DNA from: Rhodothermales bacterium
Lineage (GTDB): Bacteria > Bacteroidota > Rhodothermia > Rhodothermales > UBA10348
DNA length: 64,000 nucleotides
Assembly (NCBI GenBank): GCA_017643395.1
Contig: JAEPNP010000001.1
Coordinates: 124,001 to 188,000 of the forward strand
Direction: 5' to 3'
Below the pieces are notes generated by a model. That model did not search any database. It was not told where the DNA came from and worked only from the letters and a program-made list of their open reading frames with translations. This document shows, one piece after another, positions 1 through 64,000 of the stretch (its first letter is position 1; every line of letters begins with the position of its first letter). The translations under genes were made by a program, and so were the position numbers.

Positions 1-526
1 CCTCGATCAACAGTTGCACGGCTTCCCTTGCGCCGCGCACGTTGTCGGTCAGGACCGCATCCAGGTACCGGCCCGTCAATCGGCGGTCAATACAGACGAT
101 GGGCACGCGACTCTTTTGCAGGCGGTCGAGCGCCGGATCCCCCTCTACCACGGACGGCAGGATGACACCGTCGACCTGCTCCGTGTGCATGGTTTCCAGG
201 CACACCCGCTGGCGATCCGGGTCCTCATTGGAATTGTTGAGGATGAGAGCAAAACCGTTCGCGTAGGCGACGTCTTCCACGCCGCGCACCACATCGGCAA
301 AGAACGGATTCTGGATGTCCGGGATAACGATGCCGAGAATCTTGGACTGGCCGGATTCCACCCGCAAGCGGCGCGCCACTCGGCTTGGCCGATAGTCCAA
401 CTCGTCTACGGCTGCCTGTATGCGGGCCCTGGTGCGCTCCCGAACCACCGAAGGGTCGTTAAAGAACCGGGACACGGTGGCCACGGACACGCCCGCGCGT
501 CTGGCAACCTCAGTCAGAGTCGGCAT
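1..526 (-). CDS. LacI/GalR-family transcriptional regulator (3' end beyond window)
   Basis: The minus strand translates from ATG at 526 into MPTLTEVARRAGVSVATVSR, a textbook LacI-family helix-turn-helix, followed by the hinge region (YRPSRVARRLR) and the start of a periplasmic-binding-protein-like effector domain (ILGIVIPDIQNPFFADVVRG). It runs off the left edge after about 175 residues; full members are about 330-340. It lies downstream of a GH29 fucosidase on the same strand with a 94-bp gap holding a LacI-type palindrome, so it probably controls itself and possibly a sugar-utilisation locus outside the window. The effector cannot be told from sequence; fucose or a fucoside is an inference from the neighbour only. 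Confidence 0.93.
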   Translation of the reverse strand, partial: MPTLTEVARRAGVSVATVSRFFNDPSVVRERTRARIQAAVDELDYRPSRVARRLRVESGQSKILGIVIPDIQNPFFADVVRGVEDVAYANGFALILNNSNEDPDRQRVCLETMHTEQVDGVILPSVVEGDPALDRLQKSRVPIVCIDRRLTGRYLDAVLTDNVRGAREAVQLLIE

Positions 527-535
527 CGAAGAGAA

Positions 536-549
536 TGAAAACGTTTACA
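536..549. promoter_or_regulatory. Putative LacI/GalR-family operator
   Basis: TGAAAACGTTTACA is a near-perfect 14-bp palindrome with the central CG typical of LacI/GalR operators (each arm TGAAAAC / TGTAAAC). It sits 10 bp upstream of the regulator's start codon and downstream of the fucosidase stop, so autoregulation is the simplest reading. Confidence 0.6.
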
Positions 550-620
550 AACTAAAATGAATGCCAATACCGGATCCATGCGAACCCTTCGACCTAACTT
601 CATTAAGGAGCGCGGGCGAC

Positions 621-1610
621 TTAGCGACCGGCTACTTCCCTGGCGCGCATAAGGCGCTCTATGGACGCAGCCGGCAGCAGGCCGGAAGTATCCGGAGGTA
701 CGTTCAGCAAGTAGTTAGCCGAGCGGGCGTTTGCCGTGGTCAGCATTTCTGCGATGTACTCCGCCGACTTGAGCGCCCAGGGCGTGTGTCCTTCGTTCCA
801 AAACCAGCTGGGCCCGATGGTATCAGACACTTCGGCCGGCTCCGTGTTGCCGGTCGAGGGCAATCCTGCCGCCGGATCCGTGGCAGCATACAAGGGCAGT
901 TCGTAGCTGTGAACGTCAGATTCCGAACTGGTGCGTTGCTCGTTCGCAAGGATGAGCGTGCTCGGAGAGGTCTTTCGGATGTGTCGGCGGAGCTTGTGCC
1001 ACGCGGCCTGGTCCATGTAGGGACTGCGCGCCTGATCGATCCATACAAGGTCTATCGGACCGTACCGGGTTAGCAACTCCGTCAACTGCTTGCGAGCGAA
1101 GCCTGCATAGTCCCCGTTGGCTTCCGGTGGAAATCCATGCAGGGAGGGCCCGGGCGGGACCGGGTTGCCAAAGCGCCCGTCGTAGTCTCCGGCCATGCAG
1201 TAGTACAGACCGACACGCAGTCCGCGGCTGCGAAACGCGTGAACGAATTCCGCGACCACATCGCCCGAGCCTTGTTGGAATTCGAGCATCGCCGACGCGT
1301 CGTGGTCGGTGTGCTCACTGTCCCAGAGCGCCCACCCGCCGGTGTGCTTGGTGGTCAGCACGCCATATTTCATGCCGGCAGCCACGGCTACGTCCGCCCA
1401 TTGCCCCGGATCGAACCGGTCAGGACTGAATGCCCTCGGGTCTTCGTATCCGTTCGTCCAGTCGCCACCTGTGAAGGTCGCCATGCCGAAATGGATGAAC
1501 ATGCCGTACCGCCAGGTCAGGAAATCCGCCCGCAAGTCTTCGGACGGGATCACCACGCTCTGGCACGAAAGCGTGCCGCACACCATAACCACCAATACTC
1601 CGCAGCGCAT
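621..1610 (-). CDS. GH29 alpha-L-fucosidase-like lipoprotein
   Basis: 329 residues with a lipoprotein-type signal (TLSC, Cys16). The GH29 pattern is clear: WRYGMFIHFG near residue 33, KHTGGWALWDS near 88 (family KHHDGFxLW), and DLVWIDQA near 187, where Asp192 aligns with the GH29 nucleophile. Known members release L-fucose from glycans; this one is predicted to act in the periplasm or at the membrane. At 329 residues it is the catalytic barrel with little or no C-terminal beta-sandwich. Only 22 bp separate it from the upstream deacetylase-family gene on the same strand, so the two may be co-transcribed. The second His of the KHHDG motif is Thr here, so substrate range may differ. Confidence 0.88.
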   Translation of the reverse strand: MRCGVLVVMVCGTLSCQSVVIPSEDLRADFLTWRYGMFIHFGMATFTGGDWTNGYEDPRAFSPDRFDPGQWADVAVAAGMKYGVLTTKHTGGWALWDSEHTDHDASAMLEFQQGSGDVVAEFVHAFRSRGLRVGLYYCMAGDYDGRFGNPVPPGPSLHGFPPEANGDYAGFARKQLTELLTRYGPIDLVWIDQARSPYMDQAAWHKLRRHIRKTSPSTLILANEQRTSSESDVHSYELPLYAATDPAAGLPSTGNTEPAEVSDTIGPSWFWNEGHTPWALKSAEYIAEMLTTANARSANYLLNVPPDTSGLLPAASIERLMRAREVAGR

Positions 1611-1632
1611 GCGCCGAGAATACGGACGGGAT

Positions 1633-2532
1633 TCAGGCCGTTGCCAGGGCGGCCTGGCGATGCACCGACGCGTGGCAATCGGCCGTCAGTTCCGGCGTTG
1701 CTGCATAACCACCCGAAAGCAGACAGGTCAGGGCACGCCCGCGTTCGGTTACCTGCTCGATCACAAAGCGGTCCCGACGGGCAAGACCGTGCCGGGTCAG
1801 TGCCAGTCGGCCGAAGCGGTCCCCGGACAGCACGTCTATTCCTCCCAGGTAGATCACGAGGTCGCACGGAAATCCATCGAGCGCCTTGGGCAGCACATCT
1901 TGCAGCGCCGCCATGTAGGCGTCGTCGTCCGCGCCGTCCGGCAACCCGACATCCAATGTGGACGGCTCTTTGCGAAAGGGATAGTTCTTCTCCCCGTGGA
2001 CCGAAAGCGTGAAAACATCCGGATCCTCGCGGAAAATGGCAGCCGTGCCGTTGCCCTGATGCACGTCCAGGTCGATCACCATGGCGCGGCGGATCCATCG
2101 CGCGCGCTTGAGCACACGGATCGCCACAGCCACGTCATTGAGGACGCAGAATCCTTCGCCGTGGTCTGGAAACGCATGGTGCGTGCCCCCGGCCAGGTTG
2201 GCGGCGATGCCGTCCTCAAGGGCCATCGAGCAGGCGTTGATGGTGCCCTGCACGGCGTGGCGCGATCTGCGCACCAGAGCATCCGACCACGGCAGTCCCA
2301 TGCGCCGCTCCTCCTGGCGGGACAGCGTGCCTTCGGCGAGCGCGTTCAGATATCTGGGGGTGTGCACCAGCAGCAAGTCCGACCAATCTGCCTGTCTGGG
2401 CGACACGATATCGTGCTCCCGCACCAATCCTTCCTCCAGCAACAGGTCCCGAAGTGCCGGGAATTTGCCCATCGGAAACGGGTGCCCGTCGGGCAGCGGC
2501 ACGTAGTAGGCATCGGTGTAGGAAACACGCAT
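1633..2532 (-). CDS. Histone deacetylase/AcuC/AphA-family zinc amidohydrolase
   Basis: 299 residues from ATG at 2532 ([10 protein letters not shown]); upstream in-frame codons extend to 2697 but have no family resemblance and would overlap the recQ upstream region. Zn-hydrolase signature residues are all visible: the His pair in GGTHHAF (118-119), [10 protein letters not shown] (Asp156, His158 as metal ligands), GGIDVLSGD (Asp233) and LLSGGYA (Tyr276). Bacterial relatives deacetylate proteins, acetylpolyamines or other acetyl-amides in the cytoplasm; the substrate here is unknown. Divergent from recQ and followed after 100 codon-free-looking bases or fewer (22 bp) by the fucosidase. Confidence 0.9.
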
Positions 2533-2719
2533 GGGCGCCGAACCCCGATTCCTCCTGCGGGGATCCGGGATCATCGCCGACCGGCCTGGGGTCGTGATGC
2601 GAGCGGGGACTCCTGCCCAGCCGGGACGTATACCCACGCCCGTCTCGTTCACCCTGCCGAACCAGAGTCGGCCGCGTTGCGCGATTCCTCCCGACACCCT
2701 CTACCATAAACAGCAAACC

Positions 2720-4222
2720 GTGTCCGAGACGCCGCAGACCGTCCTACAGCAAGTTTTTGGCTACGACTCCTTCCGGCCCGGGCAGCAGGAGGTGATCGAT
2801 GCGGTGCTCGCCGGCAAGGATTGCATCGCGCTCATGCCGACGGGCGCCGGAAAGTCGCTCACCTACCAGATTCCGGCGCGTCTGATGCGGGGCACCGTGC
2901 TCGTGGTCTCGCCCCTGATCTCGTTGATGAAGGATCAGGTGGACGGGCTGCTGGACCTTGGATTCAAGGCAACGGCCATCAACTCGACGCTTACCATGAC
3001 CGAGCGTCAGGACCGCATGGACGCGCTCAGGGCAGGGTACTGGGAACTGGTCTTTCTGGCCCCGGAAGCCCTGGAAGGGCACCTGGGCGATGTGGTGCGC
3101 GGCTGTCCCATCGCGCTGCTGGTTGTGGATGAGGCGCACTGCATCAGTCAGTGGGGCCATGACTTCAGGCCGTCCTACCGGCGCCTTCAGGGGTTGAAGC
3201 AGCACCTTGAGGTACCTGTGCTGGCCCTCACCGCAACGGCCACCCGACGGGTCGCGGTAGACATTCTGCGGCAGTTGGGCATGCGCAAACCGGCCGGATT
3301 CAAGGGGTCCTTCTTCCGGCCCAACCTGAAGATCTACGCGCGCAAGAAGGGGCAAGGCGGCAATACGAGAAAGGAAATCCTGGGCGTGATCCGGCGACAC
3401 CCCGGCGAATCCGGAATTGTGTACTGCCTGAGCCGCAAAAGCGTGGAGCAAACCGCCGACTTTCTCCGCCGCGAGGGCGTGAACGCGCGACCGTATCACG
3501 CCGGGCTAGCGGCTGAAGAGCGCGCCGAGAATCAGGAGGCGTTCCAGCGAGACGATGTGGATGTGATCGTCGCGACGATTGCGTTCGGAATGGGCATCGA
3601 CAAATCGAACGTGCGTTTTGTCATCCATCGTGACATGCCGAAGGACCTGGAGTCCTGGTACCAGGAGATCGGGCGGGCGGGACGCGACGGGCTGCCCAGC
3701 GACTGCGTGCTTTTCTACTCCTGGGCCGACGTCAAACTGCATGAGCGGTTTCTGGACGGCATCACTGACCCGGCCGTGCGCGATCGAACCGCCTCGGCAA
3801 CGACGCGGCTGTTCCGCGTCGTGGATCGTGGATTGTGCCGCCACCAGGTGCTGACAAAGCACTTCGACGAGGATATGCCAGCCTGCGGGGATGCGTGCGA
3901 TGTGTGCAGGGGAGAGACGCTCACACAGATGATCGGCCCCGCGCAGCCCAAGCTGGCGCTCGCTCCGACCAAGACCCAGCCCGACCTCACCCCGGACCAA
4001 CGCGCCCTGTTCGAGGAGCTTCGCACGCTGAGGCGCCGCCTGGCAGACGAGGCCGGGGTGCCGGCCTACATCGTGTTCGGTGACAAAGTGTTGCGAGAAA
4101 TGGTGCTGCGGCTTCCGCGCACCTCGGAGCAATTCCTGAGGGTGCCCGGTGTAGGGCTGAACAAACTGGAGCGCTACGGAGAAGCGTTCCTGGAGGCGTT
4201 GGCCGGCGTTGAGACGGAGTAG
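2720..4222 (+). CDS. recQ: RecQ-family ATP-dependent DNA helicase (compact form)
   Basis: 500 residues from GTG at 2720 (reads [10 protein letters not shown]...[10 protein letters not shown]); the ATG at 2531 would add 63 non-homologous residues overlapping the divergent gene. Walker A MPTGAGKS (39-46), DEAH box (137-140) followed by [13 protein letters not shown], motif [16 protein letters not shown], motif [12 protein letters not shown] (315-324), zinc-binding Cys373/389/393/396, and an HRDC domain from about 422 to 495 ending in [16 protein letters not shown]. Unlinks recombination and replication intermediates 3'-5'. Only about 25 residues lie between the zinc cluster and HRDC, so the winged-helix part of the RQC region found in E. 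coli RecQ seems absent. Confidence 0.95.
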
Positions 4223-4262
4223 TCTACTGGCCTCGGGTGGAAGGAGTCCCGGGACTCGGCGA

Positions 4263-4646
4263 TCAATCCTCTGCCCTGGTTGCCTTTGCGCCCACCCAGG
4301 CTACGGTCGCGCCGAGCAAACTGCCCCATAGCAGATCCACCAGCGCAACAGTCCAACCGAAGCCTTCGATAAGCGCGAGGCTGGTCAGGTCGAACGCGGC
4401 ATACGTGACAAAGCCGAAGGCGGCCCCATTCAGCGCCGCCCGTCGCGTGTCGCCGGCCGCCGGCGTCACTACAAAGTGCACCAGTCCTGCCAAATAGACC
4501 AGATAGAAGGCGATGGCGGGTGCCCAACTGACGGTATCCTTGCGCAGCGCGCCGAGCTGTGTCTCATAGAAACCCTTGGCAATAACCCCTAGCCAAAGCA
4601 AGTCGATTGCAAAGAAGGTGGCCAGACAGATGACGTAGATGCGCAT
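4263..4646 (-). CDS. DUF2177 family membrane protein
   Basis: 127 residues from ATG at 4646 (MRIYVICLATFFAIDLLWLG). Four hydrophobic helices and the FAIDLLWLGVIAKGFYETQLG motif identify the DUF2177 family, whose function is unknown. Longer in-frame upstream extension to 5150 is rejected because it is antisense to the BNR-protein gene and lacks homology. Convergent with recQ and divergent from the BNR gene (57 bp between starts). Confidence 0.85.
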   Translation of the reverse strand: MRIYVICLATFFAIDLLWLGVIAKGFYETQLGALRKDTVSWAPAIAFYLVYLAGLVHFVVTPAAGDTRRAALNGAAFGFVTYAAFDLTSLALIEGFGWTVALVDLLWGSLLGATVAWVGAKATRAED

Positions 4647-4703
4647 ACCTGAATCTAGCTCCCGGGGCGGGTACATTGGTCGCCGAACCAGATCCCACCC
4701 CTG

Positions 4704-7700
4704 ATGCGCTTCCTCCCTGCCCTCCTGCTCGCATTGTTCCTGGTCCTGCCGACGTCCGCGCAGGACGATCCGCTCGACGGGCTCGGACTCAATGCCCTGT
4801 CGATGCGCAACGTTGGCCCGGCGTTCACCTCCGGCCGCATCGCCGATATCGCGGTACACCCGGAGCACATCGGCACGTGGTACGTGGCCGTCGGCTCGGG
4901 AGGCGTCTGGAAGACGGAGAACTGGGGTACCACCTGGACCTCCGTGTTTGACGGACAGGGCTCCTATTCCATCGGCTGTTTGACCCTGGACCCCAACAAC
5001 CCGGACCGCATCTGGGTTGGAACGGGAGAGAATGTGGGTGGACGCCACGTAGCCTACGGGGACGGCATCTACCTCTCGAACGACGGCGGACGCACCTGGA
5101 CCAACAAGGGTCTTCCGGACTCGGAGCACCTCTCCAAGATCATCGTGCACCCGGATGACCCGAATACTGTCTGGGTGGCCTCCCAGGGTCCGCTATGGGC
5201 GCCTGGTGGCGAGCGCGGCGTGTACAAGACCACCGACGGAGGAGACACCTGGACGCGCACCCTCGGTGACGACGAATGGGTCGGCGCTACTGATCTCCTG
5301 ATTGATCCAAGGGACCCCGATGTGCTATACGCCGCCACCTGGCAGCGCCATCGCAACGTGGCCTCCTACATGGGAGGCGGCCCCGGCACCGGCGTGCACA
5401 AGTCCACGGACGGCGGCGAGACCTGGACCGAACTGACCCGCGGCCTTCCCGGTGGCAACATGGGCAAGATTGGCCTCGCCATGTCCTACCACGACCCGGA
5501 CCAGCTTTGGGCGGCCATCGAACTGGACCACACCACCGGCGGCGTCTTCATGACCACCGACCGGGGTGCATCGTGGCGCAAGATGTCGGATGCGGTCGCC
5601 GGAGCGACCGGTCCCCACTACTACCAGGAGATCTTCGCGAGCCCGCACCACGAAGGCCGCCTGTTTCTGATGGACGCCTCCCTGCAGATGTCGGAGGACT
5701 ACGGCGCCACGTTTACGCGCGTGAACCGGCGAAACAAGCACGGAGACAACCACGCCATCGCCTTTCTGCCCGGCCTGCCGGACTACTACCTGATGGGTAC
5801 GGACGGTGGCCTGTTCGAGACATTCGATGATGCCGCCACGTGGAAGTTCATCGGCAATCTTCCCGTCACCCAGTACTACAAGGTGGCAGTTGATGACTCG
5901 GAGCCATTCTATCTGATCTACGGCGGCACGCAGGACAACGGTTCACACGGCGGCCCGTCCGCCACGGACAATCGGCACGGCATTCGGAATGCGGACTGGT
6001 TCAAGACACTCGGCGCAGACGGTCACCAAAGTGCCACCGAGCCGGGTAACCCGAACATCACCTACGCGGAAAGCCAGCAGGGCGGCCTGGCCCGGATCGA
6101 TCGCCTGACCGGAGAGCAGGTCTCCATACAACCACAGCCCGGCCCGGGTGAGCCCTACGAACGGTACAACTGGGACGCCCCGATTGTCGTCTCTCCACAC
6201 GACCCGGCCACCCTCTATTTCGCTTCCTACCGGGTCTGGAAGTCCGAGAACCGCGGCGACAGCTGGACCGCAATTTCCGGGGACCTGACCCGCAATCAGG
6301 AGCGGTTTGAGCTGCCCATCATGGGCCGCGTTCAAAGCTGGGATAATGCCTGGGATCTGAACGCGATGTCGGTCTACAACACCATTTCATCCATCGACGT
6401 GTCCCGCGTGCAGCCCGGTTTGGTGTATGCAGGCACGGACGATGGACTCTTCTCGGTCTCGGAGGACGACGGGGACACCTGGCGCACCATGGAGGTCGGC
6501 GACATTCGCGGCGTGCCGCAGGGCGCCTTCGTCAACCACGTTTACGCCGACCTGCACGATGCAGACGTCGTCTACATGGCGCTGGACAACCACAAGTTCG
6601 GTGATCTGGAGCCGTATCTCGTGAAGAGCACCGACCGCGGGCAGACGTGGAGTTCGCTTGCCGCAGATTTGCCGGAGCGCACGCTGATCTGGCGCATCGT
6701 CCAGGACCACGAGGACCCGAATCTCATCTTCCTGGGCACCGAATTCGGGGTTCAGGTCACGACGAACGGCGGCACCACCTGGCACGATCTGCCGACTGGC
6801 GGTGCCACGATTTCTTTCCGGGATGTCGTCATCCAGCGCCGCGAGAATGACCTTGTGGGCGCGTCGTTCGGGCGCGGGTTCTTTGTGCTGGACGATTACA
6901 CGCCGCTGCGCAACCTGGACAGTGACGCGCTGGCCGCCGACGGCCACATCTTCCCTGTCAAGACCGCCCGCCAGTTCATCCCGCGGGACGTGGAAGGTGG
7001 CGCACAGGGTCATCAGCAGTACGCAGCACCCAACCCGACCTTCGGCGCCGTCTTCACCTACCACCTGAACGAAGGCTGGGAGTCCATGGAACGGGCCCGT
7101 CAGAAACGGGAACGGGAAGCGGGCGATGCGGATCTGCCGTTCCCCGGCTGGGATGCCCTCGAGGCCGAGCGCAACGAGGTGCCCGCCAGCGTGGAATTGG
7201 TGGTGCGCAACATGGACGGAGATGTGGTGAGCCGGGTCGAAGGGCGCACCGGAAAAGGACTCCACCGCACGGCGTGGAATCTGCGGTTTGATTCGAACGC
7301 GCCTGTCGTTCCGGGTGAGCGCAGCGGCGGAGGTGGCTTCATGGCGCCGCCGGGTACCTACACGGTAACGCTGACGCGAACTGTAAACGGCGAGATGACC
7401 GACATGTCTGGACCAGTTTCCTTCGATGTCGTGCCGCTGCGTGACGGTGCGCTGGATGGCGCATCGCCCGAAGAAATCCTGGCATTCATGCAGGAAGTAG
7501 AGGCCATGCAGGCCGAGGTCACGACGTTCACCACCGCCTTCCGCGACGCGCAGGAGATGGTTGAAGCCATGCAGACTGCGCACTCCCGCGCCGACCGGCC
7601 CAGTGCCGACCTGGCCGAGCGCCTGCACAACGCGCGCGCCACGCTTCTGGCCATAGACCAACAGGTTCGTGGCTATCGCAGCAAGAGCCAGGCTGGTGAG

Positions 7701-7913
7701 CGCAACGCGCCGTCTCCGCAGTCACGCATGTTTGCAGGCTTCCGTGGCCTGAGCACGTCATACGGCCCGACGCCGCTGCATCGTGCGACGATGGAAGCCG
7801 GCAAGGTGGAGTTGGCTGCTGCTCAGGAGGCCCTGCACGCCTTCCTGACGGAAGTTCTTCCAAGCCTCGAATCCGGACTCGCAACCACGGGAGCACCGCC
7901 CATTCAGAAATAG
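4704..7913 (+). CDS. Secreted BNR/VPS10-like repeat protein ('glycosyl hydrolase' family)
   Basis: 1069 residues with a Sec signal peptide (cut after PTSAQ near residue 20). Many Asp-box repeats of the form S/T-x-D-x-G-x-T-W occur through residues 50-720, for example SNDGGRTWT, TTDGGDTWT, STDGGETWTE, TTDRGASWRK, SENRGDSWTA, SEDDGDTWRT and STDRGQTWSS, giving one or two beta-propellers as in sialidase/sortilin-type proteins. The C-terminal 250 residues hold a beta-sandwich-like part (VELVVRNMDGDVV...LHRTAWNLRFD) and a helical stretch. Proteins of this type are usually annotated as glycosyl hydrolases, but no catalytic residues can be assigned from sequence; export or surface location is likely. 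Confidence 0.88.
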   Translation: MRFLPALLLALFLVLPTSAQDDPLDGLGLNALSMRNVGPAFTSGRIADIAVHPEHIGTWYVAVGSGGVWKTENWGTTWTSVFDGQGSYSIGCLTLDPNNPDRIWVGTGENVGGRHVAYGDGIYLSNDGGRTWTNKGLPDSEHLSKIIVHPDDPNTVWVASQGPLWAPGGERGVYKTTDGGDTWTRTLGDDEWVGATDLLIDPRDPDVLYAATWQRHRNVASYMGGGPGTGVHKSTDGGETWTELTRGLPGGNMGKIGLAMSYHDPDQLWAAIELDHTTGGVFMTTDRGASWRKMSDAVAGATGPHYYQEIFASPHHEGRLFLMDASLQMSEDYGATFTRVNRRNKHGDNHAIAFLPGLPDYYLMGTDGGLFETFDDAATWKFIGNLPVTQYYKVAVDDSEPFYLIYGGTQDNGSHGGPSATDNRHGIRNADWFKTLGADGHQSATEPGNPNITYAESQQGGLARIDRLTGEQVSIQPQPGPGEPYERYNWDAPIVVSPHDPATLYFASYRVWKSENRGDSWTAISGDLTRNQERFELPIMGRVQSWDNAWDLNAMSVYNTISSIDVSRVQPGLVYAGTDDGLFSVSEDDGDTWRTMEVGDIRGVPQGAFVNHVYADLHDADVVYMALDNHKFGDLEPYLVKSTDRGQTWSSLAADLPERTLIWRIVQDHEDPNLIFLGTEFGVQVTTNGGTTWHDLPTGGATISFRDVVIQRRENDLVGASFGRGFFVLDDYTPLRNLDSDALAADGHIFPVKTARQFIPRDVEGGAQGHQQYAAPNPTFGAVFTYHLNEGWESMERARQKREREAGDADLPFPGWDALEAERNEVPASVELVVRNMDGDVVSRVEGRTGKGLHRTAWNLRFDSNAPVVPGERSGGGGFMAPPGTYTVTLTRTVNGEMTDMSGPVSFDVVPLRDGALDGASPEEILAFMQEVEAMQAEVTTFTTAFRDAQEMVEAMQTAHSRADRPSADLAERLHNARATLLAIDQQVRGYRSKSQAGERNAPSPQSRMFAGFRGLSTSYGPTPLHRATMEAGKVELAAAQEALHAFLTEVLPSLESGLATTGAPPIQK

Positions 7914-7926
7914 AACTCGCTGTCGC

Positions 7927-8403
7927 TTAGCCTGCGGCCTCCCACTCCTCTTCAGTAGCCAGTTCTTTCTGGTGCTCCATGAGCATCAGCCAGCGTCCGT
8001 CCTTCTTGACAAGCAGGGCGGTGAAATGCACCGTCGCGCCCTGCTGCCCTCCGTCGGCATCGGTCGCGATGTAGCGGAAAATCCCGGTTTCGTGCGCGGT
8101 TGAGGCATCGCTCAGCCGGCGGGTAAAGCGAAACTCGACGTTGGCGGTGGTGCGCCCCTCGGCGGTATCGACAAAGCCCGGCTTCCAACCTTCGAGCGCC
8201 TGAGAAATCGGGTAGCTCGCGCTTCCGGCTGTGGACACGAGCACTGCGTCCGGGTGATACAGGGCCGCATAGCCATCAAAGTCCCCCTCCGCCACGGTTC
8301 GCGAGACCTCGGTCCAATAGGAATCGAGCTCGGGATCGACAGGGATTCCATCGACCGGATGCCCGGCAAAGGCCAGCAGGATGGACAGGAGAAAAGCAAT
8401 CAT
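7927..8403 (-). CDS. Secreted NTF2-like (SnoaL/DUF4440-type) protein
   Basis: 158 residues beginning with a hydrophobic export signal (MIAFLLSILLAFAGHP), then an NTF2-like alpha+beta cone: VSRTVAEGDFDGYAALYHPDAVLVS, a glycine-rich middle, and VHFTALLVKKDGRWLMLMEHQ at the C-terminus, the usual strand order of DUF4440/SnoaL-like folds. These folds bind small ligands or are catalytic; nothing here fixes a substrate. Convergent with the BNR gene 13 bp away. Confidence 0.75.
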   Translation of the reverse strand: MIAFLLSILLAFAGHPVDGIPVDPELDSYWTEVSRTVAEGDFDGYAALYHPDAVLVSTAGSASYPISQALEGWKPGFVDTAEGRTTANVEFRFTRRLSDASTAHETGIFRYIATDADGGQQGATVHFTALLVKKDGRWLMLMEHQKELATEEEWEAAG

Positions 8404-8589
8404 GGCATGCCTGGTTGGAAACTGGCCTACAAGGTACGTCAGTCCCTTCCTACATCATTCTTGGGACCTCACTTACCCTGACTTTGGATGCTGTCCGGCT
8501 GCGCCGGCAGGGCATCTTCAGTTAATTGACGTCAGTCGTCGACAGTTCACGGCGGCTGACATAGATATCACCATTAAGATTGATTCACT

Positions 8590-9333
8590 ATGCGACGCTT
8601 TGGGTCCATGTTTGCGCTGTTGGCGCTGCTCTTGACGGGTTGCGACTCGTCGAGCGCGGAGGAAGACGGCGAAGCTTTCATTACGGTTTCATTCCAGTCT
8701 CCGGACTATTCCGCGGGGAAAACGGGCGGTATGCCTATCACCGGGTCAAACGGTGTTCTCAACATCGACCACATGGCATTTGTGGTCAGCGAGTTCGAGC
8801 TCCGCGCCGACGGAGACGGCTGCTTCTTTGGAAGGCTTGACGAGGACTGCCACGAGTTTGACGTGGACCCGCGGCTGGTAACGTTCAATATGGATGGCAA
8901 CGCCGTTCCGATTGCGTCTGAAAAGGTTCCGGCAGGCACCTACCGCGCCATCGAATTCGAGATTGAGGATCTGGATCTGGATGATGGCGGCCTCTCGGCC
9001 TCCTTGCGCAATAATGTCCGTGCCCAGTATCCGGATTGGCCGGACGAGGCTTCCCTTCTGGTGACCGGCACCTTTACATCGACGGGTGGTGTCCAGCGCC
9101 CGTTCCGTTCCTACTTCGAGGCGGACGTGGAGGTGGAGCGCGTGTTTGCCACACCTGTGAATGTCGCCGAGTCTGAAGCACTCTATATCCGCGTGGATCC
9201 TGGACCCTGGTTCAGGGAAGACAACCAAACTGTCGTCGACCTGTCCCTCTATGACTATACCACCACGGGCGAGGTCGCTGACCTCGACGTGGAGATTGAG
9301 GACGGATTGAGCGAGGTCGAAATCGACGACTAG
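8590..9333 (+). CDS. Hypothetical lipoprotein (DUF4382-like beta protein)
   Basis: 247 residues with a lipobox LLLTGC (Cys17) followed by DSSSAEED. The mature part alternates strands (MAFVVSEFELRADG, GTYRAIEFEIEDLDLDDG, FRSYFEADVEVERVF) and is very acidic near the C-terminus. The pattern resembles DUF4382-type lipoproteins, but I cannot assign a function. Followed by a strong intrinsic terminator. Confidence 0.75.
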   Translation: MRRFGSMFALLALLLTGCDSSSAEEDGEAFITVSFQSPDYSAGKTGGMPITGSNGVLNIDHMAFVVSEFELRADGDGCFFGRLDEDCHEFDVDPRLVTFNMDGNAVPIASEKVPAGTYRAIEFEIEDLDLDDGGLSASLRNNVRAQYPDWPDEASLLVTGTFTSTGGVQRPFRSYFEADVEVERVFATPVNVAESEALYIRVDPGPWFREDNQTVVDLSLYDYTTTGEVADLDVEIEDGLSEVEIDD

Positions 9334-9355
9334 TCCCTGATACGCCTCGCTCCTC

Positions 9356-9397
9356 AAAGGCGCCGTGGGACTTCCCCACGGCGCCTTTGTCTTTTTC
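9356..9397 (+). terminator. Rho-independent terminator
   Basis: Perfect 14-bp stem AAAGGCGCCGTGGG (9356-9369) with CCCACGGCGCCTTT (9375-9388), five-base loop ACTTC, then GTCTTTTTC. Ends the lipoprotein transcript. Confidence 0.93.
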
Positions 9398-9409
9398 AGG
9401 GGTTTTCCG

Positions 9410-9439
9410 GGCGGCGTCCGGGGAGTACCCGGGGCCGCC
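9410..9439. other. GC-rich stem-loop in the 367-bp gap 9334-9700
   Basis: GGCGGC..CCGGG pairs with CCCGG.GCCGCC around a GAGTA loop, with no T-run after it. The 9334-9700 interval otherwise holds the terminator at 9356 and one weak small reading frame (9508-9693); I see no RNA gene or recognisable promoter. Confidence 0.35.
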
Positions 9440-9507
9440 TGGCTTTGGATGGACGCCTGATCTGTCGAAACCCCATGCACACACTATGAGACATCGCTCA
9501 CGGTGCC

Positions 9508-9693
9508 ATGACCACTATCGAAGACGAACCGGATCAGCCCACAGAGAAGCCCCTCGCTTCGACAGAATTGCACACGGAGGCCCACATGCGCCCTAACGGG
9601 GCCAGGGTGCCCGATTCGCAGGAATCACGCTCGAGGGGCCGATTCCAGGAGGCCCGTCCTTTGACTGGCGACCCTGTAAAGAGTTTGAATTGA
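9508..9693 (+). CDS. Possible small protein, 61 aa (uncertain)
   Basis: ATG at 9508 opens a 61-codon polar frame (MTTIEDEPDQPTEKPLASTE...) with no hydrophobic segment and no recognised family. Its TGA (9691-9693) overlaps the GAGGG that precedes the next start at 9701, which would allow translational coupling, but no ribosome-binding site precedes it. Could be non-coding leader. Confidence 0.25.
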   Translation: MTTIEDEPDQPTEKPLASTELHTEAHMRPNGARVPDSQESRSRGRFQEARPLTGDPVKSLN

Positions 9694-9700
9694 GGGTCCC

Positions 9701-10693
9701 ATGTCTCTTGTATTGCTACTTGAACTGGACGCCGGCATGCGCCGACGTGTCCGCACGGCGCTGGAGGGTGCCACGCACCGCGTAATCGTTTCCGACAATG
9801 GCCCGGAGGCCGCCAGACTGGCCGGCGAACACCTGCCCGAAATCATCCTGGTTGGTCGGCTGGAACGGCCATCCGAGCTCGGCGGTTTGCTGGAATCCCT
9901 GCGAGCCCATCCCATGACCGCGGCCTCACCGGTCCTTTTCATCCCCCAGGCCGAGGATGGGGACCTGGAGGCATTCCTGAGAAACTTGCCGTCTTCGCTG
10001 GAGAAGGGACGACCCGAGTGGCAGCCCCGGCTCGAGGGTCCGGATTTGGGTAGGCTACCTCGTGCGGTGCGCGATGCGCTGGCTCAACTGCTTGGGCAAG
10101 GACGGCAGATGACACTCCAGGCGCGGTCCATGGACCCCCAAAAGGCCCGTGGCCTGGGGGCTGCAATTCGCGAGACGGGCCGCCTTCTCGACCGCCTGGG
10201 CCTCGCGATTTCCCAGGCACCCGTGCCCGACTCTGACGACGAGATCGTTACCGAGCTCTCCGTCCCGATGATCACCAGCCTTCAGTCACGAGCAACTCGA
10301 TTAGGTCGGGCCTACGCCATGTACCTGGCCATAGAGCCGCTCCTGTGGCGCGGAGAACCCACCGCCTACATCAATGCCGTCACGGACGCGGTGGAAGCGC
10401 TGCTCCACGAATCGACGGTTGCCGTGTCCCTCAGGGCTGAGGAGGGAACCGTCTACCTGACCATCATTGCTGATGAGCTGTACCTGTCAGACTCCGAGAT
10501 AAACGCCATCAGCGCGGCGCAACGCACGGGTGAAGCGGGATATTCCGGCCGCTTTTCCCAACTCGTGGACCTCGCGCGAATGTGCGGGGGCACCCTGCGA
10601 ATGGACACCGGCCGGGCGCGGGGAATCAAGTTTCGGCTGACCTGTCCCCACCGGGTAGGTGAACCGAGCGACGGAGCGGCCAGCCGGGCGTAA
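9701..10693 (+). CDS. Degenerate receiver domain fused to a kinase-like ATPase fold
   Basis: 330 residues. Residues 1-110 follow the receiver fold (MSLVLLLELDAGMRRRVRTAL... PEIILVGRL... PMTAASPVLFIPQ), but the phospho-acceptor Asp position is Gly (ILVG for the usual ILLD) and the signature lysine is not evident. Residues 150-320 look like a dimerisation helix pair plus a HATPase_c-like end (RFSQLVDLARMCGGTLRMDTGRARGIKFRL) without clear N or G1 boxes. GAGGG six bases before ATG is a good Shine-Dalgarno. Probably a non-phosphorylated signalling scaffold; partners unknown. Confidence 0.7.
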   Translation: MSLVLLLELDAGMRRRVRTALEGATHRVIVSDNGPEAARLAGEHLPEIILVGRLERPSELGGLLESLRAHPMTAASPVLFIPQAEDGDLEAFLRNLPSSLEKGRPEWQPRLEGPDLGRLPRAVRDALAQLLGQGRQMTLQARSMDPQKARGLGAAIRETGRLLDRLGLAISQAPVPDSDDEIVTELSVPMITSLQSRATRLGRAYAMYLAIEPLLWRGEPTAYINAVTDAVEALLHESTVAVSLRAEEGTVYLTIIADELYLSDSEINAISAAQRTGEAGYSGRFSQLVDLARMCGGTLRMDTGRARGIKFRLTCPHRVGEPSDGAASRA

Positions 10694-10781
10694 CGCATGG
10701 GTCGGCCGTTGAACACAAGTCGGTAGGCCGCCGGGTTTCGGGCGCCCTTGCCGATCCGGTAACGTCCATCTATTCTGACCC

Positions 10782-11261
10782 ATGTACCTCCTGCGCTCCC
10801 TCCTCCTGGCGCTTGTCCTGATCCCGCCGGCGGATCGGGTGCCGGACTTCTCTTTGCCCGACCTGGACGGCCGCGAAACGCGACTCAGTTCGGTCATGGG
10901 CGAATCGCTGACACTGATCGACTTCTGGGCGACCTGGTGCGGCCCGTGCGTAAAGTCGATCCCATCGCTGGTGGCCATCTCAGACTCCCTGAGTGACCAG
11001 GGAGTGCGGGTGGTCGGAGTGAATGTGGATTCGCCCCGCAACCTGTCCAAGGTGGCGCCTTATGCCCGATCGCTCGGGGTGGACTATCCCATCCTGTTGG
11101 ACACGAACAGCGAAGTGATGGCTGACCTCAACGTCCAGGCCATGCCGACCCTGCTCGTGATCGACGCAAAGCGCAACATTGTCTATGTGCACGAAGGGTT
11201 TCGGCCTGGTGACGAGGACGTGGTGCGACGTGAGATCGAGGAACTCCTGAAAGACCACTGA
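10782..11261 (+). CDS. TlpA/ResA-like thiol-disulfide oxidoreductase
   Basis: 159 residues with an N-terminal hydrophobic signal/anchor, then a thioredoxin fold: VPDFSLPDLDGRE, LTLIDFWATWCGPCVKSIPSL (redox pair WCGPC near 49-53), VRVVGVNVDSPRN, and cis-Pro region QAMPTLLVID. Predicted to reduce disulfides outside the cytoplasm (family role: cytochrome c or secreted-protein maturation). First gene of an operon: the outer-membrane gene begins 4 bp after its stop and the redoxin gene follows it by 1 bp. Confidence 0.92.
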   Translation: MYLLRSLLLALVLIPPADRVPDFSLPDLDGRETRLSSVMGESLTLIDFWATWCGPCVKSIPSLVAISDSLSDQGVRVVGVNVDSPRNLSKVAPYARSLGVDYPILLDTNSEVMADLNVQAMPTLLVIDAKRNIVYVHEGFRPGDEDVVRREIEELLKDH

Positions 11262-11265
11262 GCCT

Positions 11266-12756
11266 GTGAGTCGATCCGTGCGCGCTGCGGCCGTCCTCGC
11301 CGTGCTCCTGATACCCGCCTCGCCGGTCGTTGCGCAATTCAGCGCGCTGAGTCGGACCGAGGTGCAGTCGGGCAACACGCCCTTCACGGAGCCCGGAAGC
11401 CTGACCACGCTCTTCGAGCAGTTGAATCTGCGTTTCGATGCAGGAAGCGTGCGCGTATCGGGGCGCCTGGAATCGTTTCTGACCCACCGGGAGGAGAGGC
11501 GCTATACCAGACTGGCGCAGGCGCGCGTGACTGCGCGACTCGGGGGGTTCGACGCGACGGTCGGACACTTCTATGACATCCTCGGCCGAGGCCTGCTGTT
11601 GCGCGGGTTCGAAATTCCCGGGGCCACCTACGAGGATGCTGCGTTTCGCGTCCGTCAGTCGTTTCAGCGAGACATCGAGGGGGCCACCATCGCCTATCGC
11701 AATGGGCCCATCGCACTCCGAGTCCTCCGCGGCAAGCCGCTCCTGGCCGTGCTGCCGCCTACAAGGCCCCGGGAAGAGCGCCGCCCGGATCTCGTGACGG
11801 CCGGCTCGGGCTCAGTACGGTTTGGACCTCTCGAGGTCGGAGGAAACCTGCTGCGCAATGAGGCCGCGATCGGGCAACAGGATTTTGGTTCAGTTTCGGG
11901 GAGGCTTCGCGCAGGAGGTGCCAGCGGCTATGTAGAGTACGCGACTCAGCGTGGTGGAGAGACGCTGTCCCCCGACAAAGCAAGAGCGCTCTACGCGGCG
12001 CTCACCTATGGTCGCGCCGGAGGGGGTGGAAGCCTCGAGTACAAGGACTACCAGAATTTTTTCCTCGGCTCGGGATTCAACGACCCGCCTTCCCTGGTCC
12101 GTGAACACAGCTGGGTGGTGCTGAATCGCAGTACGCATGTTCTGAATGCCGTGAACGAGACGGGTTTTCAGGTAGAGCTCTACACCGTCTTGCCCAAGGG
12201 CACGCTGACTCTGAACACAACACGGGCGGTCAACGAGTTCGGTGAGTCGCTGGTCTACAAGGAGTACTACGCCGAATTTGCTTCCGTACCGCTCGGCGAG
12301 TGGTCGGGGCGAGCATTCGTCGATGCCGCCGAGGACCCCCTGAAGGGGGAATCGGCGCGGCGTGCAGCGGGATTCTATCTGGACCGCAAGCTCGCAGGGC
12401 CGTGGTCCGTGTCGACCACGCTGGAGGGCCAGCGATTTACTCGGGACTTTCTGGAGGACGGAGATGCCACGAATTTCGTGGTCGGAGTCACTGCCTCCCG
12501 CTCAACACGGTACTCCGCGGGACTGGTGTGGGAGCGCTCAACGGACGCCTTCCTGACAGACGACCCTCGAACGGCAGAGATTGAGACGTCGGCTCGGCAG
12601 TGGCTTGGCGTCAACCTGGGCTGGCGTCCGAACCGACAGCACACATTGGGGCTGTTTGTCGGAACCCGTCGCGGCGGGCCGGCATGTACATCAGGTATCT
12701 GCTACGAAGTGCTGGATTTCGAAGGCGCCGAACTCCGGGTCACAAGCCGATTTTGA
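11266..12756 (+). CDS. Outer-membrane beta-barrel protein (DUF6029-like)
   Basis: 496 residues from GTG at 11266, 4 bp after the tlpA-like stop. Signal peptide ending ASPVVAQ, then repeated amphipathic strands with terminal aromatic residues, such as FDATVGHFYDILGRGLLLRG, GSLEYKDYQNFFLGSGFNDPPSL and LGVNLGWRPNRQHTLGLFVG, finishing ELRVTSRF (C-terminal Phe typical of barrels). The LGRGLLLRGFEIPGATYED part resembles DUF6029 proteins of Bacteroidota. Location between two thiol-redox genes suggests a surface assembly or transport role linked to redox, but this is inference. Confidence 0.8.
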   Translation: MSRSVRAAAVLAVLLIPASPVVAQFSALSRTEVQSGNTPFTEPGSLTTLFEQLNLRFDAGSVRVSGRLESFLTHREERRYTRLAQARVTARLGGFDATVGHFYDILGRGLLLRGFEIPGATYEDAAFRVRQSFQRDIEGATIAYRNGPIALRVLRGKPLLAVLPPTRPREERRPDLVTAGSGSVRFGPLEVGGNLLRNEAAIGQQDFGSVSGRLRAGGASGYVEYATQRGGETLSPDKARALYAALTYGRAGGGGSLEYKDYQNFFLGSGFNDPPSLVREHSWVVLNRSTHVLNAVNETGFQVELYTVLPKGTLTLNTTRAVNEFGESLVYKEYYAEFASVPLGEWSGRAFVDAAEDPLKGESARRAAGFYLDRKLAGPWSVSTTLEGQRFTRDFLEDGDATNFVVGVTASRSTRYSAGLVWERSTDAFLTDDPRTAEIETSARQWLGVNLGWRPNRQHTLGLFVGTRRGGPACTSGICYEVLDFEGAELRVTSRF

Positions 12757-12757
12757 T

Positions 12758-13549
12758 ATGAAACATCTGGCCTCGCTCCTCCTGTTGTCGTGCCTGTGCC
12801 TGGGCGCGAACGCTCAGAATGTGGGCAATACGGCGCCCGACTTCACCTACCCCAAACTGGGCGGTGGTGAAATCAGACTGGCCGACTTCTCCGGCAAAGT
12901 GGTGTTCGTATTCCTCTTCGGCAATACCTGCCCCTTCTGCCTTGCCGTCGGCAATGACACGGAACAGCAAATCCAGGCTCAGTTCGGCTCGAACCCGAAC
13001 TTCCAGGCGATTGGGTTGGACATGTGGACCAGTTCATCGACAACCGCCAGCGTCACCAGCTTTCGGGCACGCACTGGAATCACGTATCCCCTGGGACTTC
13101 AGGCCGGAGGCATGGCCTCGTTGTACGGCACCACGTACGACCGCGTGCTGGTCATCGGAGCGGACGGCGTGTTGCGGTACAAGGGAATGTCCAACACGTC
13201 GAGCACGCTGCAGTCGGCCCGGTCCATGATCAATACGCTGCTTTCGGCAATCGGAACGGGTTCCGACGAGATTCCGGAAGTCGATTTTGGCCTGACACCC
13301 GCGTACCCGAATCCCACGGCCGGAGAGACGCACATTGCGTTCCGTATCGAGAGCACGGAGCACGTTCGGCTCACCGTGTTTGACATGCTCGGGCGCGAGG
13401 TTGCCGTGCTCAGCGACGGGCTGAGAGAGCGCGGTGAACACCGTGTCACGTGGAGCCCGGGCCCGCACCTGCCGCCCGGGCTGTACGCGTATTCCCTGAC
13501 GGCCGGAGAGGAGCGGTTGACGCGTACCGTCCTGCTCACGAGGCGTTAG
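12758..13549 (+). CDS. Secreted redoxin with T9SS C-terminal sorting domain
   Basis: 263 residues from ATG 12758, one base after the barrel gene. Signal peptide (LLSCLCLGANAQ), AhpC/Redoxin-type fold (APDFTYPKLGGGEIRLADF; KVVFVFLFGNTCPFCLAVG with a CPFC pair near 55-58), then a type-A T9SS sorting domain of about 75 residues (YPNPTAGETHIAFRI; VFDMLGREVAVL; GLYAYSLTAGEERLTRTVLL). Predicted to be exported through T9SS and kept at the cell surface or released. A redox-active thioredoxin-fold protein as T9SS cargo next to a TlpA homologue is notable. Confidence 0.88.
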   Translation: MKHLASLLLLSCLCLGANAQNVGNTAPDFTYPKLGGGEIRLADFSGKVVFVFLFGNTCPFCLAVGNDTEQQIQAQFGSNPNFQAIGLDMWTSSSTTASVTSFRARTGITYPLGLQAGGMASLYGTTYDRVLVIGADGVLRYKGMSNTSSTLQSARSMINTLLSAIGTGSDEIPEVDFGLTPAYPNPTAGETHIAFRIESTEHVRLTVFDMLGREVAVLSDGLRERGEHRVTWSPGPHLPPGLYAYSLTAGEERLTRTVLLTRR

Positions 13550-13601
13550 ACGCCTGTTGAATGCGGCCAGCGTAGATTGGCCGGAATCCAATCCGGTCGA
13601 A

Positions 13602-14024
13602 ATGCGCATTGCCCTGGTAGCCCACGACAACAAAAAGAAGGACCTCGTCGAGTGGGCCATTCACAACCGGGACATCCTGGCAGGGCATAACCTCTGCGCA
13701 ACGGGCACCACCGGACGCCTGCTCTCCGATGCGCTTGATCGCGATGTGCAACGCATGCAGAGCGGTCCACTCGGGGGCGATCAGCAAATTGGCGCCGGCA
13801 TCGCCCAGGGAGACATCCAGATGCTGATTTTCTTCTGGGATCCCCTCGAGCCAATGCCCCATGACCCGGACGTGAAAGCCCTGCTGCGGCTTGCAGTCGT
13901 CTGGGACATTCCGCTGGCCTGCAACCGTATCTCCGCAGACTATCTGATTACGTCGCCTCTTCTGGCCCAGGAGGCCTCACGCAAACGGCCGAGCTTTGAC
14001 AGCTACGTAAATCGCGGAGTCTAG
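13602..14024 (+). CDS. mgsA: Methylglyoxal synthase
   Basis: 140 residues from ATG 13602 (MRIALVAHDNKKKDLVEWA); a TTG at 13557 would add 15 residues. Strong family match: CATGTTGRLL, SGPLGGDQQIGAGI (catalytic Asp in GGDQQ), IDMLIFFWDPL-like IQMLIFFWDPLEPMPHDPDVKALLRLA, and NRISADYLITSP. Converts dihydroxyacetone phosphate to methylglyoxal and phosphate, a cytoplasmic bypass of lower glycolysis that relieves phosphate starvation. Follows the redoxin gene by 52 bp on the same strand and converges on the peptidase gene. Confidence 0.96.
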   Translation: MRIALVAHDNKKKDLVEWAIHNRDILAGHNLCATGTTGRLLSDALDRDVQRMQSGPLGGDQQIGAGIAQGDIQMLIFFWDPLEPMPHDPDVKALLRLAVVWDIPLACNRISADYLITSPLLAQEASRKRPSFDSYVNRGV

Positions 14025-14057
14025 AAGCCCGGCGGACTCCACGTATTCAACCGGCTG

Positions 14058-16919
14058 CTAACGCACGACCACGAATCGCTGCCGGCCCAGGCGCTCTCCG
14101 GTCTTGACGGTCACGAAGTACGAACCGGACGGCAGGCCTTCCGTGTCCACTTCCAGGTTCTGACGGCCGCCGGCCAGCCACTGAGAGCCTGACCACACCC
14201 GCCGCCCCAGCATATCGTGCACCTGCACAAGCACGGGACCGGGGATCGGATTGCTCAGGGTCATGGCCACGTGTCCTTGCGCGGGATTCGGATACGGTGC
14301 ATCCAGCGTCAGGGCGTTCGGGAATTCCTCCCCGCCCTCTGTATCGAGCACAAAGGGAATACCGAAGTAGTCCATCACCGCGGTCAACAGCGCATCGCGC
14401 GAGCTGCCGCCGTTGGCCTGGAGATCTGCCATCGTGTACGACATCGCCACGGCGCGACCGCCAGCGGAGGTCTCATTCTGCACGGCCACCACGCCGTAGC
14501 CGTCCTCGACGAAGACGGCACGCCCTGAGCCTCCGACGCCGTACTGGTCAATGGAGCCGTTTGCCGTCTGCCGGGACGATACGAACTGCAACCCCTCCGC
14601 AAGACTGCCCGCCTGTCCCGTCATGCTGGTCACCGGGCGCCGATTGCCGTTGCCGGCCGCGTTCATCCCGAAAGCCTGCAGCAGCTCGGCATTGGATGCC
14701 TGGTTGGACCCGAAGACCTGCGCGCCCTCCACGTATACCTTGCCTCCACCCAATACATAGTCCCGGATGGCACGGGCGGGGATGTCGTCCAGCGGCGTGG
14801 GCAGGTTTTGCGGATCGAATGGTCCGAACGACAGGAAGACCGCATCGTAGCCATCAAACGAGGGATGGATGGCAGCGGTGCGCGAATAGACCGCCGGCAC
14901 GCCCGCCTCAAGCATCGACTCGTAGATGTACCGACCCGAACGACCCTGCGGGTTGCCGAAGCCTTCCCAGACGTACACGCCACTGTTCACCGAGACGTAG
15001 TCGGTGAGCACCGTAGTCTCCGTTCTGGTGCCATTTGATGCCGTCAACGTGACACTGTAGAGACCCGGCTGTTCATAGGTATGAGAGGCCAGCGAGCTGG
15101 TAGCGTCCACCATACCGTCCGACTCGAAGTCCCACGCCCAGGAATTGGCGCTGCCTTCCCCAAAGGTGGACAGGTCGAAAAACGTCACGTTGAGTGGACC
15201 CGGGCCTGAGCGTCCGGTAGCCGCCGCGGCGGCGCGGAACAGGAATCCGCGTTCAACAAACGACTCGACCATGCGCGCGGCATTCTCGGCGCCGAACAGC
15301 ACGGAATCTGCCTTCAGAACCGCCCGTGCGGCGTCCTCTGTGTTGCTGTTGCTGCCGGTCATGGCGAGTCCCTCCAGGAAGAGCAAGTCTGCCTTGTCCC
15401 GCCCGATCTCGTCCAGTATGTCGATCATGGAGCTCGCCCAGATCTGACCGTCCGTATGTATGGCTCCGGTCAGGTCAAACGGATACCGGCCGAAGTAGTC
15501 TGTGCGGCGCCCGTTGAAGAACGGCCGGCCACCCCATCGCCCGAAATTGTCCCGGTTGGGGTCATTTTCGGACCACGTGGACTTGCTTCGGGTGTAGGAG
15601 GCGGCCCAGTAGTCCGCCGATCCCTCGCTGAGGCCGGCGCCCTGGGAGATTCCGCGATCCGTGATCCAGTCATGGATGGCATGGCCCAGTTCGTGCAGTA
15701 CGACCTCTGGATCCTCGGCCATGTCCACACCCCCTTCGCCAAAACGGAGTTGCCCCGTGAACAGGTACTGGGCGTTGACGGCGCCCTCCAATCCGTGGGG
15801 ATCGGCCTCCACGCCGCCGCTGTACTGAAGGGGGGCGAGGGCGATGCCGAGCTCCTCATTGATGTACCGCATCGAATGCTCCAGGTGGTAATACACCGTC
15901 GCGGCTTCGAAGGCCGGCTCCGACCGGGTGAAATCAAAGTCGGGGGTGGACTGCTCGAACAGGCCCAGGAAAGGGAGGTCAAAATCGACGATTTCAGCCA
16001 GCGGGCCGGAGAGCAGAAACGACGATCCCGTATCCGTGATGTCGCGAAGCGTTACCTGCGTGCGCGCGGCGGTGAGCTCTTCCGAGTCGGCGTCGCCGTT
16101 GTCGCTGTGGCCGGATGAGGATCCGTAGGCGACACCCGCAGTGGTCATGGGGTCGGGGTCGAAGACCATTCCGGTTCCGTCCACACGTCGACGGACGGAA
16201 GTGCTCGGAGCATCAGCGCGGGGGAAAGCTCCCCGAGCCGAGGTCAACATCGGTGCCTGTGCCGGCGTCACGTGCGCAGTCGGCTCTGCGCGGAAGACCA
16301 GGCCGGTGCCGGCGTCGACGAGCACGTCCCAGGCGTCGGCTGCCGTCACCATCTGCACCTGGCGGGCCATGCGTACGGTACCGTTGCGGGCGAACACCAC
16401 GGGCCGAGATTCCACATGTGTGGGCGCGCCCTGGAACGCCACATGTTCCATCGCCGCCTGGTCCAGCGACTGTGGCGCGCCCTTGGACGCCCCTGCCTCA
16501 AGCGACAGCCCGGGTTCAAACCCGCTGGAGACAAACAGGACCTGTCCGTCGCCCCCGAGAGTGACGGAGACCGTGGCCTTGTACACGTCCACGCCTTCCA
16601 GCACCTGTTGGAACCGCACGTGGCGGCCAACGCGAGTCTCCCGAACCGCGTACGGCCGCAGTTCGGCTTCGAGGCTTCGGATACCGAGCTCGTGGCCCCG
16701 GTCGCGAAGGAAGTCAGTCGCCTGTTCCAGAGCGCTGGCCGCATCGGAGCGATAGTCCACGTGATACAGTGCGACCGGGGTTCCAGTCCGCACATTCACC
16801 CGCGCTGAACCCTCGATTCGGGTCGGATCAGGATGGTCGGTGACAAGCACCCCGCGCGGGGTCTGGGCGGCTGCAGGCAAAACAACTATAGCCAACAGCA
16901 GGACAATCAGAGAACGCAT
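14058..16919 (-). CDS. Secreted fungalysin/M36-like metallopeptidase, PKD domain, T9SS sorting
   Basis: 953 residues from ATG 16919 (a TTG six bases upstream is less likely). Order: signal peptide (VVLPAAAQ); FTP-type propeptide (about 20-215); zinc peptidase with HELGHAIHDW (about 409-418) and third ligand Glu in GLSEGSADYW (about 432); PKD domain (about 575-655: SWAWDFESDG, HTYEQPGLYSVTLTASNG); an unassigned alpha/beta region (about 655-860) resembling a ThuA/GATase-like fold; and a type-A T9SS domain (YPNPAQGHVAMTL, VHDMLGRRVWSG, GSYFVTVKTGERLGRQRFVV). Predicted extracellular protein degradation. Convergent with mgsA. Confidence 0.9.
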   Translation of the reverse strand: MRSLIVLLLAIVVLPAAAQTPRGVLVTDHPDPTRIEGSARVNVRTGTPVALYHVDYRSDAASALEQATDFLRDRGHELGIRSLEAELRPYAVRETRVGRHVRFQQVLEGVDVYKATVSVTLGGDGQVLFVSSGFEPGLSLEAGASKGAPQSLDQAAMEHVAFQGAPTHVESRPVVFARNGTVRMARQVQMVTAADAWDVLVDAGTGLVFRAEPTAHVTPAQAPMLTSARGAFPRADAPSTSVRRRVDGTGMVFDPDPMTTAGVAYGSSSGHSDNGDADSEELTAARTQVTLRDITDTGSSFLLSGPLAEIVDFDLPFLGLFEQSTPDFDFTRSEPAFEAATVYYHLEHSMRYINEELGIALAPLQYSGGVEADPHGLEGAVNAQYLFTGQLRFGEGGVDMAEDPEVVLHELGHAIHDWITDRGISQGAGLSEGSADYWAASYTRSKSTWSENDPNRDNFGRWGGRPFFNGRRTDYFGRYPFDLTGAIHTDGQIWASSMIDILDEIGRDKADLLFLEGLAMTGSNSNTEDAARAVLKADSVLFGAENAARMVESFVERGFLFRAAAAATGRSGPGPLNVTFFDLSTFGEGSANSWAWDFESDGMVDATSSLASHTYEQPGLYSVTLTASNGTRTETTVLTDYVSVNSGVYVWEGFGNPQGRSGRYIYESMLEAGVPAVYSRTAAIHPSFDGYDAVFLSFGPFDPQNLPTPLDDIPARAIRDYVLGGGKVYVEGAQVFGSNQASNAELLQAFGMNAAGNGNRRPVTSMTGQAGSLAEGLQFVSSRQTANGSIDQYGVGGSGRAVFVEDGYGVVAVQNETSAGGRAVAMSYTMADLQANGGSSRDALLTAVMDYFGIPFVLDTEGGEEFPNALTLDAPYPNPAQGHVAMTLSNPIPGPVLVQVHDMLGRRVWSGSQWLAGGRQNLEVDTEGLPSGSYFVTVKTGERLGRQRFVVVR

Positions 16920-16976
16920 AAACAAAGCGATTGGGAGGGTCCGGCAAGATAACCGTCTCCCCCGCTCGCGTGGGCG

Positions 16977-19256
16977 CTAGTACCGCCGCTGAAAGATTTC
17001 GTCCAGGGTCATGCCGCGCAGCTCCTCGACAAACGTGTGGAGGTGCCGAATCATGATTTCCCAGATGGCCTCGCCCTGCTTTACGGACGACTTGGTCGGA
17101 TCACCCATGACGCCGCTTTCCGAGATGCGATGCGTGAAGGCGTACCATGGTACGCCCTCGTTGCCGGTGAAGTCCAGGTACTTGCTGGAGAAACGCGGGA
17201 TGTCCGGCGCGGCTTTGCTCATATCCACGAGTTCGGGCCGCACGGCCAGCGTGGTGCTGGTCTCCACCTCGCCGGCATGCACGTCGTTGGGCGTCACCAC
17301 GTCGCGGTAGATCTCCTCGTCGCTCGATTCACCGGTGTCAACCGCCACGAAGATGCGAGAGTCCCGGTTGATCATTTGCGCGGCGTGGTTCAGTGTCGGC
17401 GCATTGCCGCCATGACCATTGACAATCAGAAGCTTCGTGATGCCGTTCCGGGCCGCTGCCATGCCGATATCGTAAACGACCCGCGCGAGCGTCTCATTCG
17501 ATACCGAAAGCGTTCCCGGAAACTCGTCATGGTGGTAGGAGACGCCGTAGGGAATGGTCGGCAGCACCAGGGGCCGCGGCTCGTCGCAGCGCGCGGCGAC
17601 CGCCCGGCAGAGGTACTCGGCGTCGAACGTGTCCACATCCAGCGGCAGGTGCGGGCCGTGCTGCTCAATGGCTCCGACCGGGAGCAGCGCCACGTCCACC
17701 TGGGACAGGCGCTCTTTGGCTTCGGGCCAGGACATCTCGGCCCACAAATAGGAAGTCTTGGACATGGCAGGCGGCAAACGTTTGCCAAAGGGATAGGGAA
17801 GAGCCAGGCGCTCGGGAGACAGCGGATCGATGGGCACCCATCGGCGACCGGAGCGCGCGACGGCCCCTCCGGTGTGCTGCTGCATGATGCGCAGGAACGG
17901 TGCACGGATGTCTTCCGGAAGCGTATCCGGTGGGCATCGTTCGGTGTCGAAACGCAACTGCTCCACCTCGGGGTGCTCCTTGCCAAGGCCTGCCTCAACC
18001 GCACCCTTCGCCGCCAGCTTCCACAGCAGGTGAGCGGCATCCGGACCCCGCTGGTGCACGCCCTGGACCTTCAGAGCTCCCAGGCACCGCTCAATCTGAT
18101 CCTCCGTGTACCCGCATCGCTTCGGATCGTGGCCGCCAGCCACAAGGATCCCGACCACCCTGCGACACTTCTCGCACTTCCCGCAGGGTCGCATGCGCTC
18201 GCCGTCCTTATGGCTGGCATGGCACGATACCTGGTGCGCCTGCAGGGCGGGGTAACGGGCCGCCAGCGTGTCCTGGACCGTCAGTTCGGACAGGGCTCGT
18301 AGCAGCGAGAACTGGGCGATGGGCAGCTGCTTGCGATGGAAGTAGCGGCTGAGGGCCTGGTCAAAGAAGCGACTCTGGTCATACAGGCCGTCGTAGTGCG
18401 GAATCCCGTGCGTGCGCACCCGGCGCGTCGTGTCGTTTTCGCATCCGATCACGATGCGGCCCAGACCGCGCTTGCGCACGAGCGGCATCATGGCGAACAG
18501 GAAAACCGCCACAGTCCACAGGCGGACCGGGTAGATGTCGGCCCGCACGTCCGCAAAATCCTTTCGGATGAACGGCAACTGCCGCAGCATGAACCCGAAG
18601 ACGCGATCCGCCGAAATCCAGACGCGCGCGGTGTGCGGGACGTCCGTCTCGAAATGCCTGAACGCATTGACCGCCGTGAACCAGTGCCGGCCGGACTCAT
18701 TGCCGAAGAGGGGGTGGACCTCGTAGCCCATCTCGGTCAGAAGGCCGTAGGAGAGCAGGCTCTCCTTGCCGCCGCTGGAGAGTACGCAGACTTTGCGGGG
18801 GTCCGGTTCGGCTCCCGGCCACGGCGCTTGGTCGCGCACGTTCGGAAAATCGATGGCTGCCTGCGTGTAGCGCTCCAGACGCGCCGGCTCAATCGCGGCC
18901 GCATCGCCCGTGAGGAACGGGTTGTCGACGAGGATCTTGTTGACCCAGATCTCTCTGCTGGTGTTTTCCATCGCCTCCGTAAGGAAGCGCACATCGACCC
19001 GATCAAACCGGCCGTGGAAGGTGATGCGTTTGCAGAAGAGGCCGTAGTTGAGAGCCACCTGCGCCAGAATCAAGCTGGCCAGGTTCTCCGAGTCCGCGCC
19101 GTCGAATACCGGCTCGCCGTACGAGAATCCGAGTTCGGTTTCGGCGACCTCTGCGCCCCGCGTTACGCGGTAGGTGCAACGGATGCCATCCGGCTTGATT
19201 CGTGGCGCCAGAACTTCCAGGTGGTCAATGACGAGGAGCGCGGAAACGTCAGCCAT
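16977..19256 (-). CDS. QueC-like PP-loop ATPase fused to a creatininase-family amidohydrolase
   Basis: 759 residues from ATG 19256, overlapping the upstream gene by 8 bp. N-terminal half: a novel about 150-residue lead domain, then VCVLSSGGKESLLSYGLL, a PP-loop (SGGKES, 161-166) of ATP-pyrophosphatases, and a zinc-type cysteine set C345, C358, C361, C364 (PCGKCEKCRR) as in QueC. C-terminal half from about 498: creatininase fold with LPVGAIEQHGPHLPLDVDTF (Glu531, His533, Asp540/542), VNGHGGNAP (His615) and DVHAGEVETS (His660, Glu663), the metal ligands of the family. No stop separates the halves. Expected chemistry: adenylation of a carbonyl or carboxylate plus metal-dependent amide hydrolysis. 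The substrate is unknown. Confidence 0.88.
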   Translation of the reverse strand: MADVSALLVIDHLEVLAPRIKPDGIRCTYRVTRGAEVAETELGFSYGEPVFDGADSENLASLILAQVALNYGLFCKRITFHGRFDRVDVRFLTEAMENTSREIWVNKILVDNPFLTGDAAAIEPARLERYTQAAIDFPNVRDQAPWPGAEPDPRKVCVLSSGGKESLLSYGLLTEMGYEVHPLFGNESGRHWFTAVNAFRHFETDVPHTARVWISADRVFGFMLRQLPFIRKDFADVRADIYPVRLWTVAVFLFAMMPLVRKRGLGRIVIGCENDTTRRVRTHGIPHYDGLYDQSRFFDQALSRYFHRKQLPIAQFSLLRALSELTVQDTLAARYPALQAHQVSCHASHKDGERMRPCGKCEKCRRVVGILVAGGHDPKRCGYTEDQIERCLGALKVQGVHQRGPDAAHLLWKLAAKGAVEAGLGKEHPEVEQLRFDTERCPPDTLPEDIRAPFLRIMQQHTGGAVARSGRRWVPIDPLSPERLALPYPFGKRLPPAMSKTSYLWAEMSWPEAKERLSQVDVALLPVGAIEQHGPHLPLDVDTFDAEYLCRAVAARCDEPRPLVLPTIPYGVSYHHDEFPGTLSVSNETLARVVYDIGMAAARNGITKLLIVNGHGGNAPTLNHAAQMINRDSRIFVAVDTGESSDEEIYRDVVTPNDVHAGEVETSTTLAVRPELVDMSKAAPDIPRFSSKYLDFTGNEGVPWYAFTHRISESGVMGDPTKSSVKQGEAIWEIMIRHLHTFVEELRGMTLDEIFQRRY

Positions 19257-20322
19257 TGCGCGCCGCCAGGACCACGTCTGCAAGACCCGCTGCACCATGC
19301 TCCAGCACATCGAACGCCGGAAGCCCGCATTCTTCTGAGACGGCCTCACACGCTGCCTGGATGTCCTCCGGGGCAATGCCCTCATGGTTCACGGTGACTG
19401 CAATCACCGGTTTGCCGGAGAGGCGCTGCAGCACGTCGATCTGCTGGGTGAGCGGGTGCATCTTGTACCCCGGGAAGCCGTCATACTCGGTCCGCGTGGG
19501 CGCGTGCTGCATGATCACGGCCTGGGGCCGCCCGGCCGCCAGCAACTCGAAGCCGCCGGGATAGGCGGGATTCATCAGACTGCCCTGGCCCTCAAGGACA
19601 ATGAACTCCGGTCGGGATTCGCTCCACGCAGACCACACGGCATGCTCGATTTCCCCCGCCACGAAGTCGTTGATGAGCGAATCGAGCACGAACGAGTGCT
19701 TGGCCCCCTGCATCCAGGCCGTCTGACCGGTGCCGATCATCTGCACGCCATGGCCGCGCGCCTCCAGCTCCTGCACCAGTTTCCATGCTGTGGTGCGTTT
19801 CCCAACCGCCGAATCGGTTCCGAGCACTGCAATGACACAGGAGTCCACGTGCTCGATCTTGCCGGAGAAGAAGTGCAGCTCGGAGCGCGGCGGCGGCTTG
19901 CGAATATCCCTGATCCGTGCGCCATGCTGCGCAGCCAGGCCGGCCAGCTCGGCGTCGTCGCTGACGAAGTCATGCAGCCCGGAGTCCACGTGCAGGCCGC
20001 GGCTGAGCGCCTCACGGATGGCCCAGCGCATCCCTTCATCGATACGGCCGCCGTCCGGCGCGATGCCGATCACCAGGTGACTGGCCGGAGTGCCCGCTGC
20101 CCTTGCGGTCTGCAGACCCGCCTCCAGGGAGGCCACCAGCGGGATGCCGCTTGGCCGCCGGTCCAGCACCGTTCCGGCGTCCTGACCCGCATGCCGGGAG
20201 TCGATCACAGCCGCCACGTGATACCGCCGGGTAAACCGCACCAGCCCGTGCGCCGTTTTGCCGTTCGGCGTGTTGAAAGCGCCGTCGCAGTACACGACGG
20301 CCGTTCCGTCCAGAGGCTTCAT
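19249..20322 (-). CDS. DUF1611 family P-loop protein (DgcN-like)
   Basis: 357 residues. N-terminal Rossmann-like DUF1611_N part (AAVIDSRHAGQDAG, HLVIGIAPDGGRI), then a P-loop VLGTDSAVGKRTTAWKL (about 167-182) and PEFIVLEGQGSLMNPAYPGG, typical of DUF1611. A studied relative, DgcN, was described as a D-glutamate N-acetyltransferase acting with an N-acetyl-glutamate epimerase; most members are uncharacterised. Its ATG overlaps the stop of the PLP gene by 4 bp and its end overlaps the fusion gene by 8 bp, so the three are translationally coupled. The acyl donor and acceptor here are not known. Confidence 0.88.
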   Translation of the reverse strand: MKPLDGTAVVYCDGAFNTPNGKTAHGLVRFTRRYHVAAVIDSRHAGQDAGTVLDRRPSGIPLVASLEAGLQTARAAGTPASHLVIGIAPDGGRIDEGMRWAIREALSRGLHVDSGLHDFVSDDAELAGLAAQHGARIRDIRKPPPRSELHFFSGKIEHVDSCVIAVLGTDSAVGKRTTAWKLVQELEARGHGVQMIGTGQTAWMQGAKHSFVLDSLINDFVAGEIEHAVWSAWSESRPEFIVLEGQGSLMNPAYPGGFELLAAGRPQAVIMQHAPTRTEYDGFPGYKMHPLTQQIDVLQRLSGKPVIAVTVNHEGIAPEDIQAACEAVSEECGLPAFDVLEHGAAGLADVVLAARNG

Positions 20323-21383
20323 CGTTTTCCGGTTAGTACAGCTACGTAACGGTCACCCGCCAGCGGCTCGGCCGCCTGTCGGGTAAGTAGCGCGTGCAAG
20401 CCCGCAGTTGCAGCAGGCAGGGCTCCGAGAGATTCGCGTTCCAGCAGGGTGCGAGCCAGCTGCTTCATCACGCGGTCCGACGCGTGTTCGCACCAACCGT
20501 CCGTATCGCGAACGGCGTGTAGAGCGTGGTCTCCATCCAGGGAATGCCAGTTGACAAGCGGCTCGTTGGTCTCTGTTTCGCGGATGCTGCCGGGCTCCAG
20601 GTCCTCGCAGGTCTCCAGTCCACGCTTCCAGGCAAGAACGATGGGGTTTTTCCGAAAGCTGGACCCCGCCACCATGCGCGGGATGCGAGACGTCTTGCCT
20701 CGCCGGTACAGACTCACGAACCCCCGGTGCACTCCCGCCAACGTGGTGCCGTTCGACACGGATACGGCCACTACGGCCGGCGCGTCTCGGAGCTCATCGT
20801 AAATCTCGTAGGCAATCTGACCGTATGCCTTGAGCTGCAGGGCGGTGTTGTCCCCGCCCGCGTTGGCGTCGTAGATCTCCTTGTCCGCTGCAAAAGCTCG
20901 GGACACTTCCACCGTGCGCTCATAGTCGCCATTCACGCGGTGTATGCGCGCGCCCAGCTGCTCCATCTCCTGCACGCGCTTGGTGGCGTACGCGGAAGGA
21001 ATGAACACCTCGCAGTTCAAACCGGCCAGCCTGCACGCCATGGAGGTAGCAACCCCGTAGTTGCCACACGTGGCCACCGTCACCGCGTCGAAGCCGCGAC
21101 GAAGTGCATCCTCAGCCTGCGCGAAGGCAATGCGATCCTTTTGCGTTCCGCTCGGGTTGCTGCCTTCAAACTTCAGAAACAGCTGCCGCAAGCCGCATTC
21201 GCGTTCCAGGTGGCGGGCGCGCACCATGTTGGTATCGCCAACCTCCGACTCGGCCGCATCCTCAAAAGCCTCGAGACGCGCGAGCAGACTCAATTCGGGC
21301 GCAATCTGTTCGTGCGATTCGGTCCAGGCCGTGTCGCCGTGGGCGCCGTCCAGAAGGGGATCTATGACTGGTTCAGGGTGCAT
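20319..21383 (-). CDS. Threonine-synthase-like fold-type II PLP enzyme
   Basis: 354 residues. LFLKFEGSNPSGTQKDRIAF gives the PLP lysine (Lys82) in the threonine-synthase context; TVATCGNYGVATSMACRLAG is the substrate/cofactor Asn loop; SVSNGTTLAGVHRGF stands in for the phosphate-binding glycine loop. Related enzymes perform beta/gamma-replacement or elimination on phospho-homoserine, serine or threonine. Short for threonine synthase (over 400), so a specialised homologue (for example a cysteate- or diaminopropionate-type synthase) is equally plausible. First gene of the coupled operon. Confidence 0.85.
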   Translation of the reverse strand: MHPEPVIDPLLDGAHGDTAWTESHEQIAPELSLLARLEAFEDAAESEVGDTNMVRARHLERECGLRQLFLKFEGSNPSGTQKDRIAFAQAEDALRRGFDAVTVATCGNYGVATSMACRLAGLNCEVFIPSAYATKRVQEMEQLGARIHRVNGDYERTVEVSRAFAADKEIYDANAGGDNTALQLKAYGQIAYEIYDELRDAPAVVAVSVSNGTTLAGVHRGFVSLYRRGKTSRIPRMVAGSSFRKNPIVLAWKRGLETCEDLEPGSIRETETNEPLVNWHSLDGDHALHAVRDTDGWCEHASDRVMKQLARTLLERESLGALPAATAGLHALLTRQAAEPLAGDRYVAVLTGKR

Positions 21384-21495
21384 GACGCATGATAGATCAG
21401 GCGCGCGTACCGAAAACGCTCCGCATGACTTTCACAGGTTCCGGGCCGATTTCTGGCGGCCTATCTTTGCCGGCTCCCACCAAGGGATTGAACCC

Positions 21496-23127
21496 ATGCG
21501 CCGACTGCTTCCCCTTGTGCTGCTCTTCACCGCCGCGTGCCAGAACGTAACGGAGTCGCCGGAAATCCCCGAGACCGTGCTCGCGGCGCTGGACAGTGCC
21601 TCCGTGCGCCCGCACATAGAAATCCTTAGTGACGATGCGATGGAGGGTCGGGGTACAGGCCAGCCCGGCGAGGCACGCGCGGTGGCCTACATCGCGGAGC
21701 AGATGGAGGCAGCAGGTCTGGAGCCCGCGGGCGACGACGGGACGTGGTTCCAGGAGGTACCGCTCCTGGGCTCGACACCCGAGCCCCAGGGGCCGCTCGC
21801 CTTCGTGCACGAGTCGGGGAATGAGATACTGCTAGACTTTGTCGACGACTTCATCGTCTCAACTGACCTGGAGGACACGCGTGTTGCCGTCAATGCTCCC
21901 CTGGTCTTCGTGGGATACGGCATTGAAGCACCCGGATACGACTGGAGCAGCTACAAGGATGTCAACGTGACCGACAAGATCATTGTCAGCTTCGTGAACG
22001 ATCCTCCGGCCAACGAGACTGAGCCAAATCTCTTCCAGGCGGACACCCTGACCTACTACGGTCGGTGGACGTACAAGTACGAGGAGGCGCGGCGAAAGGG
22101 AGCACGCGGGGCCATCCTGATCCACACCACACCGACTGCCAGCTACCCGTTCCAGGTGCTTTCCGCAACCGCAGCCGGCGAGCAAATCCAGTTGGCAACC
22201 CCGCCTGAAAACCCGCTCGCGCTCAAGTCCTGGATCACCGAAGAGTCCGCCCGGGCGCTGGCCGAGATGTCCGGCAGCACGCTGGAGGCCTGGTTTGAGG
22301 CCGCCGGAGGGCGGGATTTTCAGCCGATGGAGTTGCCGGTGTCCGCGGCCGTCCAGGTGGACTACGCCGTACGACGATTCTCAGGGCAGAACGTTGTCGG
22401 CAAGATCACCGGTGCCGTGCGTCCCGATGAGAGCGTCGTGTTTTCGGCCCACCATGACCATCTGGGCATTGGAAAACCCGACGCGTCGGGAGATACGATC
22501 TACAACGGGGCCGTCGACAACGCATCCGGCGTCGGCATGCTGCTTTCGCTCGGCAAGGCCATGAGCGCATCGCCCGAACCGCCGGAGCGCTCGCTCGTCT
22601 TCCTGAGCGTGTCCGCGGAAGAATCCGGCCTGCTGGGCGCGGAGTTTTACGCCCGCAACCCGCACCTGCCCCTGGCACTGGCGGCGGGCAACATCAACGT
22701 GGACTCCGGCAACGTCTATGGACGTACCCACGACATCGTCGGCATCGGCGCCGAGAAGAGCGAGATGATGGGCCTCTTCCGCGAGGCCGCGGAGGCCGAG
22801 GGGCTGCGTGTGGAGCCTGACCCCAACCCGAACGCGGGCTCGTTCTTCCGCAGCGACCAGCTGGCGTTCGCTCGCGGGGGCGTGCCGGCAGTTTTTGTGG
22901 TCACCGGGAAGGACTATCAGGGCCGCCCGGAGGGCTGGGGCCTGGAGAATCGCGCTGACTACACGGCGAACCGGTACCACCAGCCCAGCGACGAATTCGA
23001 TCCCTCATGGCCGATGGGCGGTGTGGTGCAGCAGATGCGGGTTGCGGCGCGTGTGGCGTACCGGCTGGGATGGAGCGATCTGGAGTTGCAGTGGAATGAA
23101 GGGGAGGCGTTCGGGGAGGCGCGTTAG
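21496..23127 (+). CDS. Lipoprotein M28-family aminopeptidase with PA domain
   Basis: 543 residues from ATG 21496 (MRRLLPLVLLFTAACQ; lipobox Cys15); the frame stays open upstream but has no homology there. PA-type insert around residues 110-280 (LVFVGYGIEAPGYDW, RRKGARGAILIH). Zinc ligands of the M28 fold: SAHHDHLGIG, AVDNASGVGMLLSL, VSAEESGLLGAEFYARNP, NVDSGN and NRYHQPSDEFDPSW. Removes N-terminal residues from peptides outside the cytoplasm. Its end overlaps the convergent HAAS-protein gene by 4 bp. Confidence 0.93.
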   Translation: MRRLLPLVLLFTAACQNVTESPEIPETVLAALDSASVRPHIEILSDDAMEGRGTGQPGEARAVAYIAEQMEAAGLEPAGDDGTWFQEVPLLGSTPEPQGPLAFVHESGNEILLDFVDDFIVSTDLEDTRVAVNAPLVFVGYGIEAPGYDWSSYKDVNVTDKIIVSFVNDPPANETEPNLFQADTLTYYGRWTYKYEEARRKGARGAILIHTTPTASYPFQVLSATAAGEQIQLATPPENPLALKSWITEESARALAEMSGSTLEAWFEAAGGRDFQPMELPVSAAVQVDYAVRRFSGQNVVGKITGAVRPDESVVFSAHHDHLGIGKPDASGDTIYNGAVDNASGVGMLLSLGKAMSASPEPPERSLVFLSVSAEESGLLGAEFYARNPHLPLALAAGNINVDSGNVYGRTHDIVGIGAEKSEMMGLFREAAEAEGLRVEPDPNPNAGSFFRSDQLAFARGGVPAVFVVTGKDYQGRPEGWGLENRADYTANRYHQPSDEFDPSWPMGGVVQQMRVAARVAYRLGWSDLELQWNEGEAFGEAR

Positions 23128-24167
23128 TCCCTCACGACCAATTTGCCGCGTCCGTTCACCGGGTTTAACTCAACCAGGAAATTGAGAGGGGTCGCAGAGG
23201 CGCTGCCCACTCGGACCCGAGAGTAGGCGCTGGTCAGCCCCTCTCCGGCCGCATGGACTGTGGTCCAGCCACCCGTGTCCAGAACGAGCGTATACAATCC
23301 GTTGGCGTCCGTGTAAGACTCTGCCTCATTGGAGTAGACCCTCACCTCAGCGACCGGTCCGACCCCTGGATGAACGATCTGTCCCTGGACCACGTACCGA
23401 GCGTCCGAAGGCGGCGGAAGCACCAGGTCGTGAACGGTGTGACGACCCGCCTCCAGGTCCACCGTGGAGGCCACTTCCATTCCGCGCAGCACGGCTGAGA
23501 TCTCCTGCGGTCCACTCCGATCCAAGGCGATATGGTAGCGCCCGCGTCGATCCGTGACCGCGCCCTCCCCACCGACCGTGACCCTGACGTTGGCTGCCGG
23601 AACCTCGCCCCCGTCGCGATACACCTGACCCGACACCTGGGCCAGCGTCGGGTCCACCAGGTCCTCCGGAGAGGCCAGGCAACCCTCCACCGTCATGGGC
23701 GAACCCGGATACAGCGCGATGCGGCACAGTTCGCCCGAGCGCGTATCCAACCGGTAGGTCTCTCCATTCCCTCCCACTGCCAGCTGATAGTTGGGCCCGG
23801 CCGGAGCGTCTCCCGGGGCAAACGCCACCAGCAGGGCGGCAAATACGATCGATGCGGGCAGTACGTACTTCATGGCGGTTTCCTGGGTGTGATACAGGAG
23901 CTTGCGACCGGGCGACGCCGCGGTCAGATAGTCTTCAGTGAGATGGTCGGAGGAGCCGAGACCCGAGGCTGCACGACGGAACGCGCGCTCCGGGTCTCGT
24001 CCTTCCTCCTCGGCCTGAGCCACGGCCTCCACGAGGTGGCACTCCAGTTCGGCGATGTCGTCCGCGCCGAAGGCAAGGTTGGTTGCAAAGGAGGCACGCC
24101 ATTCTTCGAGCGCGGCAGCCAGGTCAAAGCCCTGCCTGACCTCTCGGGCAGTGGACAGATCAGCCAT
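23124..24167 (-). CDS. HAAS-type membrane protein with carboxypeptidase-regulatory-like repeats
   Basis: 347 residues. N-terminal 85 residues form a helical HAAS-like domain (IAELECHLVEAVAQAEEEGRDP ERAFRRA pattern), one membrane helix near 100-117 (LPASIVFAALLVAF), then about three carboxypeptidase-regulatory-like beta modules (QVSGQVYRDGGEVPAANVRV, VVQGQIVHPGVGPVAEVRVY, LNFLVELNPVNGRGKLVV). Start overlaps the padR stop by 8 bp. PadR/HAAS pairs are common; HAAS proteins are thought to act as membrane partners of the system, but the outer beta modules here are unusual. Confidence 0.75.
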   Translation of the reverse strand: MADLSTAREVRQGFDLAAALEEWRASFATNLAFGADDIAELECHLVEAVAQAEEEGRDPERAFRRAASGLGSSDHLTEDYLTAASPGRKLLYHTQETAMKYVLPASIVFAALLVAFAPGDAPAGPNYQLAVGGNGETYRLDTRSGELCRIALYPGSPMTVEGCLASPEDLVDPTLAQVSGQVYRDGGEVPAANVRVTVGGEGAVTDRRGRYHIALDRSGPQEISAVLRGMEVASTVDLEAGRHTVHDLVLPPPSDARYVVQGQIVHPGVGPVAEVRVYSNEAESYTDANGLYTLVLDTGGWTTVHAAGEGLTSAYSRVRVGSASATPLNFLVELNPVNGRGKLVVRD

Positions 24168-24498
24168 ACGTCAGCCTCGGCGTCCAGAGGGTATCCAGCA
24201 TGGTATTGGCCAGTGTCCACTGCCTGCGCTCGGCCTTGAGCTGCCGCTGGCCGATGGGCTTGATGCGATAGTACTTGCGGCGGCGGCCGTTGTCGGCCAC
24301 AGCCCAGTAGGATTCGATCAGGCCCGACTTCTCCAGCCGGTGCAGCACCGGGTAGAGCGCGCCCTCGGCCCACTCCACTTCCCCATCAGACAAATCCTTG
24401 ACGCGCTGGATGATTTCGTAGCCATAGGACTCCCCTTCCGCGAGGATGGAAAGCACCAGGGGCCGGGCCGTCGCCGCGCTGAGTTCTTTGGAAAACAT
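24160..24498 (-). CDS. PadR-family transcriptional regulator
   Basis: 112 residues from ATG 24498 (MFSKELSAATARPLVLSILA); an ATG 30 bases upstream lies within the operator and promoter and is rejected. Winged helix typical of PadR: GESYGYEIIQRVKDLSDGEVEWAEGALYPVLHRLEKSGLI followed by the wing NGRRRKYYRI and a short dimerisation helix. Likely represses its own operon with the HAAS protein through the adjoining inverted repeat. Confidence 0.93.
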   Translation of the reverse strand: MFSKELSAATARPLVLSILAEGESYGYEIIQRVKDLSDGEVEWAEGALYPVLHRLEKSGLIESYWAVADNGRRRKYYRIKPIGQRQLKAERRQWTLANTMLDTLWTPRLTYG

Positions 24499-24501
24499 GT
24501 T

Positions 24502-24542
24502 TACCTCGATGTCCGAGGTATTATACATCGACCATCGAGGTA
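24502..24542. promoter_or_regulatory. Putative PadR operator (inverted repeat)
   Basis: TACCTCGATG (24502-24511) and CATCGAGGTA (24533-24542) form a perfect 10-bp inverted repeat with 21 bases between; further copies of CCTCG/CGATG lie inside. It covers the -10 box, spacer, expected start site and the GAGGT before the padR ATG, an ideal position for repression. Confidence 0.7.
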
Positions 24543-24548
24543 TGTCAA
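24520..24548 (-). promoter_or_regulatory. Consensus sigma-70-like promoter of the padR operon
   Basis: On the minus strand TTGACA (24548-24543) is followed after exactly 17 bases by TATAAT (24525-24520). Both hexamers match the E. coli consensus fully. The -35 overlaps the stop codon of the upstream lipoprotein gene. Confidence 0.75.
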
Positions 24549-24973
24549 GAACCGTCTTCCACGACGGTGCCGCCGGTTGGACTCAGCTGAAATGTGACCG
24601 CGCCGACGCCCGCGCCCAGGACCGAGCAGGGATAGCGCTTTTCGGCCCAACCATGGGAAGTCGAACTGGCCCTGACATTGGCCGAGCATCCCACGTCGCA
24701 TCCAAGGATCCCACAGGTGGCCGGATAGGTGACTCGGTGGCTGAACTCAAAGAATCCGGACGCCCTGGAGAGTACCTGGAAGGATTCGTTCGCCACGTGT
24801 GTGACATGCACAGCAACGGTCGCGCCGACGACCGGCGAACCCGCGGCCGTGATCCTGCCGGTCATGCGCAATTCGTGTGATTGCGGGCGGCGTTCGGGCT
24901 CGAAGTCGAGTTCAAGTGAATCGCATGCAGACAGTGCACATGCCGTAAAAAGGAGCAGGGTTATGCGTTTCAT
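24545..24973 (-). CDS. Small lipoprotein with carboxypeptidase-regulatory-like domain
   Basis: 142 residues from ATG 24973 (MKRITLLLFTACALSACDS, lipobox Cys17). The mature part begins acidic (LELDFEPERRPQ) and then shows one beta module ELRMTGRITAAGSPVVGATVAV with Cys residues in ATCGILGCDVGCSAN that may form disulfides. Its TGA overlaps the padR -35 box. Function unknown; the beta module resembles those in the HAAS protein downstream, suggesting they belong together. Confidence 0.7.
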   Translation of the reverse strand: MKRITLLLFTACALSACDSLELDFEPERRPQSHELRMTGRITAAGSPVVGATVAVHVTHVANESFQVLSRASGFFEFSHRVTYPATCGILGCDVGCSANVRASSTSHGWAEKRYPCSVLGAGVGAVTFQLSPTGGTVVEDGS

Positions 24974-25152
24974 GACCGTTCGGGTGTTGTGTTGAACGGC
25001 CATCAAGGACCGGATCGCTCTGCCACGCAATCGGTCGTGCCGACCGGCAGATCGCGACATGTCCGGTCCTTCCCGTGCCCCGTGTCCGGTCCGTCCGGTT
25101 GCGCGCGGCTCGGTGGGTCATTTACTTGGGCCAAGCGGCTTCCCCCACCGCC

Positions 25153-27891
25153 ATGGCCGGCATTCTCTCGCGTTGGATGGCCCTGAACCGGGCTGAGTCG
25201 GATCTCGAATTCCGGGATCTCAATCGGGATTTGAACATCCGGGGCCTGCGCACAACGGCCCTGCTCGGCATACTCCTGGTAGTGACGTACGTGGGCGTGC
25301 TCTATGCTAGTGGCCGCCCTTTCTCGTGGTGGAGCCATGAGGGCAGTGTCGCGCTCTGGGACAAGCTGCTCGTATTTCTCCTGGCCGGCGCGGCCCTGGT
25401 CTTCTCCACCACGCCAGCGGGCGGAAGCGGGGCACGGGTCGTGGTCGCGGTTCTCTGCATTGGCGCCGGATTGACCTCCATCCTGGACGACATCTCCAGG
25501 CCAAACACCGATTTCAGTACGCCCTGGATCGCCATCGCCTTGTTTGTGGCTGTGGGTACCGTCTCCTTTCGCCCCGCCCAGGCGGCCGTGCTCTCAGTGA
25601 GCGCCGTGTTGCTGTATGTCGTGCCCGTTTCGTGGGCAGGAATAGCTGCGGATTCCGGCCAGATGATCTTCATCATGACGATGGCCTCCGCGGCTTTCGC
25701 GTCATCGACGCTGCTGTATTCAGCGCGCCTCAGGCTGTTCGAAACGGCTGCTGAATCTCGGCGCATCGCCCGGGAGCGTGATCGGGCAGCGGCCGCGCTG
25801 GACGAGCTTGAACAGCGCAAGTCGCGCTTCTTCTTCGGATTGGCCCATGACATCCGCACACCGCTTTCCCTGATGCTGGGGCCGGTGAGGGATGTCCTCT
25901 CCGGTGCTGCCGGTACTGTGGATCAGCAGGCGGCCCATCACCTCGCCATTGCGCGTGACGCAGGGGTACGCCTGAACGGTCTCGTGGCTGACATGTTGGA
26001 TCTCTCCAGGGTCGAGGTCGGTGAGCTCGGACTGGAGCTGGACTCGTACGACCTGCGCGCTCTTACTGAGTCCGTCGTCCTGGAGTACCAACCGGCCGCG
26101 GAGCGCAAGGAACTCAGGCTCGAGTTTGAGGCACCGGGGGAGCCTGTGGCCACAGAGATCGACCCGGCGCGGATCCGGCAGGTCGTCGGCAACCTCATCT
26201 CCAATGCGGTCAAGTTCGTCCCCCGGGGTGGGCTCGTCCGCGTCAGGGCCGCCGGGGACGAGCATTGGGGGCGAGTCACGGTCGCCGATAACGGCCCCGG
26301 CATTCCGGCGGATCAGCAGGCTCGGGTGTTCGACCGCTACCATCGCGTGGCGGGATCCGAGAGCGGCGGCACCGGGATCGGGCTCTCTCTCGTCGCCGAA
26401 TTCGTTGCACTGCACGGCGGCCAGGTTGAACTGACAAGTGAGCCGGGATTCGGCTGCCGATTTGATGTTCGGCTGCCCCTCAGCGACGAGCCGATGCGGC
26501 CTCTACCCTCGTTCGACAATCCCCTCAGCACTCAGATATCGGATCGCACAGATTCCTCAAACCAGGCAGGCTCCACAGGTCCGCATGTCCTGATTGTAGA
26601 CGACAACGAGCACATCCTGGACTACCTGACCACGGTTCTCAGTCCGACCTGCCGACCGATAAAGGCACGGGACGGTGCAGAGGCGTGGAAGGCTCTCGAC
26701 GAGCACGAGTTCGACCTGGTGATCACCGACGTCATGATGCCTGAGATTGACGGAATCGAACTGTGCAGGCGGGTGCGAAACTCAGGTCGCCTGGCCGGCC
26801 TGCCCGTTGTGCTGCTTACCGCACTCGACGATGAAGAGTCTCGCCTGGCAGGACTGGCGGCGGGAGCAGACGACTTCCTTACAAAGCCCTTCAGCTCCAG
26901 AGAGTTACTCTATCGGGTCGAAAACCTCATCCATATCCGCAACCGCATCGCCCAGAAAACGGCGGTACGACTTGGAACCAGCGAACTCCAGCTTGAGGAC
27001 CGACATGCGGCGTTCGTGGAGCAATTGACCTCAATCGCCGAAGAGCACCTTGGAAACGCGGCCTTTGGGGTAGAGTGGCTGGCCGATGAAATGAGTCTCA
27101 GCCCCCGCCAACTTCAGCGTCGGGTCAAGGGCGCACTGGGACTTACCACCTCGGCGTTCCTGCGCATGCTGAGACTCCAGACAGCCGCCACATTGCTGGA
27201 ACGGCAAAGCAGCGTGGCCTCAGCCGCAAGCCGGGTCGGCTTCCGGGACGCGGATCATTTCGCAAAGCTGTTCCGCCAGATGTACGGAGTTCCTCCATCG
27301 GCGTATGCGAACGCCACGGCGTGCCCGGACGCCACCATTGTGTTCGTAGACGTGCGTGGATTCACGACATTTGCGGAGGAGAGGACACCCGATGAGGTCG
27401 CCGACTTCCTGCAGGGGCTGTTTGAACTGCTGACACCGCCAGTGCGTGAGCAGGGGGGCATCGTGCACCAACTGCTTGGTGATGGTTTGATGGCCGTCTT
27501 CGGAGCGCCCGAGACACTCCCAAACTCCGGGATCAGCGCGATTCATGCCGTCGATCAGATGTTTGCTGCCGTTCGACGCGGTGTCCTGGAAGGGCACCTT
27601 CCCGAGACAAGACTCGGCGCAGGAGTGCACGGGGGACCTGTTCGGGCGGGCCTGCTTGGTCCCCACGGCAGGCAGACGTTCGCCTTTACGGGGGACGCCG
27701 TGAATGTGGCGGCCCGGATCGAAGGATTGAATCGGCAACTCGGCACCGATGTGCTACTCAGCGAAACCGTGGCAAGTCGGTTGCCTGCCAACCTTAGTGC
27801 GCGACTGACGGATCGCGGCGTATTTCCCATTCGTGGCCGACGCACAACGCATCGCCTGTTCAGCCTCGATTCGGCCGGCTCCAACCCATGA
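25153..27891 (+). CDS. Hybrid sensor kinase - receiver - AraC HTH - class III nucleotide cyclase
   Basis: 912 residues from ATG 25153 (a GTG at 25075 in frame is possible; neither has a clear Shine-Dalgarno). Order: about six membrane helices (30-190); HisKA with FGLAHDIRTPLSL (His232); HATPase with NLISNAVKFV, VADNGPGIP and GGTGIGLSL (340-445); receiver (475-590) with VDD, phospho-acceptor Asp526 in ITDVMMPEIDG and Lys578; AraC-type HTH (634-719, SLSPRQLQRRVKGALG, ASRVGFRDADHFAKLFRQMYG); class III cyclase (725-905) with metal Asp733 (VFVDVRGFT) and Asp777 (LGDGLMAVFG) and Asn851/Arg855 (DAVNVAARIE). The usual purine-selecting lysine position before LGD is Gln773. One polypeptide could sense, phosphorylate, bind DNA and possibly make a cyclic nucleotide. 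Confidence 0.9.
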   Translation: MAGILSRWMALNRAESDLEFRDLNRDLNIRGLRTTALLGILLVVTYVGVLYASGRPFSWWSHEGSVALWDKLLVFLLAGAALVFSTTPAGGSGARVVVAVLCIGAGLTSILDDISRPNTDFSTPWIAIALFVAVGTVSFRPAQAAVLSVSAVLLYVVPVSWAGIAADSGQMIFIMTMASAAFASSTLLYSARLRLFETAAESRRIARERDRAAAALDELEQRKSRFFFGLAHDIRTPLSLMLGPVRDVLSGAAGTVDQQAAHHLAIARDAGVRLNGLVADMLDLSRVEVGELGLELDSYDLRALTESVVLEYQPAAERKELRLEFEAPGEPVATEIDPARIRQVVGNLISNAVKFVPRGGLVRVRAAGDEHWGRVTVADNGPGIPADQQARVFDRYHRVAGSESGGTGIGLSLVAEFVALHGGQVELTSEPGFGCRFDVRLPLSDEPMRPLPSFDNPLSTQISDRTDSSNQAGSTGPHVLIVDDNEHILDYLTTVLSPTCRPIKARDGAEAWKALDEHEFDLVITDVMMPEIDGIELCRRVRNSGRLAGLPVVLLTALDDEESRLAGLAAGADDFLTKPFSSRELLYRVENLIHIRNRIAQKTAVRLGTSELQLEDRHAAFVEQLTSIAEEHLGNAAFGVEWLADEMSLSPRQLQRRVKGALGLTTSAFLRMLRLQTAATLLERQSSVASAASRVGFRDADHFAKLFRQMYGVPPSAYANATACPDATIVFVDVRGFTTFAEERTPDEVADFLQGLFELLTPPVREQGGIVHQLLGDGLMAVFGAPETLPNSGISAIHAVDQMFAAVRRGVLEGHLPETRLGAGVHGGPVRAGLLGPHGRQTFAFTGDAVNVAARIEGLNRQLGTDVLLSETVASRLPANLSARLTDRGVFPIRGRRTTHRLFSLDSAGSNP

Positions 27892-27901
27892 GGCCAGACC
27901 C

Positions 27902-28942
27902 CTACTCCGCCAGCGCCCGCTCTGCCCTCGGGTCCATCACCCGAAACCAGACAGGCGGTACCAGACTCAGCAGCATCATCGCCGGATATCCCGCCGGCAT
28001 CTGCGGCGCGTGGTCCAGGCTGCGCAAGACCTGATACGGTCTGCTGGCCATGTAGTGGTGATCCGAGTGGCGGGTTAATTCAAACAGCACCAGCCGACCC
28101 AGCGCGTGGTTCGAGTTCCAGCTGTGGTGCGCCTGCACCCGTTCATAGCGCCCATCGTCCCGCTTCTCGCGGGTCAGGCCGTAATGCTCGATGTAGTTGA
28201 TGACCTCCAGCTGCACGTGGCCCAACAGGCCGTTGAGCACGTAGGCCAGGAGCCCGAACGGCCCGAACACGGCGCCCACTACCACCAGGGCCATTGCCTG
28301 GATCGCCGTCAGCTGGAGCATCTCGTTCCGAACCGACCAGAACGCCAGTTGCCGCTTCCCCCGACGCTCCCGCTCGATAAACCACGCTGATCGGTAACTG
28401 TTGATCATGGAGCGCACAACGAAGCGGTATACCGACTCACCGGACCGCCCTGTTGCCGGATCCTCCGGCGTAGCAACTCGCCGATGATGCCCCAGATTGT
28501 GCTCCACGATGAAGTGGGTATTGAGTGTTGTAAGCAGCAGAGCCTTGGCGAGCCCACGCTCAAACCGGGTAGTACGGTGCCCCAGCTCATGGGCCAGATT
28601 GATGCCCAACACAGCGGACGAAATGCCCATCGCCAGTGTGCCGCCGACCATCTCAACGGGCGACCACAGGCCGCTGGCCATGGCGTAGAGGTACGCGACA
28701 AGAATGCCCACCTGCAGCGGCACGAAGAGATACAGCATCACATCGTACAGCGGCTCCGCGCGCGCGACGGCCTCCTCGGCCTGCGACATGTTCGCCTCGG
28801 TCTTCGGCAGCAACTGATCAGCGATGGGGATCAGGCCGTAGACAAAGAACACCGCAAAGAATGACCACCAACCCGGCAGCCAGAACGAGAGCACCACGGC
28901 CGCAGGAATCTGCAGCGCTGCCAGGTATTTGAGAGCACGCAT
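27902..28942 (-). CDS. AlkB-like membrane alkane monooxygenase / fatty-acid-desaturase superfamily
   Basis: 346 residues from ATG 28942 (an alternative start at 29008 overlaps the divergent gene's leader). Di-iron histidine boxes match AlkB: NLAHELGHR (118-122), EHNLGHHRRVATPEDPA (148-153), NYIEHYGL (253) and RHSDHHYMASRPYQ (292-296), with six hydrophobic helices. AlkB uses rubredoxin electrons to hydroxylate terminal carbons of medium-chain alkanes; no rubredoxin or rubredoxin reductase gene is adjacent. The first box has Gly where alkane hydroxylases usually have Ile (HELIH), so the substrate may differ. Confidence 0.9.
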   Translation of the reverse strand: MRALKYLAALQIPAAVVLSFWLPGWWSFFAVFFVYGLIPIADQLLPKTEANMSQAEEAVARAEPLYDVMLYLFVPLQVGILVAYLYAMASGLWSPVEMVGGTLAMGISSAVLGINLAHELGHRTTRFERGLAKALLLTTLNTHFIVEHNLGHHRRVATPEDPATGRSGESVYRFVVRSMINSYRSAWFIERERRGKRQLAFWSVRNEMLQLTAIQAMALVVVGAVFGPFGLLAYVLNGLLGHVQLEVINYIEHYGLTREKRDDGRYERVQAHHSWNSNHALGRLVLFELTRHSDHHYMASRPYQVLRSLDHAPQMPAGYPAMMLLSLVPPVWFRVMDPRAERALAE

Positions 28943-29010
28943 AGGGGGAGAAACTGGAGCCCGAAGATAGGCCCTCACGGGCGTATACTGCTGCAAATGT
29001 GCCTTCACTC

Positions 29011-29814
29011 ATGAACAGACGACACTTCCTGTCGCTGCTGGCGGTCGCGCCGGCACTCACACCCGGACGCCAACGCATGTTACCCGACGCCGGAATCCAG
29101 TTGTACACGCTTCGAGGCCCGGCCTCCCAGGACCTGCCCGGCGTGCTGGCCGCTCTGGCGGATCTGGGGTACACGAAGGTGGAGTTTGCGGGGTATCACG
29201 GGCACGCCCCTCAGGAGGTGAAGCGCATCCTGGCCGACGTAGGTCTGGCCGCGCCGGCCGCGCATGCCACGTTGGGGCAGATGCGGGAGGACATCGACGC
29301 GCTCATTGAGCACGCAGTCGCAGTGGGACACCACTACCTGGTCTGCGCCTGGATGAGCCCGGACCAGCGAACCTCGCTCGACGCGTGGCGCGGCATCTGC
29401 CACGAGTTCAATCATTTCGGAGAGAAGTGCGCCGCTGCCGGTGTTCAGTTCGCGTTCCACAACCACGAATTCGAGTTCGAGGAGCTGGATGGACGCATGC
29501 CGTATGACCTGATCCTCGAAAGGACCGATGCCGGTCTGGTGAAGCTGGAGCTGGACTGGTACTGGACCGCCTATGCCGGGCAGGACACCATCGCCCTCAT
29601 GCAGGCCCATCCGGACCGCTTCCGACTGTTCCACGTCAAGGACATGGCTACCGACCGGTCCATGGTCGATGTGGGGGACGGCACGCTTGACTTTGCGGCG
29701 CTCATCGAGGCCGCGCGCGGCGTGGGCGGGCAGCATTTCTTCGTCGAGCGCGACAATGCGACCGAGCCGCTGGTCACGGCCCGCCGAAGCATCGCACATC
29801 TCAGAACGCTCTGA
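29011..29814 (+). CDS. Secreted sugar phosphate isomerase/epimerase-like TIM barrel
   Basis: 267 residues. MNRRHFLSLLAVAPALTPG looks like a short Tat/Sec signal. AP-endonuclease-2-type TIM barrel: GIQLYTLRG, VEFAGYHGH, FAFHNHEFEF, GLVKLELDWYW, LFHVKDMATD, VDVGDGTLDF and HFFVERDN, giving the His/Glu/Asp metal set of xylose-isomerase-like proteins. Members isomerise or epimerise sugars; substrate not deducible. Divergent from the AlkB-like gene (68 bp). Confidence 0.88.
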   Translation: MNRRHFLSLLAVAPALTPGRQRMLPDAGIQLYTLRGPASQDLPGVLAALADLGYTKVEFAGYHGHAPQEVKRILADVGLAAPAAHATLGQMREDIDALIEHAVAVGHHYLVCAWMSPDQRTSLDAWRGICHEFNHFGEKCAAAGVQFAFHNHEFEFEELDGRMPYDLILERTDAGLVKLELDWYWTAYAGQDTIALMQAHPDRFRLFHVKDMATDRSMVDVGDGTLDFAALIEAARGVGGQHFFVERDNATEPLVTARRSIAHLRTL

Positions 29815-29821
29815 ATCAAGA

Positions 29822-29853
29822 CGGGGCCGGCAGCCCCCCGACTGCCGGCCCCG
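29822..29853. terminator. Stem-loop between convergent genes
   Basis: CGGGGCCGGCAG (29822-29833) pairs perfectly with CTGCCGGCCCCG (29842-29853) around an 8-base loop. No T-run follows, so it may be a bidirectional or protein-assisted terminator. Confidence 0.5.
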
Positions 29854-29893
29854 AGACGTCGGTGCCAGATGACGTCGACGACCCGGACGTCGT

Positions 29894-31174
29894 CTAGAAA
29901 AAGATGACCGAACCCCCTCCGCCGCCGAAACGCGGGTTCACCACGTTGTTGAAAATGGATCCGAAGCGGTACGTGAACCCGAAGTTCATGTTGAAGGAAT
30001 ATCCGGTCGGCAGCTGAATCGACTGGAGCAGGATTTCCTCTTTGGTCGCCGCGTTGCCGGGCAGATCCAGCTGATCACGAATACGGTTGTAGCTCGCGAA
30101 CGTGTTGAAGCTGAAACCCTTGAACAGCCGCACACGGGCATTGCCGAACAGCCCGAGGTTGTAGGAGTCGGTCAGACTGCGCTCGAAGTTGGTCAGCAGG
30201 TGGCTGATATCGGCGGAGACCGAGACGCTGCCCCACTTTTGCGAGAGGCTCAGACTCAGGTCCAGGTAGTGCCTCAGAATGGTCTCTTCCTCAAGCCCGA
30301 AGATGGTCAGCTGCTCGTAGTTGCGACGAGCGAGCCGCACACCATACTGGGCCGTAAGCAGCCTCCGGGTGGACTCGGAGTACGGGAAGAAGTCGTACTC
30401 GATGGCCGGGCCGAACTCGGTCTCGAGCTCGTTATTCTGAAAGCTGGACGCGGATAGCCTGGCGGTCCCACCCACGGCCCACTGTTCGCCGATGGACTTC
30501 ACGACCTGCCCGAACAGACTCTCGTTGTGGGTTTCATTGACGATGGTGTCGTCGCCGGTATCGAATTCACTGCGGCGGTCATTCAGGTTGCCGCTGATGC
30601 GCACCTTCAGCTCTTCCGTGGTTCGATTTGCGCTGAACCGGGCGCTGCGCCTCCGGAAATTGGTGGTCTCCTGACCGTTCATGTTGCCGGACGCCCCGAT
30701 CGAGAAGGACCAGTAGTTCCACGGATCGACTTCGATGGATGCCGCAGGCTGTTCGGTAACCTGGGGCTTGATGGCTGTGATGGTCAGCTTGTCGCCGATA
30801 CCGGCGCGAGCCATGTATCGGACCAGACCCAGCGACAGATTGTGGAGCAGTGCGCGACGCTCGACGTCACTTGTTGCGTCCCCGGGAGTGGCGTAGGTCA
30901 GCGTATCGCTGAGAGCGCTGTAGTCGCGCTGACCGAGGAACGTGAGCGTAATGCGGTCGCCACCTGATCCAGTGGTCTGACGGGCGTAAAGAATGTGTAC
31001 GTCCGCGCTTTGACGCTCGGTGATGAAGTCGACGACCGGCAGTTCCTCACGAATGAAGTTGTCGTCGCAGAAAAAGTCGCAGTCCAGGAAGACCCGGAGA
31101 GACCCCCCGTTCTGGGCCTGGGTTGTGGGTATGAGAAGGAAGAGCGCGGGCAGCAGGGCCAGCAGTCGTTTCAT
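29894..31174 (-). CDS. Outer-membrane beta-barrel protein
   Basis: 426 residues from ATG 31174 (MKRLLALLPALFLL, signal ending TTQAQ); an ATG 9 bases upstream is possible. The N-terminal 150 residues form a small periplasmic-like domain (LRVFLDCDFFCDDNFIREELPVVDFI, with a Cys pair; DRITLTFLGQRDYSAL). The rest alternates barrel strands (YWSFSIGASGNMNG, YDFFPYSESTRRLLTAQYGVRL, GSVSVSADISHLLTNF, GYSFNMNFGFTYRFGS) and ends in VIFF. Function unknown; the barrel plus N-terminal domain architecture is common in Bacteroidota/Rhodothermota hypothetical proteins. Confidence 0.78.
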   Translation of the reverse strand: MKRLLALLPALFLLIPTTQAQNGGSLRVFLDCDFFCDDNFIREELPVVDFITERQSADVHILYARQTTGSGGDRITLTFLGQRDYSALSDTLTYATPGDATSDVERRALLHNLSLGLVRYMARAGIGDKLTITAIKPQVTEQPAASIEVDPWNYWSFSIGASGNMNGQETTNFRRRSARFSANRTTEELKVRISGNLNDRRSEFDTGDDTIVNETHNESLFGQVVKSIGEQWAVGGTARLSASSFQNNELETEFGPAIEYDFFPYSESTRRLLTAQYGVRLARRNYEQLTIFGLEEETILRHYLDLSLSLSQKWGSVSVSADISHLLTNFERSLTDSYNLGLFGNARVRLFKGFSFNTFASYNRIRDQLDLPGNAATKEEILLQSIQLPTGYSFNMNFGFTYRFGSIFNNVVNPRFGGGGGSVIFF

Positions 31175-31396
31175 GCTATGCAAGGGGACGTTGCCGAACG
31201 GGGGGATATCCAGCGATTTGAGGAAGTTCTACCATAGCGGACACGCTCTGTCCGCGTTCGGTTCACAGATGCCGGTTGGAACCGCTACAGGAAGGACGGA
31301 AGCGCTTCCTGATTGTTGCCCTCAAATCTGGCCGACCCGCTATTTTTCCCCGGGGCAGCTCCCTGTGCGACAGGCTGACCTGCCGTTTTCGCCCCC

Positions 31397-31858
31397 TCAG
31401 CCGCCGGGCGAAGCAGTCAGGTCCCGGTAGAAGATCCGGTAGTCCAGCGAGTACTTGCCGGCCCCGTAGATGGCCAGCACAGACAGCACCACCAGCACCA
31501 GCGCGGACAATTCGAGCGACTGGTTCTCTGTGGCAAATCCACCCGGGAGGTGCACGAAGAACACGGCGACCACCAGGATCGGGATCTGTGAGAGTGCCGC
31601 AATCCGTGTGAACAGCCCCACAAGGAGCAGCCCGCCTCCGATGATGTGGCTCCAGATGATGTAGTACTTGGCGGCCGAAACGGCACGGTCGCCGGCAAAG
31701 GCCTCCAGGATCTCTGGATCAGACAGGAACGCTACGCCGCGGATGAGCAGGGCGACGCCCATGAACATGCGAATGAGATCGATCGCCAGCGAGTTGTGAC
31801 TCCACTGCCATGTCACCAGACGGCGATAGGCAGGCATCCTGTTCAGCGCTTCAATCAT
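31397..31858 (-). CDS. DoxX family membrane protein
   Basis: 153 residues from ATG 31858, which overlaps the preceding stop (ATGA). Four hydrophobic helices with DoxX hallmarks: AIDLIRMFMGVALLIRGVAFL, IIGGGLLLVGLFTRIAALSQIP, SLELSALVLVVLSVLAIYGAGKYSLDY. DoxX proteins are small inner-membrane proteins linked to thiosulfate:quinone oxidation or redox detoxification in some species; the specific role here is unknown. Last of a three-gene coupled operon. Confidence 0.88.
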   Translation of the reverse strand: MIEALNRMPAYRRLVTWQWSHNSLAIDLIRMFMGVALLIRGVAFLSDPEILEAFAGDRAVSAAKYYIIWSHIIGGGLLLVGLFTRIAALSQIPILVVAVFFVHLPGGFATENQSLELSALVLVVLSVLAIYGAGKYSLDYRIFYRDLTASPGG

Positions 31859-32217
31859 TGGGCGTACTGGGGTTCGATGTCGGGGAGCTCCGTCCACCGA
31901 GGCGGACCGGAGGGTTTGAAATTACGGGTCGCGACGAAGTGCATCCCGTGGTGAAAGTTGAGTTTGAACTTGCCACCGCCGAAACGGCCGGCCAGCCAAC
32001 CCTCGGGGTCGTTCAGCAGATCGAACATGGTATCCGGCCCGAGCACGGCCAGCCGCTTGAAGCGCACCGATCCGCGCCACGGCTCCTGGACCAGCACCGT
32101 TACGGTAGATGCACTCAGCAGGGAGATGAACGTCTGCTCCTGGAGGTCCTCCGGAGCATCGTCCCCTCCCAGCGTCTTGTGCACGTATTCGCTGTACAGG
32201 GGCCAGACCCAGTCCAT
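31855..32217 (-). CDS. Hypothetical protein between two DoxX genes
   Basis: 120 residues with no signal peptide or membrane helix (MDWVWPLYSEYVHKTLGGDD...). Coupled by 1 bp to the upstream DoxX stop (TGATG) and by ATGA to the downstream DoxX start. Contains a basic C-terminal half (RFGGGKFKLNFHHGMHFVATRNFKPSGP). I do not recognise the family. Confidence 0.75.
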   Translation of the reverse strand: MDWVWPLYSEYVHKTLGGDDAPEDLQEQTFISLLSASTVTVLVQEPWRGSVRFKRLAVLGPDTMFDLLNDPEGWLAGRFGGGKFKLNFHHGMHFVATRNFKPSGPPRWTELPDIEPQYAQ

Positions 32218-32978
32218 CAGTCCTCAACGTCCCTGAGAGCCCAGCCAAAGAAGAGGAAGAAGAAGGCCAGGATCATGAACAGTGCGCCGCCCACGGCCCC
32301 GATCTCGGCAACGGTCACCTCAAAGGGCAGGCTTTGCACCAGGAAAATGAGTGCGATGGCGGCTGCGGCTGCAATGGCCCCATACTTGACGACCATCTTG
32401 AGCCGCCACAGGTTGGCCTCTTCGGCAGACTTGAACTCGCGCCGGGGCTGCTGCTCGACGACACGGCTCATGTGCTCAGACTCCCATTCCCGCACGCGCG
32501 CCCGGTACTCGGCCGACGTGGCGCGGTTGACCGGCTCCTTCTCGTCGGTCGGCTTGAAGAGGAAGTTGTCCACGGACAGCTTGCCGGAGCCGAACACGAA
32601 CAGCACGCCCAGTACGAACAGCACCAGCACACTCAGCTCGAGGCTCTGATCAGGCAGAAACAGGCCGCCGCCCTGGGCGGAGATGTAGACAGCGCCGAGC
32701 AGAACCGGAATCTGGATGAGCGCACCCAGCCGCGTCAGCAGCCCGGCCGACAGCATCAGGCCACCCAACAGGTGCGTGGCCGCGGCAATCTGCAGGGCGA
32801 CAGCCGGCAGCAGGTAGCTCATCTGCTCGTCCTGGATCAGCGCAAGAATGCGGTCCGCGTCGGCAATGAACAGCACCCCGCGCACAAAAAGGGCAAAGCC
32901 CAGAAAGGTGCGGATGATGTCGAGGGCGGCATCATTGTGAGTATTCCCGAACTCCAGGAAGCGGGTGGTGGCGCTCAT
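32217..32978 (-). CDS. DoxX family membrane protein with extra C-terminal membrane domain
   Basis: 253 residues. The N-terminal 145 residues are a DoxX domain parallel to the gene downstream (ALDIIRTFLGFALFVRGVLFI, LLGGLMLSAGLLTRLGALIQIP, LELSVLVLFVLGVLFVFGSGKLSVD); a polar linker (about 145-195) is followed by two more helices (YGAIAAAAAIALIFLVQSLP, GAVGGALFMILAFFFLFFGWAL). Likely a tandem duplication of the DoxX unit, with the cytoplasmic linker possibly contacting the small protein encoded between them. Confidence 0.85.
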   Translation of the reverse strand: MSATTRFLEFGNTHNDAALDIIRTFLGFALFVRGVLFIADADRILALIQDEQMSYLLPAVALQIAAATHLLGGLMLSAGLLTRLGALIQIPVLLGAVYISAQGGGLFLPDQSLELSVLVLFVLGVLFVFGSGKLSVDNFLFKPTDEKEPVNRATSAEYRARVREWESEHMSRVVEQQPRREFKSAEEANLWRLKMVVKYGAIAAAAAIALIFLVQSLPFEVTVAEIGAVGGALFMILAFFFLFFGWALRDVED

Positions 32979-33229
32979 TGGCGTGGTGTGGGTTTGCCTT
33001 TACGCGGAATTCAATTTCGACGTAAGCGCCCGTGACCGCAATGCCTGCTGACGGACAAGTGCAAGATGTGCATAAGCCGGTCGACGCAAGTCGCTCATTC
33101 TATTGCTCGCTTCCACGTCTTATTCGTATATCCGAAGTGGCTTTTTGAAAAGTCGGTAAACGGCGTTGCAGGTCCCCCCACAAACACCTGCTCACCCCAG
33201 CTTCCCCAATCACCCACACCCCGTCTTCC
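32979..33229. other. Divergent intergenic region (251 bp)
   Basis: Separates the DoxX operon (leftward) from the oxidase cluster (rightward) and must hold both promoters. I see no convincing consensus box, stem-loop or repeat; a locally T/A-richer patch lies at about 33100-33160. Confidence 0.3.
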
Positions 33230-34015
33230 ATGAACCCGTTCCGGCGCGTACTTGCTCTCTTTACGCTGTCAGCAACTCTCCTTCTGACCGCCTGTGGAGG
33301 CGGCGACTCAGCAGACTCCTCTTCCGACGCAGACGAGCCGGCAGCGGCCGCAGCCGACGCCACCCCCATGGGTTCGGCAAGCGTCACGGGTTCCATTTCC
33401 TTCAGCGGCACCGCGCCCGACCCGGTCCCGGTGCGCCTGGATCGTGAGTGCAACGAGCTGCAGGCCGGCGATACGGTCTACGCCCAGAACGTCGTCGTCA
33501 ACGACAACGGCACGCTCAAGAACGTGTTTGTCTACGTGAAAGAGGGTCTTCCCGACGGATACAACTTCCCCGCCCCGACCGAACCGGTGGTGTTTGACCA
33601 GACCGGCTGCATGTACACACCACACGTCTTCGGTGTGCAGGCCGGCCAGCCCATCAAGATCCTCAACTCGGATCCGCTGCTGCACAACATCCACGCAATG
33701 CCCGAAACGAACCGCCCGTTCAACTTCGGCATGCCCCGTCAGGGCGACGAGCGTGAGCGCGAATTCCGCGTTCCGGAAGTCCCGGTCTTCATCAAGTGCG
33801 ACGTGCACCCCTGGATGGGCGCATACGCTGGCGTGACCGACCACCCGTTCTACTCCGTTTCTGGCGATGACGGCGGCTTCTCGATCGAAGGCCTGCCGGC
33901 CGGCGACTACGTGATTGAAGCCTGGCACGAGGAATACGGTACCCAGACCCAGAACGTGTCGGTCACCGACGGCGCAGCCGCCAGCGTGTCCTTCGAGTTC
34001 TCCTCCGCCTCCTAG
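33230..34015 (+). CDS. Cupredoxin-like lipoprotein with regulatory beta domain
   Basis: 261 residues, lipobox LLLTAC (Cys22), low-complexity Ser/Asp/Ala linker, then a plastocyanin-like fold: NVFVYVKEGLPDG, GVQAGQPIKILNSDPLLHNIHAM and VPVFIKCDVHPWMGAY. His152 or His155 with Cys190, His193 and Met196 fit a type-1 copper site. The tail (FSIEGLPAGDYVIEAWHEEYGTQTQNVSV) is a carboxypeptidase-regulatory-like beta module. Such proteins are seen near terminal oxidases; it probably donates or ferries electrons or copper in the periplasm for the oxidase encoded 86 bp downstream. Confidence 0.85.
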   Translation: MNPFRRVLALFTLSATLLLTACGGGDSADSSSDADEPAAAAADATPMGSASVTGSISFSGTAPDPVPVRLDRECNELQAGDTVYAQNVVVNDNGTLKNVFVYVKEGLPDGYNFPAPTEPVVFDQTGCMYTPHVFGVQAGQPIKILNSDPLLHNIHAMPETNRPFNFGMPRQGDEREREFRVPEVPVFIKCDVHPWMGAYAGVTDHPFYSVSGDDGGFSIEGLPAGDYVIEAWHEEYGTQTQNVSVTDGAAASVSFEFSSAS

Positions 34016-34101
34016 GCCCCCGGACCGGACCTCCCTCTTCCGGTTCTGGCCCGCAGCTCGGCTGCGGCGGCCCGTCGTGAACCGGAGCATCCGCGAGACG
34101 C

Positions 34102-35859
34102 ATGAGCGATCACGACCACGGTGGACACGACCACCATGATGACCACCATGAGGAGAGCTTCATAAGGAAGTACATCTTCTCTACGGATCACAAGGTCATC
34201 GGCATCCAGTATGGCCTGACCAGCCTGCTCTTCCTCTTCATCGGCTTCTCGCTGATGATGCTGATGCGCTGGCAGCTGGCCTATCCAGGCGAAGCACTGC
34301 CGATTATCGGCCAGCTGTTCAGTGACGCCACCATGCCGGATGGCGTGATGCAGCCGGAGTTCTACAACCAGCTCGGCGCGATGCACGGCACCATCATGGT
34401 GTTCCTGGGCATCGTGCCGCTGGCTGTGGGTGCGTTCGGCAACTACGTAGTGCCGCTGCAGATCGGTGCCCCCGACATGGCCTTCCCGAAGCTGAACATG
34501 GCTTCGTACTGGGTCTTCTTTGTGGGCGGCATCGTGATGCTGGCCAGCTTCTGGGTCCCGGCCGGCGCAGCGAAAGCAGGCTGGACGTCCTACCCGCCGC
34601 TTGCGGACATAGAAACGATGGGCCAGACCATGTGGCTCATCGGCATGATCTTCCTGATCACGTCATCGCTCCTGGGTGCGGTCAACTTCATCACGACGAT
34701 CATCCAGCTCCGGGCCCCCGGCATGACGCTCTGGCGCATGCCGTTTTTTGTGTGGGCACAGTTGGTCACTTCGTTCCTGCTGCTGCTTGCGTTCCCGCCG
34801 CTCGAGGCGGCCGGCGTGCTGCAGCTGTTTGACCGGCTTGCGGGCACCAGCTTCTTCCTGCCCTCGGGCCTGGTGGTCAGCGGTGAAGTGCTCGACGTGG
34901 CCGGCGGCGGCAGCCCGCTTCTCTGGCAGCACCTGTTCTGGTTCCTGGCGCACCCCGAGGTCTACGTCCTCATTCTCCCCGCGATGGGCATTGTCGCGGA
35001 GATCGTGGCCAACAACACCAGGAAGCCGCTCTGGGGCTATCGCCTGATGGTCTACTCCCTGGTATTCCTCGGCTTCATGAGCTTCATCGTGTGGGCCCAC
35101 CACATGTTCATCACGGGCATGGGTACCGCGCTCAGTGGGTTCTTCCAGATTACCACGATGATCATCTCCATTCCGAGTGTGATCATCCTTTCGGCCCTGT
35201 TCCTGTCATTGTGGGGGGCCTCCATCCGGTTCACCACGCCGATGCTGTTTGCGCTGGCGTTCCTTCCCATGTTCGGGATCGGAGGATTGACGGGGCTGCC
35301 CCTCGGCCTCGCCCCCACGGACATTCCCCTTCACGACACCATGTATGTGATTGGGCATTTCCACTACGTGGTGGCACCGGGGACCATCCTGGCCATGTTT
35401 GCCGGGATCTACTACTGGTATCCGAAGGCCACGGGCAGATACCTGAACGACACGCTCGGCAAGGTGCACTTCTGGGGGTCCGTGATCCCGATGAACTTCA
35501 TCTTCTTCCCCATGCTCATACAGGGCATGGCGGGCGTCTCCCGGCGGCTGTATGACGGCGGCGCCAGCTACGACTTCGCTCAGGAGGTCGTTCACTACAA
35601 CGAGACGATGTCCATCGCCGCCTGGGTGCTGGGCCTCTTCCAGTTGCCGTTCATCTTCAACTTCTTCTGGTCCATCTGGAAAGGTCGCAAGGTGGAAAAC
35701 GACAATCCGTGGGAAGCCACGACCGTCGAGTGGACCGCGACCACATCGCCCCCACTGGGACACGGCAATTTCGAGACGATCCCGACGGTCTACCGCGGCC
35801 CGTACGAATACAGCGTGCCTGGTCACGACTCCGACTTCTACCCCCAGGACCAGCCCTGA
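34102..35859 (+). CDS. ctaD: Cytochrome c oxidase subunit I (aa3-type)
   Basis: 585 residues, 12 or more membrane helices. Heme/copper ligands: His95 (AMHGTIM) and His421 for low-spin heme a, His284 (HPEVY), His333/334 (WAHHMF) for CuB, His419 (GHFHYV) for heme a3; Glu286 and Tyr288 of HPEVY present (A1-type). D-channel entry kept (IGAPDMAFPKLN). At the K-channel, the segment TTMIISIPSVIILS has Ile362 where other A-type enzymes have Lys (TTMIIAIPTGVKIF). N-terminus is His/Asp-rich (HDHGGHDHHDDHHEE), perhaps metal-binding. Reduces O2 to water and pumps protons in the inner membrane. Confidence 0.97.
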   Translation: MSDHDHGGHDHHDDHHEESFIRKYIFSTDHKVIGIQYGLTSLLFLFIGFSLMMLMRWQLAYPGEALPIIGQLFSDATMPDGVMQPEFYNQLGAMHGTIMVFLGIVPLAVGAFGNYVVPLQIGAPDMAFPKLNMASYWVFFVGGIVMLASFWVPAGAAKAGWTSYPPLADIETMGQTMWLIGMIFLITSSLLGAVNFITTIIQLRAPGMTLWRMPFFVWAQLVTSFLLLLAFPPLEAAGVLQLFDRLAGTSFFLPSGLVVSGEVLDVAGGGSPLLWQHLFWFLAHPEVYVLILPAMGIVAEIVANNTRKPLWGYRLMVYSLVFLGFMSFIVWAHHMFITGMGTALSGFFQITTMIISIPSVIILSALFLSLWGASIRFTTPMLFALAFLPMFGIGGLTGLPLGLAPTDIPLHDTMYVIGHFHYVVAPGTILAMFAGIYYWYPKATGRYLNDTLGKVHFWGSVIPMNFIFFPMLIQGMAGVSRRLYDGGASYDFAQEVVHYNETMSIAAWVLGLFQLPFIFNFFWSIWKGRKVENDNPWEATTVEWTATTSPPLGHGNFETIPTVYRGPYEYSVPGHDSDFYPQDQP

Positions 35860-35868
35860 CGCCTCACG

Positions 35869-36486
35869 ATGCAGATTCCCTATACCGTAGAGGTCCGTCC
35901 CGACACCGGCGTCAACAACGCCAAGCTTGGTGTCTGGCTGTTTCTGGCCTCCGAGATCATGCTGTTCGGCGGACTCTTCTCCGCCTACATCTTCCTGCGC
36001 GTCGGCGTGCCGGTTTGGCCCGGCGAACTGGACGGCGAAGTCTTCACGACCGCCTCCCAGGTCCTGAACGTGCCGCTGGCCTTCGTGAACACCGTGGTGC
36101 TCATCGCCTCCTCAGTCACCATTGTGCTGAGCTGGGCGGCGCTGGCGATGAATGATTTCAAGAAGTACAAGCTGTACATGGGTCTGACGATCCTATGCGG
36201 CTTCGGCTTCCTGATCATCAAGACCATCGAGTACGGCGACAAGTTCTCGCACGGCTACTTCCCTGCCGACAACAACTTCCTGGGCATTTACTTCGTGATG
36301 ACCGGCCTGCACGCCCTCCACGTGATCGGCGGCATGATTGTGAACGGCTACTTCTGGGGCCCCGGCGCCAAAATGTGGAAGACCGATCCCGAACGCTTCA
36401 AGAGCCGCATCGAGGTGGCGGGCCTGTACTGGCACTTCGTGGACCTCGTCTGGATTTTCCTGTTTCCAACCATCTATCTGGTCTGA
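35869..36486 (+). CDS. ctaE: Cytochrome c oxidase subunit III
   Basis: 205 residues, five hydrophobic helices typical of the short bacterial subunit III: KLGVWLFLASEIMLFGGLFSAY, LAFVNTVVLIASSVTIVLSW, IKTIEYGDKFSHGYFPADNNFLGIYFVMTGLHALHVIGGM and GLYWHFVDLVWIFLFPTIYLV. The ITVLI-type lipid-binding Glu (EIMLFGG) and HVIGG motifs are conserved. Starts 9 bp after ctaD; stabilises subunit I and proton uptake. Confidence 0.95.
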   Translation: MQIPYTVEVRPDTGVNNAKLGVWLFLASEIMLFGGLFSAYIFLRVGVPVWPGELDGEVFTTASQVLNVPLAFVNTVVLIASSVTIVLSWAALAMNDFKKYKLYMGLTILCGFGFLIIKTIEYGDKFSHGYFPADNNFLGIYFVMTGLHALHVIGGMIVNGYFWGPGAKMWKTDPERFKSRIEVAGLYWHFVDLVWIFLFPTIYLV

Positions 36487-36489
36487 GCC

Positions 36490-36834
36490 ATGTCGGAAGC
36501 CCACAGTGTGGAAGAAATCCGCAAACACGTTCGGACCTACATGATCGTGTTCGGAGCGCTGCTCGTCTTGACCGTGGTGACGGTCGCGGTGGCGTACATC
36601 GACCTGAGCATCGGGCCGGCCCTTGCGCTGGCGCTGTTCATCGCCTCCATCAAGGGAGGCCTCGTGGCGGCCTACTTCATGCACCTGATTGATGAGAAGA
36701 AGCTCATCTTCTGGATTCTGGGCGTGACGTTCGCCTTCCTGATTTTCATGTTCATCCTCTTTGTCTCCGCCTACAACGACCAGGATCAGATCTGGCCGGC
36801 TGAAGAGGCGGTGACCATGGAACAGACGCGCTGA
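36490..36834 (+). CDS. ctaF: Cytochrome c oxidase subunit IV (prokaryotic COX4-like)
   Basis: 114 residues, three helices: YMIVFGALLVLTVVTVAVAYI, ALALALFIASIKGGLVAAYFMHL and LIFWILGVTFAFLIFMFIL. The ASIKGGLVAAYFMHLIDEKK motif marks the bacterial subunit IV family. Three bases after ctaE; structural subunit of the oxidase. Confidence 0.92.
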   Translation: MSEAHSVEEIRKHVRTYMIVFGALLVLTVVTVAVAYIDLSIGPALALALFIASIKGGLVAAYFMHLIDEKKLIFWILGVTFAFLIFMFILFVSAYNDQDQIWPAEEAVTMEQTR

Positions 36835-36837
36835 GCC

Positions 36838-37038
36838 ATGTCCCTGAAAACCCTGCACATCGTGTTTATCACCTTGTCGGCCCTGCTGGCCGGCGGTTCT
36901 GCGGTGTACGCTCTGATGACGGTCGATGGGGTGATGGGCTTCGTCTGGGCTGCGCTTGCCGTGGCCTCCGGTGTGGGGCTGGTGGTGTATGGCCGCCGGT
37001 TCCTGGAGAAGATGAAACAGCTGGAGGCCGCTTCATGA
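36838..37038 (+). CDS. Small two-helix membrane protein in oxidase operon
   Basis: 66 residues, helices LHIVFITLSALLAGGSAVYAL and GFVWAALAVASGVGLVVYG with a basic C-terminal end RRFLEKMKQLEAAS. Three bases after ctaF and overlapping the next gene by 4 bp. No known family recognised; likely an accessory or assembly subunit of the oxidase. Confidence 0.75.
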   Translation: MSLKTLHIVFITLSALLAGGSAVYALMTVDGVMGFVWAALAVASGVGLVVYGRRFLEKMKQLEAAS

Positions 37039-37301
37039 GACGCGCCACCATACTCACTCTCTTCCTGCTGGCCGTGGCAGCGTGGCCCGAGGCGGCTTCC
37101 GCCTGTGAGCGCTGTTTCGGAGCGGGATCCGATGCACCAGCCGTGCGGGCCGTCTCGGCCTCCATGATGGTGCTTTTTGCGCTCATGAGCGGTGTGTTCA
37201 TGGGCATCGTCGGCTTTTTCCGGAAGATGAGCGTGCTCGCCGAAGACCTTGAGCAGGCCCAGGCTTCCCCCTCCTCCAATCAAACCGAGCAAGGCCCATG
37301 A
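37035..37301 (+). CDS. Small membrane protein with CxxC, oxidase operon
   Basis: 88 residues: signal-like start (TILTLFLLAVAAWPEAASA), an extracytoplasmic CERCFG pair (Cys24/27), one helix SMMVLFALMSGVFMGIVGFF and a polar tail. Overlaps both neighbours by 4 bp. The CxxC outside the membrane could bind copper, heme or act as a thiol, as in oxidase assembly factors; this is inference. Confidence 0.72.
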   Translation: MRRATILTLFLLAVAAWPEAASACERCFGAGSDAPAVRAVSASMMVLFALMSGVFMGIVGFFRKMSVLAEDLEQAQASPSSNQTEQGP

Positions 37302-38059
37302 GGGAGTTTCTCGATATCAGCCAATTCCTCGGCATGCCCGACCGCGCGGCGGCCCACGCCGCGGAGATCGACTTCATGATGTCGCTGGTCCACTGGCTGA
37401 TGGCCCTGCTGTTTGTGGGGTGGGGAGCGTACTTCATTTACGTGCTCTTCCGTTTCCGCAGGGGCAGAAACCCGGTAGCCAACTACGACGGCGCGGACGG
37501 CAAATGGTCCAAGTACCAGGAAATGGGCGTGATTCTGGCCGAGGCCGCACTGCTCGTCGGCTTTGCATTCCCGCTCTACGGCTTCATCAAGAACGACTTC
37601 CCGACTGCCCAGGATGCTCCCTTCCGTGTGGACGTGGTGGCTGAGCAGTTTGCCTGGAACGTGCATTACCCGGGCGAAGACGGCGAATTCGGCCGCCGCG
37701 TGCCGGAACTGGTCGACACGGTGCGCAACCCGCTGGGACTCGACGACAGTGACCCGGCCTCCGCAGACGACGTCGTCTCGGTAAACGAGCTGCATCTGCC
37801 GGTAGACCGGCCGGTCATTCTCAACCTTTCGAGCAAGGACGTCATTCATTCGTTCGGGGTGCCGCAACTGCGCGTCAAGCAGGACGCGATCCCCGGATTG
37901 ATCATCCCCATGTGGTTCAGGCCCAACGTGGAGGGTGAGTACGAGATTGCCTGCGCCCAGCTCTGCGGATTGTCCCACTACCGCATGAAGGGCTACGTAA
38001 CCGTGGAAAGTGAGGAAGCGGTTCAGGCGTTCCTCGACGACCTGCGAGGCACGTTGTGA
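37298..38059 (+). CDS. ctaC: Cytochrome c oxidase subunit II (CuA)
   Basis: 253 residues: two membrane helices (25-52, 74-97), then the cupredoxin CuA domain with EQFAWNVHYPG (Trp120, electron entry), HLPVDRPVILNLSSKDVIHSFGVP (His184) and ACAQLCGLSHYRM (Cys219, Cys223, His227, Met230). The residue between the cysteines is Gln221 where CxExC is usual. No fused cytochrome c domain, so electrons must come from one of the separate c-type cytochromes downstream. Lies after III and IV rather than before I, an unusual order; overlaps both neighbours by 4 bp. Confidence 0.95.
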   Translation: MREFLDISQFLGMPDRAAAHAAEIDFMMSLVHWLMALLFVGWGAYFIYVLFRFRRGRNPVANYDGADGKWSKYQEMGVILAEAALLVGFAFPLYGFIKNDFPTAQDAPFRVDVVAEQFAWNVHYPGEDGEFGRRVPELVDTVRNPLGLDDSDPASADDVVSVNELHLPVDRPVILNLSSKDVIHSFGVPQLRVKQDAIPGLIIPMWFRPNVEGEYEIACAQLCGLSHYRMKGYVTVESEEAVQAFLDDLRGTL

Positions 38060-39870
38060 GGCGCGGCGGCATCTGGGGCATGCGCCCCGACCGCCTTCTC
38101 CAGAGCGGTCCGTTTCAGGGCCTTTCGCGCGAACGCGTAGCGACGGCGATGGGCCTGGTTTCCGCAGCGGCCATAATCCTGCTGGCCGGCCCCATGGAGG
38201 CGTTCGCGGCGCCCCAGGTGGTCGACAGCCCCGACTACCGCACCTTCCCGTGGATGGGTAGCCGTGTGATCATGTGGGTCACGGCTGAGCTGCACCTCAT
38301 GTTTGCAGCGTTCGTGCTGGCGGTGCCCATGTTTGCCGTGATCATCGAGATCATCGGCTACGTCAGCGGCGACAAGCGCTATGACGCGCTGGCCTACGAG
38401 TTCACGAAGCTGCTTTCGGTGTCGTTCAGCTTCACGGCGTCGCTGGGCGCAATGCTGACCTTTCTGCTGGTCATCCTCTATCCGCGCCTGACGGATTACC
38501 TGATCAGCATCTTCAGCTGGACGTTCATCCCGTACGTAGCGCTGTTCTTCCTGGAAGCCATCTTCCTCTACAGCTATTACTACGGGTGGGGCAAGTTCAA
38601 CCCCAAGTTCCACATCTTCCTGGGCATCATGCTCAACATTGTGGGCACGGGCATCATGTTCATCGCCGATGCCTGGCTGACGTTCATGAACACGCCCGCC
38701 GGCATCTCCGAGACCGGCGAACTGGTCAGCCTCTCCGCGGCCTTCATGAACCCCATGTGGATGCCCATCAACATCCACCGCATCATTGCCAACGTGGCTT
38801 TCGGCGGTTCGGTGGCTGCGGCCTACGCGGCGTTCAAGTTCCTGGGCGCCAAGACGCAGGAGGAGAAGGCCCACTATGACTGGATGGGCTATATCGGCAA
38901 CTTCATTGCCATCGCAGCCCTCCTCCCCCTCCCGTTTGCCGGCTACTGGCTGGGCAAGGAGATCTATGGCTTCTCGCAGAGCCTGGGCATCACATTGATG
39001 GGCGGCACCTTCTCGTGGCTGTTCATCATCCAGGCGGTGCTCATCGGCAACCTGTTCCTGGCGGCGAACTACTACCTCTGGGTGTCGATGGAGCGCATCG
39101 AGGGTGCGGAGCGCTTCCGGCCGATGATCAAGTATCTGCTGATCACGATCGCGGCCTGTTTCATTGTCTGGGCCACGCCACACTCCCTGGTGGCATCCGT
39201 GGAGGAAGCGCGCAAAATGGGCGGTGCTCATCACCCGGTGCTGGGCGTACTTGGTGTGATGAGCGCCAAGAACACGGCCGTGAACGTGCTCATCCTGACC
39301 ACTTTCCTGAGCTTCCTGCTCTACAGGCGCGGCAACAAGGAGCCGACTGTTAGTTGGGCGAAGACCGGCAACTACGCCCAAATCGGCATCTTTGCGGCTA
39401 CGGTTATCTACGTGGTTTTCCTCGGCGTCTACGGCTACTTCGTGGAAGCAAGCGTGCGCATCGGCCTCTCGGTCCCGCAGGTGCTCTCCGTGCTCGCCTG
39501 CATGGCGGCTGTGATCACGATCGACATCTTCATGTACCGCGGCGCCAAGATCACCGGAAAAATCCGGTGGGGTGACATGCCCGCCCGCAGTCAGTACGCA
39601 CTCTTTTTCATCGCGCTGACGTTTGCCTGGACCATGGGTCTTATGGGCTACGTGCGCGCCGGGATGCGCCAGCACTGGCACGTCTACGGCGTCATGGAGG
39701 ACGTCTCCGTGGATGCGTTCACGCCCACGCTCGGCTTCGCGAGCAACGTGGTGTCCGTGATCGTGCTCATCTTCTTTGTATTCATCGCCGTGGTCTTCTG
39801 GCTGGCCGGCCTCTCGAGCAAGAAGCCCTGGGAGCCCAAAGGCCCCGCCACGGAGGAGGCAACGGCATGA
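38056..39870 (+). CDS. CydA-like (cytochrome bd subunit I-type) protein
   Basis: 604 residues from GTG 38056 overlapping the ctaC stop; ATG at 38080 is an alternative. Aligns by motif with CydA: AELHLMFAAFVLAVPMF (His80 for His19 of CydA), FFLEAIFLYSYYYGW (Glu167 for Glu107), NIVGTGIMFIADAWLTFMNTPAG, NIHRIIANVAFGG (His241 for His186) and GMRQHWHVYG (538-545 for GRQPW). Has extra helices at both ends and no long Q-loop. No CydB or CydX is encoded; the next genes are c-type cytochromes. Likely a bd-like oxidase or electron-transfer membrane subunit using cytochrome c rather than quinol. Function unproven. Confidence 0.85.
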   Translation: MRRGGIWGMRPDRLLQSGPFQGLSRERVATAMGLVSAAAIILLAGPMEAFAAPQVVDSPDYRTFPWMGSRVIMWVTAELHLMFAAFVLAVPMFAVIIEIIGYVSGDKRYDALAYEFTKLLSVSFSFTASLGAMLTFLLVILYPRLTDYLISIFSWTFIPYVALFFLEAIFLYSYYYGWGKFNPKFHIFLGIMLNIVGTGIMFIADAWLTFMNTPAGISETGELVSLSAAFMNPMWMPINIHRIIANVAFGGSVAAAYAAFKFLGAKTQEEKAHYDWMGYIGNFIAIAALLPLPFAGYWLGKEIYGFSQSLGITLMGGTFSWLFIIQAVLIGNLFLAANYYLWVSMERIEGAERFRPMIKYLLITIAACFIVWATPHSLVASVEEARKMGGAHHPVLGVLGVMSAKNTAVNVLILTTFLSFLLYRRGNKEPTVSWAKTGNYAQIGIFAATVIYVVFLGVYGYFVEASVRIGLSVPQVLSVLACMAAVITIDIFMYRGAKITGKIRWGDMPARSQYALFFIALTFAWTMGLMGYVRAGMRQHWHVYGVMEDVSVDAFTPTLGFASNVVSVIVLIFFVFIAVVFWLAGLSSKKPWEPKGPATEEATA

Positions 39871-40673
39871 AAAACGCCGTCAAGATCTTCGGATTCGCCA
39901 TTCTGGTCTCGGCGTTCTACAGCTACGTAGGGCAGACCGTACCCCAGAAAATCACCTACCCGCCGGAGTCCGCGACCCTGAGCGCGGACATGACGCCTTT
40001 TGAGCTGGCGGAGGCGGGTGAACTGATTGTGGCCGGCAAGGGCACATGCCTCGGCTGTCATACGATCGGTTCGGGTGCCGACCCGTCCAGCCTGCGCTTC
40101 CCGGACCTCGGCGGCATCGGCGTGGCCGCCGCGGACCGCGTACCCGGTGAGGATGCCGTAACGTACCTGGCCAAGTCGATGTACGAGCCCAATGATTTCA
40201 TCGTCGAGGGCTTCCTGCCGGGCATGCCGGTGATCAACCGGCCGCCGATCGGCCTGAACGACGACGAAATCAAGGCGGTCATCGCCTATCTCCAGGGCCT
40301 GGGCGGAGAGCCGACGATCACGCTGGCCACCGACCTCGGCTACACCACAGAAGTGGCCGACAACCCGGCCCCTGCCGCCGCGGCCGGCCCGCCTGACGGA
40401 GCCGCCGTATTCGCATCCTACCTCTGCAACACGTGCCATGCGGTCGATGTGCCGACAGCAGGCGCGGGCCCATCGCTCTATGACGTGGGAGCCCGCATGA
40501 GTGAAGCCGAAATCCGGGAATCCATCATGGATCCCGATGCGGTTGTCGCAGAGGGCTACGTGGCCGGCGTCATGGGCGCCACGCTCGCCGCCGTCGGCTT
40601 CAGCGACAAGGTCACCGATCAGGAAGTGGACGCTTTGGTGCAGTTCCTTGCCAGCAAGACGGGAGGATCATGA
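39867..40673 (+). CDS. Diheme cytochrome c, membrane-anchored
   Basis: 268 residues, N-terminal anchor (VKIFGFAILVSAFYSYVG), two class I cytochrome c domains: CLGCH (61-65) with GMPVINRP as sixth-ligand Met region, and CNTCH (187-191) with Met near VMGATLA. Overlaps both neighbours by 4 bp. Likely electron donor between the CydA-like protein or bc-type complex and subunit II. Confidence 0.93.
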   Translation: MKNAVKIFGFAILVSAFYSYVGQTVPQKITYPPESATLSADMTPFELAEAGELIVAGKGTCLGCHTIGSGADPSSLRFPDLGGIGVAAADRVPGEDAVTYLAKSMYEPNDFIVEGFLPGMPVINRPPIGLNDDEIKAVIAYLQGLGGEPTITLATDLGYTTEVADNPAPAAAAGPPDGAAVFASYLCNTCHAVDVPTAGAGPSLYDVGARMSEAEIRESIMDPDAVVAEGYVAGVMGATLAAVGFSDKVTDQEVDALVQFLASKTGGS

Positions 40674-41482
40674 ACACACTCGTAGTCCTCGGCATCATCG
40701 GGGCCATGGTGGCCCTGCGGTTTCTCAAGCCGAACATCATCGTCTGGGCCATTGCCTGGTGGATCGCCGTCTATGCGATGTCCACGTACGGCATCGACCC
40801 GCCCGTGCCGGCCAGCGTCGTGAACATGTTCATGGGCATCGTTACGATTGCCCTGGCTGCCTATATCACCGCAGCGGACGGTCGCATGCGGGAGGCCGCG
40901 ACCAACACCATCGCCTTCTTTACGGAGAAGAAGTTCACCATCCCGCTGGTGATTCTGCTGCTTGCCGTGCCCGCACTGGTGGCGTTCAATGTCTACTCGG
41001 ACATGACCGCCGAACCCGCTCCGCCGGTCGCCGGACGCACCATCCACCCGCCACCGCCTGCAACGGTCAGCTACCAGGGCCGCACCATCAACATGGTGAC
41101 GGACGACAACCCCTACCGCACGCTGGAAACCAGCGATCCTGCCGCGTTCGCCGCGCACGTGGATAACGGACGCCGGGTCTACTACGAAAACTGCGTCTTC
41201 TGTCACGGGGACAACATGGAGGGCGATGGGGTCTTTGCCCATGGCTACGAACCCATTCCCGCCAACTTCCAGGACGTTTCAACCATTGCGATGCTGCAGG
41301 AGAACTACCTGTTCTGGCGCATCGCGAAAGGGGGCCCCGGCCTGCCGGTGGAGTCCACACCCTGGTCCAGCGCCATGCCGGCATGGGAACTCTTCCTCAC
41401 GGAAGAAGAGATCTGGGATGTGATCCTTTTCCTCTATGACTACACGGGGCACCGTCCGCGCGCCCTGGAGGTGCACGAATGA
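40670..41482 (+). CDS. Membrane cytochrome c, monoheme
   Basis: 270 residues. Three hydrophobic helices in the first 110 residues (VVLGIIGAMVALRF; VVNMFMGIVTIALAAYI; IPLVILLLAVPALVAF) followed by a single cytochrome c domain with CVFCH (175-179) and distal Met in SSAMPAWEL. Overlaps both neighbours by 4 bp. The membrane part may embed it beside the CydA-like protein. Confidence 0.9.
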   Translation: MNTLVVLGIIGAMVALRFLKPNIIVWAIAWWIAVYAMSTYGIDPPVPASVVNMFMGIVTIALAAYITAADGRMREAATNTIAFFTEKKFTIPLVILLLAVPALVAFNVYSDMTAEPAPPVAGRTIHPPPPATVSYQGRTINMVTDDNPYRTLETSDPAAFAAHVDNGRRVYYENCVFCHGDNMEGDGVFAHGYEPIPANFQDVSTIAMLQENYLFWRIAKGGPGLPVESTPWSSAMPAWELFLTEEEIWDVILFLYDYTGHRPRALEVHE

Positions 41483-42987
41483 AACGCGCCCTCATGATTG
41501 TCGCCGCGTTGGGGCTCGCCGTCCCTGCCCAGGCCCAGGAGCCAGACCTCGGTACGGACGCCCAGCGTGAGGCCGGAAAGGTCCTTTATGACGCCAAGTG
41601 CGCCCACTGTCACGGCCTGACGGGCGATGGGATCGGTCCGGCGACCGATTACCTGCGCCCGGCCCCCCGCGACTTCACGAGCTCCACGTTCAAGTTCCGG
41701 AGCTCCATGTCCGGCGAACTACCGAGTGACGAGGACATCAAGCGCTCCATCCGGGAGGGCATGCCGTACACCGGCATGCCGCCCTGGCCGTCCCTGTCGG
41801 AGTCGGAGATCACGAACCTGATGTACTACATCAAGACGTTCGCCGACGACTTTGCGGGGCCGTTTGGGATTCCGGAGTTGATCGAGATTCCGGATGCACC
41901 GCGGGCCAGCGAAGAGTCCATCGCCCGTGGACGCGAGGTCTTTCTGGAGAACCAGTGCGTGGACTGCCACGGAGACCTGGGTCGCGGTGACGGACCCTCT
42001 GCGCCCACGTTGACGGACCAGTGGGGATTCCATATCCGCGCGGCCGACCTGACCAAACGCTGGACATTCCGCAACGGATCGAGTCGGGAGGACATCTACC
42101 GCACGTTCAATACGGGTCTGGACGGCAGCCCGATGCCAGCCTACGAGATCGAGCCGATTGAAGACCGCTGGGCGCTGGTGGATTATGTGCTCTCGCTGTC
42201 CAATGACGAGCCGAACTACGCGACCACGCTGGTTGCCGACCCGGTCGATGCCATCTCCGAGGAAGCGTTCGAGGCGGCACGTCCCGCGCTCTTCCCGATT
42301 GTTGGCCAGGTGGTAGAGCCCGGCCGCTCATTCTTCCCGGGTGTCAACGCGGTGGAAGCCAGAGCTCTTGTAACGGCTGACCAGATTGCCGTGCGGCTGC
42401 GCTGGCACGACCTGCAGGCCGACACGCGGGGCAGCAACGGCCCGGACGTCGCGGTGGAAGAAGTGCCCGGCGAGCCCTGGATCGGCGCGCCGGATACCTC
42501 CGGCACGTGGTCGGATGCGGTGGCGCTGCAATTCCCGACGGAGGCCCCGGATGGCGTGGAACTCCCGTACTTCATGTTCGGAGACCGAAAAAATTCCGTC
42601 GACCTGTGGTTTGCGGACATGGCCGGTCCGACGGCAACGCACTACGTGGGCAGCGGCTCGAACGCGCTGACGGCTGAGGGTCCGAGCCTTGGTGTGGACG
42701 CGGCGTTCGAAGACGGTGCCTGGACTGCCACCTTCACCCGGGATCGCTCGGTGGAAGGCCATATCGGCTTCGAAGCAGGCACCTTCATTCCGGTGGCCTT
42801 CACCGTTTGGGACGGCTTCAATGCCGAGGCCGGCAACCGGCGCGGCATCAGCGTCTGGTACAACCTGTACGTCGATGTGGCCGACAAGCCCTCTCCGGCG
42901 GGCCCGATGGCGGGATACGGACTGTTCACATTGCTGCTGGGGGTTGGAATCACCTTCTACATGCGCCGCAAATACGCCTCTGAATAA
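41479..42987 (+). CDS. Diheme cytochrome c fused to ethylbenzene-dehydrogenase-type heme-b domain
   Basis: 502 residues: signal peptide (ALGLAVPAQAQ); cytochrome c domains with CAHCH (41-45) and CVDCH (160-164), each followed by Met-Pro (MPYTGMPPW; SPMPAYE); then an EB_dh domain (about 260-475: WSDAVALQFP, PYFMFGDRKNSVDLWFA with Met365, VAFTVWDGFNAE) related to gamma subunits of EbdC/NarI-like/Nxr-type enzymes that bind heme b; and a C-terminal membrane helix (GLFTLLLGVGITFYMRR). Predicted periplasmic three-heme electron carrier. Context: end of the heme gene block, directly before the radical SAM gene. Confidence 0.9.
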   Translation: MKRALMIVAALGLAVPAQAQEPDLGTDAQREAGKVLYDAKCAHCHGLTGDGIGPATDYLRPAPRDFTSSTFKFRSSMSGELPSDEDIKRSIREGMPYTGMPPWPSLSESEITNLMYYIKTFADDFAGPFGIPELIEIPDAPRASEESIARGREVFLENQCVDCHGDLGRGDGPSAPTLTDQWGFHIRAADLTKRWTFRNGSSREDIYRTFNTGLDGSPMPAYEIEPIEDRWALVDYVLSLSNDEPNYATTLVADPVDAISEEAFEAARPALFPIVGQVVEPGRSFFPGVNAVEARALVTADQIAVRLRWHDLQADTRGSNGPDVAVEEVPGEPWIGAPDTSGTWSDAVALQFPTEAPDGVELPYFMFGDRKNSVDLWFADMAGPTATHYVGSGSNALTAEGPSLGVDAAFEDGAWTATFTRDRSVEGHIGFEAGTFIPVAFTVWDGFNAEAGNRRGISVWYNLYVDVADKPSPAGPMAGYGLFTLLLGVGITFYMRRKYASE

Positions 42988-42989
42988 CT

Positions 42990-44216
42990 CTGCAGCCCCC
43001 GCGCCCATACCGACCGGCTCTGGTCTCCTGGAACCTGACCAAGAAGTGCAATCTGGCGTGCCCGCACTGCTACATGGATGCCGGTCAGGGGGCCGAGAAT
43101 GAACTGACCACCGAGGAGTGCCTGGATCTCGTCGTCGAGATGCGTGCGCTCGGCACGGAGATGCTGATCCTGACCGGCGGCGAGCCGCTGCTTCGCCGGG
43201 ACATCTACCAGATTGCAAGCCGGGCGTCCGAACTTGGCATGTGGGTGGTCATGGGCACGAACGGTGTGCTGGTCAATGACCACGTCGCGAAGAAGATGGT
43301 GGAGTGCGGCGTAAAGGGCGTCGGCATCTCCATCGACTCGGTGGACCCCTGCAAGCACAACGCGTTTCGCGGCGGCCCGGACGCCTGGAAGTATTCGGTG
43401 CGTGCCCTCGAAATCTGCCGCAAGCACGGCCTGGAGGTGCTGGTGCAGTCCACGGTCATGCGCGACAACCTGGAGGAGGTGCCGGACCTCATGGCGTTTG
43501 CCCGGGACAAGGGCGCCTGGTCCTTCAACCTGTACTACCTCGTCGAGACCGGCCGGGGCCGGGAGATGGCCGAGCAGGAGCTCAGTGCAGCCCAAACCGA
43601 CGCCTCACTGCGCGAACTCGTCGATGCCCAGCATGAGTACGCGCCCATGCTCGTGCGCGCCAAGTGTGCGCCACAGTTCAAGCAGCTCGCCTTTGAGATG
43701 GGCCGGGGCGGCATGGAATCCGGCGGCTGCATGGCCGGCACGGAGTACTGCCGCATCACCCCCGAAGGCAACGTAACGCCGTGTCCCTACATGGACCTGG
43801 TCGCCGGCAACGTGCGGGACCAGGGATTCACAGCGGTTTGGGATACGTCTTCCGTACTGCTGGACCTGCGCGACACCGCCCGGCTCAAGGGCAAGTGCGG
43901 CTCCTGCGAGTTCTCGGAGCTATGCGGCGGCTGCCGCTGCCGGGCCTACGCCGCCTCGGGAGACCACCTGGCCCAGGATCCGGCGTGCATGTATCAGCCC
44001 GGCTCCATGGAGCGCCCGGAGATCCCCGATGTGGCGTTCTCCGATCCCGTGATTCGCCGCATCGACCGCATTCCCATCGCCTTTATCCGGGAGAAGGTGC
44101 GTCGCGGGCTCATCGCCTACGCTTCGAGGCACCATCTTTCCGTGGTCACCACGGCCGACATGGATGCCGCCATTGCCGGCAGCGGCCGCGCCATGCCGGC
44201 CTGGGGCCAGTCCTGA
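42990..44216 (+). CDS. Radical SAM/SPASM protein, heme-d1/AhbD-type (non-canonical start)
   Basis: The frame encodes LVSWNLTKKCNLACPHCYMD, the CX3CX2C radical SAM motif (Cys20/24/27 if started at CTG 42990), before the first ATG at 43074. No ATG, GTG or TTG lies between the upstream in-frame TGA (42981) and the motif, so I start at CTG 42990, 2 bp after the previous stop. The core has ILTGGEPLLRRDIY, GTNGVLV and GISIDS. The C-terminal SPASM part (CMAGTEYCRITPEGNVTPCPYM, GKCGSCEFSELCGGCRCRAYA, DPACMYQP) is close to NirJ/AhbD-type enzymes that modify heme or siroheme side chains. About 408 residues. Confidence 0.85.
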   Translation: MQPPRPYRPALVSWNLTKKCNLACPHCYMDAGQGAENELTTEECLDLVVEMRALGTEMLILTGGEPLLRRDIYQIASRASELGMWVVMGTNGVLVNDHVAKKMVECGVKGVGISIDSVDPCKHNAFRGGPDAWKYSVRALEICRKHGLEVLVQSTVMRDNLEEVPDLMAFARDKGAWSFNLYYLVETGRGREMAEQELSAAQTDASLRELVDAQHEYAPMLVRAKCAPQFKQLAFEMGRGGMESGGCMAGTEYCRITPEGNVTPCPYMDLVAGNVRDQGFTAVWDTSSVLLDLRDTARLKGKCGSCEFSELCGGCRCRAYAASGDHLAQDPACMYQPGSMERPEIPDVAFSDPVIRRIDRIPIAFIREKVRRGLIAYASRHHLSVVTTADMDAAIAGSGRAMPAWGQS

Positions 44217-44220
44217 CGCC

Positions 44221-44394
44221 ATGTTTACGATCACCGACAAATGCACCGCCTGCGGCAAATGTCTGCCAGAATGCCCGATCGAAGCGATCGAGGTAGGTGA
44301 TCCCATCTACGTGATCAACGACACGTGCTGCGACTTTGAGGAGTGCGTTTCTGTGTGCCCGGAGGACGCCATCGTGCCGGAGGAAGACGCATGA
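44221..44394 (+). CDS. 2[4Fe-4S] ferredoxin
   Basis: 57 residues from ATG 44221, 4 bp after the radical SAM stop. CTACGKCLPECP (first cluster) and CCDFEECVSVCP (second, with altered spacing). Acidic C-terminus (PEDAIVPEEDA). Likely supplies electrons to the radical SAM enzyme or the Mrp-like protein. Overlaps the next gene by 4 bp. Confidence 0.92.
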   Translation: MFTITDKCTACGKCLPECPIEAIEVGDPIYVINDTCCDFEECVSVCPEDAIVPEEDA

Positions 44395-44792
44395 GACGTC
44401 AGGACGCCTACGGATTGGCCGACGTGGCCGTTGGCGAGAACAACGAGTGGAACGAACTCCACTACGTCAGCCGCCAGACGTTTGCGCAAATGGCCCCTTC
44501 GGTTCTGCGCCTGGAAATCGGGCGCATCAGCCGACTCATTGGCACCCTGCCGGTAGACGACGACTTTCGCAACTCGCTCGTCTCCGCACGATTCCGACTC
44601 GAACAACTCCGCACGATCGTGCTGGGCGACTTCCAGACCGCCAGCCTGACCGAATGCGACCAGCACCTCAGCGCGGCGATTCTCGCCGTAGGGGTGCGCG
44701 CCCCCACCCGCCGCGGTACCATGGACCGCACGCTCGATAACATTGCCGACCGCCTGGGCTACGTCCGGGAGCGGCTCAGCCGACTGCGCTGA
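44391..44792 (+). CDS. Hypothetical protein in maturation module
   Basis: 133 residues from ATG 44391 (MRRQDAYGLADVAVGENNEW). Soluble, helical, no cysteine motif beyond one Cys (TECDQH). Coupled to the ferredoxin by ATGA and 3 bp before the UspA gene. No family recognised; its fixed place in the operon suggests an accessory role. Confidence 0.75.
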   Translation: MRRQDAYGLADVAVGENNEWNELHYVSRQTFAQMAPSVLRLEIGRISRLIGTLPVDDDFRNSLVSARFRLEQLRTIVLGDFQTASLTECDQHLSAAILAVGVRAPTRRGTMDRTLDNIADRLGYVRERLSRLR

Positions 44793-44795
44793 CGC

Positions 44796-46817
44796 ATGTA
44801 CAAGAAGATCTTCGTACCGGTAGACAACTCCGAACACAGCATCACGGCCGTGGACATGGCCGTGGCGCTGGGCAAGGAATTTGAATCGGAACTCGTGGGC
44901 AGTCACGCCTACGCAGCCCGCCTGCATGACTACCGGTTCAAGCAGATGGAATTCACCCTTCCCGATGAGTACCTCATCGAGGAGGAGATGGAGAAGCAGC
45001 GCAAGGTGCATGACACCCTGATCACGATGGGACTGGAGCTGATCTCCGACTCCTATCTGGTGGTGATGCAGGCGCGCGCCCAGGAGGCCGGACTGCAGTT
45101 TGAGCCGAAGATGTACGACGGCAAAAACTTTCGGGTGATCGCCGACGACATCAACACAAGCGACTATGACCTCGTGATCATGGGCGCCCTGGGGCTCGGT
45201 GCCGTCAAGGACAGTCAGATTGGTTCGGTGTGCGAGCGCGTGGTGCGCCGCACCAAGACCGACACACTGGTCATCAAGAACACCGCTCCCATGGAGGACC
45301 AGCTGACGCCCAACGTCGGCGAGGTGGCCCACAAGGACGGGGGCGGCATCGTGGTGGCCGTGGACGGCAGTCCCGAGTCATTTGCAGGCCTGAAGACGGC
45401 CATCCAGATGGGCAAGGCACTCGGCAAAACGGTGGAGGCCATCAGCGCCTACGATCCGTACCTGCACTACGCGATGTTCAACAGCATCGTGCATGTGCTG
45501 ACGGAGAAAGCCTCGAAGGTCTTCAAATTCCAGGAGCAGGAGCAGTTGCACGAGGAGGTGATCGACACCGGGCTGGCAAAGATCTACCAGTCCCACCTCG
45601 AGGTGGCCCGCAAACTGGCTGAGGACGAGGACTTCGACCTCAAGATCACGCTGCTGGACGGCAAGGCGTTCGAGAAGATTCTCGAGTACGTGCGCCGCAA
45701 GAAGCCGTGGCTGCTGGTCATGGGCCGCATCGGAGTGCACAGCGACGAGTCGATGGACATCGGCTCCAACACCGAAAACCTGCTGCGCCTGGTGCCCTGC
45801 AATGTGCTGCTCTCGAGCCAGCGGTTTACCCCGGACGTGGACGTGCAGGCCGAATCCTCGATGATCTGGACGGAGCCGGCACAGCGCATCCTGGACCGGG
45901 CTCCCGACTTCGCCAAGGGCATCGCCCGCACCACCGTGCACCGCTGGGCCATGGAACGCGGCCACTCCGTGGTCACGGTCTCCGTACTGGAGCAGGCACT
46001 AGGCACCATCCTGCCCCGCAGCTCCATGCTGGCGATGGGCATCATTGCGGACGATGTGGCCCGTACCCAGATCGAGACTGCGAATGAGCAGACCTGGGTG
46101 TGCGCCAAGTGCGGCTGGGTAGCGCGCAATTTTGAGCCGCACAAATGCACCGTGTGCAGCGCAGAGAAAGAGCATCTGCAGCTCCTGGACAAGGAGGCCA
46201 TCGAGGGTCTGGCACCGCTGGAGGGCGCCATTCACGAGGAGCAGGCCTTTGACAAGGTGCGGCTCAAGTACACCGAGGAAGCCCGCGCCATTCTGGCCGC
46301 CATTCCGGATGGCTATCAACGGCGTCGCGCCAAGGCCAAGGTGGAGAAGCGCGCCCGCGTGCGCAAGATCGACACCATCACCCGGACCATGGTGGCCGAG
46401 GTGGTGGACGTAACCGAAATCGAAACCCGAATGCTGGAGGAGCGAGGAGAGTTGGGACAACGAGCTGTGGACGCCGCCCAGGCACCGGAACGCAATACGC
46501 GCGACGGCAACTATTCGTGGACCCCGGACGCCGTTGCGCGACTGGCGCGCGTGCCGGAGGGCTTCATGCGCAACGCCACCAAGCGGCGCATCGAGAAGAT
46601 TGCCGATGAGCAGGGCACCGACCTCGTCGACCTGCCCGTGGTCGAGGAAGGCATCAAGGTCGGTCTCCAGATGATGGAGGAAGCCATTCGCAAGCAGAAC
46701 GCGGCCAAGAAGAGCGGCGCGGAAGGGCACGACTCGCATGGAGGCGACGGAGCGGCCCCTGCCGGTGGCGACGGTGCCGCAGGCCCTGCGATGCCCCCTG
46801 ATCTCGACGACGCCTGA
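44796..46817 (+). CDS. Tandem UspA protein fused to three PCP_red-like domains and a zinc motif
   Basis: 673 residues. Two universal stress domains (1-165: KKIFVPVDNSEHS ... DLVIMGALGLGAVKDSQIGSVCERVVRR; 183-340: GIVVAVDGSPES ... LLVMGRIGVHSDESMDIGSNTENLLR). Then a PCP_red-like helical unit (358-402, WTEPAQRILDRAPDFAKGIA), a rubredoxin-like CxxC...CxxC (Cys436/439/451/454), a second unit (492-537, YTEEARAILAAIPDGYQR), a third (575-622, WTPDAVARLARVPEGFMRNA), and a Gly/His-rich tail. PCP_red is named from the C-terminus of light-independent protochlorophyllide reductase subunit B. I know of no experimental role for this fusion. Confidence 0.82.
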   Translation: MYKKIFVPVDNSEHSITAVDMAVALGKEFESELVGSHAYAARLHDYRFKQMEFTLPDEYLIEEEMEKQRKVHDTLITMGLELISDSYLVVMQARAQEAGLQFEPKMYDGKNFRVIADDINTSDYDLVIMGALGLGAVKDSQIGSVCERVVRRTKTDTLVIKNTAPMEDQLTPNVGEVAHKDGGGIVVAVDGSPESFAGLKTAIQMGKALGKTVEAISAYDPYLHYAMFNSIVHVLTEKASKVFKFQEQEQLHEEVIDTGLAKIYQSHLEVARKLAEDEDFDLKITLLDGKAFEKILEYVRRKKPWLLVMGRIGVHSDESMDIGSNTENLLRLVPCNVLLSSQRFTPDVDVQAESSMIWTEPAQRILDRAPDFAKGIARTTVHRWAMERGHSVVTVSVLEQALGTILPRSSMLAMGIIADDVARTQIETANEQTWVCAKCGWVARNFEPHKCTVCSAEKEHLQLLDKEAIEGLAPLEGAIHEEQAFDKVRLKYTEEARAILAAIPDGYQRRRAKAKVEKRARVRKIDTITRTMVAEVVDVTEIETRMLEERGELGQRAVDAAQAPERNTRDGNYSWTPDAVARLARVPEGFMRNATKRRIEKIADEQGTDLVDLPVVEEGIKVGLQMMEEAIRKQNAAKKSGAEGHDSHGGDGAAPAGGDGAAGPAMPPDLDDA

Positions 46818-46883
46818 GGGCGCGACGCCAGACATTCACGCCAGAGCGGCGCCGCGCCCCGTACCGGTGCCTGAACACCCTCA

Positions 46884-47774
46884 GTGAAGACCTACCACGA
46901 CATAGCCCACGACGGCGGTTCGAACGTAGCCGGCCAGGTGGCCGAGCGCGACGAGCGCATGTTCGCCAACCTCTCCGAGGTGCGGCATATCGTCGCGGTG
47001 ATGAGCGGGAAGGGTGGCGTGGGCAAGAGTGCCGTCACGACCAACCTGGCCACGGAGCTGGCCATGCGCGGCATGCGCACCGGCATTGTGGATGCCGACA
47101 TCAACGGCGCTTCCGTGGCCCAGATGACGGGCGTGCCTCGTACCCTTCCGACCACCGCGCACGGGGTACGCCCCCCTGTCTCCGAAGTCGGGGTGAAGGT
47201 CATGTCCATCGACCTGTTCCTCCCGGACGGAAAGCCCGTCAAGTGGGCGGCACACACACAGCAGCACGCCTACGCCTGGCGGGGCATGGCTGAGGTCAAC
47301 GCCATCCGGGAGATGCTGGCAGACACCGTCTGGGGCCCACTGGACGTGCTGCTCATCGACCTCCCGCCGGGCACGGACAAACTGCCCAATCTGTTTGACA
47401 CCGTGTCGCGTCTGTCCGCCGCAGTCGTGGTATCGATTCCCTCGCCGGCGTCACGCTACGTGGTACGCAAATCGGTAACACTCGCCCAGGAAGCGCTCGG
47501 CAACCGACCGCTGGGGCTGGTCGAGAACATGGCTACTTTCGTGTGCACGGACTGCGGCAAGGAGCATGTGCTGTATGCTTCGGACCCGCTCGACATGCCC
47601 GGCGTGCTGTCTCTCGGTCAGATTCCTTTTGATCCGGACTTCGGCTCACTGCTTGATGCAGGACGGCCCCAGCGTGCCTTGTCGGACGGCGGACCGGCGG
47701 CGCAGGGCGTTGCCGCAGTAGCCGACAATCTGCTCGCCTTGCTCGAAACCGTGAGCGAACCCATATCGCAATGA
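46884..47774 (+). CDS. Mrp/ApbC-type P-loop ATPase (Fe-S carrier family)
   Basis: 296 residues from GTG 46884. Deviant Walker A MSGKGGVGKSAVTTNLA (Gly42-Ser49), switch DADINGASVAQMTG, VLLIDLPPGTDK, and a CxxC (Cys221/224, FVCTDCGKEH) like the Fe-S binding pair of Mrp/Nbp35. Members of this SIMIBI class (also including NifH and BchL) carry Fe-S clusters or drive ATP-dependent electron transfer. Followed by an overlapping PCP_red gene (4 bp), so the pair is probably functional. Confidence 0.9.
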   Translation: MKTYHDIAHDGGSNVAGQVAERDERMFANLSEVRHIVAVMSGKGGVGKSAVTTNLATELAMRGMRTGIVDADINGASVAQMTGVPRTLPTTAHGVRPPVSEVGVKVMSIDLFLPDGKPVKWAAHTQQHAYAWRGMAEVNAIREMLADTVWGPLDVLLIDLPPGTDKLPNLFDTVSRLSAAVVVSIPSPASRYVVRKSVTLAQEALGNRPLGLVENMATFVCTDCGKEHVLYASDPLDMPGVLSLGQIPFDPDFGSLLDAGRPQRALSDGGPAAQGVAAVADNLLALLETVSEPISQ

Positions 47775-48298
47775 AGTTTCTCTGCGTCGACTGCGACGAA
47801 CCCATGGCCCTGAAAGAGGCCCTTGGTCCCGACAACGGCTCGCTGTCCGTGGTCTTCGAGTGCGGTACATGTGGTCGTCAGACTGCAATGCTGACGAATC
47901 ACATGGAAACCCAGATGATTCATTCGTTGGGCGTCAAGGTGGGCGGACGCACCGAGCCTGCTGCCCCCATGGAGACCATCCGCGACAACCTGGATGGATT
48001 CGATGCCCCATCGCCCGAGGAGCCTGCTCCTCACACGGCGGAATGGTACGCGCAGAAGATGGGTGCGGCGCCGAAGAGTGAAGGCGGAGGCTGCCCGTTC
48101 AGCGGCATGATGGCGCCTCAGATCGAGGCGGCCGAGGGCCTGAAATGGACGGCCGAGGCCGAGGCGCGCATGGAGCGTATTCCGGAGTTCGTGCGTCCGA
48201 TCGTGCGCAAGGGCATCGAGGACACCGCGCGCTCAGAGGGCGCGGCAGTCGTAGATGTCAGCTACCTGGAGCGCGCGCGCGGGCAGATGGGCATGTAG
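47771..48298 (+). CDS. PCP_red-domain protein with N-terminal zinc ribbon
   Basis: 175 residues. N-terminal CVDCDEPM and ECGTCGRQT (Cys5/8/31/34) form a zinc-ribbon-like pair, a flexible middle (PSPEEPAPHTAEW, plus a lone Cys in GGCPFSGMM), and a C-terminal PCP_red-like helix bundle (about 124-172: LKWTAEAEARMERIPEFVRPIVRKG). Overlaps the Mrp-type gene by 4 bp. Shares its C-terminal domain with the UspA-PCP_red protein two genes upstream. Confidence 0.82.
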   Translation: MKFLCVDCDEPMALKEALGPDNGSLSVVFECGTCGRQTAMLTNHMETQMIHSLGVKVGGRTEPAAPMETIRDNLDGFDAPSPEEPAPHTAEWYAQKMGAAPKSEGGGCPFSGMMAPQIEAAEGLKWTAEAEARMERIPEFVRPIVRKGIEDTARSEGAAVVDVSYLERARGQMGM

Positions 48299-48351
48299 GT
48301 CCCCCGCGGATGCGCTGCCCCCGCTGTGCCGCGGCCGGACACAGGCGCCGG

Positions 48352-48562
48352 GAGCTCGGCGGAAAGGTTCACAAACCCGGCCAGATTCAACCTCTCGGGC
48401 CGCAAACTCGGCGCAAAGGTTCACAAACACGGCCGGATTCAACCTCTCGGGCCGCAAACTCGGCGCAAAGGTTTACAAACACGACCGGATTCAACCTCTC
48501 GGGCCGCAAACTCGGCGCGAAGGTTTACAAACACGGCCGGAGTCAACCTCTCGGGCCGCCCA
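48352..48562. repeat. Tandem repeat, 52-bp unit, about four copies
   Basis: Copies start at 48366, 48418, 48470 and 48522, each 52 bp apart; the last is partial and a short partial copy precedes the first. Consensus begins GGTTCACAAACACGGCC and contains TTCAACCTCTCGGGCC and AAACTCGGCGCAAA. Few differences between copies. 52 is not a multiple of 3, so it is not coding. Lies in the gap between two convergent genes (48299-48582). Confidence 0.93.
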
Positions 48563-48582
48563 GGTAGGCCGTGATCGGAATT

Positions 48583-49026
48583 TCAGGCGTGTAGCAGGTT
48601 CTGTGCGGCCGTCTCCAGGATGCGGCTTTCGCGCGGATTACCGCCGAGGAGATCCACCATGTGGCCGGCGTCCCGCATGACGTTGGTCCAGCGTTCACCC
48701 GGCGGAAACACCCGATTCTCTCGCTGGCCTGCGGTAAGTCGATCCACGCGTAACTCCAGGAAGCGGTTGAAACGCTCCAGCCAGCGGCGTTCGTCCTCGC
48801 CGAAATGGGCCAGGAAGGCTTCCGCGGACTCGGGGTCGTGATCGCCCTTCAGGCCGTCCATATAGCGTGTGCCCGGCTGGTAGACGATGTCGAACCAGGT
48901 CTCGCAGAGCAGCCAGGCAGCGCGACCGGGGGGAAGCTCCGGGTTGACCGCTGCCAGCCGATCCCCGGACGCGATAAGTGACAGCGCATCGAGAACTCGG
49001 GCTCTTACAGGGTCGGGCTGGTTCAT
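48583..49026 (-). CDS. Hypothetical protein
   Basis: 147 residues, soluble, mostly helical with alternating charged and hydrophobic residues (AAWLLCETWFDIVYQPGTRY, FGEDERRWLERFNRFLELRVD, GERWTNVMRDAGHMVDLLGG). No signal peptide, no family recognised. Between the 52-bp repeat (3' side) and the 35-bp repeat (5' side). Confidence 0.65.
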   Translation of the reverse strand: MNQPDPVRARVLDALSLIASGDRLAAVNPELPPGRAAWLLCETWFDIVYQPGTRYMDGLKGDHDPESAEAFLAHFGEDERRWLERFNRFLELRVDRLTAGQRENRVFPPGERWTNVMRDAGHMVDLLGGNPRESRILETAAQNLLHA

Positions 49027-49059
49027 TCACCGAAGATAGGGGGCGATGGGGGTTTCCTG

Positions 49060-49164
49060 ATCCCGTGGGCCTGGCTGATCCCGCCGGCCGGGGAATCCCG
49101 TGGGCCTGGCTGATCCCGCCGGCCGGGGACTCCCGTGGGCCTGGCTGATCCCGCCAGCCGGGGA
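49060..49164. repeat. Tandem repeat, 35-bp unit, three copies
   Basis: Copies start at 49060, 49095 and 49130 (ATCCCGTGGGCCTGGCTG... ; third begins CTCCCG). Each unit has two related halves (ATCCCGTGGGCC and ATCCCGCCGGCC) and a CCGGCCGG palindrome. Sits in the divergent gap between the small unknown gene (start 49026) and the desaturase (start 49196), where promoters should be. Confidence 0.92.
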
Positions 49165-49195
49165 ATCGCGTGTCTGCAGGAAACCACCCCCTGCC

Positions 49196-50311
49196 ATGGC
49201 CCACGCAATCAAGTTCAATACCACCCAGGATAACGGGTTCTTCCTCACGTTGCGCCAACGCGTGCGCGACGACCTCGCGGCCCGCGGCAAGACCCGCTAT
49301 GCGGACGGATTCATGCTGTTTAAGGCCACCGTGTTTGTGCTTCTGCTGGCCTCCAGCTACGCCGCCATTTTCATCAATCCGATCCAGTCTGTGTGGTCCC
49401 AGCTTGGCTTTGCGATGCTATACGGTCTCGCGGCCCTGCTGCTGGTCACCAACCTGGCCCACGACGCCGTGCACCAGGCGCTCACGCCGAGTAAGACGGT
49501 CAACCGCTGGGTACAGATTATCACGTTCGGATTCCTCGGCGTGGACGGCACGCTGTGGCAGCTGCGACACAATCAGGCCCACCACGTGATCCCGAACGTG
49601 GAAGGTGGTGATTCCGCTGTGACGCGCAATCCACTGCTCCGGCTCAGCCCACACCAACCCTGGGAGCGCAAGCACGCCTGGCAGCACCTGTATGCGCCGC
49701 TGGCCTATTCCATCATTGTGCTGCATTCGGCGTGGCGGCAGGACTTCCTGTACATCACCAATCGCAAGCGCCTCACCACCCTGGGCGCGGTAGACTATGG
49801 CTGGCAGGACTACGCGGTGTTCGCACTGACCAAGGTGATCTACATCACGACAGCCCTGGTCCTGCCGTTCATGCTGCTCGACCTCCCCTGGTGGCAGATC
49901 ATGATCGGCTACATGAGCATGTCCATGGTCGTTTCCGCGGCCTTCGTCTACCTGCTCGTAGGCACGCATTTCTGCGAGGAGGCCGAATTCCCCGAGGCGG
50001 ACCAGGACGGCGTCCTTCCCTACAACTGGGCCTACCACGCCATGGTGACGAGTGCCGACTGGTCCCCGTACAGCCGCGTCGCGCAATTCCTGATTGGCGG
50101 CACCAACGCACACGCTACGCATCACCTGTTTCCGCGGATCTGCCATACGCACTATCGCAGCATGGCGCCCATCATCGAGGCTACGGCCAACGAGTTCGAT
50201 GTGCCCTACAACAAGCTTACGCTGCCTGAGATGCTGCGCTCACACTTCCGCTTCCTCAGGGAGATGGGACAACGCCCCGCTGAACCTGTACGGAGCGTCC
50301 AGGCGACATGA
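49196..50311 (+). CDS. Membrane fatty acid desaturase
   Basis: 371 residues from ATG 49196 (MAHAIKFNTT); the frame is open upstream through the repeat but lacks family sequence. Di-iron His boxes: HDAVHQ, RHNQAHH and NAHATHHLFPRICHTHY, spaced by four or more membrane helices, as in front-end / acyl-lipid desaturases. Introduces double bonds into fatty acyl chains, using ferredoxin or cytochrome b5-type electrons. Expected regulation by temperature or membrane state cannot be read from the sequence. Confidence 0.92.
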   Translation: MAHAIKFNTTQDNGFFLTLRQRVRDDLAARGKTRYADGFMLFKATVFVLLLASSYAAIFINPIQSVWSQLGFAMLYGLAALLLVTNLAHDAVHQALTPSKTVNRWVQIITFGFLGVDGTLWQLRHNQAHHVIPNVEGGDSAVTRNPLLRLSPHQPWERKHAWQHLYAPLAYSIIVLHSAWRQDFLYITNRKRLTTLGAVDYGWQDYAVFALTKVIYITTALVLPFMLLDLPWWQIMIGYMSMSMVVSAAFVYLLVGTHFCEEAEFPEADQDGVLPYNWAYHAMVTSADWSPYSRVAQFLIGGTNAHATHHLFPRICHTHYRSMAPIIEATANEFDVPYNKLTLPEMLRSHFRFLREMGQRPAEPVRSVQAT

Positions 50312-50341
50312 CGGACCGCCGCGCGCCGCGTAGTTTGCAGG

Positions 50342-51682
50342 ATGCGCGCTCTCCTACCCCTCCTGACCGCCCTGCTGGTCCTGCTCAGTGGATGCCGTCG
50401 GCCGGTCGGCCAGGCAGAACCGTTCCCGGAAGACTTTGTGTGGGGTGCGGGAAATGCCGCGTTCCAGGAAGTCACACTGACCGAGGCGCACGTGCAGGCG
50501 CTGCGGGCCGTGGGTTTGACCCACTACCGATTGTCCCTGGACTGGGCCGCCCTGCTGCCGGACGGGGAGAACCTGAACACCAATGAGGCAGATCGGGTGG
50601 CTGCCGAACTCGCGCTGTTGAATGACGCGGGTGTGGAACCGCTGGTGGTACTGTACCAGGGTGACATGCCGGCCCGCTTTCTGGACGAGGGCGGCTGGGC
50701 CTCGGCGGAATCCCCGGTCTGGTTCGAGCACTACGCGCGCCAGGCGTTCGATGCCTTTGGCGATGCGGTCTCGATGTGGGTGACCATGGCAGACCCCTTC
50801 CGCGACCGGCTCAACGCACATCGGCTACCCGTCGAGCCAGACACCACCCTCCGCCCGGTCAGTGCCGCGGCACCCCCGTTCGTGCAGGCCCGACGTGCCG
50901 CCCGCGCCCAGAATCCGGAGCAGTCCACCCGAGCCCTGCTGGCAACGCGCCTGACGGAGATGCACCACATGCTCCAGGCCCATGCCCGGGCCAAGGCGGC
51001 CGGCGCACAAGCACCGATCGGCCTCATCGTTGGCGCGGCCCCGGTGCATCCGGCCGACCCGGAGAACGATGGACCGGCTGCAGATCTGGAGGACCAATAC
51101 CGCAACGGATTCCTGCTGGGCGGGCTGTACGAGGGAGCGTACCCCTCAGACCTGCTTGAGGCGCTCGCGCTTGACCTGGATGCCCCGGAAACGGAAGCGG
51201 ACTTCCTGGGCATCGACTACTTCGCCCCGGTGCGTGTCGAAGCGGACAGCCTCTCCGAGCACATGGGTGTTCGACTGATCCCCAACCTTGACGGAGACAA
51301 GTCAGCCTTTGGCGAGGCCGACGCCCGCAGCCTGCACGCCATTCTCACCCAGGTCGCGGATCGCTACGACAACCCACCGGTCTATGTCACTGGCAACGGT
51401 GCGGCTTACGGGCCGATAGACGAACTGAATGCAGCCGGCCGCATCCGGGACGAACTGCGGGTACGATTCCTGAGGCGTCACCTGGTGCGTGCACAACTCG
51501 CGGCCGCGGACGGCGTGGACCTGCGAGGCTTTTTCGTCTGGAGCGCCTTCGACGCGGCCGGCCCACCCGTCTCCGGCATCATCGCCATCGATTCGGTGTC
51601 TGGACAGCCCGTCTTCAAGGACTCAGCCCGGTATCTGCGCAGCATCGCCGCGGCGAACGCCGTGAGCCGCATGCCTTTCTGA
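50342..51682 (+). CDS. GH1-family lipoprotein lacking both catalytic glutamates
   Basis: 446 residues, lipobox LLSGC (Cys18). GH1 fold throughout: FPEDFVWGAGNAAFQ, THYRLSLDWAALLPDG, VEPLVVLYQGDMPARFLDEGGW, DFLGIDYFAPV, PPVYVTGNGAAYGP and a degenerate GFFVWSAFDAAG end. The acid/base motif TFNEP reads TMADP (Asp151) and the nucleophile motif ITENG reads VTGNG (Gly350), so hydrolysis by the normal mechanism is not expected. Probably a carbohydrate-binding or structural homologue. 30 bp after the desaturase. Confidence 0.85.
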   Translation: MRALLPLLTALLVLLSGCRRPVGQAEPFPEDFVWGAGNAAFQEVTLTEAHVQALRAVGLTHYRLSLDWAALLPDGENLNTNEADRVAAELALLNDAGVEPLVVLYQGDMPARFLDEGGWASAESPVWFEHYARQAFDAFGDAVSMWVTMADPFRDRLNAHRLPVEPDTTLRPVSAAAPPFVQARRAARAQNPEQSTRALLATRLTEMHHMLQAHARAKAAGAQAPIGLIVGAAPVHPADPENDGPAADLEDQYRNGFLLGGLYEGAYPSDLLEALALDLDAPETEADFLGIDYFAPVRVEADSLSEHMGVRLIPNLDGDKSAFGEADARSLHAILTQVADRYDNPPVYVTGNGAAYGPIDELNAAGRIRDELRVRFLRRHLVRAQLAAADGVDLRGFFVWSAFDAAGPPVSGIIAIDSVSGQPVFKDSARYLRSIAAANAVSRMPF

Positions 51683-51700
51683 AAAGCGGCGTTTTTGGGG

Positions 51701-51720
51701 GCTTAGTGGAGGTTCTAAGC
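51701..51720 (+). terminator. Weak stem-loop after the GH1-like gene
   Basis: GCTTAG pairs with CTAAGC around an 8-base loop. No T-run follows; a weak or partial terminator at best. The rest of 51683-51794 is AT-rich toward the dps start (TTATAACAACAATTCGCG..) and likely holds the dps promoter, but no clean box can be named. Confidence 0.3.
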
Positions 51721-51794
51721 GGCAATCGCGGAACCCGAGGACCCATTAGTCGTTATAACAACAATTCGCGTAAGTAGATATCCAATTAATACAT

Positions 51795-52295
51795 ATGCAG
51801 ATCCCTATGGAGACTGCCATTCTCTTTAAAACTCGCAACGGTCTCTCGGAGGAAACCCGAGAGTCGATGAATACGCTCATCAACAAGCGCCTCGCCGACA
51901 TCATTGTTCTTCGCGGCCTGGCGAAGCAGATGCACTGGAACGTGAAGGGTCCGCACTTCAAACAGCTGCACGAGACGTTCGACGAGGCAGCGGGAGCGCT
52001 GACGGAGCCAATCGACATGCTCGCAGAGCGCACGGTCGCCATCGGCGGTGTCGCCGAAGGCACCGTACGCATGGCGGCCCGCAACTCAGACCTGGCCGAC
52101 ATCGACATCCGCGTCACCCAGGATATGGAAGCGCTGAAAGCGCTGGCCGACCGCTGGGGCGAGACCGCGAATCTCATGCGGGACGCGATTAATCAGGCCG
52201 GCGAAGCAGGAGATGAAGTCACGGTCGATCTCTTTACGGAGATCACGCGCCTGCTGGACAAGCACCTGTACTTCCTGGAAGCACACGTGCAATAG
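51795..52295 (+). CDS. dps: Dps-family DNA-protection mini-ferritin
   Basis: 166 residues; MQIPMETAIL start, ATG at 51807 also possible. Dps inter-subunit ferroxidase ligands line up with E. coli (offset 4): His47 (MHWNVKGPHF), His59 and Asp63 (LHETFDEA), Asp74 and Glu78 (IDMLAERTVAIGG). Dodecameric iron storage that uses H2O2, protecting DNA. Followed by a strong terminator. Confidence 0.95.
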   Translation: MQIPMETAILFKTRNGLSEETRESMNTLINKRLADIIVLRGLAKQMHWNVKGPHFKQLHETFDEAAGALTEPIDMLAERTVAIGGVAEGTVRMAARNSDLADIDIRVTQDMEALKALADRWGETANLMRDAINQAGEAGDEVTVDLFTEITRLLDKHLYFLEAHVQ

Positions 52296-52314
52296 GTTCG
52301 ACCAAAAGACCTAC

Positions 52315-52352
52315 AAAAGGGACGATGCCGTCGCGGTGTCGTCCCTTTTTTA
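52315..52352. terminator. Bidirectional rho-independent terminator
   Basis: AAAAGGGACGATGCCG pairs with CGGTGTCGTCCCTTTT (two G-T wobbles) around TCG, followed by a T-run on the plus strand and an AAAAGGG..CCCTTTTGT pattern on the minus strand. Serves dps and the convergent FG-GAP gene, whose TAA (52350-52352) lies in the T-run. Confidence 0.92.
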
Positions 52353-55300
52353 TTGGACCAGGATGGGCATGGAGCGCTGACCCGTCTGCACGCGAAGCAC
52401 CATGAAGTACAGGCCCGGCGCAAGGCCAGACACTGAAACGGTCTGTACCTGCCGGCCAGCGGCCGTGGGAGGCGACTGAATGCGCCGAACGACGCGGCCG
52501 AGCAAGTCGACTACCGTCCACTCTGGCGCCGCGGCATGGGGCAGGGTGTAGTGCACCTGCACCAGGTCCGTGCTCGGATTGGGGTAGGCCGATCCCAGGA
52601 CGAACTCCTCAGCGTGCTCGGCCGAGGCGGACGTCGCCGACGGTGCAATTCGGATTTCAAACCGGGCTTCGGTCAGAGCGATGGTCGAGCTATTTGTCTT
52701 GGAGGCGGAAGGCTCAACCGCGAACCGATAGCGATTGGTTGTCCGCATGGGCTGGCCAAAGCCCGTGCTGAGATCCACGAGTTCTACCGACCAATCCTCG
52801 GGCAATGCATCCAGGCCGAACCAGGCCAACTCTGCCGTCCCCCTGATTCCCTGCGCGTCTACCTGGACCGGGATCGACAGGGGGCGGTCCAGGGACAGCG
52901 GAATACTCAAAAGCGACTGCGCCTCTTCCCGACCGGCTCGTTCTCCAACCAGCGTCAGTGCCGCGAACTGCTCCGACAGAGGCCTGCGCTTGGAGGAATC
53001 GTACCGGTCCCAACCGGTAGTCACGTCATTCCTCACAATCAGCGCTGCGGAACGATCGGTGCTTAGCAGGTGACCGGCATCGTCCGTTACCGTCAGCACA
53101 AAATCGGTGCGCAGCGTGGGGGAACGCTTGCCCACAAAGGTGCCTCCACTCGTGCGACCGGTCAGCGCGTAGGTGATCGTGGTCGCCCCGGCCCCTACCG
53201 TACTCCTCTGGATGAAGAAGCCCTGACCCACCGGGACCACATCGCCTGCCCCGCCCTGCGTCACATTTGTGTAACTCCCGGAAGAAGGATCCCAGAGCTT
53301 GACCACGGCCTGGTGGCCGGTCATGGTCAGACTCTCGATGTCGAAGCTTTGGAGGAAGGGATTGCCTGCCAAAAACCATTCTTCGTCCACGTCCAGGGTG
53401 GCCGTCACGTTTGCCGTACTCGGGCCACAGGCAGGAAACATGACCGGGAAGGTGGCGCCCACTTCCTGCGTACCGTCGTCATAGAGATATGCGGCAAATC
53501 CATGGCCGTGGGTGAGGCCGTCTGACGAGGCCGTGTCGAGCCAGCGATCCTCCGCAGTCGCTCCGGCGCTCTCGTCGTATCGGCGGATCTCGTCGGGGCC
53601 ACTGATTGTGATGCCTTCCATTCCAGCGCGGGTCTGGCCGGAGCACGGAACAGAGAGCAGCCTCCAACCCACATTGTTGCTCTGCCCGGCAGTGCCTGAG
53701 ATAAACAGCGCCTGGTTGCCGATGACCGTATCGGATGCCCACCAGGCAACGTCGTTGTCGGTATCCGCGGCGGCAACTACATCCAGATCGCCGTCGGAAT
53801 CCAGGTCCGCAGCAACGGCAGCCGCCGCTCCGTCAAAGGCAGCGTCCACTGTCGTCGCGGTCCAGGTACCTCCCGACCCGTCGTTGGCGTACCAGATCAC
53901 ATCATCGTCCGTGTTGGCGGTAATCAACACGTCCAGGTCGCCGTCGCTGTCCATATCGGCCAGGAAGACGGATGCAGGTGCGGTAGGCGTGGCAATGGAG
54001 GCTTCGGTCCAGCTGTTGCCGTTTTCGAACCATGAAACCTGGTTGCCGTCGTCACCCGCTGCAACAATGTCCAGGTCACCGTCACCATCCAGATCACCGA
54101 GCGCCACGGATCGGGCTCCGTTGAATGAGGCATCGACGGCGGTTTCAACCATGGCAAGCCCTGTGCCCAGCGTGTTGGCAAACAGAGTCACATCATCGTC
54201 CGTGTGGCTGGTACCGACCACGTCGAGGTTTCCGTCTCCATCCACATCGCCAACCGCAACGCCCCAGGCGCCGTTGAACGAGGCCTTGATACTGCGCTCC
54301 GTCCAGCTGGACCCGCTACTCGCACTTTGAAACCACGAGAGCTGGTTGCCGTCCCCGCCGGCCGCGACCACGTCGACGTCGCCGTCACCGTCCAGGTCAC
54401 CCACCGCCACTGCCCGAGCTCCGTTGAACGATGCGTCGATCTGCGTCGTCGACCACCCGCTGTTTGCGTGCCACTCTACATCGTCATCGGTGGGGTCTGC
54501 GCTGATGACATCCAGGTCTCCGTCTCCGTCGATGTCTGCGACCGCGACAGAAGCGCCCGCGCTCCCAGCGTGAATGTTGCTGCTGGTCCAACCGCCACCG
54601 GAAGTATGCAGCCGCGCGGCCGTTGCCGATCCAGCGCTGACTAGGTCGATATCTCCGTCTGCGTCGATGTCCGCGGCAACCACCGAGGTCGCGCCGGTCA
54701 GGTCTGACTGAACCGTCGTTTCCGAGCCGGTGGAAACGATGCGTCCGCGACGGCTGCTTTCCCACCAGCCCATGTCGCCGCCAGAGGTGCCCTGACCCGA
54801 GGCGAGTACGTCCGGATCCCCGTCCCTGTCGATGTCAACGGCAAGCACGGAAACGGCATCGGTGAAGGACAGGTCGATGTCTCGCTGGGTCCACGTCCCG
54901 CCGCCCGCGTTCTCGTACCAGACCACGTCGGCACCGTCATCGCCGACGGCCAGCACATCCAGGTCCCCGTCTCCGTCAAAATCCACAGCATCAACATCGG
55001 AGGCCCCGTCCAGGTCGGCGTCAATGCTGGTTTCCGCCCACGAGTTGCCGTTCTCGAACCAACTGACATCGTCCAGACTCGTCGATGTCCCAATCACATC
55101 CAGATCACCGTCTCCGTCCATGTCGGCCAGATCGATGTTACCTGGATTGCCGAATGCGGTCTTGATGTTCGTGTCCGCGGCGAACGTGCCGGAGCCATTG
55201 TTGGCCCAGGTAACGATGCTGCCTGCGTCAAATCCGCTGCCGACCACATCGAGGTCGCCATCTCCATCCAGGTCACCAACTGCCACAAAGCGGGCTCCGC

Positions 55301-55823
55301 TGAAGTCCGTGTCGATGCTGGTTTCGCCCCAGATCCCGTTCGCCCACCAGGACACATCATTGTCAGATTCGACGGCCGCAATGATGTCGAGATCACCATC
55401 ACCGTCGATGTCGCCCGTGGTGGCCGAGTACACGCCGGTCAACAGCACATCGATGTTCGTCGTCGTCCACGTCGAACCATCGCCGGTGCTGTTAACAAAC
55501 AGCTTCAGATCGTCGGTTGAGGCCGATCCCACCACGTCGATGTCGCCATCACCGTCGACATCTGCCGCATGCACACCTCGGGCTCCATCAAACGAAGTGT
55601 CGATGGTCTGTTCGGTAAACGATCCGCCGCTGTTTTGCCACCACGAGATGGTATTGCCGTGCACGGACAGCAGGTCGATATCGCCGTCGCCGTCCACATC
55701 CGCCGCGTCGATCTGCAACGTGGCGTCCAGGTCAACCGTCGTTCCCGAAAACGCTATCTGTGCTTCCGCGCTCTGGCCCAAAGGCAGCAGGAGCGCGGCA
55801 AACGCGACGATTATTCTCCGCAT
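52350..55823 (-). CDS. FG-GAP/VCBS repeat secreted protein with T9SS sorting domain
   Basis: 1157 residues from ATG 55823. Signal peptide (LLLPLGQSAEAQ), then 14 repeats with the calcium-loop core D-x-D-G-D-x-D (for example ADVDGDGDIDLL, GDLDGDGDLDVV, ADMDSDGDLDVL, ADLDSDGDLDVV), forming two seven-bladed propellers; a beta-rich segment (about 730-1060, GWRLLSVPC, EEWFLAGNPFLQSFD); and a type-A T9SS domain (SAYPNPSTDLVQVHYTL, VVDLLGRVVRRI, GLYFMVLRVQTG). Surface protein; typical roles are adhesion or carbohydrate/protein binding, not certain here. Confidence 0.93.
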   Translation of the reverse strand: MRRIIVAFAALLLPLGQSAEAQIAFSGTTVDLDATLQIDAADVDGDGDIDLLSVHGNTISWWQNSGGSFTEQTIDTSFDGARGVHAADVDGDGDIDVVGSASTDDLKLFVNSTGDGSTWTTTNIDVLLTGVYSATTGDIDGDGDLDIIAAVESDNDVSWWANGIWGETSIDTDFSGARFVAVGDLDGDGDLDVVGSGFDAGSIVTWANNGSGTFAADTNIKTAFGNPGNIDLADMDGDGDLDVIGTSTSLDDVSWFENGNSWAETSIDADLDGASDVDAVDFDGDGDLDVLAVGDDGADVVWYENAGGGTWTQRDIDLSFTDAVSVLAVDIDRDGDPDVLASGQGTSGGDMGWWESSRRGRIVSTGSETTVQSDLTGATSVVAADIDADGDIDLVSAGSATAARLHTSGGGWTSSNIHAGSAGASVAVADIDGDGDLDVISADPTDDDVEWHANSGWSTTQIDASFNGARAVAVGDLDGDGDVDVVAAGGDGNQLSWFQSASSGSSWTERSIKASFNGAWGVAVGDVDGDGNLDVVGTSHTDDDVTLFANTLGTGLAMVETAVDASFNGARSVALGDLDGDGDLDIVAAGDDGNQVSWFENGNSWTEASIATPTAPASVFLADMDSDGDLDVLITANTDDDVIWYANDGSGGTWTATTVDAAFDGAAAAVAADLDSDGDLDVVAAADTDNDVAWWASDTVIGNQALFISGTAGQSNNVGWRLLSVPCSGQTRAGMEGITISGPDEIRRYDESAGATAEDRWLDTASSDGLTHGHGFAAYLYDDGTQEVGATFPVMFPACGPSTANVTATLDVDEEWFLAGNPFLQSFDIESLTMTGHQAVVKLWDPSSGSYTNVTQGGAGDVVPVGQGFFIQRSTVGAGATTITYALTGRTSGGTFVGKRSPTLRTDFVLTVTDDAGHLLSTDRSAALIVRNDVTTGWDRYDSSKRRPLSEQFAALTLVGERAGREEAQSLLSIPLSLDRPLSIPVQVDAQGIRGTAELAWFGLDALPEDWSVELVDLSTGFGQPMRTTNRYRFAVEPSASKTNSSTIALTEARFEIRIAPSATSASAEHAEEFVLGSAYPNPSTDLVQVHYTLPHAAAPEWTVVDLLGRVVRRIQSPPTAAGRQVQTVSVSGLAPGLYFMVLRVQTGQRSMPILVQ

Positions 55824-55888
55824 GGGTGCCGGTGTCGGAGTGTGAGTAGCAAGTCGCAATCTAACCGTCGGGGCTACCCGCCGAAAGG

Positions 55889-57331
55889 CTACCGCCGCCA
55901 CGCAAGAAATTGTCGCATGGCGCCCGAAATCAAGGGTGTGAGGCGCTCGCGGTTGGCTTGATCGCCGGCGCGTTTGAAGGCCTCCGCGAGAGTCGGATAG
56001 GGAATCACCATGGAGGCAAAATCCCGAACCCCAAGTCCACCCTGCACGGCCGTGATCAGCACGGATGCTAGGTCGCCGGCGCCCGGGGCGACGATGGTGC
56101 CGCCGAGCAGCCGTCCATCCCGCCCCTCCGCCAGGCGGAGTAGTCCACTCGAAAGGCCGTCCGTCCTGGCCCGATCCAACGATGCGAGATCAACCTCGTG
56201 CCACCGACCGGCTTTCTCCTCGAGTTCAGCCGACTGCGGTCCGACGTGCGCCAACTCAGGATCGGTGTAGGTGCACCACGCCATCAAAAGGTCGCTGACC
56301 TTCTTCCGCCCCAGGAAAAGCGCATTCTGAATCACGATGCGGGCCATGGCATCGGCGGCGTGGGTGAATCGATAGCCCGATGCCACGTCTCCGGCCGCGA
56401 AGATTCTCCGGTTGGACGTGCGCAAATGATCGTCCACAATCAGCCTGCCATGGTCCGTGCGCACACCGGCCGCCTCCAGGCCCAAATGATGCAGATTGGC
56501 TGAGCGACCTACGGCTACCAGCACGGCGTCCGCATTTAGACTGCGCGTCTCCTCGCCCTGCTGCACGTGCAGCAAGTCATCTGACACATGGCTCACCTCG
56601 GCACCGAGCACCAGATGCACGCCATCGCCCTCCAGGGAACGCCGCACCAGTGCAGCCGCCGTCGGGTCCTCGTTGGGCAGCACCTCGTCATCCCGACTGA
56701 CAACCGTTACGCGACTGCCGAGCCTCCGGAACGCCTGGGCCATCTCACAGCCGATGGGACCTGCGCCGATTACTGCGAGGTGTGCTGGGCGCTCATTGAG
56801 GTCAAACAGGGTTTCGCTGGTCAGGAAGCCCCGCTCCGCGAGACCGGGCACGCGCGGTACCACCGGAGAGGCCCCCGTGGCGATCACAGCGCGAGCGAAT
56901 CGGAGCTCGACGCCGTCCACCGTCACCGTGTTGTTTCCGCTGAACGCCGCGGCACCAAAGAACACATCGACGCCGGCGTCGCTAAGGCGACGGGCGGAGT
57001 CGTGCGGCGCTATTTCCGCTCGTATCCGGCGCATTCGGCTCATGACGTCTTTGAAGTCCGGCACCTCGTCCTGCGACTTGGCCTGCCGGGCGGAAGCGAG
57101 CAATGCTTTGGACGGCACGCAGCCGGTGTTCAGACAATCACCGCCCAGCAGATGGCGCTCCACCAGAGCAACCCGCGCACCGAGGCCGGCCGCGCCCATC
57201 GCGCAAACCAGCCCGGCCGTACCCCCTCCGATCACGACCAGGTTGTAGCGGTCGGCGGGCCGCGGCGGCTGCCATCCCGGGGGCGCTACATGAGCACGTA
57301 GCGCAATGTCAGAGGGGTCTGAAGCGATCAT
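55889..57331 (-). CDS. FAD-dependent pyridine-nucleotide-disulfide oxidoreductase (MerA/LPD-like)
   Basis: 480 residues from ATG 57331, overlapping the TVP38 stop by 4 bp. FAD site VVIGGGTAGLVC (35-40), redox pair GGDCLNTGCVPSK (Cys66/71), NAD(P) site AVIGAGPIGCEMAQAF, ATG..VVP and FAAGDVASG. C-terminal dimer part ends IPYPTLAEAFKRAGD, with Tyr in place of the His of the glutathione-reductase HPT motif, as in mercuric-reductase-like proteins. No N-terminal heavy-metal domain or vicinal Cys pair at the C-terminus, so mercury reduction is doubtful. Third gene of a DUF547-TVP38 operon. Confidence 0.9.
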   Translation of the reverse strand: MIASDPSDIALRAHVAPPGWQPPRPADRYNLVVIGGGTAGLVCAMGAAGLGARVALVERHLLGGDCLNTGCVPSKALLASARQAKSQDEVPDFKDVMSRMRRIRAEIAPHDSARRLSDAGVDVFFGAAAFSGNNTVTVDGVELRFARAVIATGASPVVPRVPGLAERGFLTSETLFDLNERPAHLAVIGAGPIGCEMAQAFRRLGSRVTVVSRDDEVLPNEDPTAAALVRRSLEGDGVHLVLGAEVSHVSDDLLHVQQGEETRSLNADAVLVAVGRSANLHHLGLEAAGVRTDHGRLIVDDHLRTSNRRIFAAGDVASGYRFTHAADAMARIVIQNALFLGRKKVSDLLMAWCTYTDPELAHVGPQSAELEEKAGRWHEVDLASLDRARTDGLSSGLLRLAEGRDGRLLGGTIVAPGAGDLASVLITAVQGGLGVRDFASMVIPYPTLAEAFKRAGDQANRERLTPLISGAMRQFLAWRR

Positions 57332-58014
57332 GACTTGAGATACGGCTTGAGCGCTCGCCTCGCCAGGCGGGCCGAGTACCAGACAACCACCACCGTGGCG
57401 AAAAAGCCGATGGCCATGAGAGCCCCGGATCGAGGCGCGGCGTTCAGCAGTCCCGGAGCAGTTGCGACCAGGGAACCGGCGATCACCACCATGGCAGTGC
57501 CGGGAAGCATTCCCAGGAAGGAAGCCAGCACGTACTCGCGCAGGTTGACCGAGCTCGCGCCCAGCATGTAGTTCAGCAGGTTGAACGGAAACACGGGAGA
57601 GAGCCTCAGGAGCAGGACCACGAGAAATCCGCGTCTCCCCACAGCCTGATCCACTGCGTGCACTTTGGGGCCGAACCGGGCCTGAAGCTGCTCCCGCACC
57701 AGGTACCTCCCGGCCAGAAACGCTGCGGTCGCGCCGAGCACACTCGCAGGTGACACCACCAGCAGTCCCAGCCATGGTCCATATACAAATCCCGCCGCCA
57801 GACTCATCAGGGTGCCGGGAATCATGAGCAGAGTGGCACCCACGTAGACGACCACAAATCCGGCGATACCAGGCAGTCCGCTGTCACCGAGTCGCATGGC
57901 CACATCGGCCAGTCCGGCACGGCCGGAAGGGCTCGCAGCCAGCCACGCAGCCACAGCGGCCACCAGCACCATCCCGATCAGGCGGAGAGTCGGTCTTGAG
58001 CGTTGAGACTCCAA
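57328..58014 (-). CDS. TVP38/TMEM64-family (VTT) membrane protein
   Basis: 228 residues, about six hydrophobic helices; VTT signature GTLMSLAAGFVYGPWLGLLVVSPASVLGATAAFLAGRYLVR and LLLRLSPVFPFNLLNYMLGASSVNLREYVLASFLGMLPG. Family of DedA/SNARE-associated lipid-scramblase-like membrane proteins. Overlaps the DUF547 gene by 37 bp and the reductase by 4 bp; the same trio is common in bacteria as an apparent redox/detox unit, role unproven. Confidence 0.92.
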   Translation of the reverse strand: MESQRSRPTLRLIGMVLVAAVAAWLAASPSGRAGLADVAMRLGDSGLPGIAGFVVVYVGATLLMIPGTLMSLAAGFVYGPWLGLLVVSPASVLGATAAFLAGRYLVREQLQARFGPKVHAVDQAVGRRGFLVVLLLRLSPVFPFNLLNYMLGASSVNLREYVLASFLGMLPGTAMVVIAGSLVATAPGLLNAAPRSGALMAIGFFATVVVVWYSARLARRALKPYLKS

Positions 58015-58697
58015 TCGTAAGGCAATGTCTTGATGGCGGGATGGTGCGTGCGGATCCAGGCCGCATCGTCCGCCTCCATACAGGACGCCACGAAGCCGGA
58101 TATCGGGGAGGGGAAGTCTGTCTCAAACCAGTCGAAGATGGCTGAGAGATACAGCACATTCCCCTGCCGGTCGAGGCGGTTCCTTGCCGGGTCCCGCACA
58201 AAACGCAGCATGGCTCCTTCCAGCTGCTCCTCCAGGCGATTCGCCTGGTACGGCTCCGGAGCCAGCTCCGGACACGACATCGAGGCACAGTTGATGGCGG
58301 CATGGATGCGCGGTTCGGAAAACCGGCTCCGAAGAATTCGGTGCTCCAGCCACAGCAGATTCATGACCCGGCGCATGCCCGGAAGCCTCACCGTCGGCGT
58401 CAGGAACGCCCAGCGTGGCAGGAGGCCAATGTCGCGGATGCTGCCGACGGGATAGTGGCTAACCACCAGGCGCAGGGTAAACGCGTTGTAGGCGTTGATC
58501 CAGAAAGCCAGCCGTTCCGTCTTGGACCAGGCAGCGAACTGCCCGCGGCGCACCGCGCCGAGGGCCTTCAGATAGTCCTGGAGCTGCGTGGGACTCGCTT
58601 TCAGCCCTCGGTAGTCAACCAGGCCGCCCCGAACACGGCTGCGCAGTACGTCACCCCACAGGGCGTGTTGATGATCGAAGGGCACTTTCTGCGCCAT
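57978..58697 (-). CDS. DUF547 family protein
   Basis: 239 residues, no signal peptide. DUF547 motifs YNAFTLRLVVSHYPVGSIRDIG, GMRRVMNLLWLEHRILR, EPRIHAAINCASMSCPEL (conserved Cys pair) and NVLYLSAIFDWFETDF. Function unknown; members share thiol motifs and often precede TVP38 genes. First gene of the operon; 55 bp divergent from the M14 carboxypeptidase. Confidence 0.9.
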   Translation of the reverse strand: MAQKVPFDHQHALWGDVLRSRVRGGLVDYRGLKASPTQLQDYLKALGAVRRGQFAAWSKTERLAFWINAYNAFTLRLVVSHYPVGSIRDIGLLPRWAFLTPTVRLPGMRRVMNLLWLEHRILRSRFSEPRIHAAINCASMSCPELAPEPYQANRLEEQLEGAMLRFVRDPARNRLDRQGNVLYLSAIFDWFETDFPSPISGFVASCMEADDAAWIRTHHPAIKTLPYDWSLNAQDRLSA

Positions 58698-58751
58698 GCT
58701 TTAGTGAAGGGACACGCTGAGCTAGATTGGCTGCTCACCTTTTGCACAGTC

Positions 58752-61349
58752 ATGCTACGTCGTTTGCTCCTTTTGGTGGGTGCAGCCATCCTGCTGCTTG
58801 CCCCGTCCGTCGATTCTTTTGCTCAGTCTACCGACTACTATTTCCCGGAAGGCACCACGTTTGATCCCTCCGTGCCGTCTCCCGAGGCATTCCTGGGGTA
58901 CGAAATCGGAACCTTCCACACGAGGCACGACCGCATCGTCTCCTACATGCGCGAGTTGGCCCGACTATCGGCCCGCGCGCAGTACCGCTCGATCGGGCGC
59001 ACGCATGAACTCCGCCCCATGCCGGTGCTGACGGTAACCTCCAGCGCCAATCATCAGCGACTTGAAGAGTGGCGCACCCGGCACCTGGCTTCGCTTGAGG
59101 GCGACCCCGACCCGGAAGTCCCGGCCATCGTACACCTTGGCTACGGCGTGCACGGAAATGAAACGTCGTCCGCTGAGGCCGCCATGCTGACGGCCTATTG
59201 GCTGGTTGCCGGAGAGGGCGCCGAAATGGACCGGATCCGCAGGGAAGGCATCTTCCACATCGAGCCCGTGCTGAACCCCGACGGAAGGGATCGGCACACC
59301 TTCTGGGCAAACGCCAACCGCGCCCAACCCTTTGTGGCAGATCGACTGGACCGCGAGCACAACGAGACCTGGCCGGGCGGCCGGACCAACCATTACTGGT
59401 TCGATCTGAACCGCGATTGGCTCCCGCTTGTGAATCCGGAAAGTCAGGCGCGCATCGACTTCCACCACGCCTGGAAGGCGCAGGTCGTCACCGACTACCA
59501 TGAGATGGGCGCGAACAGCACTTATTTTTTCGAGCCCAGCGAGCCTTACGGGTCGTGGAACCCCCTGCTACCGGAAGAGCTCTACACGGACGTGACGGTC
59601 GATTTCGCCCGCTACTGGGCGGAGTCACTGGACGAAATCGGCAGCCTCTATTTCACCCGGGAAGTGTTCGACAACACCTACCCCGGCTACGGCTCCACGT
59701 ACCCGAATTTCCTGGGCGGCCTGGGTCTGGTGTTCGAGCAAGCCAGCGCGCGCGGGCACATCCAGGAGAGCAGCCACCATGGCACCCTGACCTTCTGGTT
59801 CGCCATCCGCAATCATGTGCGCACAAGTCTTGCGACCGTGCAGGCCGCCATCGACAAACGCGCCGACATGCAGGAATACCAGCGCCGGTTCTTTGCATCG
59901 GCCCTGTCTGAAGCGGACGGTTACGCCACGAAGGGCTGGGTATTCGGGGATCCTGTGGACCACGCACTGAACCGCGCTTTTCTGGAGCTGCTCCTGCGCC
60001 ACAAGATTCGTGTGCACGAACTCTCCCGGTCTGTGGAGGGCTTTGAGCCCGGCATGGGATGGGTGGTGCCGGCGCGCCAACCGATGTATCGCCTGGCCCG
60101 CTCCATTTTCGAGCGTACGGAGACGTTTGCGGACTCGGTGTTCTACGACGCCTCGGCGTGGACCGTGTCCCTGGCCTATGGAATTCCGGACGCCGAGCTT
60201 CGAGGCACCCTTCCTCTGGGCGATGAGGTCATTGCCGTTCCGGCCTTCGCGGTGCCTGAGGTACCGTTCTCGCAGCTGGCCTACCTGATGGACTGGCGGG
60301 ACTCGGCGGCGATGCCGGCTCTCCAGGCCATGCAGGCCGCCGGGCTTCGCGTGGAGGCCGCCTTCGCACCGTTCACGGCCCGCACATCGGCCGGGGAGGT
60401 GGAATTCGGTCGGGGCTCCATCAGCATTCCGGTGTCGATTCAGGAGCACTCCGCGGAGGATGTGCACGCCATCGTGTCCCAAGCCTCCATGAACCACGGC
60501 GCCCCGGTACACGCGGCCACCTCACTCGGCGTGGTCTCCGGGCCGGATCTGGGCAGTGGCCGATTTCGTCCCGTACGCGCTCCCCGGGTGCTCATTCCCA
60601 TGGGCGATGGGGTCAGTTCCTATGAGGCCGGTCAGCTCTGGCACCTGCTCGACACGCGTGTCGGCATGCCGGTCACCAAGATCGATCCCGCCGATCTCGG
60701 TCGTGTGGACTGGTCCGACTACGATGTGCTGGTGCTGGTGTCAGGAGCCCAGCGGTCTTTCTCGGGAGATCGACTGGACAATCTGAAGACGTGGATCCGA
60801 GGCGGAGGCACACTCATCGCCCAGCGAAGTGCAGCCGCCTGGGCCGCGCAGAATGAGCTTACACCCAACGTCGCGGCGCCAGGCATCGGAAAGCCCGTAG
60901 ACCCGGAGGAAAAACCCGACGCGCCGAAGCCGCCACCTGAGCGAGAAGACTACGAACTGGCCTCGGAGATCTCGGGTGCCCAGGCCATTGGGGGCTCCAT
61001 CTGGCAGGCCGACCTCGATGTCTCGCACCCACTGGGATTCGGTTACACCCGCCGATTCCTGCCCGTTTGGCGGGACCACAGCTGGTTTTTCGCTCCTAGT
61101 CAGAGTCCGTACGGAACGGTCGCGCAGTTGATTGAAGGGGACGCCCACCTCTCCGGATACATCTCGGACCGAAACCGGGATCGGCTGTCGGGCTCGCCCT
61201 CCGTTATGGCAGACCGGTTGGGCGGCGGCACGGTGGTCTTGATGATTGACAATCCGAATTTCCGCGGGTACTGGCGCGGCACGAGTCGTCTATTCGTAAA
61301 CGCCCTATTCTTTGGCGACGACATCCAGGCTCCGTCCGCTCCGCGTTGA
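58752..61349 (+). CDS. Secreted M14-family zinc carboxypeptidase
   Basis: 865 residues from ATG 58752 with signal peptide (LLLAPSVDSFAQ). Zinc ligands HGNE (His134, Glu137) and DYHEMG (His250), substrate Asn/Arg in FDLNRDW (near 218-223). The C-terminal 350 residues include a GATase1-like beta/alpha part (RVLIPMGDGVSSYEAGQLWHLL, VLVLVSGAQRSFSGD) as in other large Bacteroidota M14 proteins. Cleaves C-terminal residues of peptides outside the cell. Divergent from the DUF547 operon. Confidence 0.93.
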   Translation: MLRRLLLLVGAAILLLAPSVDSFAQSTDYYFPEGTTFDPSVPSPEAFLGYEIGTFHTRHDRIVSYMRELARLSARAQYRSIGRTHELRPMPVLTVTSSANHQRLEEWRTRHLASLEGDPDPEVPAIVHLGYGVHGNETSSAEAAMLTAYWLVAGEGAEMDRIRREGIFHIEPVLNPDGRDRHTFWANANRAQPFVADRLDREHNETWPGGRTNHYWFDLNRDWLPLVNPESQARIDFHHAWKAQVVTDYHEMGANSTYFFEPSEPYGSWNPLLPEELYTDVTVDFARYWAESLDEIGSLYFTREVFDNTYPGYGSTYPNFLGGLGLVFEQASARGHIQESSHHGTLTFWFAIRNHVRTSLATVQAAIDKRADMQEYQRRFFASALSEADGYATKGWVFGDPVDHALNRAFLELLLRHKIRVHELSRSVEGFEPGMGWVVPARQPMYRLARSIFERTETFADSVFYDASAWTVSLAYGIPDAELRGTLPLGDEVIAVPAFAVPEVPFSQLAYLMDWRDSAAMPALQAMQAAGLRVEAAFAPFTARTSAGEVEFGRGSISIPVSIQEHSAEDVHAIVSQASMNHGAPVHAATSLGVVSGPDLGSGRFRPVRAPRVLIPMGDGVSSYEAGQLWHLLDTRVGMPVTKIDPADLGRVDWSDYDVLVLVSGAQRSFSGDRLDNLKTWIRGGGTLIAQRSAAAWAAQNELTPNVAAPGIGKPVDPEEKPDAPKPPPEREDYELASEISGAQAIGGSIWQADLDVSHPLGFGYTRRFLPVWRDHSWFFAPSQSPYGTVAQLIEGDAHLSGYISDRNRDRLSGSPSVMADRLGGGTVVLMIDNPNFRGYWRGTSRLFVNALFFGDDIQAPSAPR

Positions 61350-61391
61350 GCCCGTCAGACGATATCCGCCTCCCTCCGCGCTCCGCCGACC

Positions 61392-62615
61392 GTGTCTGAA
61401 ACGCCTCTCTGCCCGAACTGCGGCACCGAACGACCCCACTCATTCTGTCACAACTGCGGGCAGAATGACTTGCCGCTTCGCCAGAATGCCTGGCAGTTCC
61501 TGAGACATGCGTTTACGGAGTACTTCGGGCTGGACGGGCGCCTCTGGAAGACGCTGTACCAGCTGCTTTTCAGTCCGGGCTCTCTGACGGTCGAGTACCT
61601 CCAGGGGCGCCGGAAGCGCTATCTGGCTCCGTTGCGCCTGTATCTGAGCGCGACAATCACCTTCTTCTTTTTGCTGTCGGTGCTCGACCCGGTCGGCGCG
61701 CTTGATGAGCGCATCTCAGCCCGGGCAGATACCACCATGACGGTGGCGGCCTTCATGGCTGACATAGAGGAAGACCTGGAGTCGCTGGAATCGCGTACCC
61801 AGTTGGCGCGTCTGGCTTTCGACGCGGCTCAAGGTCGGGTTGATAGTCTCACAGCTGTGTTCGAGGCCGACTCGCTTTCGGGCGTGCTGGCAGACAGCGC
61901 ATCGCTGGCATCCTTCAGGCAGCGCCTGGAGGAGGCGGCAGAAGCGGCGGAGGATGAGGAGGAGGATTGGCTGGATCGTGTTCAGGACAGGGACCGGAAT
62001 CGTCTGACCTGGCAGCAATCGGTGCTCGAGACATACCCACCGGACAGTCTGGTCCGACCTCAAGACCTTCAGGAGGCCGCGGCCATCCTGTTTCCGTCAG
62101 AATCCAACCTCAACATCACCGTGATGGGGGCGGAGAACCTGACGAACTCACCGCTCAGGCGGCTGAAAGAAGCAAGAACGCCCACTGAGACCCGACGTGC
62201 TGCTGTCGATTTCGGCCGGGGGGCCATCGACAAGCTGCCCATCATCATGTTCTTCATGTTGCCGGTCTTCGCGCTGCTCATGAAGCTCGTCTACATCCGA
62301 CGAGACTGGTACTACAGCGAGCACCTGGTCTTTGGACTGCATAACCACGCCGTCGCCTTCCTCGCGTTCAGCATCATGGCGATTGCGTCGGCCGTGTCCG
62401 GGGACAACCCCGAAAATGTCGGAGCAGTAGTCATCCTGAGCGTCACCCTGGATGTGCTGCTGATGCTGTACTTCTATGTGGCCCAGAAGAAGGTGTATGG
62501 ACAGGGCTGGTTGAAAACAGGCGTCAAGTTTATGCTGGTCGCCTCCTTCTACTGGCTTGCGATACTGATTTTCGGCGTCTCAGGTGTGCTCCTGCTGGCA
62601 GGGTTGTTCGGCTGA
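61392..62615 (+). CDS. DUF3667 family membrane protein with zinc-ribbon start
   Basis: 407 residues from GTG 61392. N-terminal CPNCGTERPHSFCHNCGQ (two CxxC) zinc-ribbon, conserved FLRHAFTEYFGLDGRLWKTL and LLFSPGSLTVEYLQGRRKRYLAP motifs of DUF3667, then five or so helices with an acidic coiled segment (130-200) between them. Function unknown. Ends exactly where the acylase stop begins (0-bp gap, convergent). Confidence 0.9.
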   Translation: MSETPLCPNCGTERPHSFCHNCGQNDLPLRQNAWQFLRHAFTEYFGLDGRLWKTLYQLLFSPGSLTVEYLQGRRKRYLAPLRLYLSATITFFFLLSVLDPVGALDERISARADTTMTVAAFMADIEEDLESLESRTQLARLAFDAAQGRVDSLTAVFEADSLSGVLADSASLASFRQRLEEAAEAAEDEEEDWLDRVQDRDRNRLTWQQSVLETYPPDSLVRPQDLQEAAAILFPSESNLNITVMGAENLTNSPLRRLKEARTPTETRRAAVDFGRGAIDKLPIIMFFMLPVFALLMKLVYIRRDWYYSEHLVFGLHNHAVAFLAFSIMAIASAVSGDNPENVGAVVILSVTLDVLLMLYFYVAQKKVYGQGWLKTGVKFMLVASFYWLAILIFGVSGVLLLAGLFG

Positions 62616-64000
62616 TCAGCGCTGCCCCGGGTGGTAGACCTCCTCGGTGTGCTGCTCCAGCTGCTCCGGATAGTAGTACACCTCGCGCAGGTTGCCGTTG
62701 GCGTAGCGCTCCGCCTGATCGTTGAAGTGAGGCGAGTCCGGATCGCTGGAGAGTCCGCCGGCGGTCACGGCCATCGCCCGCACGGAATCGCCGAAGGCCA
62801 CCGCAGCCACAAAGCTGTTGCCGCTGGTCCCGTACCGACGCACCGTGCCCGGGTATGTACGCGCTCCGAAGGACGCCAGCGAGCCCCATCGCGCGGACGT
62901 GAACCCTACCGGGATGCTCGGGCCGTCATCCGAGAATGGCTGCCGAATATCCCCGGTCAGGCGCTGAAAGCGATTCACCTCTCCCCAGGGTGTCTGCCAT
63001 GAGCCGAAGTGGGCGGCGAGGGTATCGACGGCCTCGGACAATCCCTTCAGCAGCAGCGGACGGGCGCCGGGTGAGGCCATGTAGGCTTCCAGCGACAGGC
63101 CTGCATCCCGCGCATTACGCATGGCGGACGGCCGGGTCTGCTCGGCCCAATAGACGGCGAGTGTAGTCGGTACTGACTCCTCGCCCCACATGTAGTCCCA
63201 CTCCCTCAGCGTTTGCAGCGGCTCCGCGACACGCTCCTTCAACGCAGAAGCCGCCGTGCGGTCGTACGCACTCACCAACACCGGAATCATCTCTGCGAAC
63301 GCGGAGAGGTACGGATCAAAAGCGGCGTCGGTGAGGGATTGCAGGGTGAACGCATCCTCCCGGCTCAGCACGCGAATGGCATTGATGCCACGCGCGTTTT
63401 CCCCACTCCGCTGCACATAGCGGGGATAGTCGTCCTGATCCGGGCTGAACTGCCCCGCTGCCGAAAACGGCCAGTTGTTGGTGTTCTGCAGCCAGCCATT
63501 GGGCGGGTTGAACACGTTCGGGGTCTCTTCAATGCTCAGCACGCCGTCCCAGTCGGTAGCCGGGTCGCTTCCGTCCACCGGACTGGTGAAGTCGAATCGG
63601 TTGTCGCGGCGCGGGATGAAGTTGGAGTGCCAGTACGCAATGTTGCCCTCTGAATCCGCGTAGACCGTGTTGTTAGATGAGTTGGTATGCATTTCCATGT
63701 TCTCGCGGTAGTCCGCAAGGTTGCGCGCCTTGGTGCGCCCGTAGGATTGCATGAGGGCCTGCATCGGCTCCTCCATCATGGCCACAGCCACCCACTCGCC
63801 ATCCAGGTCACGAACGATGGGCCCGTGATGCGTGCGAAACGTCTCGAAGGTGCGCTCCGCCATGCTGCCGTCTTCCGCCAGATAGGGTACCGTGATCTCC
63901 TTCACCTGCACCGGCCGGAGCTCATCGCCATAGCGATAGAACAGGGCGCCGTCCTGTTCTACCACGTCCTCAACAAACTCATCAATGTTGTCCACGCCTG
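62616..64000 (-). CDS. Penicillin-acylase-family N-terminal-nucleophile hydrolase (5' end beyond window)
   Basis: About 461 codons of the C-terminal (beta) part are present; the start and the catalytic Ser at the beta-subunit N-terminus lie beyond the right edge. Motifs: HTNSSNNTVYADSEGNIAYWHSN, NPPNGWLQNTNNWPFSA and SGNSFVAAVAFGDSVRAM, typical of aculeacin A/AHL-acylase-type members. Such enzymes hydrolyse amides of fatty acids (AHLs, cyclic lipopeptides) or beta-lactams after self-cleavage. The substrate cannot be deduced. Confidence 0.88.
   Translation of the reverse strand, partial: GVDNIDEFVEDVVEQDGALFYRYGDELRPVQVKEITVPYLAEDGSMAERTFETFRTHHGPIVRDLDGEWVAVAMMEEPMQALMQSYGRTKARNLADYRENMEMHTNSSNNTVYADSEGNIAYWHSNFIPRRDNRFDFTSPVDGSDPATDWDGVLSIEETPNVFNPPNGWLQNTNNWPFSAAGQFSPDQDDYPRYVQRSGENARGINAIRVLSREDAFTLQSLTDAAFDPYLSAFAEMIPVLVSAYDRTAASALKERVAEPLQTLREWDYMWGEESVPTTLAVYWAEQTRPSAMRNARDAGLSLEAYMASPGARPLLLKGLSEAVDTLAAHFGSWQTPWGEVNRFQRLTGDIRQPFSDDGPSIPVGFTSARWGSLASFGARTYPGTVRRYGTSGNSFVAAVAFGDSVRAMAVTAGGLSSDPDSPHFNDQAERYANGNLREVYYYPEQLEQHTEEVYHPGQR

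Follow-up and report, generated by a model that had tools for sequence, protein, structure and literature searches.

Three minus-strand genes in the window (the whole 64,000-nucleotide stretch of Rhodothermales DNA analysed here) belong to a five-gene operon found, with gene order and strand conserved, at loci under 13 phylum labels, and the window bacterium carries this set without the usual epimerase gene. The operon appears to be an undescribed route in which an amino acid is first capped, next flipped or activated, and finally uncapped. Tentatively, we read it as a stereo-inversion pathway acting on N-acylated amino acids (or dipeptides).

Organisation of the operon in the window

The first-pass annotation described three minus-strand genes overlapping by 4 and 8 bp, which the ORF coordinates bore out. 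Genes 1 and 2 share ATGA (20319-20322), and genes 2 and 3 share ATGGCTGA (19249-19256). The four activities assigned to these genes (a PLP enzyme, a DUF1611 protein, a PP-loop enzyme and a creatininase) and their tight coupling were likewise supported. The features are:

20319..21383, minus strand: gene 1, 354 aa, fold-type II PLP enzyme of the PRK06381/NF004996 'threonine synthase' family
19249..20322, minus strand: gene 2, 357 aa, DUF1611 (DgcN-like) P-loop protein with the motif GTDSAVGKRTT
16977..19256, minus strand: gene 3, 759 aa, PP-loop and creatininase fusion in a single open frame
17787..19256, minus strand: gene 3 PP-loop domain, residues 1-490, QueC/QatC fold with MurL-like sequence
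18759..18782, minus strand: gene 3 PP-loop nucleotide motif LSSGGKES, residues 159-166
18165..18224, minus strand: gene 3 cysteine cluster C345 ... C358-x2-C361-x2-C364, a QueC-type zinc site by position
17031..17741, minus strand: gene 3 creatininase domain, residues 506-742, Pfam PF02633

An in-frame alternative start for gene 3 lies upstream, at 19385. The start was taken as 19256 because, for most full-length loci, the matches of relatives set in within residues 1-8 of the protein read from there.

Recurrence of the gene set across genomes

Using gene 3 as query, 72 loci were collected. The PLP gene was found in 60/63 assessable loci and the DUF1611 gene in 57/63, and the grouping first proposed from the window thus passed the check that would have refuted it, a lack of co-occurrence in other genomes. 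The original list of three genes was real but missed a fifth member of the full set, an enolase-superfamily dipeptide epimerase that was detected in 54 of 60 assessable loci and is absent beside the window copy. All five genes occurred together, on the same strand, in 45 of the 54 fully assessable loci. The nine incomplete loci lacked the PLP gene (L037), the PLP and DUF1611 genes (L056, L072), the DUF1611 and epimerase genes (L043, L087) or the epimerase gene (L046, L097, L100, L101). In a further locus, L083, whose downstream flank was just below the assessability limit, DUF1611 was lacking and no epimerase was visible; L043, L083 and L087 possess the PLP, PP-loop and creatininase parts with no adjoining operon-type DUF1611 or epimerase.

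Of the 70 loci showing both the PP-loop and the creatininase part, 44 had them in one frame and 26 in separate frames, a fusion being called when both lay in one stop-to-stop frame, such that frameshift errors would score as split. In L091, DUF1611 and PP-loop parts were found in a single frame. Beyond the operon frames and their antisense, no neighbour cluster exceeded 8/72 loci (clustering of all six frames of at least 110 codons, antisense clusters set aside by eye). The PP-loop domain had no match at 0.01 in the plasmid collection. Given that the set recurs, ordered and on the same strand, under 13 phylum labels, the association of these genes is beyond chance.

In a sample of 148 genomes from the phylum, orthologues of the PLP and DUF1611 genes were confined to the same 10, nine of which carried the epimerase orthologue. 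The PP-loop domain was present in five of these 10 and absent from the other five. The core in this sample is therefore PLP-DUF1611-epimerase, with the PP-loop/creatininase half optional.

Relationship of the PLP, DUF1611, epimerase and creatininase proteins to named families

Gene 1 scored over the cut-off of NCBIfam NF004996 (399.9 bits, cut-off 266), matched Pfam PALP (1.1e-51) and fell under the cut-off of TIGR00260 thrC (77.7 bits, cut-off 167.1). By position, its PLP lysine is K82 of the GTQKDR motif, which lines up with the GSFKDR lysine of threonine synthases of known structure. A check for an unrelated known role, made for the PLP gene only, identified a separate thrC on contig C7 of the same genome that was over the TIGR00260 cut-off (245.6 bits). 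The 'threonine synthase' name that NF004996 carries is an annotation label.

Gene 2 was over the cut-offs of both Pfam DUF1611 (PF07755; 1.4e-61, 207.9 bits, cut-off 25) and DUF1611_N (PF17396; 4.6e-24, 85.0 bits, cut-off 22.6) and far under that of DgcN (NF041892; 152.4 bits, cut-off 480); its PDB matches were 2g0t, 7xrj and 2obn. The likeness to the DgcN-DgcA D-glutamate pathway (an N-acetyltransferase and an N-acetyl-D-Glu racemase) lies in the pairing of DUF1611 with an enolase-superfamily epimerase. DUF1611 also adjoins a dipeptide epimerase at a separate locus of the window genome, and the two were side by side in 5/8 other genomes searched. Unlike DgcN-DgcA, the operon couples this pair to a PLP enzyme and in many genomes also to the PP-loop and creatininase parts, and neither its DUF1611 protein nor its epimerase comes near the respective DgcN or DgcA cut-off.

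An epimerase match was present at 59 loci, and conservation was assessed in the 54 of them with an aligned length of at least 320. K160, K162, D190, E216, D241, D318 and D320 were kept in at least 95% of these 54 sequences. The operon enolase thereby retains three features of dipeptide epimerases: the Lys-x-Lys pair, the D/E/D residues at the metal-ligand positions and the DxD motif. The closest solved structures were the dipeptide epimerases 3rit, 3jva and 1jpm. In contrast to YkfB, whose Arg24 aligns with it, residue 24 of the operon enolase is a nearly invariant Glu. Scores were far under the cut-off for DgcA (157 bits, cut-off 400) and under that for NF041118 (253 bits, cut-off 500). No operon-type epimerase orthologue was found in the window genome at 1e-70, its best epimerase match (34% identity) being located on contig C4.

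The creatininase domain of gene 3 was over the Pfam PF02633 cut-off (1.6e-72, 244.2 bits, cut-off 31.3). E531, H533, D542 and H615 align with creatininase active-site residues, but the Glu of creatininase NGHYEN is Gly in the NGHGGN of gene 3. The domain is close in sequence to MftE of mycofactocin, which is named a peptidase, at a score under the family cut-off (TIGR03964; 152.9 bits, cut-off 172). Fusion to a PP-loop domain distinguishes it from both creatininase and MftE.

The PP-loop domain combines a QueC-type fold with MurL-like sequence

The model of the PP-loop domain (residues 1-490; pLDDT 92.1) matched QatC (1.8e-6) and QueC (3.8e-5) in Foldseek, and its TMt of 0.64 against QueC 2pg3 placed it within the QueC fold. 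Fold Z scores were 13.9 for QatC, 13.1 for QueC and 12.7 for Cap9. However, identity to these three proteins was only 10-20%, TM-scores over the model length were 0.29-0.37 and the gene context differs. The top matches in a viral fold library were mostly phage QueC proteins. A defence role, considered from the likeness to QatC and Cap9, was rejected since PADLOC gave no hit for any of the three window proteins, nor for the epimerase of one relative.

The PP-loop part of the window protein had no Pfam match at 0.01. We aligned 39 of the 73 PP domains (38 of the 72 loci plus the window), picked for diversity; L068 was too short for the alignment and tree. Only 3/39 members reached the QueC Pfam model at 0.01, weakly (best 0.0057), whereas 34/39 matched MurL (NF041275; best 4.2e-8), the sole NCBIfam family matched at this limit. 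Weak Pfam matches to DUF6395 (four domains), DUF7070 (three) and UBQLN1 (one), all near 0.005, were set aside. The match of the window domain to MurL (2e-5, 23.3 bits) was far under the cut-off of 700 and spanned about 75 of 447 profile positions. When 394 genomes from the phylum were scanned, the MurL profile gave two matches at 0.001, both PP-loop members of the operon family, and it matched 0/14 control genomes at 0.001 and 5/14 at a loose limit of 10. The profile is specific but insensitive, as only two operon PP-loop members were recovered. The earlier term 'QueC-like' thus stands at the level of fold, while the sequence places the PP-loop part nearer MurL (NCBIfam) than QueC (Pfam).

L159, S161, G162, G163, K164 and S166 were invariant in the alignment, as were C345, C358, C361 and C364, a putative zinc site, as the corresponding cluster binds zinc in QueC. 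According to PMC8788868, MurL turns an L-Glu at the end of a peptide into D-Glu while cleaving ATP to AMP, carboxylate adenylation being proposed, and that paper and PMC5808125 report MurL as lacking known conserved domains. The match described here suggests that MurL is a PP-loop enzyme of the QueC type, which, if true, makes its ATP to AMP chemistry intelligible and testable. The operon domain differs from MurL in being fused to, or adjoining, a creatininase. By eye, no MurD2-type ligase was seen in the inspected contexts, and neighbour clusters outside the operon reach at most 8/72 loci.

A possible stereo-inversion pathway

We infer every reaction, the substrate and the direction from what was observed, namely gene content, order, conservation, domain assignments, the modelled PP-loop fold and the sequence likeness of that domain to MurL. 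The PLP enzyme would make an amino acid, or consume one in the opposite direction. The DUF1611 protein may add an acyl group (acetyl or aminoacyl) to the amino-acid nitrogen, as the name of DgcN implies for D-glutamate, and the enolase-type epimerase would reversibly invert the alpha carbon of the acylated product, a step possibly supplied in the window genome by the distant paralogue on contig C4. Where present, the MurL-like PP-loop domain would invert the alpha carbon one way, spending ATP by carboxylate adenylation, and the fused creatininase domain would hydrolyse the amide and release the product. The broad proposal of the first-pass annotation, a route making or salvaging an N-acylated or amide-containing small molecule, gains support as an idea, with each reaction conditional.

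This N-acyl inversion reading draws on several lines of evidence. Three of the five proteins are nearest DgcN, L-Ala-D/L-Glu epimerase/DgcA and MurL, all concerned with inversion of N-acyl- or peptidyl-glutamate; the five-gene operon is widely conserved; PLP, DUF1611 and epimerase genes share their presence across the 148 genomes; the enolase keeps its Lys pair, three metal-ligand positions and DxD; DUF1611 and dipeptide epimerase adjoin at separate loci also; and the creatininase domain is close to a named peptidase. However, two epimerases would be redundant if they acted on the same centre, and the parts are separable, as seen in L043, L083 and L087 (no DUF1611 or epimerase), in the five profile genomes with no PP-loop domain and in the window itself (no operon-type epimerase). 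The enolase DxD motif favours a free N-terminal amine, which suggests that a dipeptide fits better than an N-acetyl amino acid. With DUF1611, epimerase and PP-loop scores so far under the DgcN, DgcA and MurL cut-offs, function may have shifted.

A more specific and rather doubtful proposal is that the gene 3 fusion acts as a two-step ATP-driven epimerase, in which adenylation of an N-acyl amino acid by the PP-loop domain leads to closure into an azlactone, whose ring the creatininase domain opens with one handedness. The alpha proton of an azlactone is very acidic, and creatininase acts on five-membered cyclic amides. If true, this proposal would explain why the two parts are fused, why an N-acyltransferase is needed and why MurL works in one direction, and would make MurL itself a PP-loop enzyme. 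The azlactone idea is our own chemistry; PMC8142540 mentions neither azlactone, oxazolone nor MurL.

Alternative explanations

QueC and QatC enzymes act with ATP on carboxyl or amide groups, and the PP-loop domain, which shares their fold, could instead be a ligase that activates a carboxylate and joins an amine to form a dipeptide or amide. The enolase, with its dipeptide-epimerase DxD and its closest structures, would then epimerise this product and the creatininase trim or hydrolyse it, yielding a D-amino-acid dipeptide or amide, e.g. a compatible solute; several cultured carriers have names pointing to the sea. We consider this somewhat unlikely, as the nearest named sequence family, MurL, is no ligase, and in half of the 10 profile genomes the PLP, DUF1611 and epimerase genes occur without the PP-loop domain. 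A little less likely still is salvage, in which D-amino-acid peptides or free D-amino acids from cell-wall fragments or marine organic matter are converted to L-amino acids and the PLP enzyme acts last, deaminating or cleaving. DgcN-DgcA is described as a route for D-glutamate use (PMC10845958) and L-Ala-D/L-Glu epimerases as functioning in murein recycling (PMC5808125). Nevertheless, neither transporters nor peptidases are recurrent neighbours of the set, clusters outside the operon reaching at most 8/72 loci, and an ATP-spending step would be unusual for salvage.

Glutamate racemase (TIGR00067) had no match in the window genome and was over cut-off in 0/21 genomes (its own and 20 relatives), which would fit a MurL-like protein substituting for this enzyme in supplying D-glutamate to peptidoglycan. 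This is very improbable and the replacement of MurI was dropped, because a PF01177 racemase-family protein, probably a divergent MurI or an aspartate racemase, was over cut-off in the window genome and 16/20 relatives. Four of these relatives (G003, G013, G085 and G135, also in the 148-genome sample) lack the PP-loop domain, the PLP orthologue and the operon-type epimerase and so manage without a MurL-like protein; nor does any outside neighbour recur in more than 8/72 loci. Finally, each gene comes from a large family whose members serve many distinct functions, leaving room for genes that adjoin for reasons other than a common pathway. That order and strand are kept under 13 phylum labels, together with the shared presence pattern and the fusions (PP-loop with creatininase in 44/70 loci, DUF1611 with PP-loop in L091), argues strongly against such unrelated neighbours, which we regard as the least credible explanation.

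Implications for annotation

A literature search, with subscription papers and preprints outside its reach, found no description of the five-gene set or of DUF1611 combined with creatininase. Annotated gene by gene, the operon would read 'threonine synthase', 'DUF1611', unknown, 'creatininase' and 'dipeptide epimerase'. As a set, it brings a MurL-like PP-loop enzyme together with DUF1611 proteins and dipeptide epimerases, and this compact group of enzymes probably makes or uses one small molecule. Threonine synthase and dipeptide epimerase appear as separate entries in a Xanthomonas paper.

Conservation of the gene set

The window genes comprise:
20319-21383, minus: gene 1, PLP enzyme
19249-20322, minus: gene 2, DUF1611 protein
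16977-19256, minus: gene 3, PP-loop domain and creatininase

All three lie on the minus strand and overlap by 4 and 8 bp, as the first-pass annotation had stated and the reading frames bear out. At 399.9 bits against a cut-off of 266, gene 1 falls in the PRK06381 family and encodes a PLP enzyme of fold-type II. A housekeeping threonine synthase was rejected as its identity; that gene is located elsewhere in the window genome. In gene 2 both DUF1611 domains are present; its product is a relative of DgcN (D-glutamate N-acetyltransferase) but scores far under the DgcN cut-off. The gene 3 product has 759 residues, the last third (506-742) being the creatininase; a Pfam search of the window protein matched no family to residues 1-490. 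A divergent plus-strand gene upstream of the operon (21061-23127) encodes a product that by eye resembles a secreted M28-type peptidase.

Scanning gene 3 against one genome per species yielded 72 loci, and gene presence was counted at those with sufficient flank. The PLP gene lay upstream in 60/63 assessable loci, the DUF1611 gene was present in 57/63 and an enolase-superfamily dipeptide epimerase lay downstream in 54/60. The complete five-gene set occurred in 45/54 loci, with the counted best matches always on the same strand. The co-occurrence that the first-pass annotation had proposed as a check was thus found, and the gene set forms a real unit. Once the operon genes and antisense frames were set aside, each neighbour cluster was confined to 8/72 loci or fewer. 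The PP-loop domain and creatininase shared a single frame in 44 loci and occupied two in 26; at one locus (L091) one frame was common to DUF1611 and the PP-loop domain. Pairwise distances of the five proteins correlated (r 0.60 to 0.87; 45 loci, shared ancestry uncontrolled). A tree of 72 PP domains (71 loci plus the window) spanned 13 phylum labels. The window domain grouped firmly solely with that of another Rhodothermales genome (L031), and beyond this fell, with weak support, in a mixed set apart from the main Bacteroidota group. Three loci (L043, L083 and L087) kept PLP, PP-loop and creatininase without an adjacent operon-type DUF1611 or epimerase; two of their genomes held more distant copies and the third (G403) had no DUF1611 match. 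At L067, DUF1611 was absent from the locus and an orthologue lay elsewhere in the genome.

Occurrence across the phylum

Presence was also scored in 148 genomes of the phylum, a sample independent of gene 3 as query and, owing to recurring handles, treated as one draw. PLP orthologues (>=55% identity) occurred in 10/148 genomes, spanning six genera and so not ten independent events. DUF1611 orthologues (>=59%) occurred in precisely these ten, and 13 further genomes held paralogues only (<=43%, at 1e-40). The epimerase (>=49%) was found in nine of the ten, the exception being the window genome, and one genome outside them gave a 39% match. The PP-loop domain was present in five, namely G000 (the window genome), G051, G062, G116 and G130; the remaining five had creatininases that were distant and elsewhere only. 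Within the sample, the core that stays constant is therefore PLP, DUF1611 and epimerase, with PP-loop plus creatininase as an addition.

At one core operon (L142), two genes at 9455-11520 follow the operon: one for a GntG-family threonine-aldolase-type enzyme (367 bits vs cut-off 230), the other of the nitrilase family (198.8 bits, under the 502.6 cut-off). Frames at L144 and L145 resemble these by eye; all three loci belong to one genus with the core and no PP-loop domain, and L142 was the one scanned. The L142 downstream genes possibly hint at a beta-hydroxy amino acid in this single genus.

Epimerase pairs outside the operon

No operon-type epimerase was found in the window genome. Its place in relatives is occupied in the window by a minus-strand gene (14058-16925) for a fungalysin-like metallopeptidase (M36, 20.2 bits, just missing the Pfam cut-off of 23.3) with a PKD domain and Por secretion tail. 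The closest epimerase in this genome (34% identical) adjoins a second DUF1611 gene on contig C4:

L128 (G000:C4:219000-235000), 6454-8627, minus: second DUF1611 gene and dipeptide epimerase, directly coupled

This pair is a separate DgcN/DgcA-like unit; by eye, a putative membrane transporter lies next to it. Among eight other genomes searched, such second pairs were adjacent in five (G404, G405, G406, G407 and G408), ~17 kb apart in G402, and not found in G403 and G409. The separate pairs on C4 and in G404-G408 therefore indicate that DUF1611 proteins and dipeptide epimerases associate more than once. The pairing resembles that of DgcN with DgcA, the N-acetyl-D-Glu racemase (NCBIfam names; PMC10845958).

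PP-loop domain and proposed route

A model of the PP-loop domain built from 39 sequences (mean pLDDT 92.1) had QatC (Z 13.9), QueC (Z 13.1) and Cap9 (Z 12.7) as its closest solved folds, so the earlier label 'QueC-like' is correct for fold. Sequence pointed elsewhere: at 0.01, the sole NCBIfam profile matched was that of MurL, an ATP-dependent peptide epimerase, by 34/39 members (best 4.2e-8), whereas 3/39 reached Pfam QueC (best 0.0057). At 0.001, the MurL profile matched 2/394 genomes, both through the operon PP-loop family, and 0/14 control genomes; at a loose limit of 10, 5/14 controls gave matches. Since the window match covers ~75/447 profile positions and scores far under the cut-off, the domain is a distant relative, not MurL itself. 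As described in PMC8788868 and PMC5808125, MurL consumes ATP with release of AMP while inverting L-Glu at a peptide terminus in a single direction; carboxylate adenylation was proposed, and known domains were not recognised. The relationship at L106 and L121 (loci of G000 and G062) implies a possible PP-loop/QueC fold for MurL too, although those papers describe it as having no known domain.

Three of the five operon proteins have as closest relatives enzymes of N-acyl- or peptidyl-glutamate inversion. We tentatively propose that the operon encodes an N-acyl (or dipeptide) stereo-inversion route, a reading we hold at somewhat under even chances, in which an amino acid would be acylated, inverted and then deacylated. 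A PP-loop domain acting as a ligase rather than an epimerase, joining carboxylate to amine with no inversion by that domain, is a plausible though less probable account; the QueC/QatC fold speaks for it and the MurL-profile matches against it. For the inversion route, the operon enolase retains in alignment the lysine pair, metal-ligand positions and DxD motif, roles that we in part presume. The DxD motif would favour a dipeptide over an N-acetyl substrate. At the position of B. subtilis YkfB (L-Ala-D/L-Glu epimerase) Arg24, which we take to govern substrate preference, at least 95% of 54 operon epimerases align a Glu, and a residue other than glutamate is therefore probably preferred. For the creatininase domain, the closest model is that of the MftE peptidase (152.9 bits, under the cut-off of 172); four positions that we assume to be the creatininase active site align, with one Glu substituted.

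The component families are already known. A search of open-access literature, with few subscription journals and no bioRxiv preprints among it, gave no description of the five-gene combination. Its joining of these families around a MurL-like PP-loop/creatininase fusion thus seems to be new to the literature.

Glutamate racemase in the lineage

TIGR00067 glutamate racemase scored over its cut-off in 0/21 genomes (the window genome and 20 relatives), and a PF01177 racemase-family protein was present in 17/21. The enzyme of this lineage may be a divergent racemase for glutamate or aspartate; the observation in the window genome is:

G000:C5:64798-65487 (in L129): racemase-family protein
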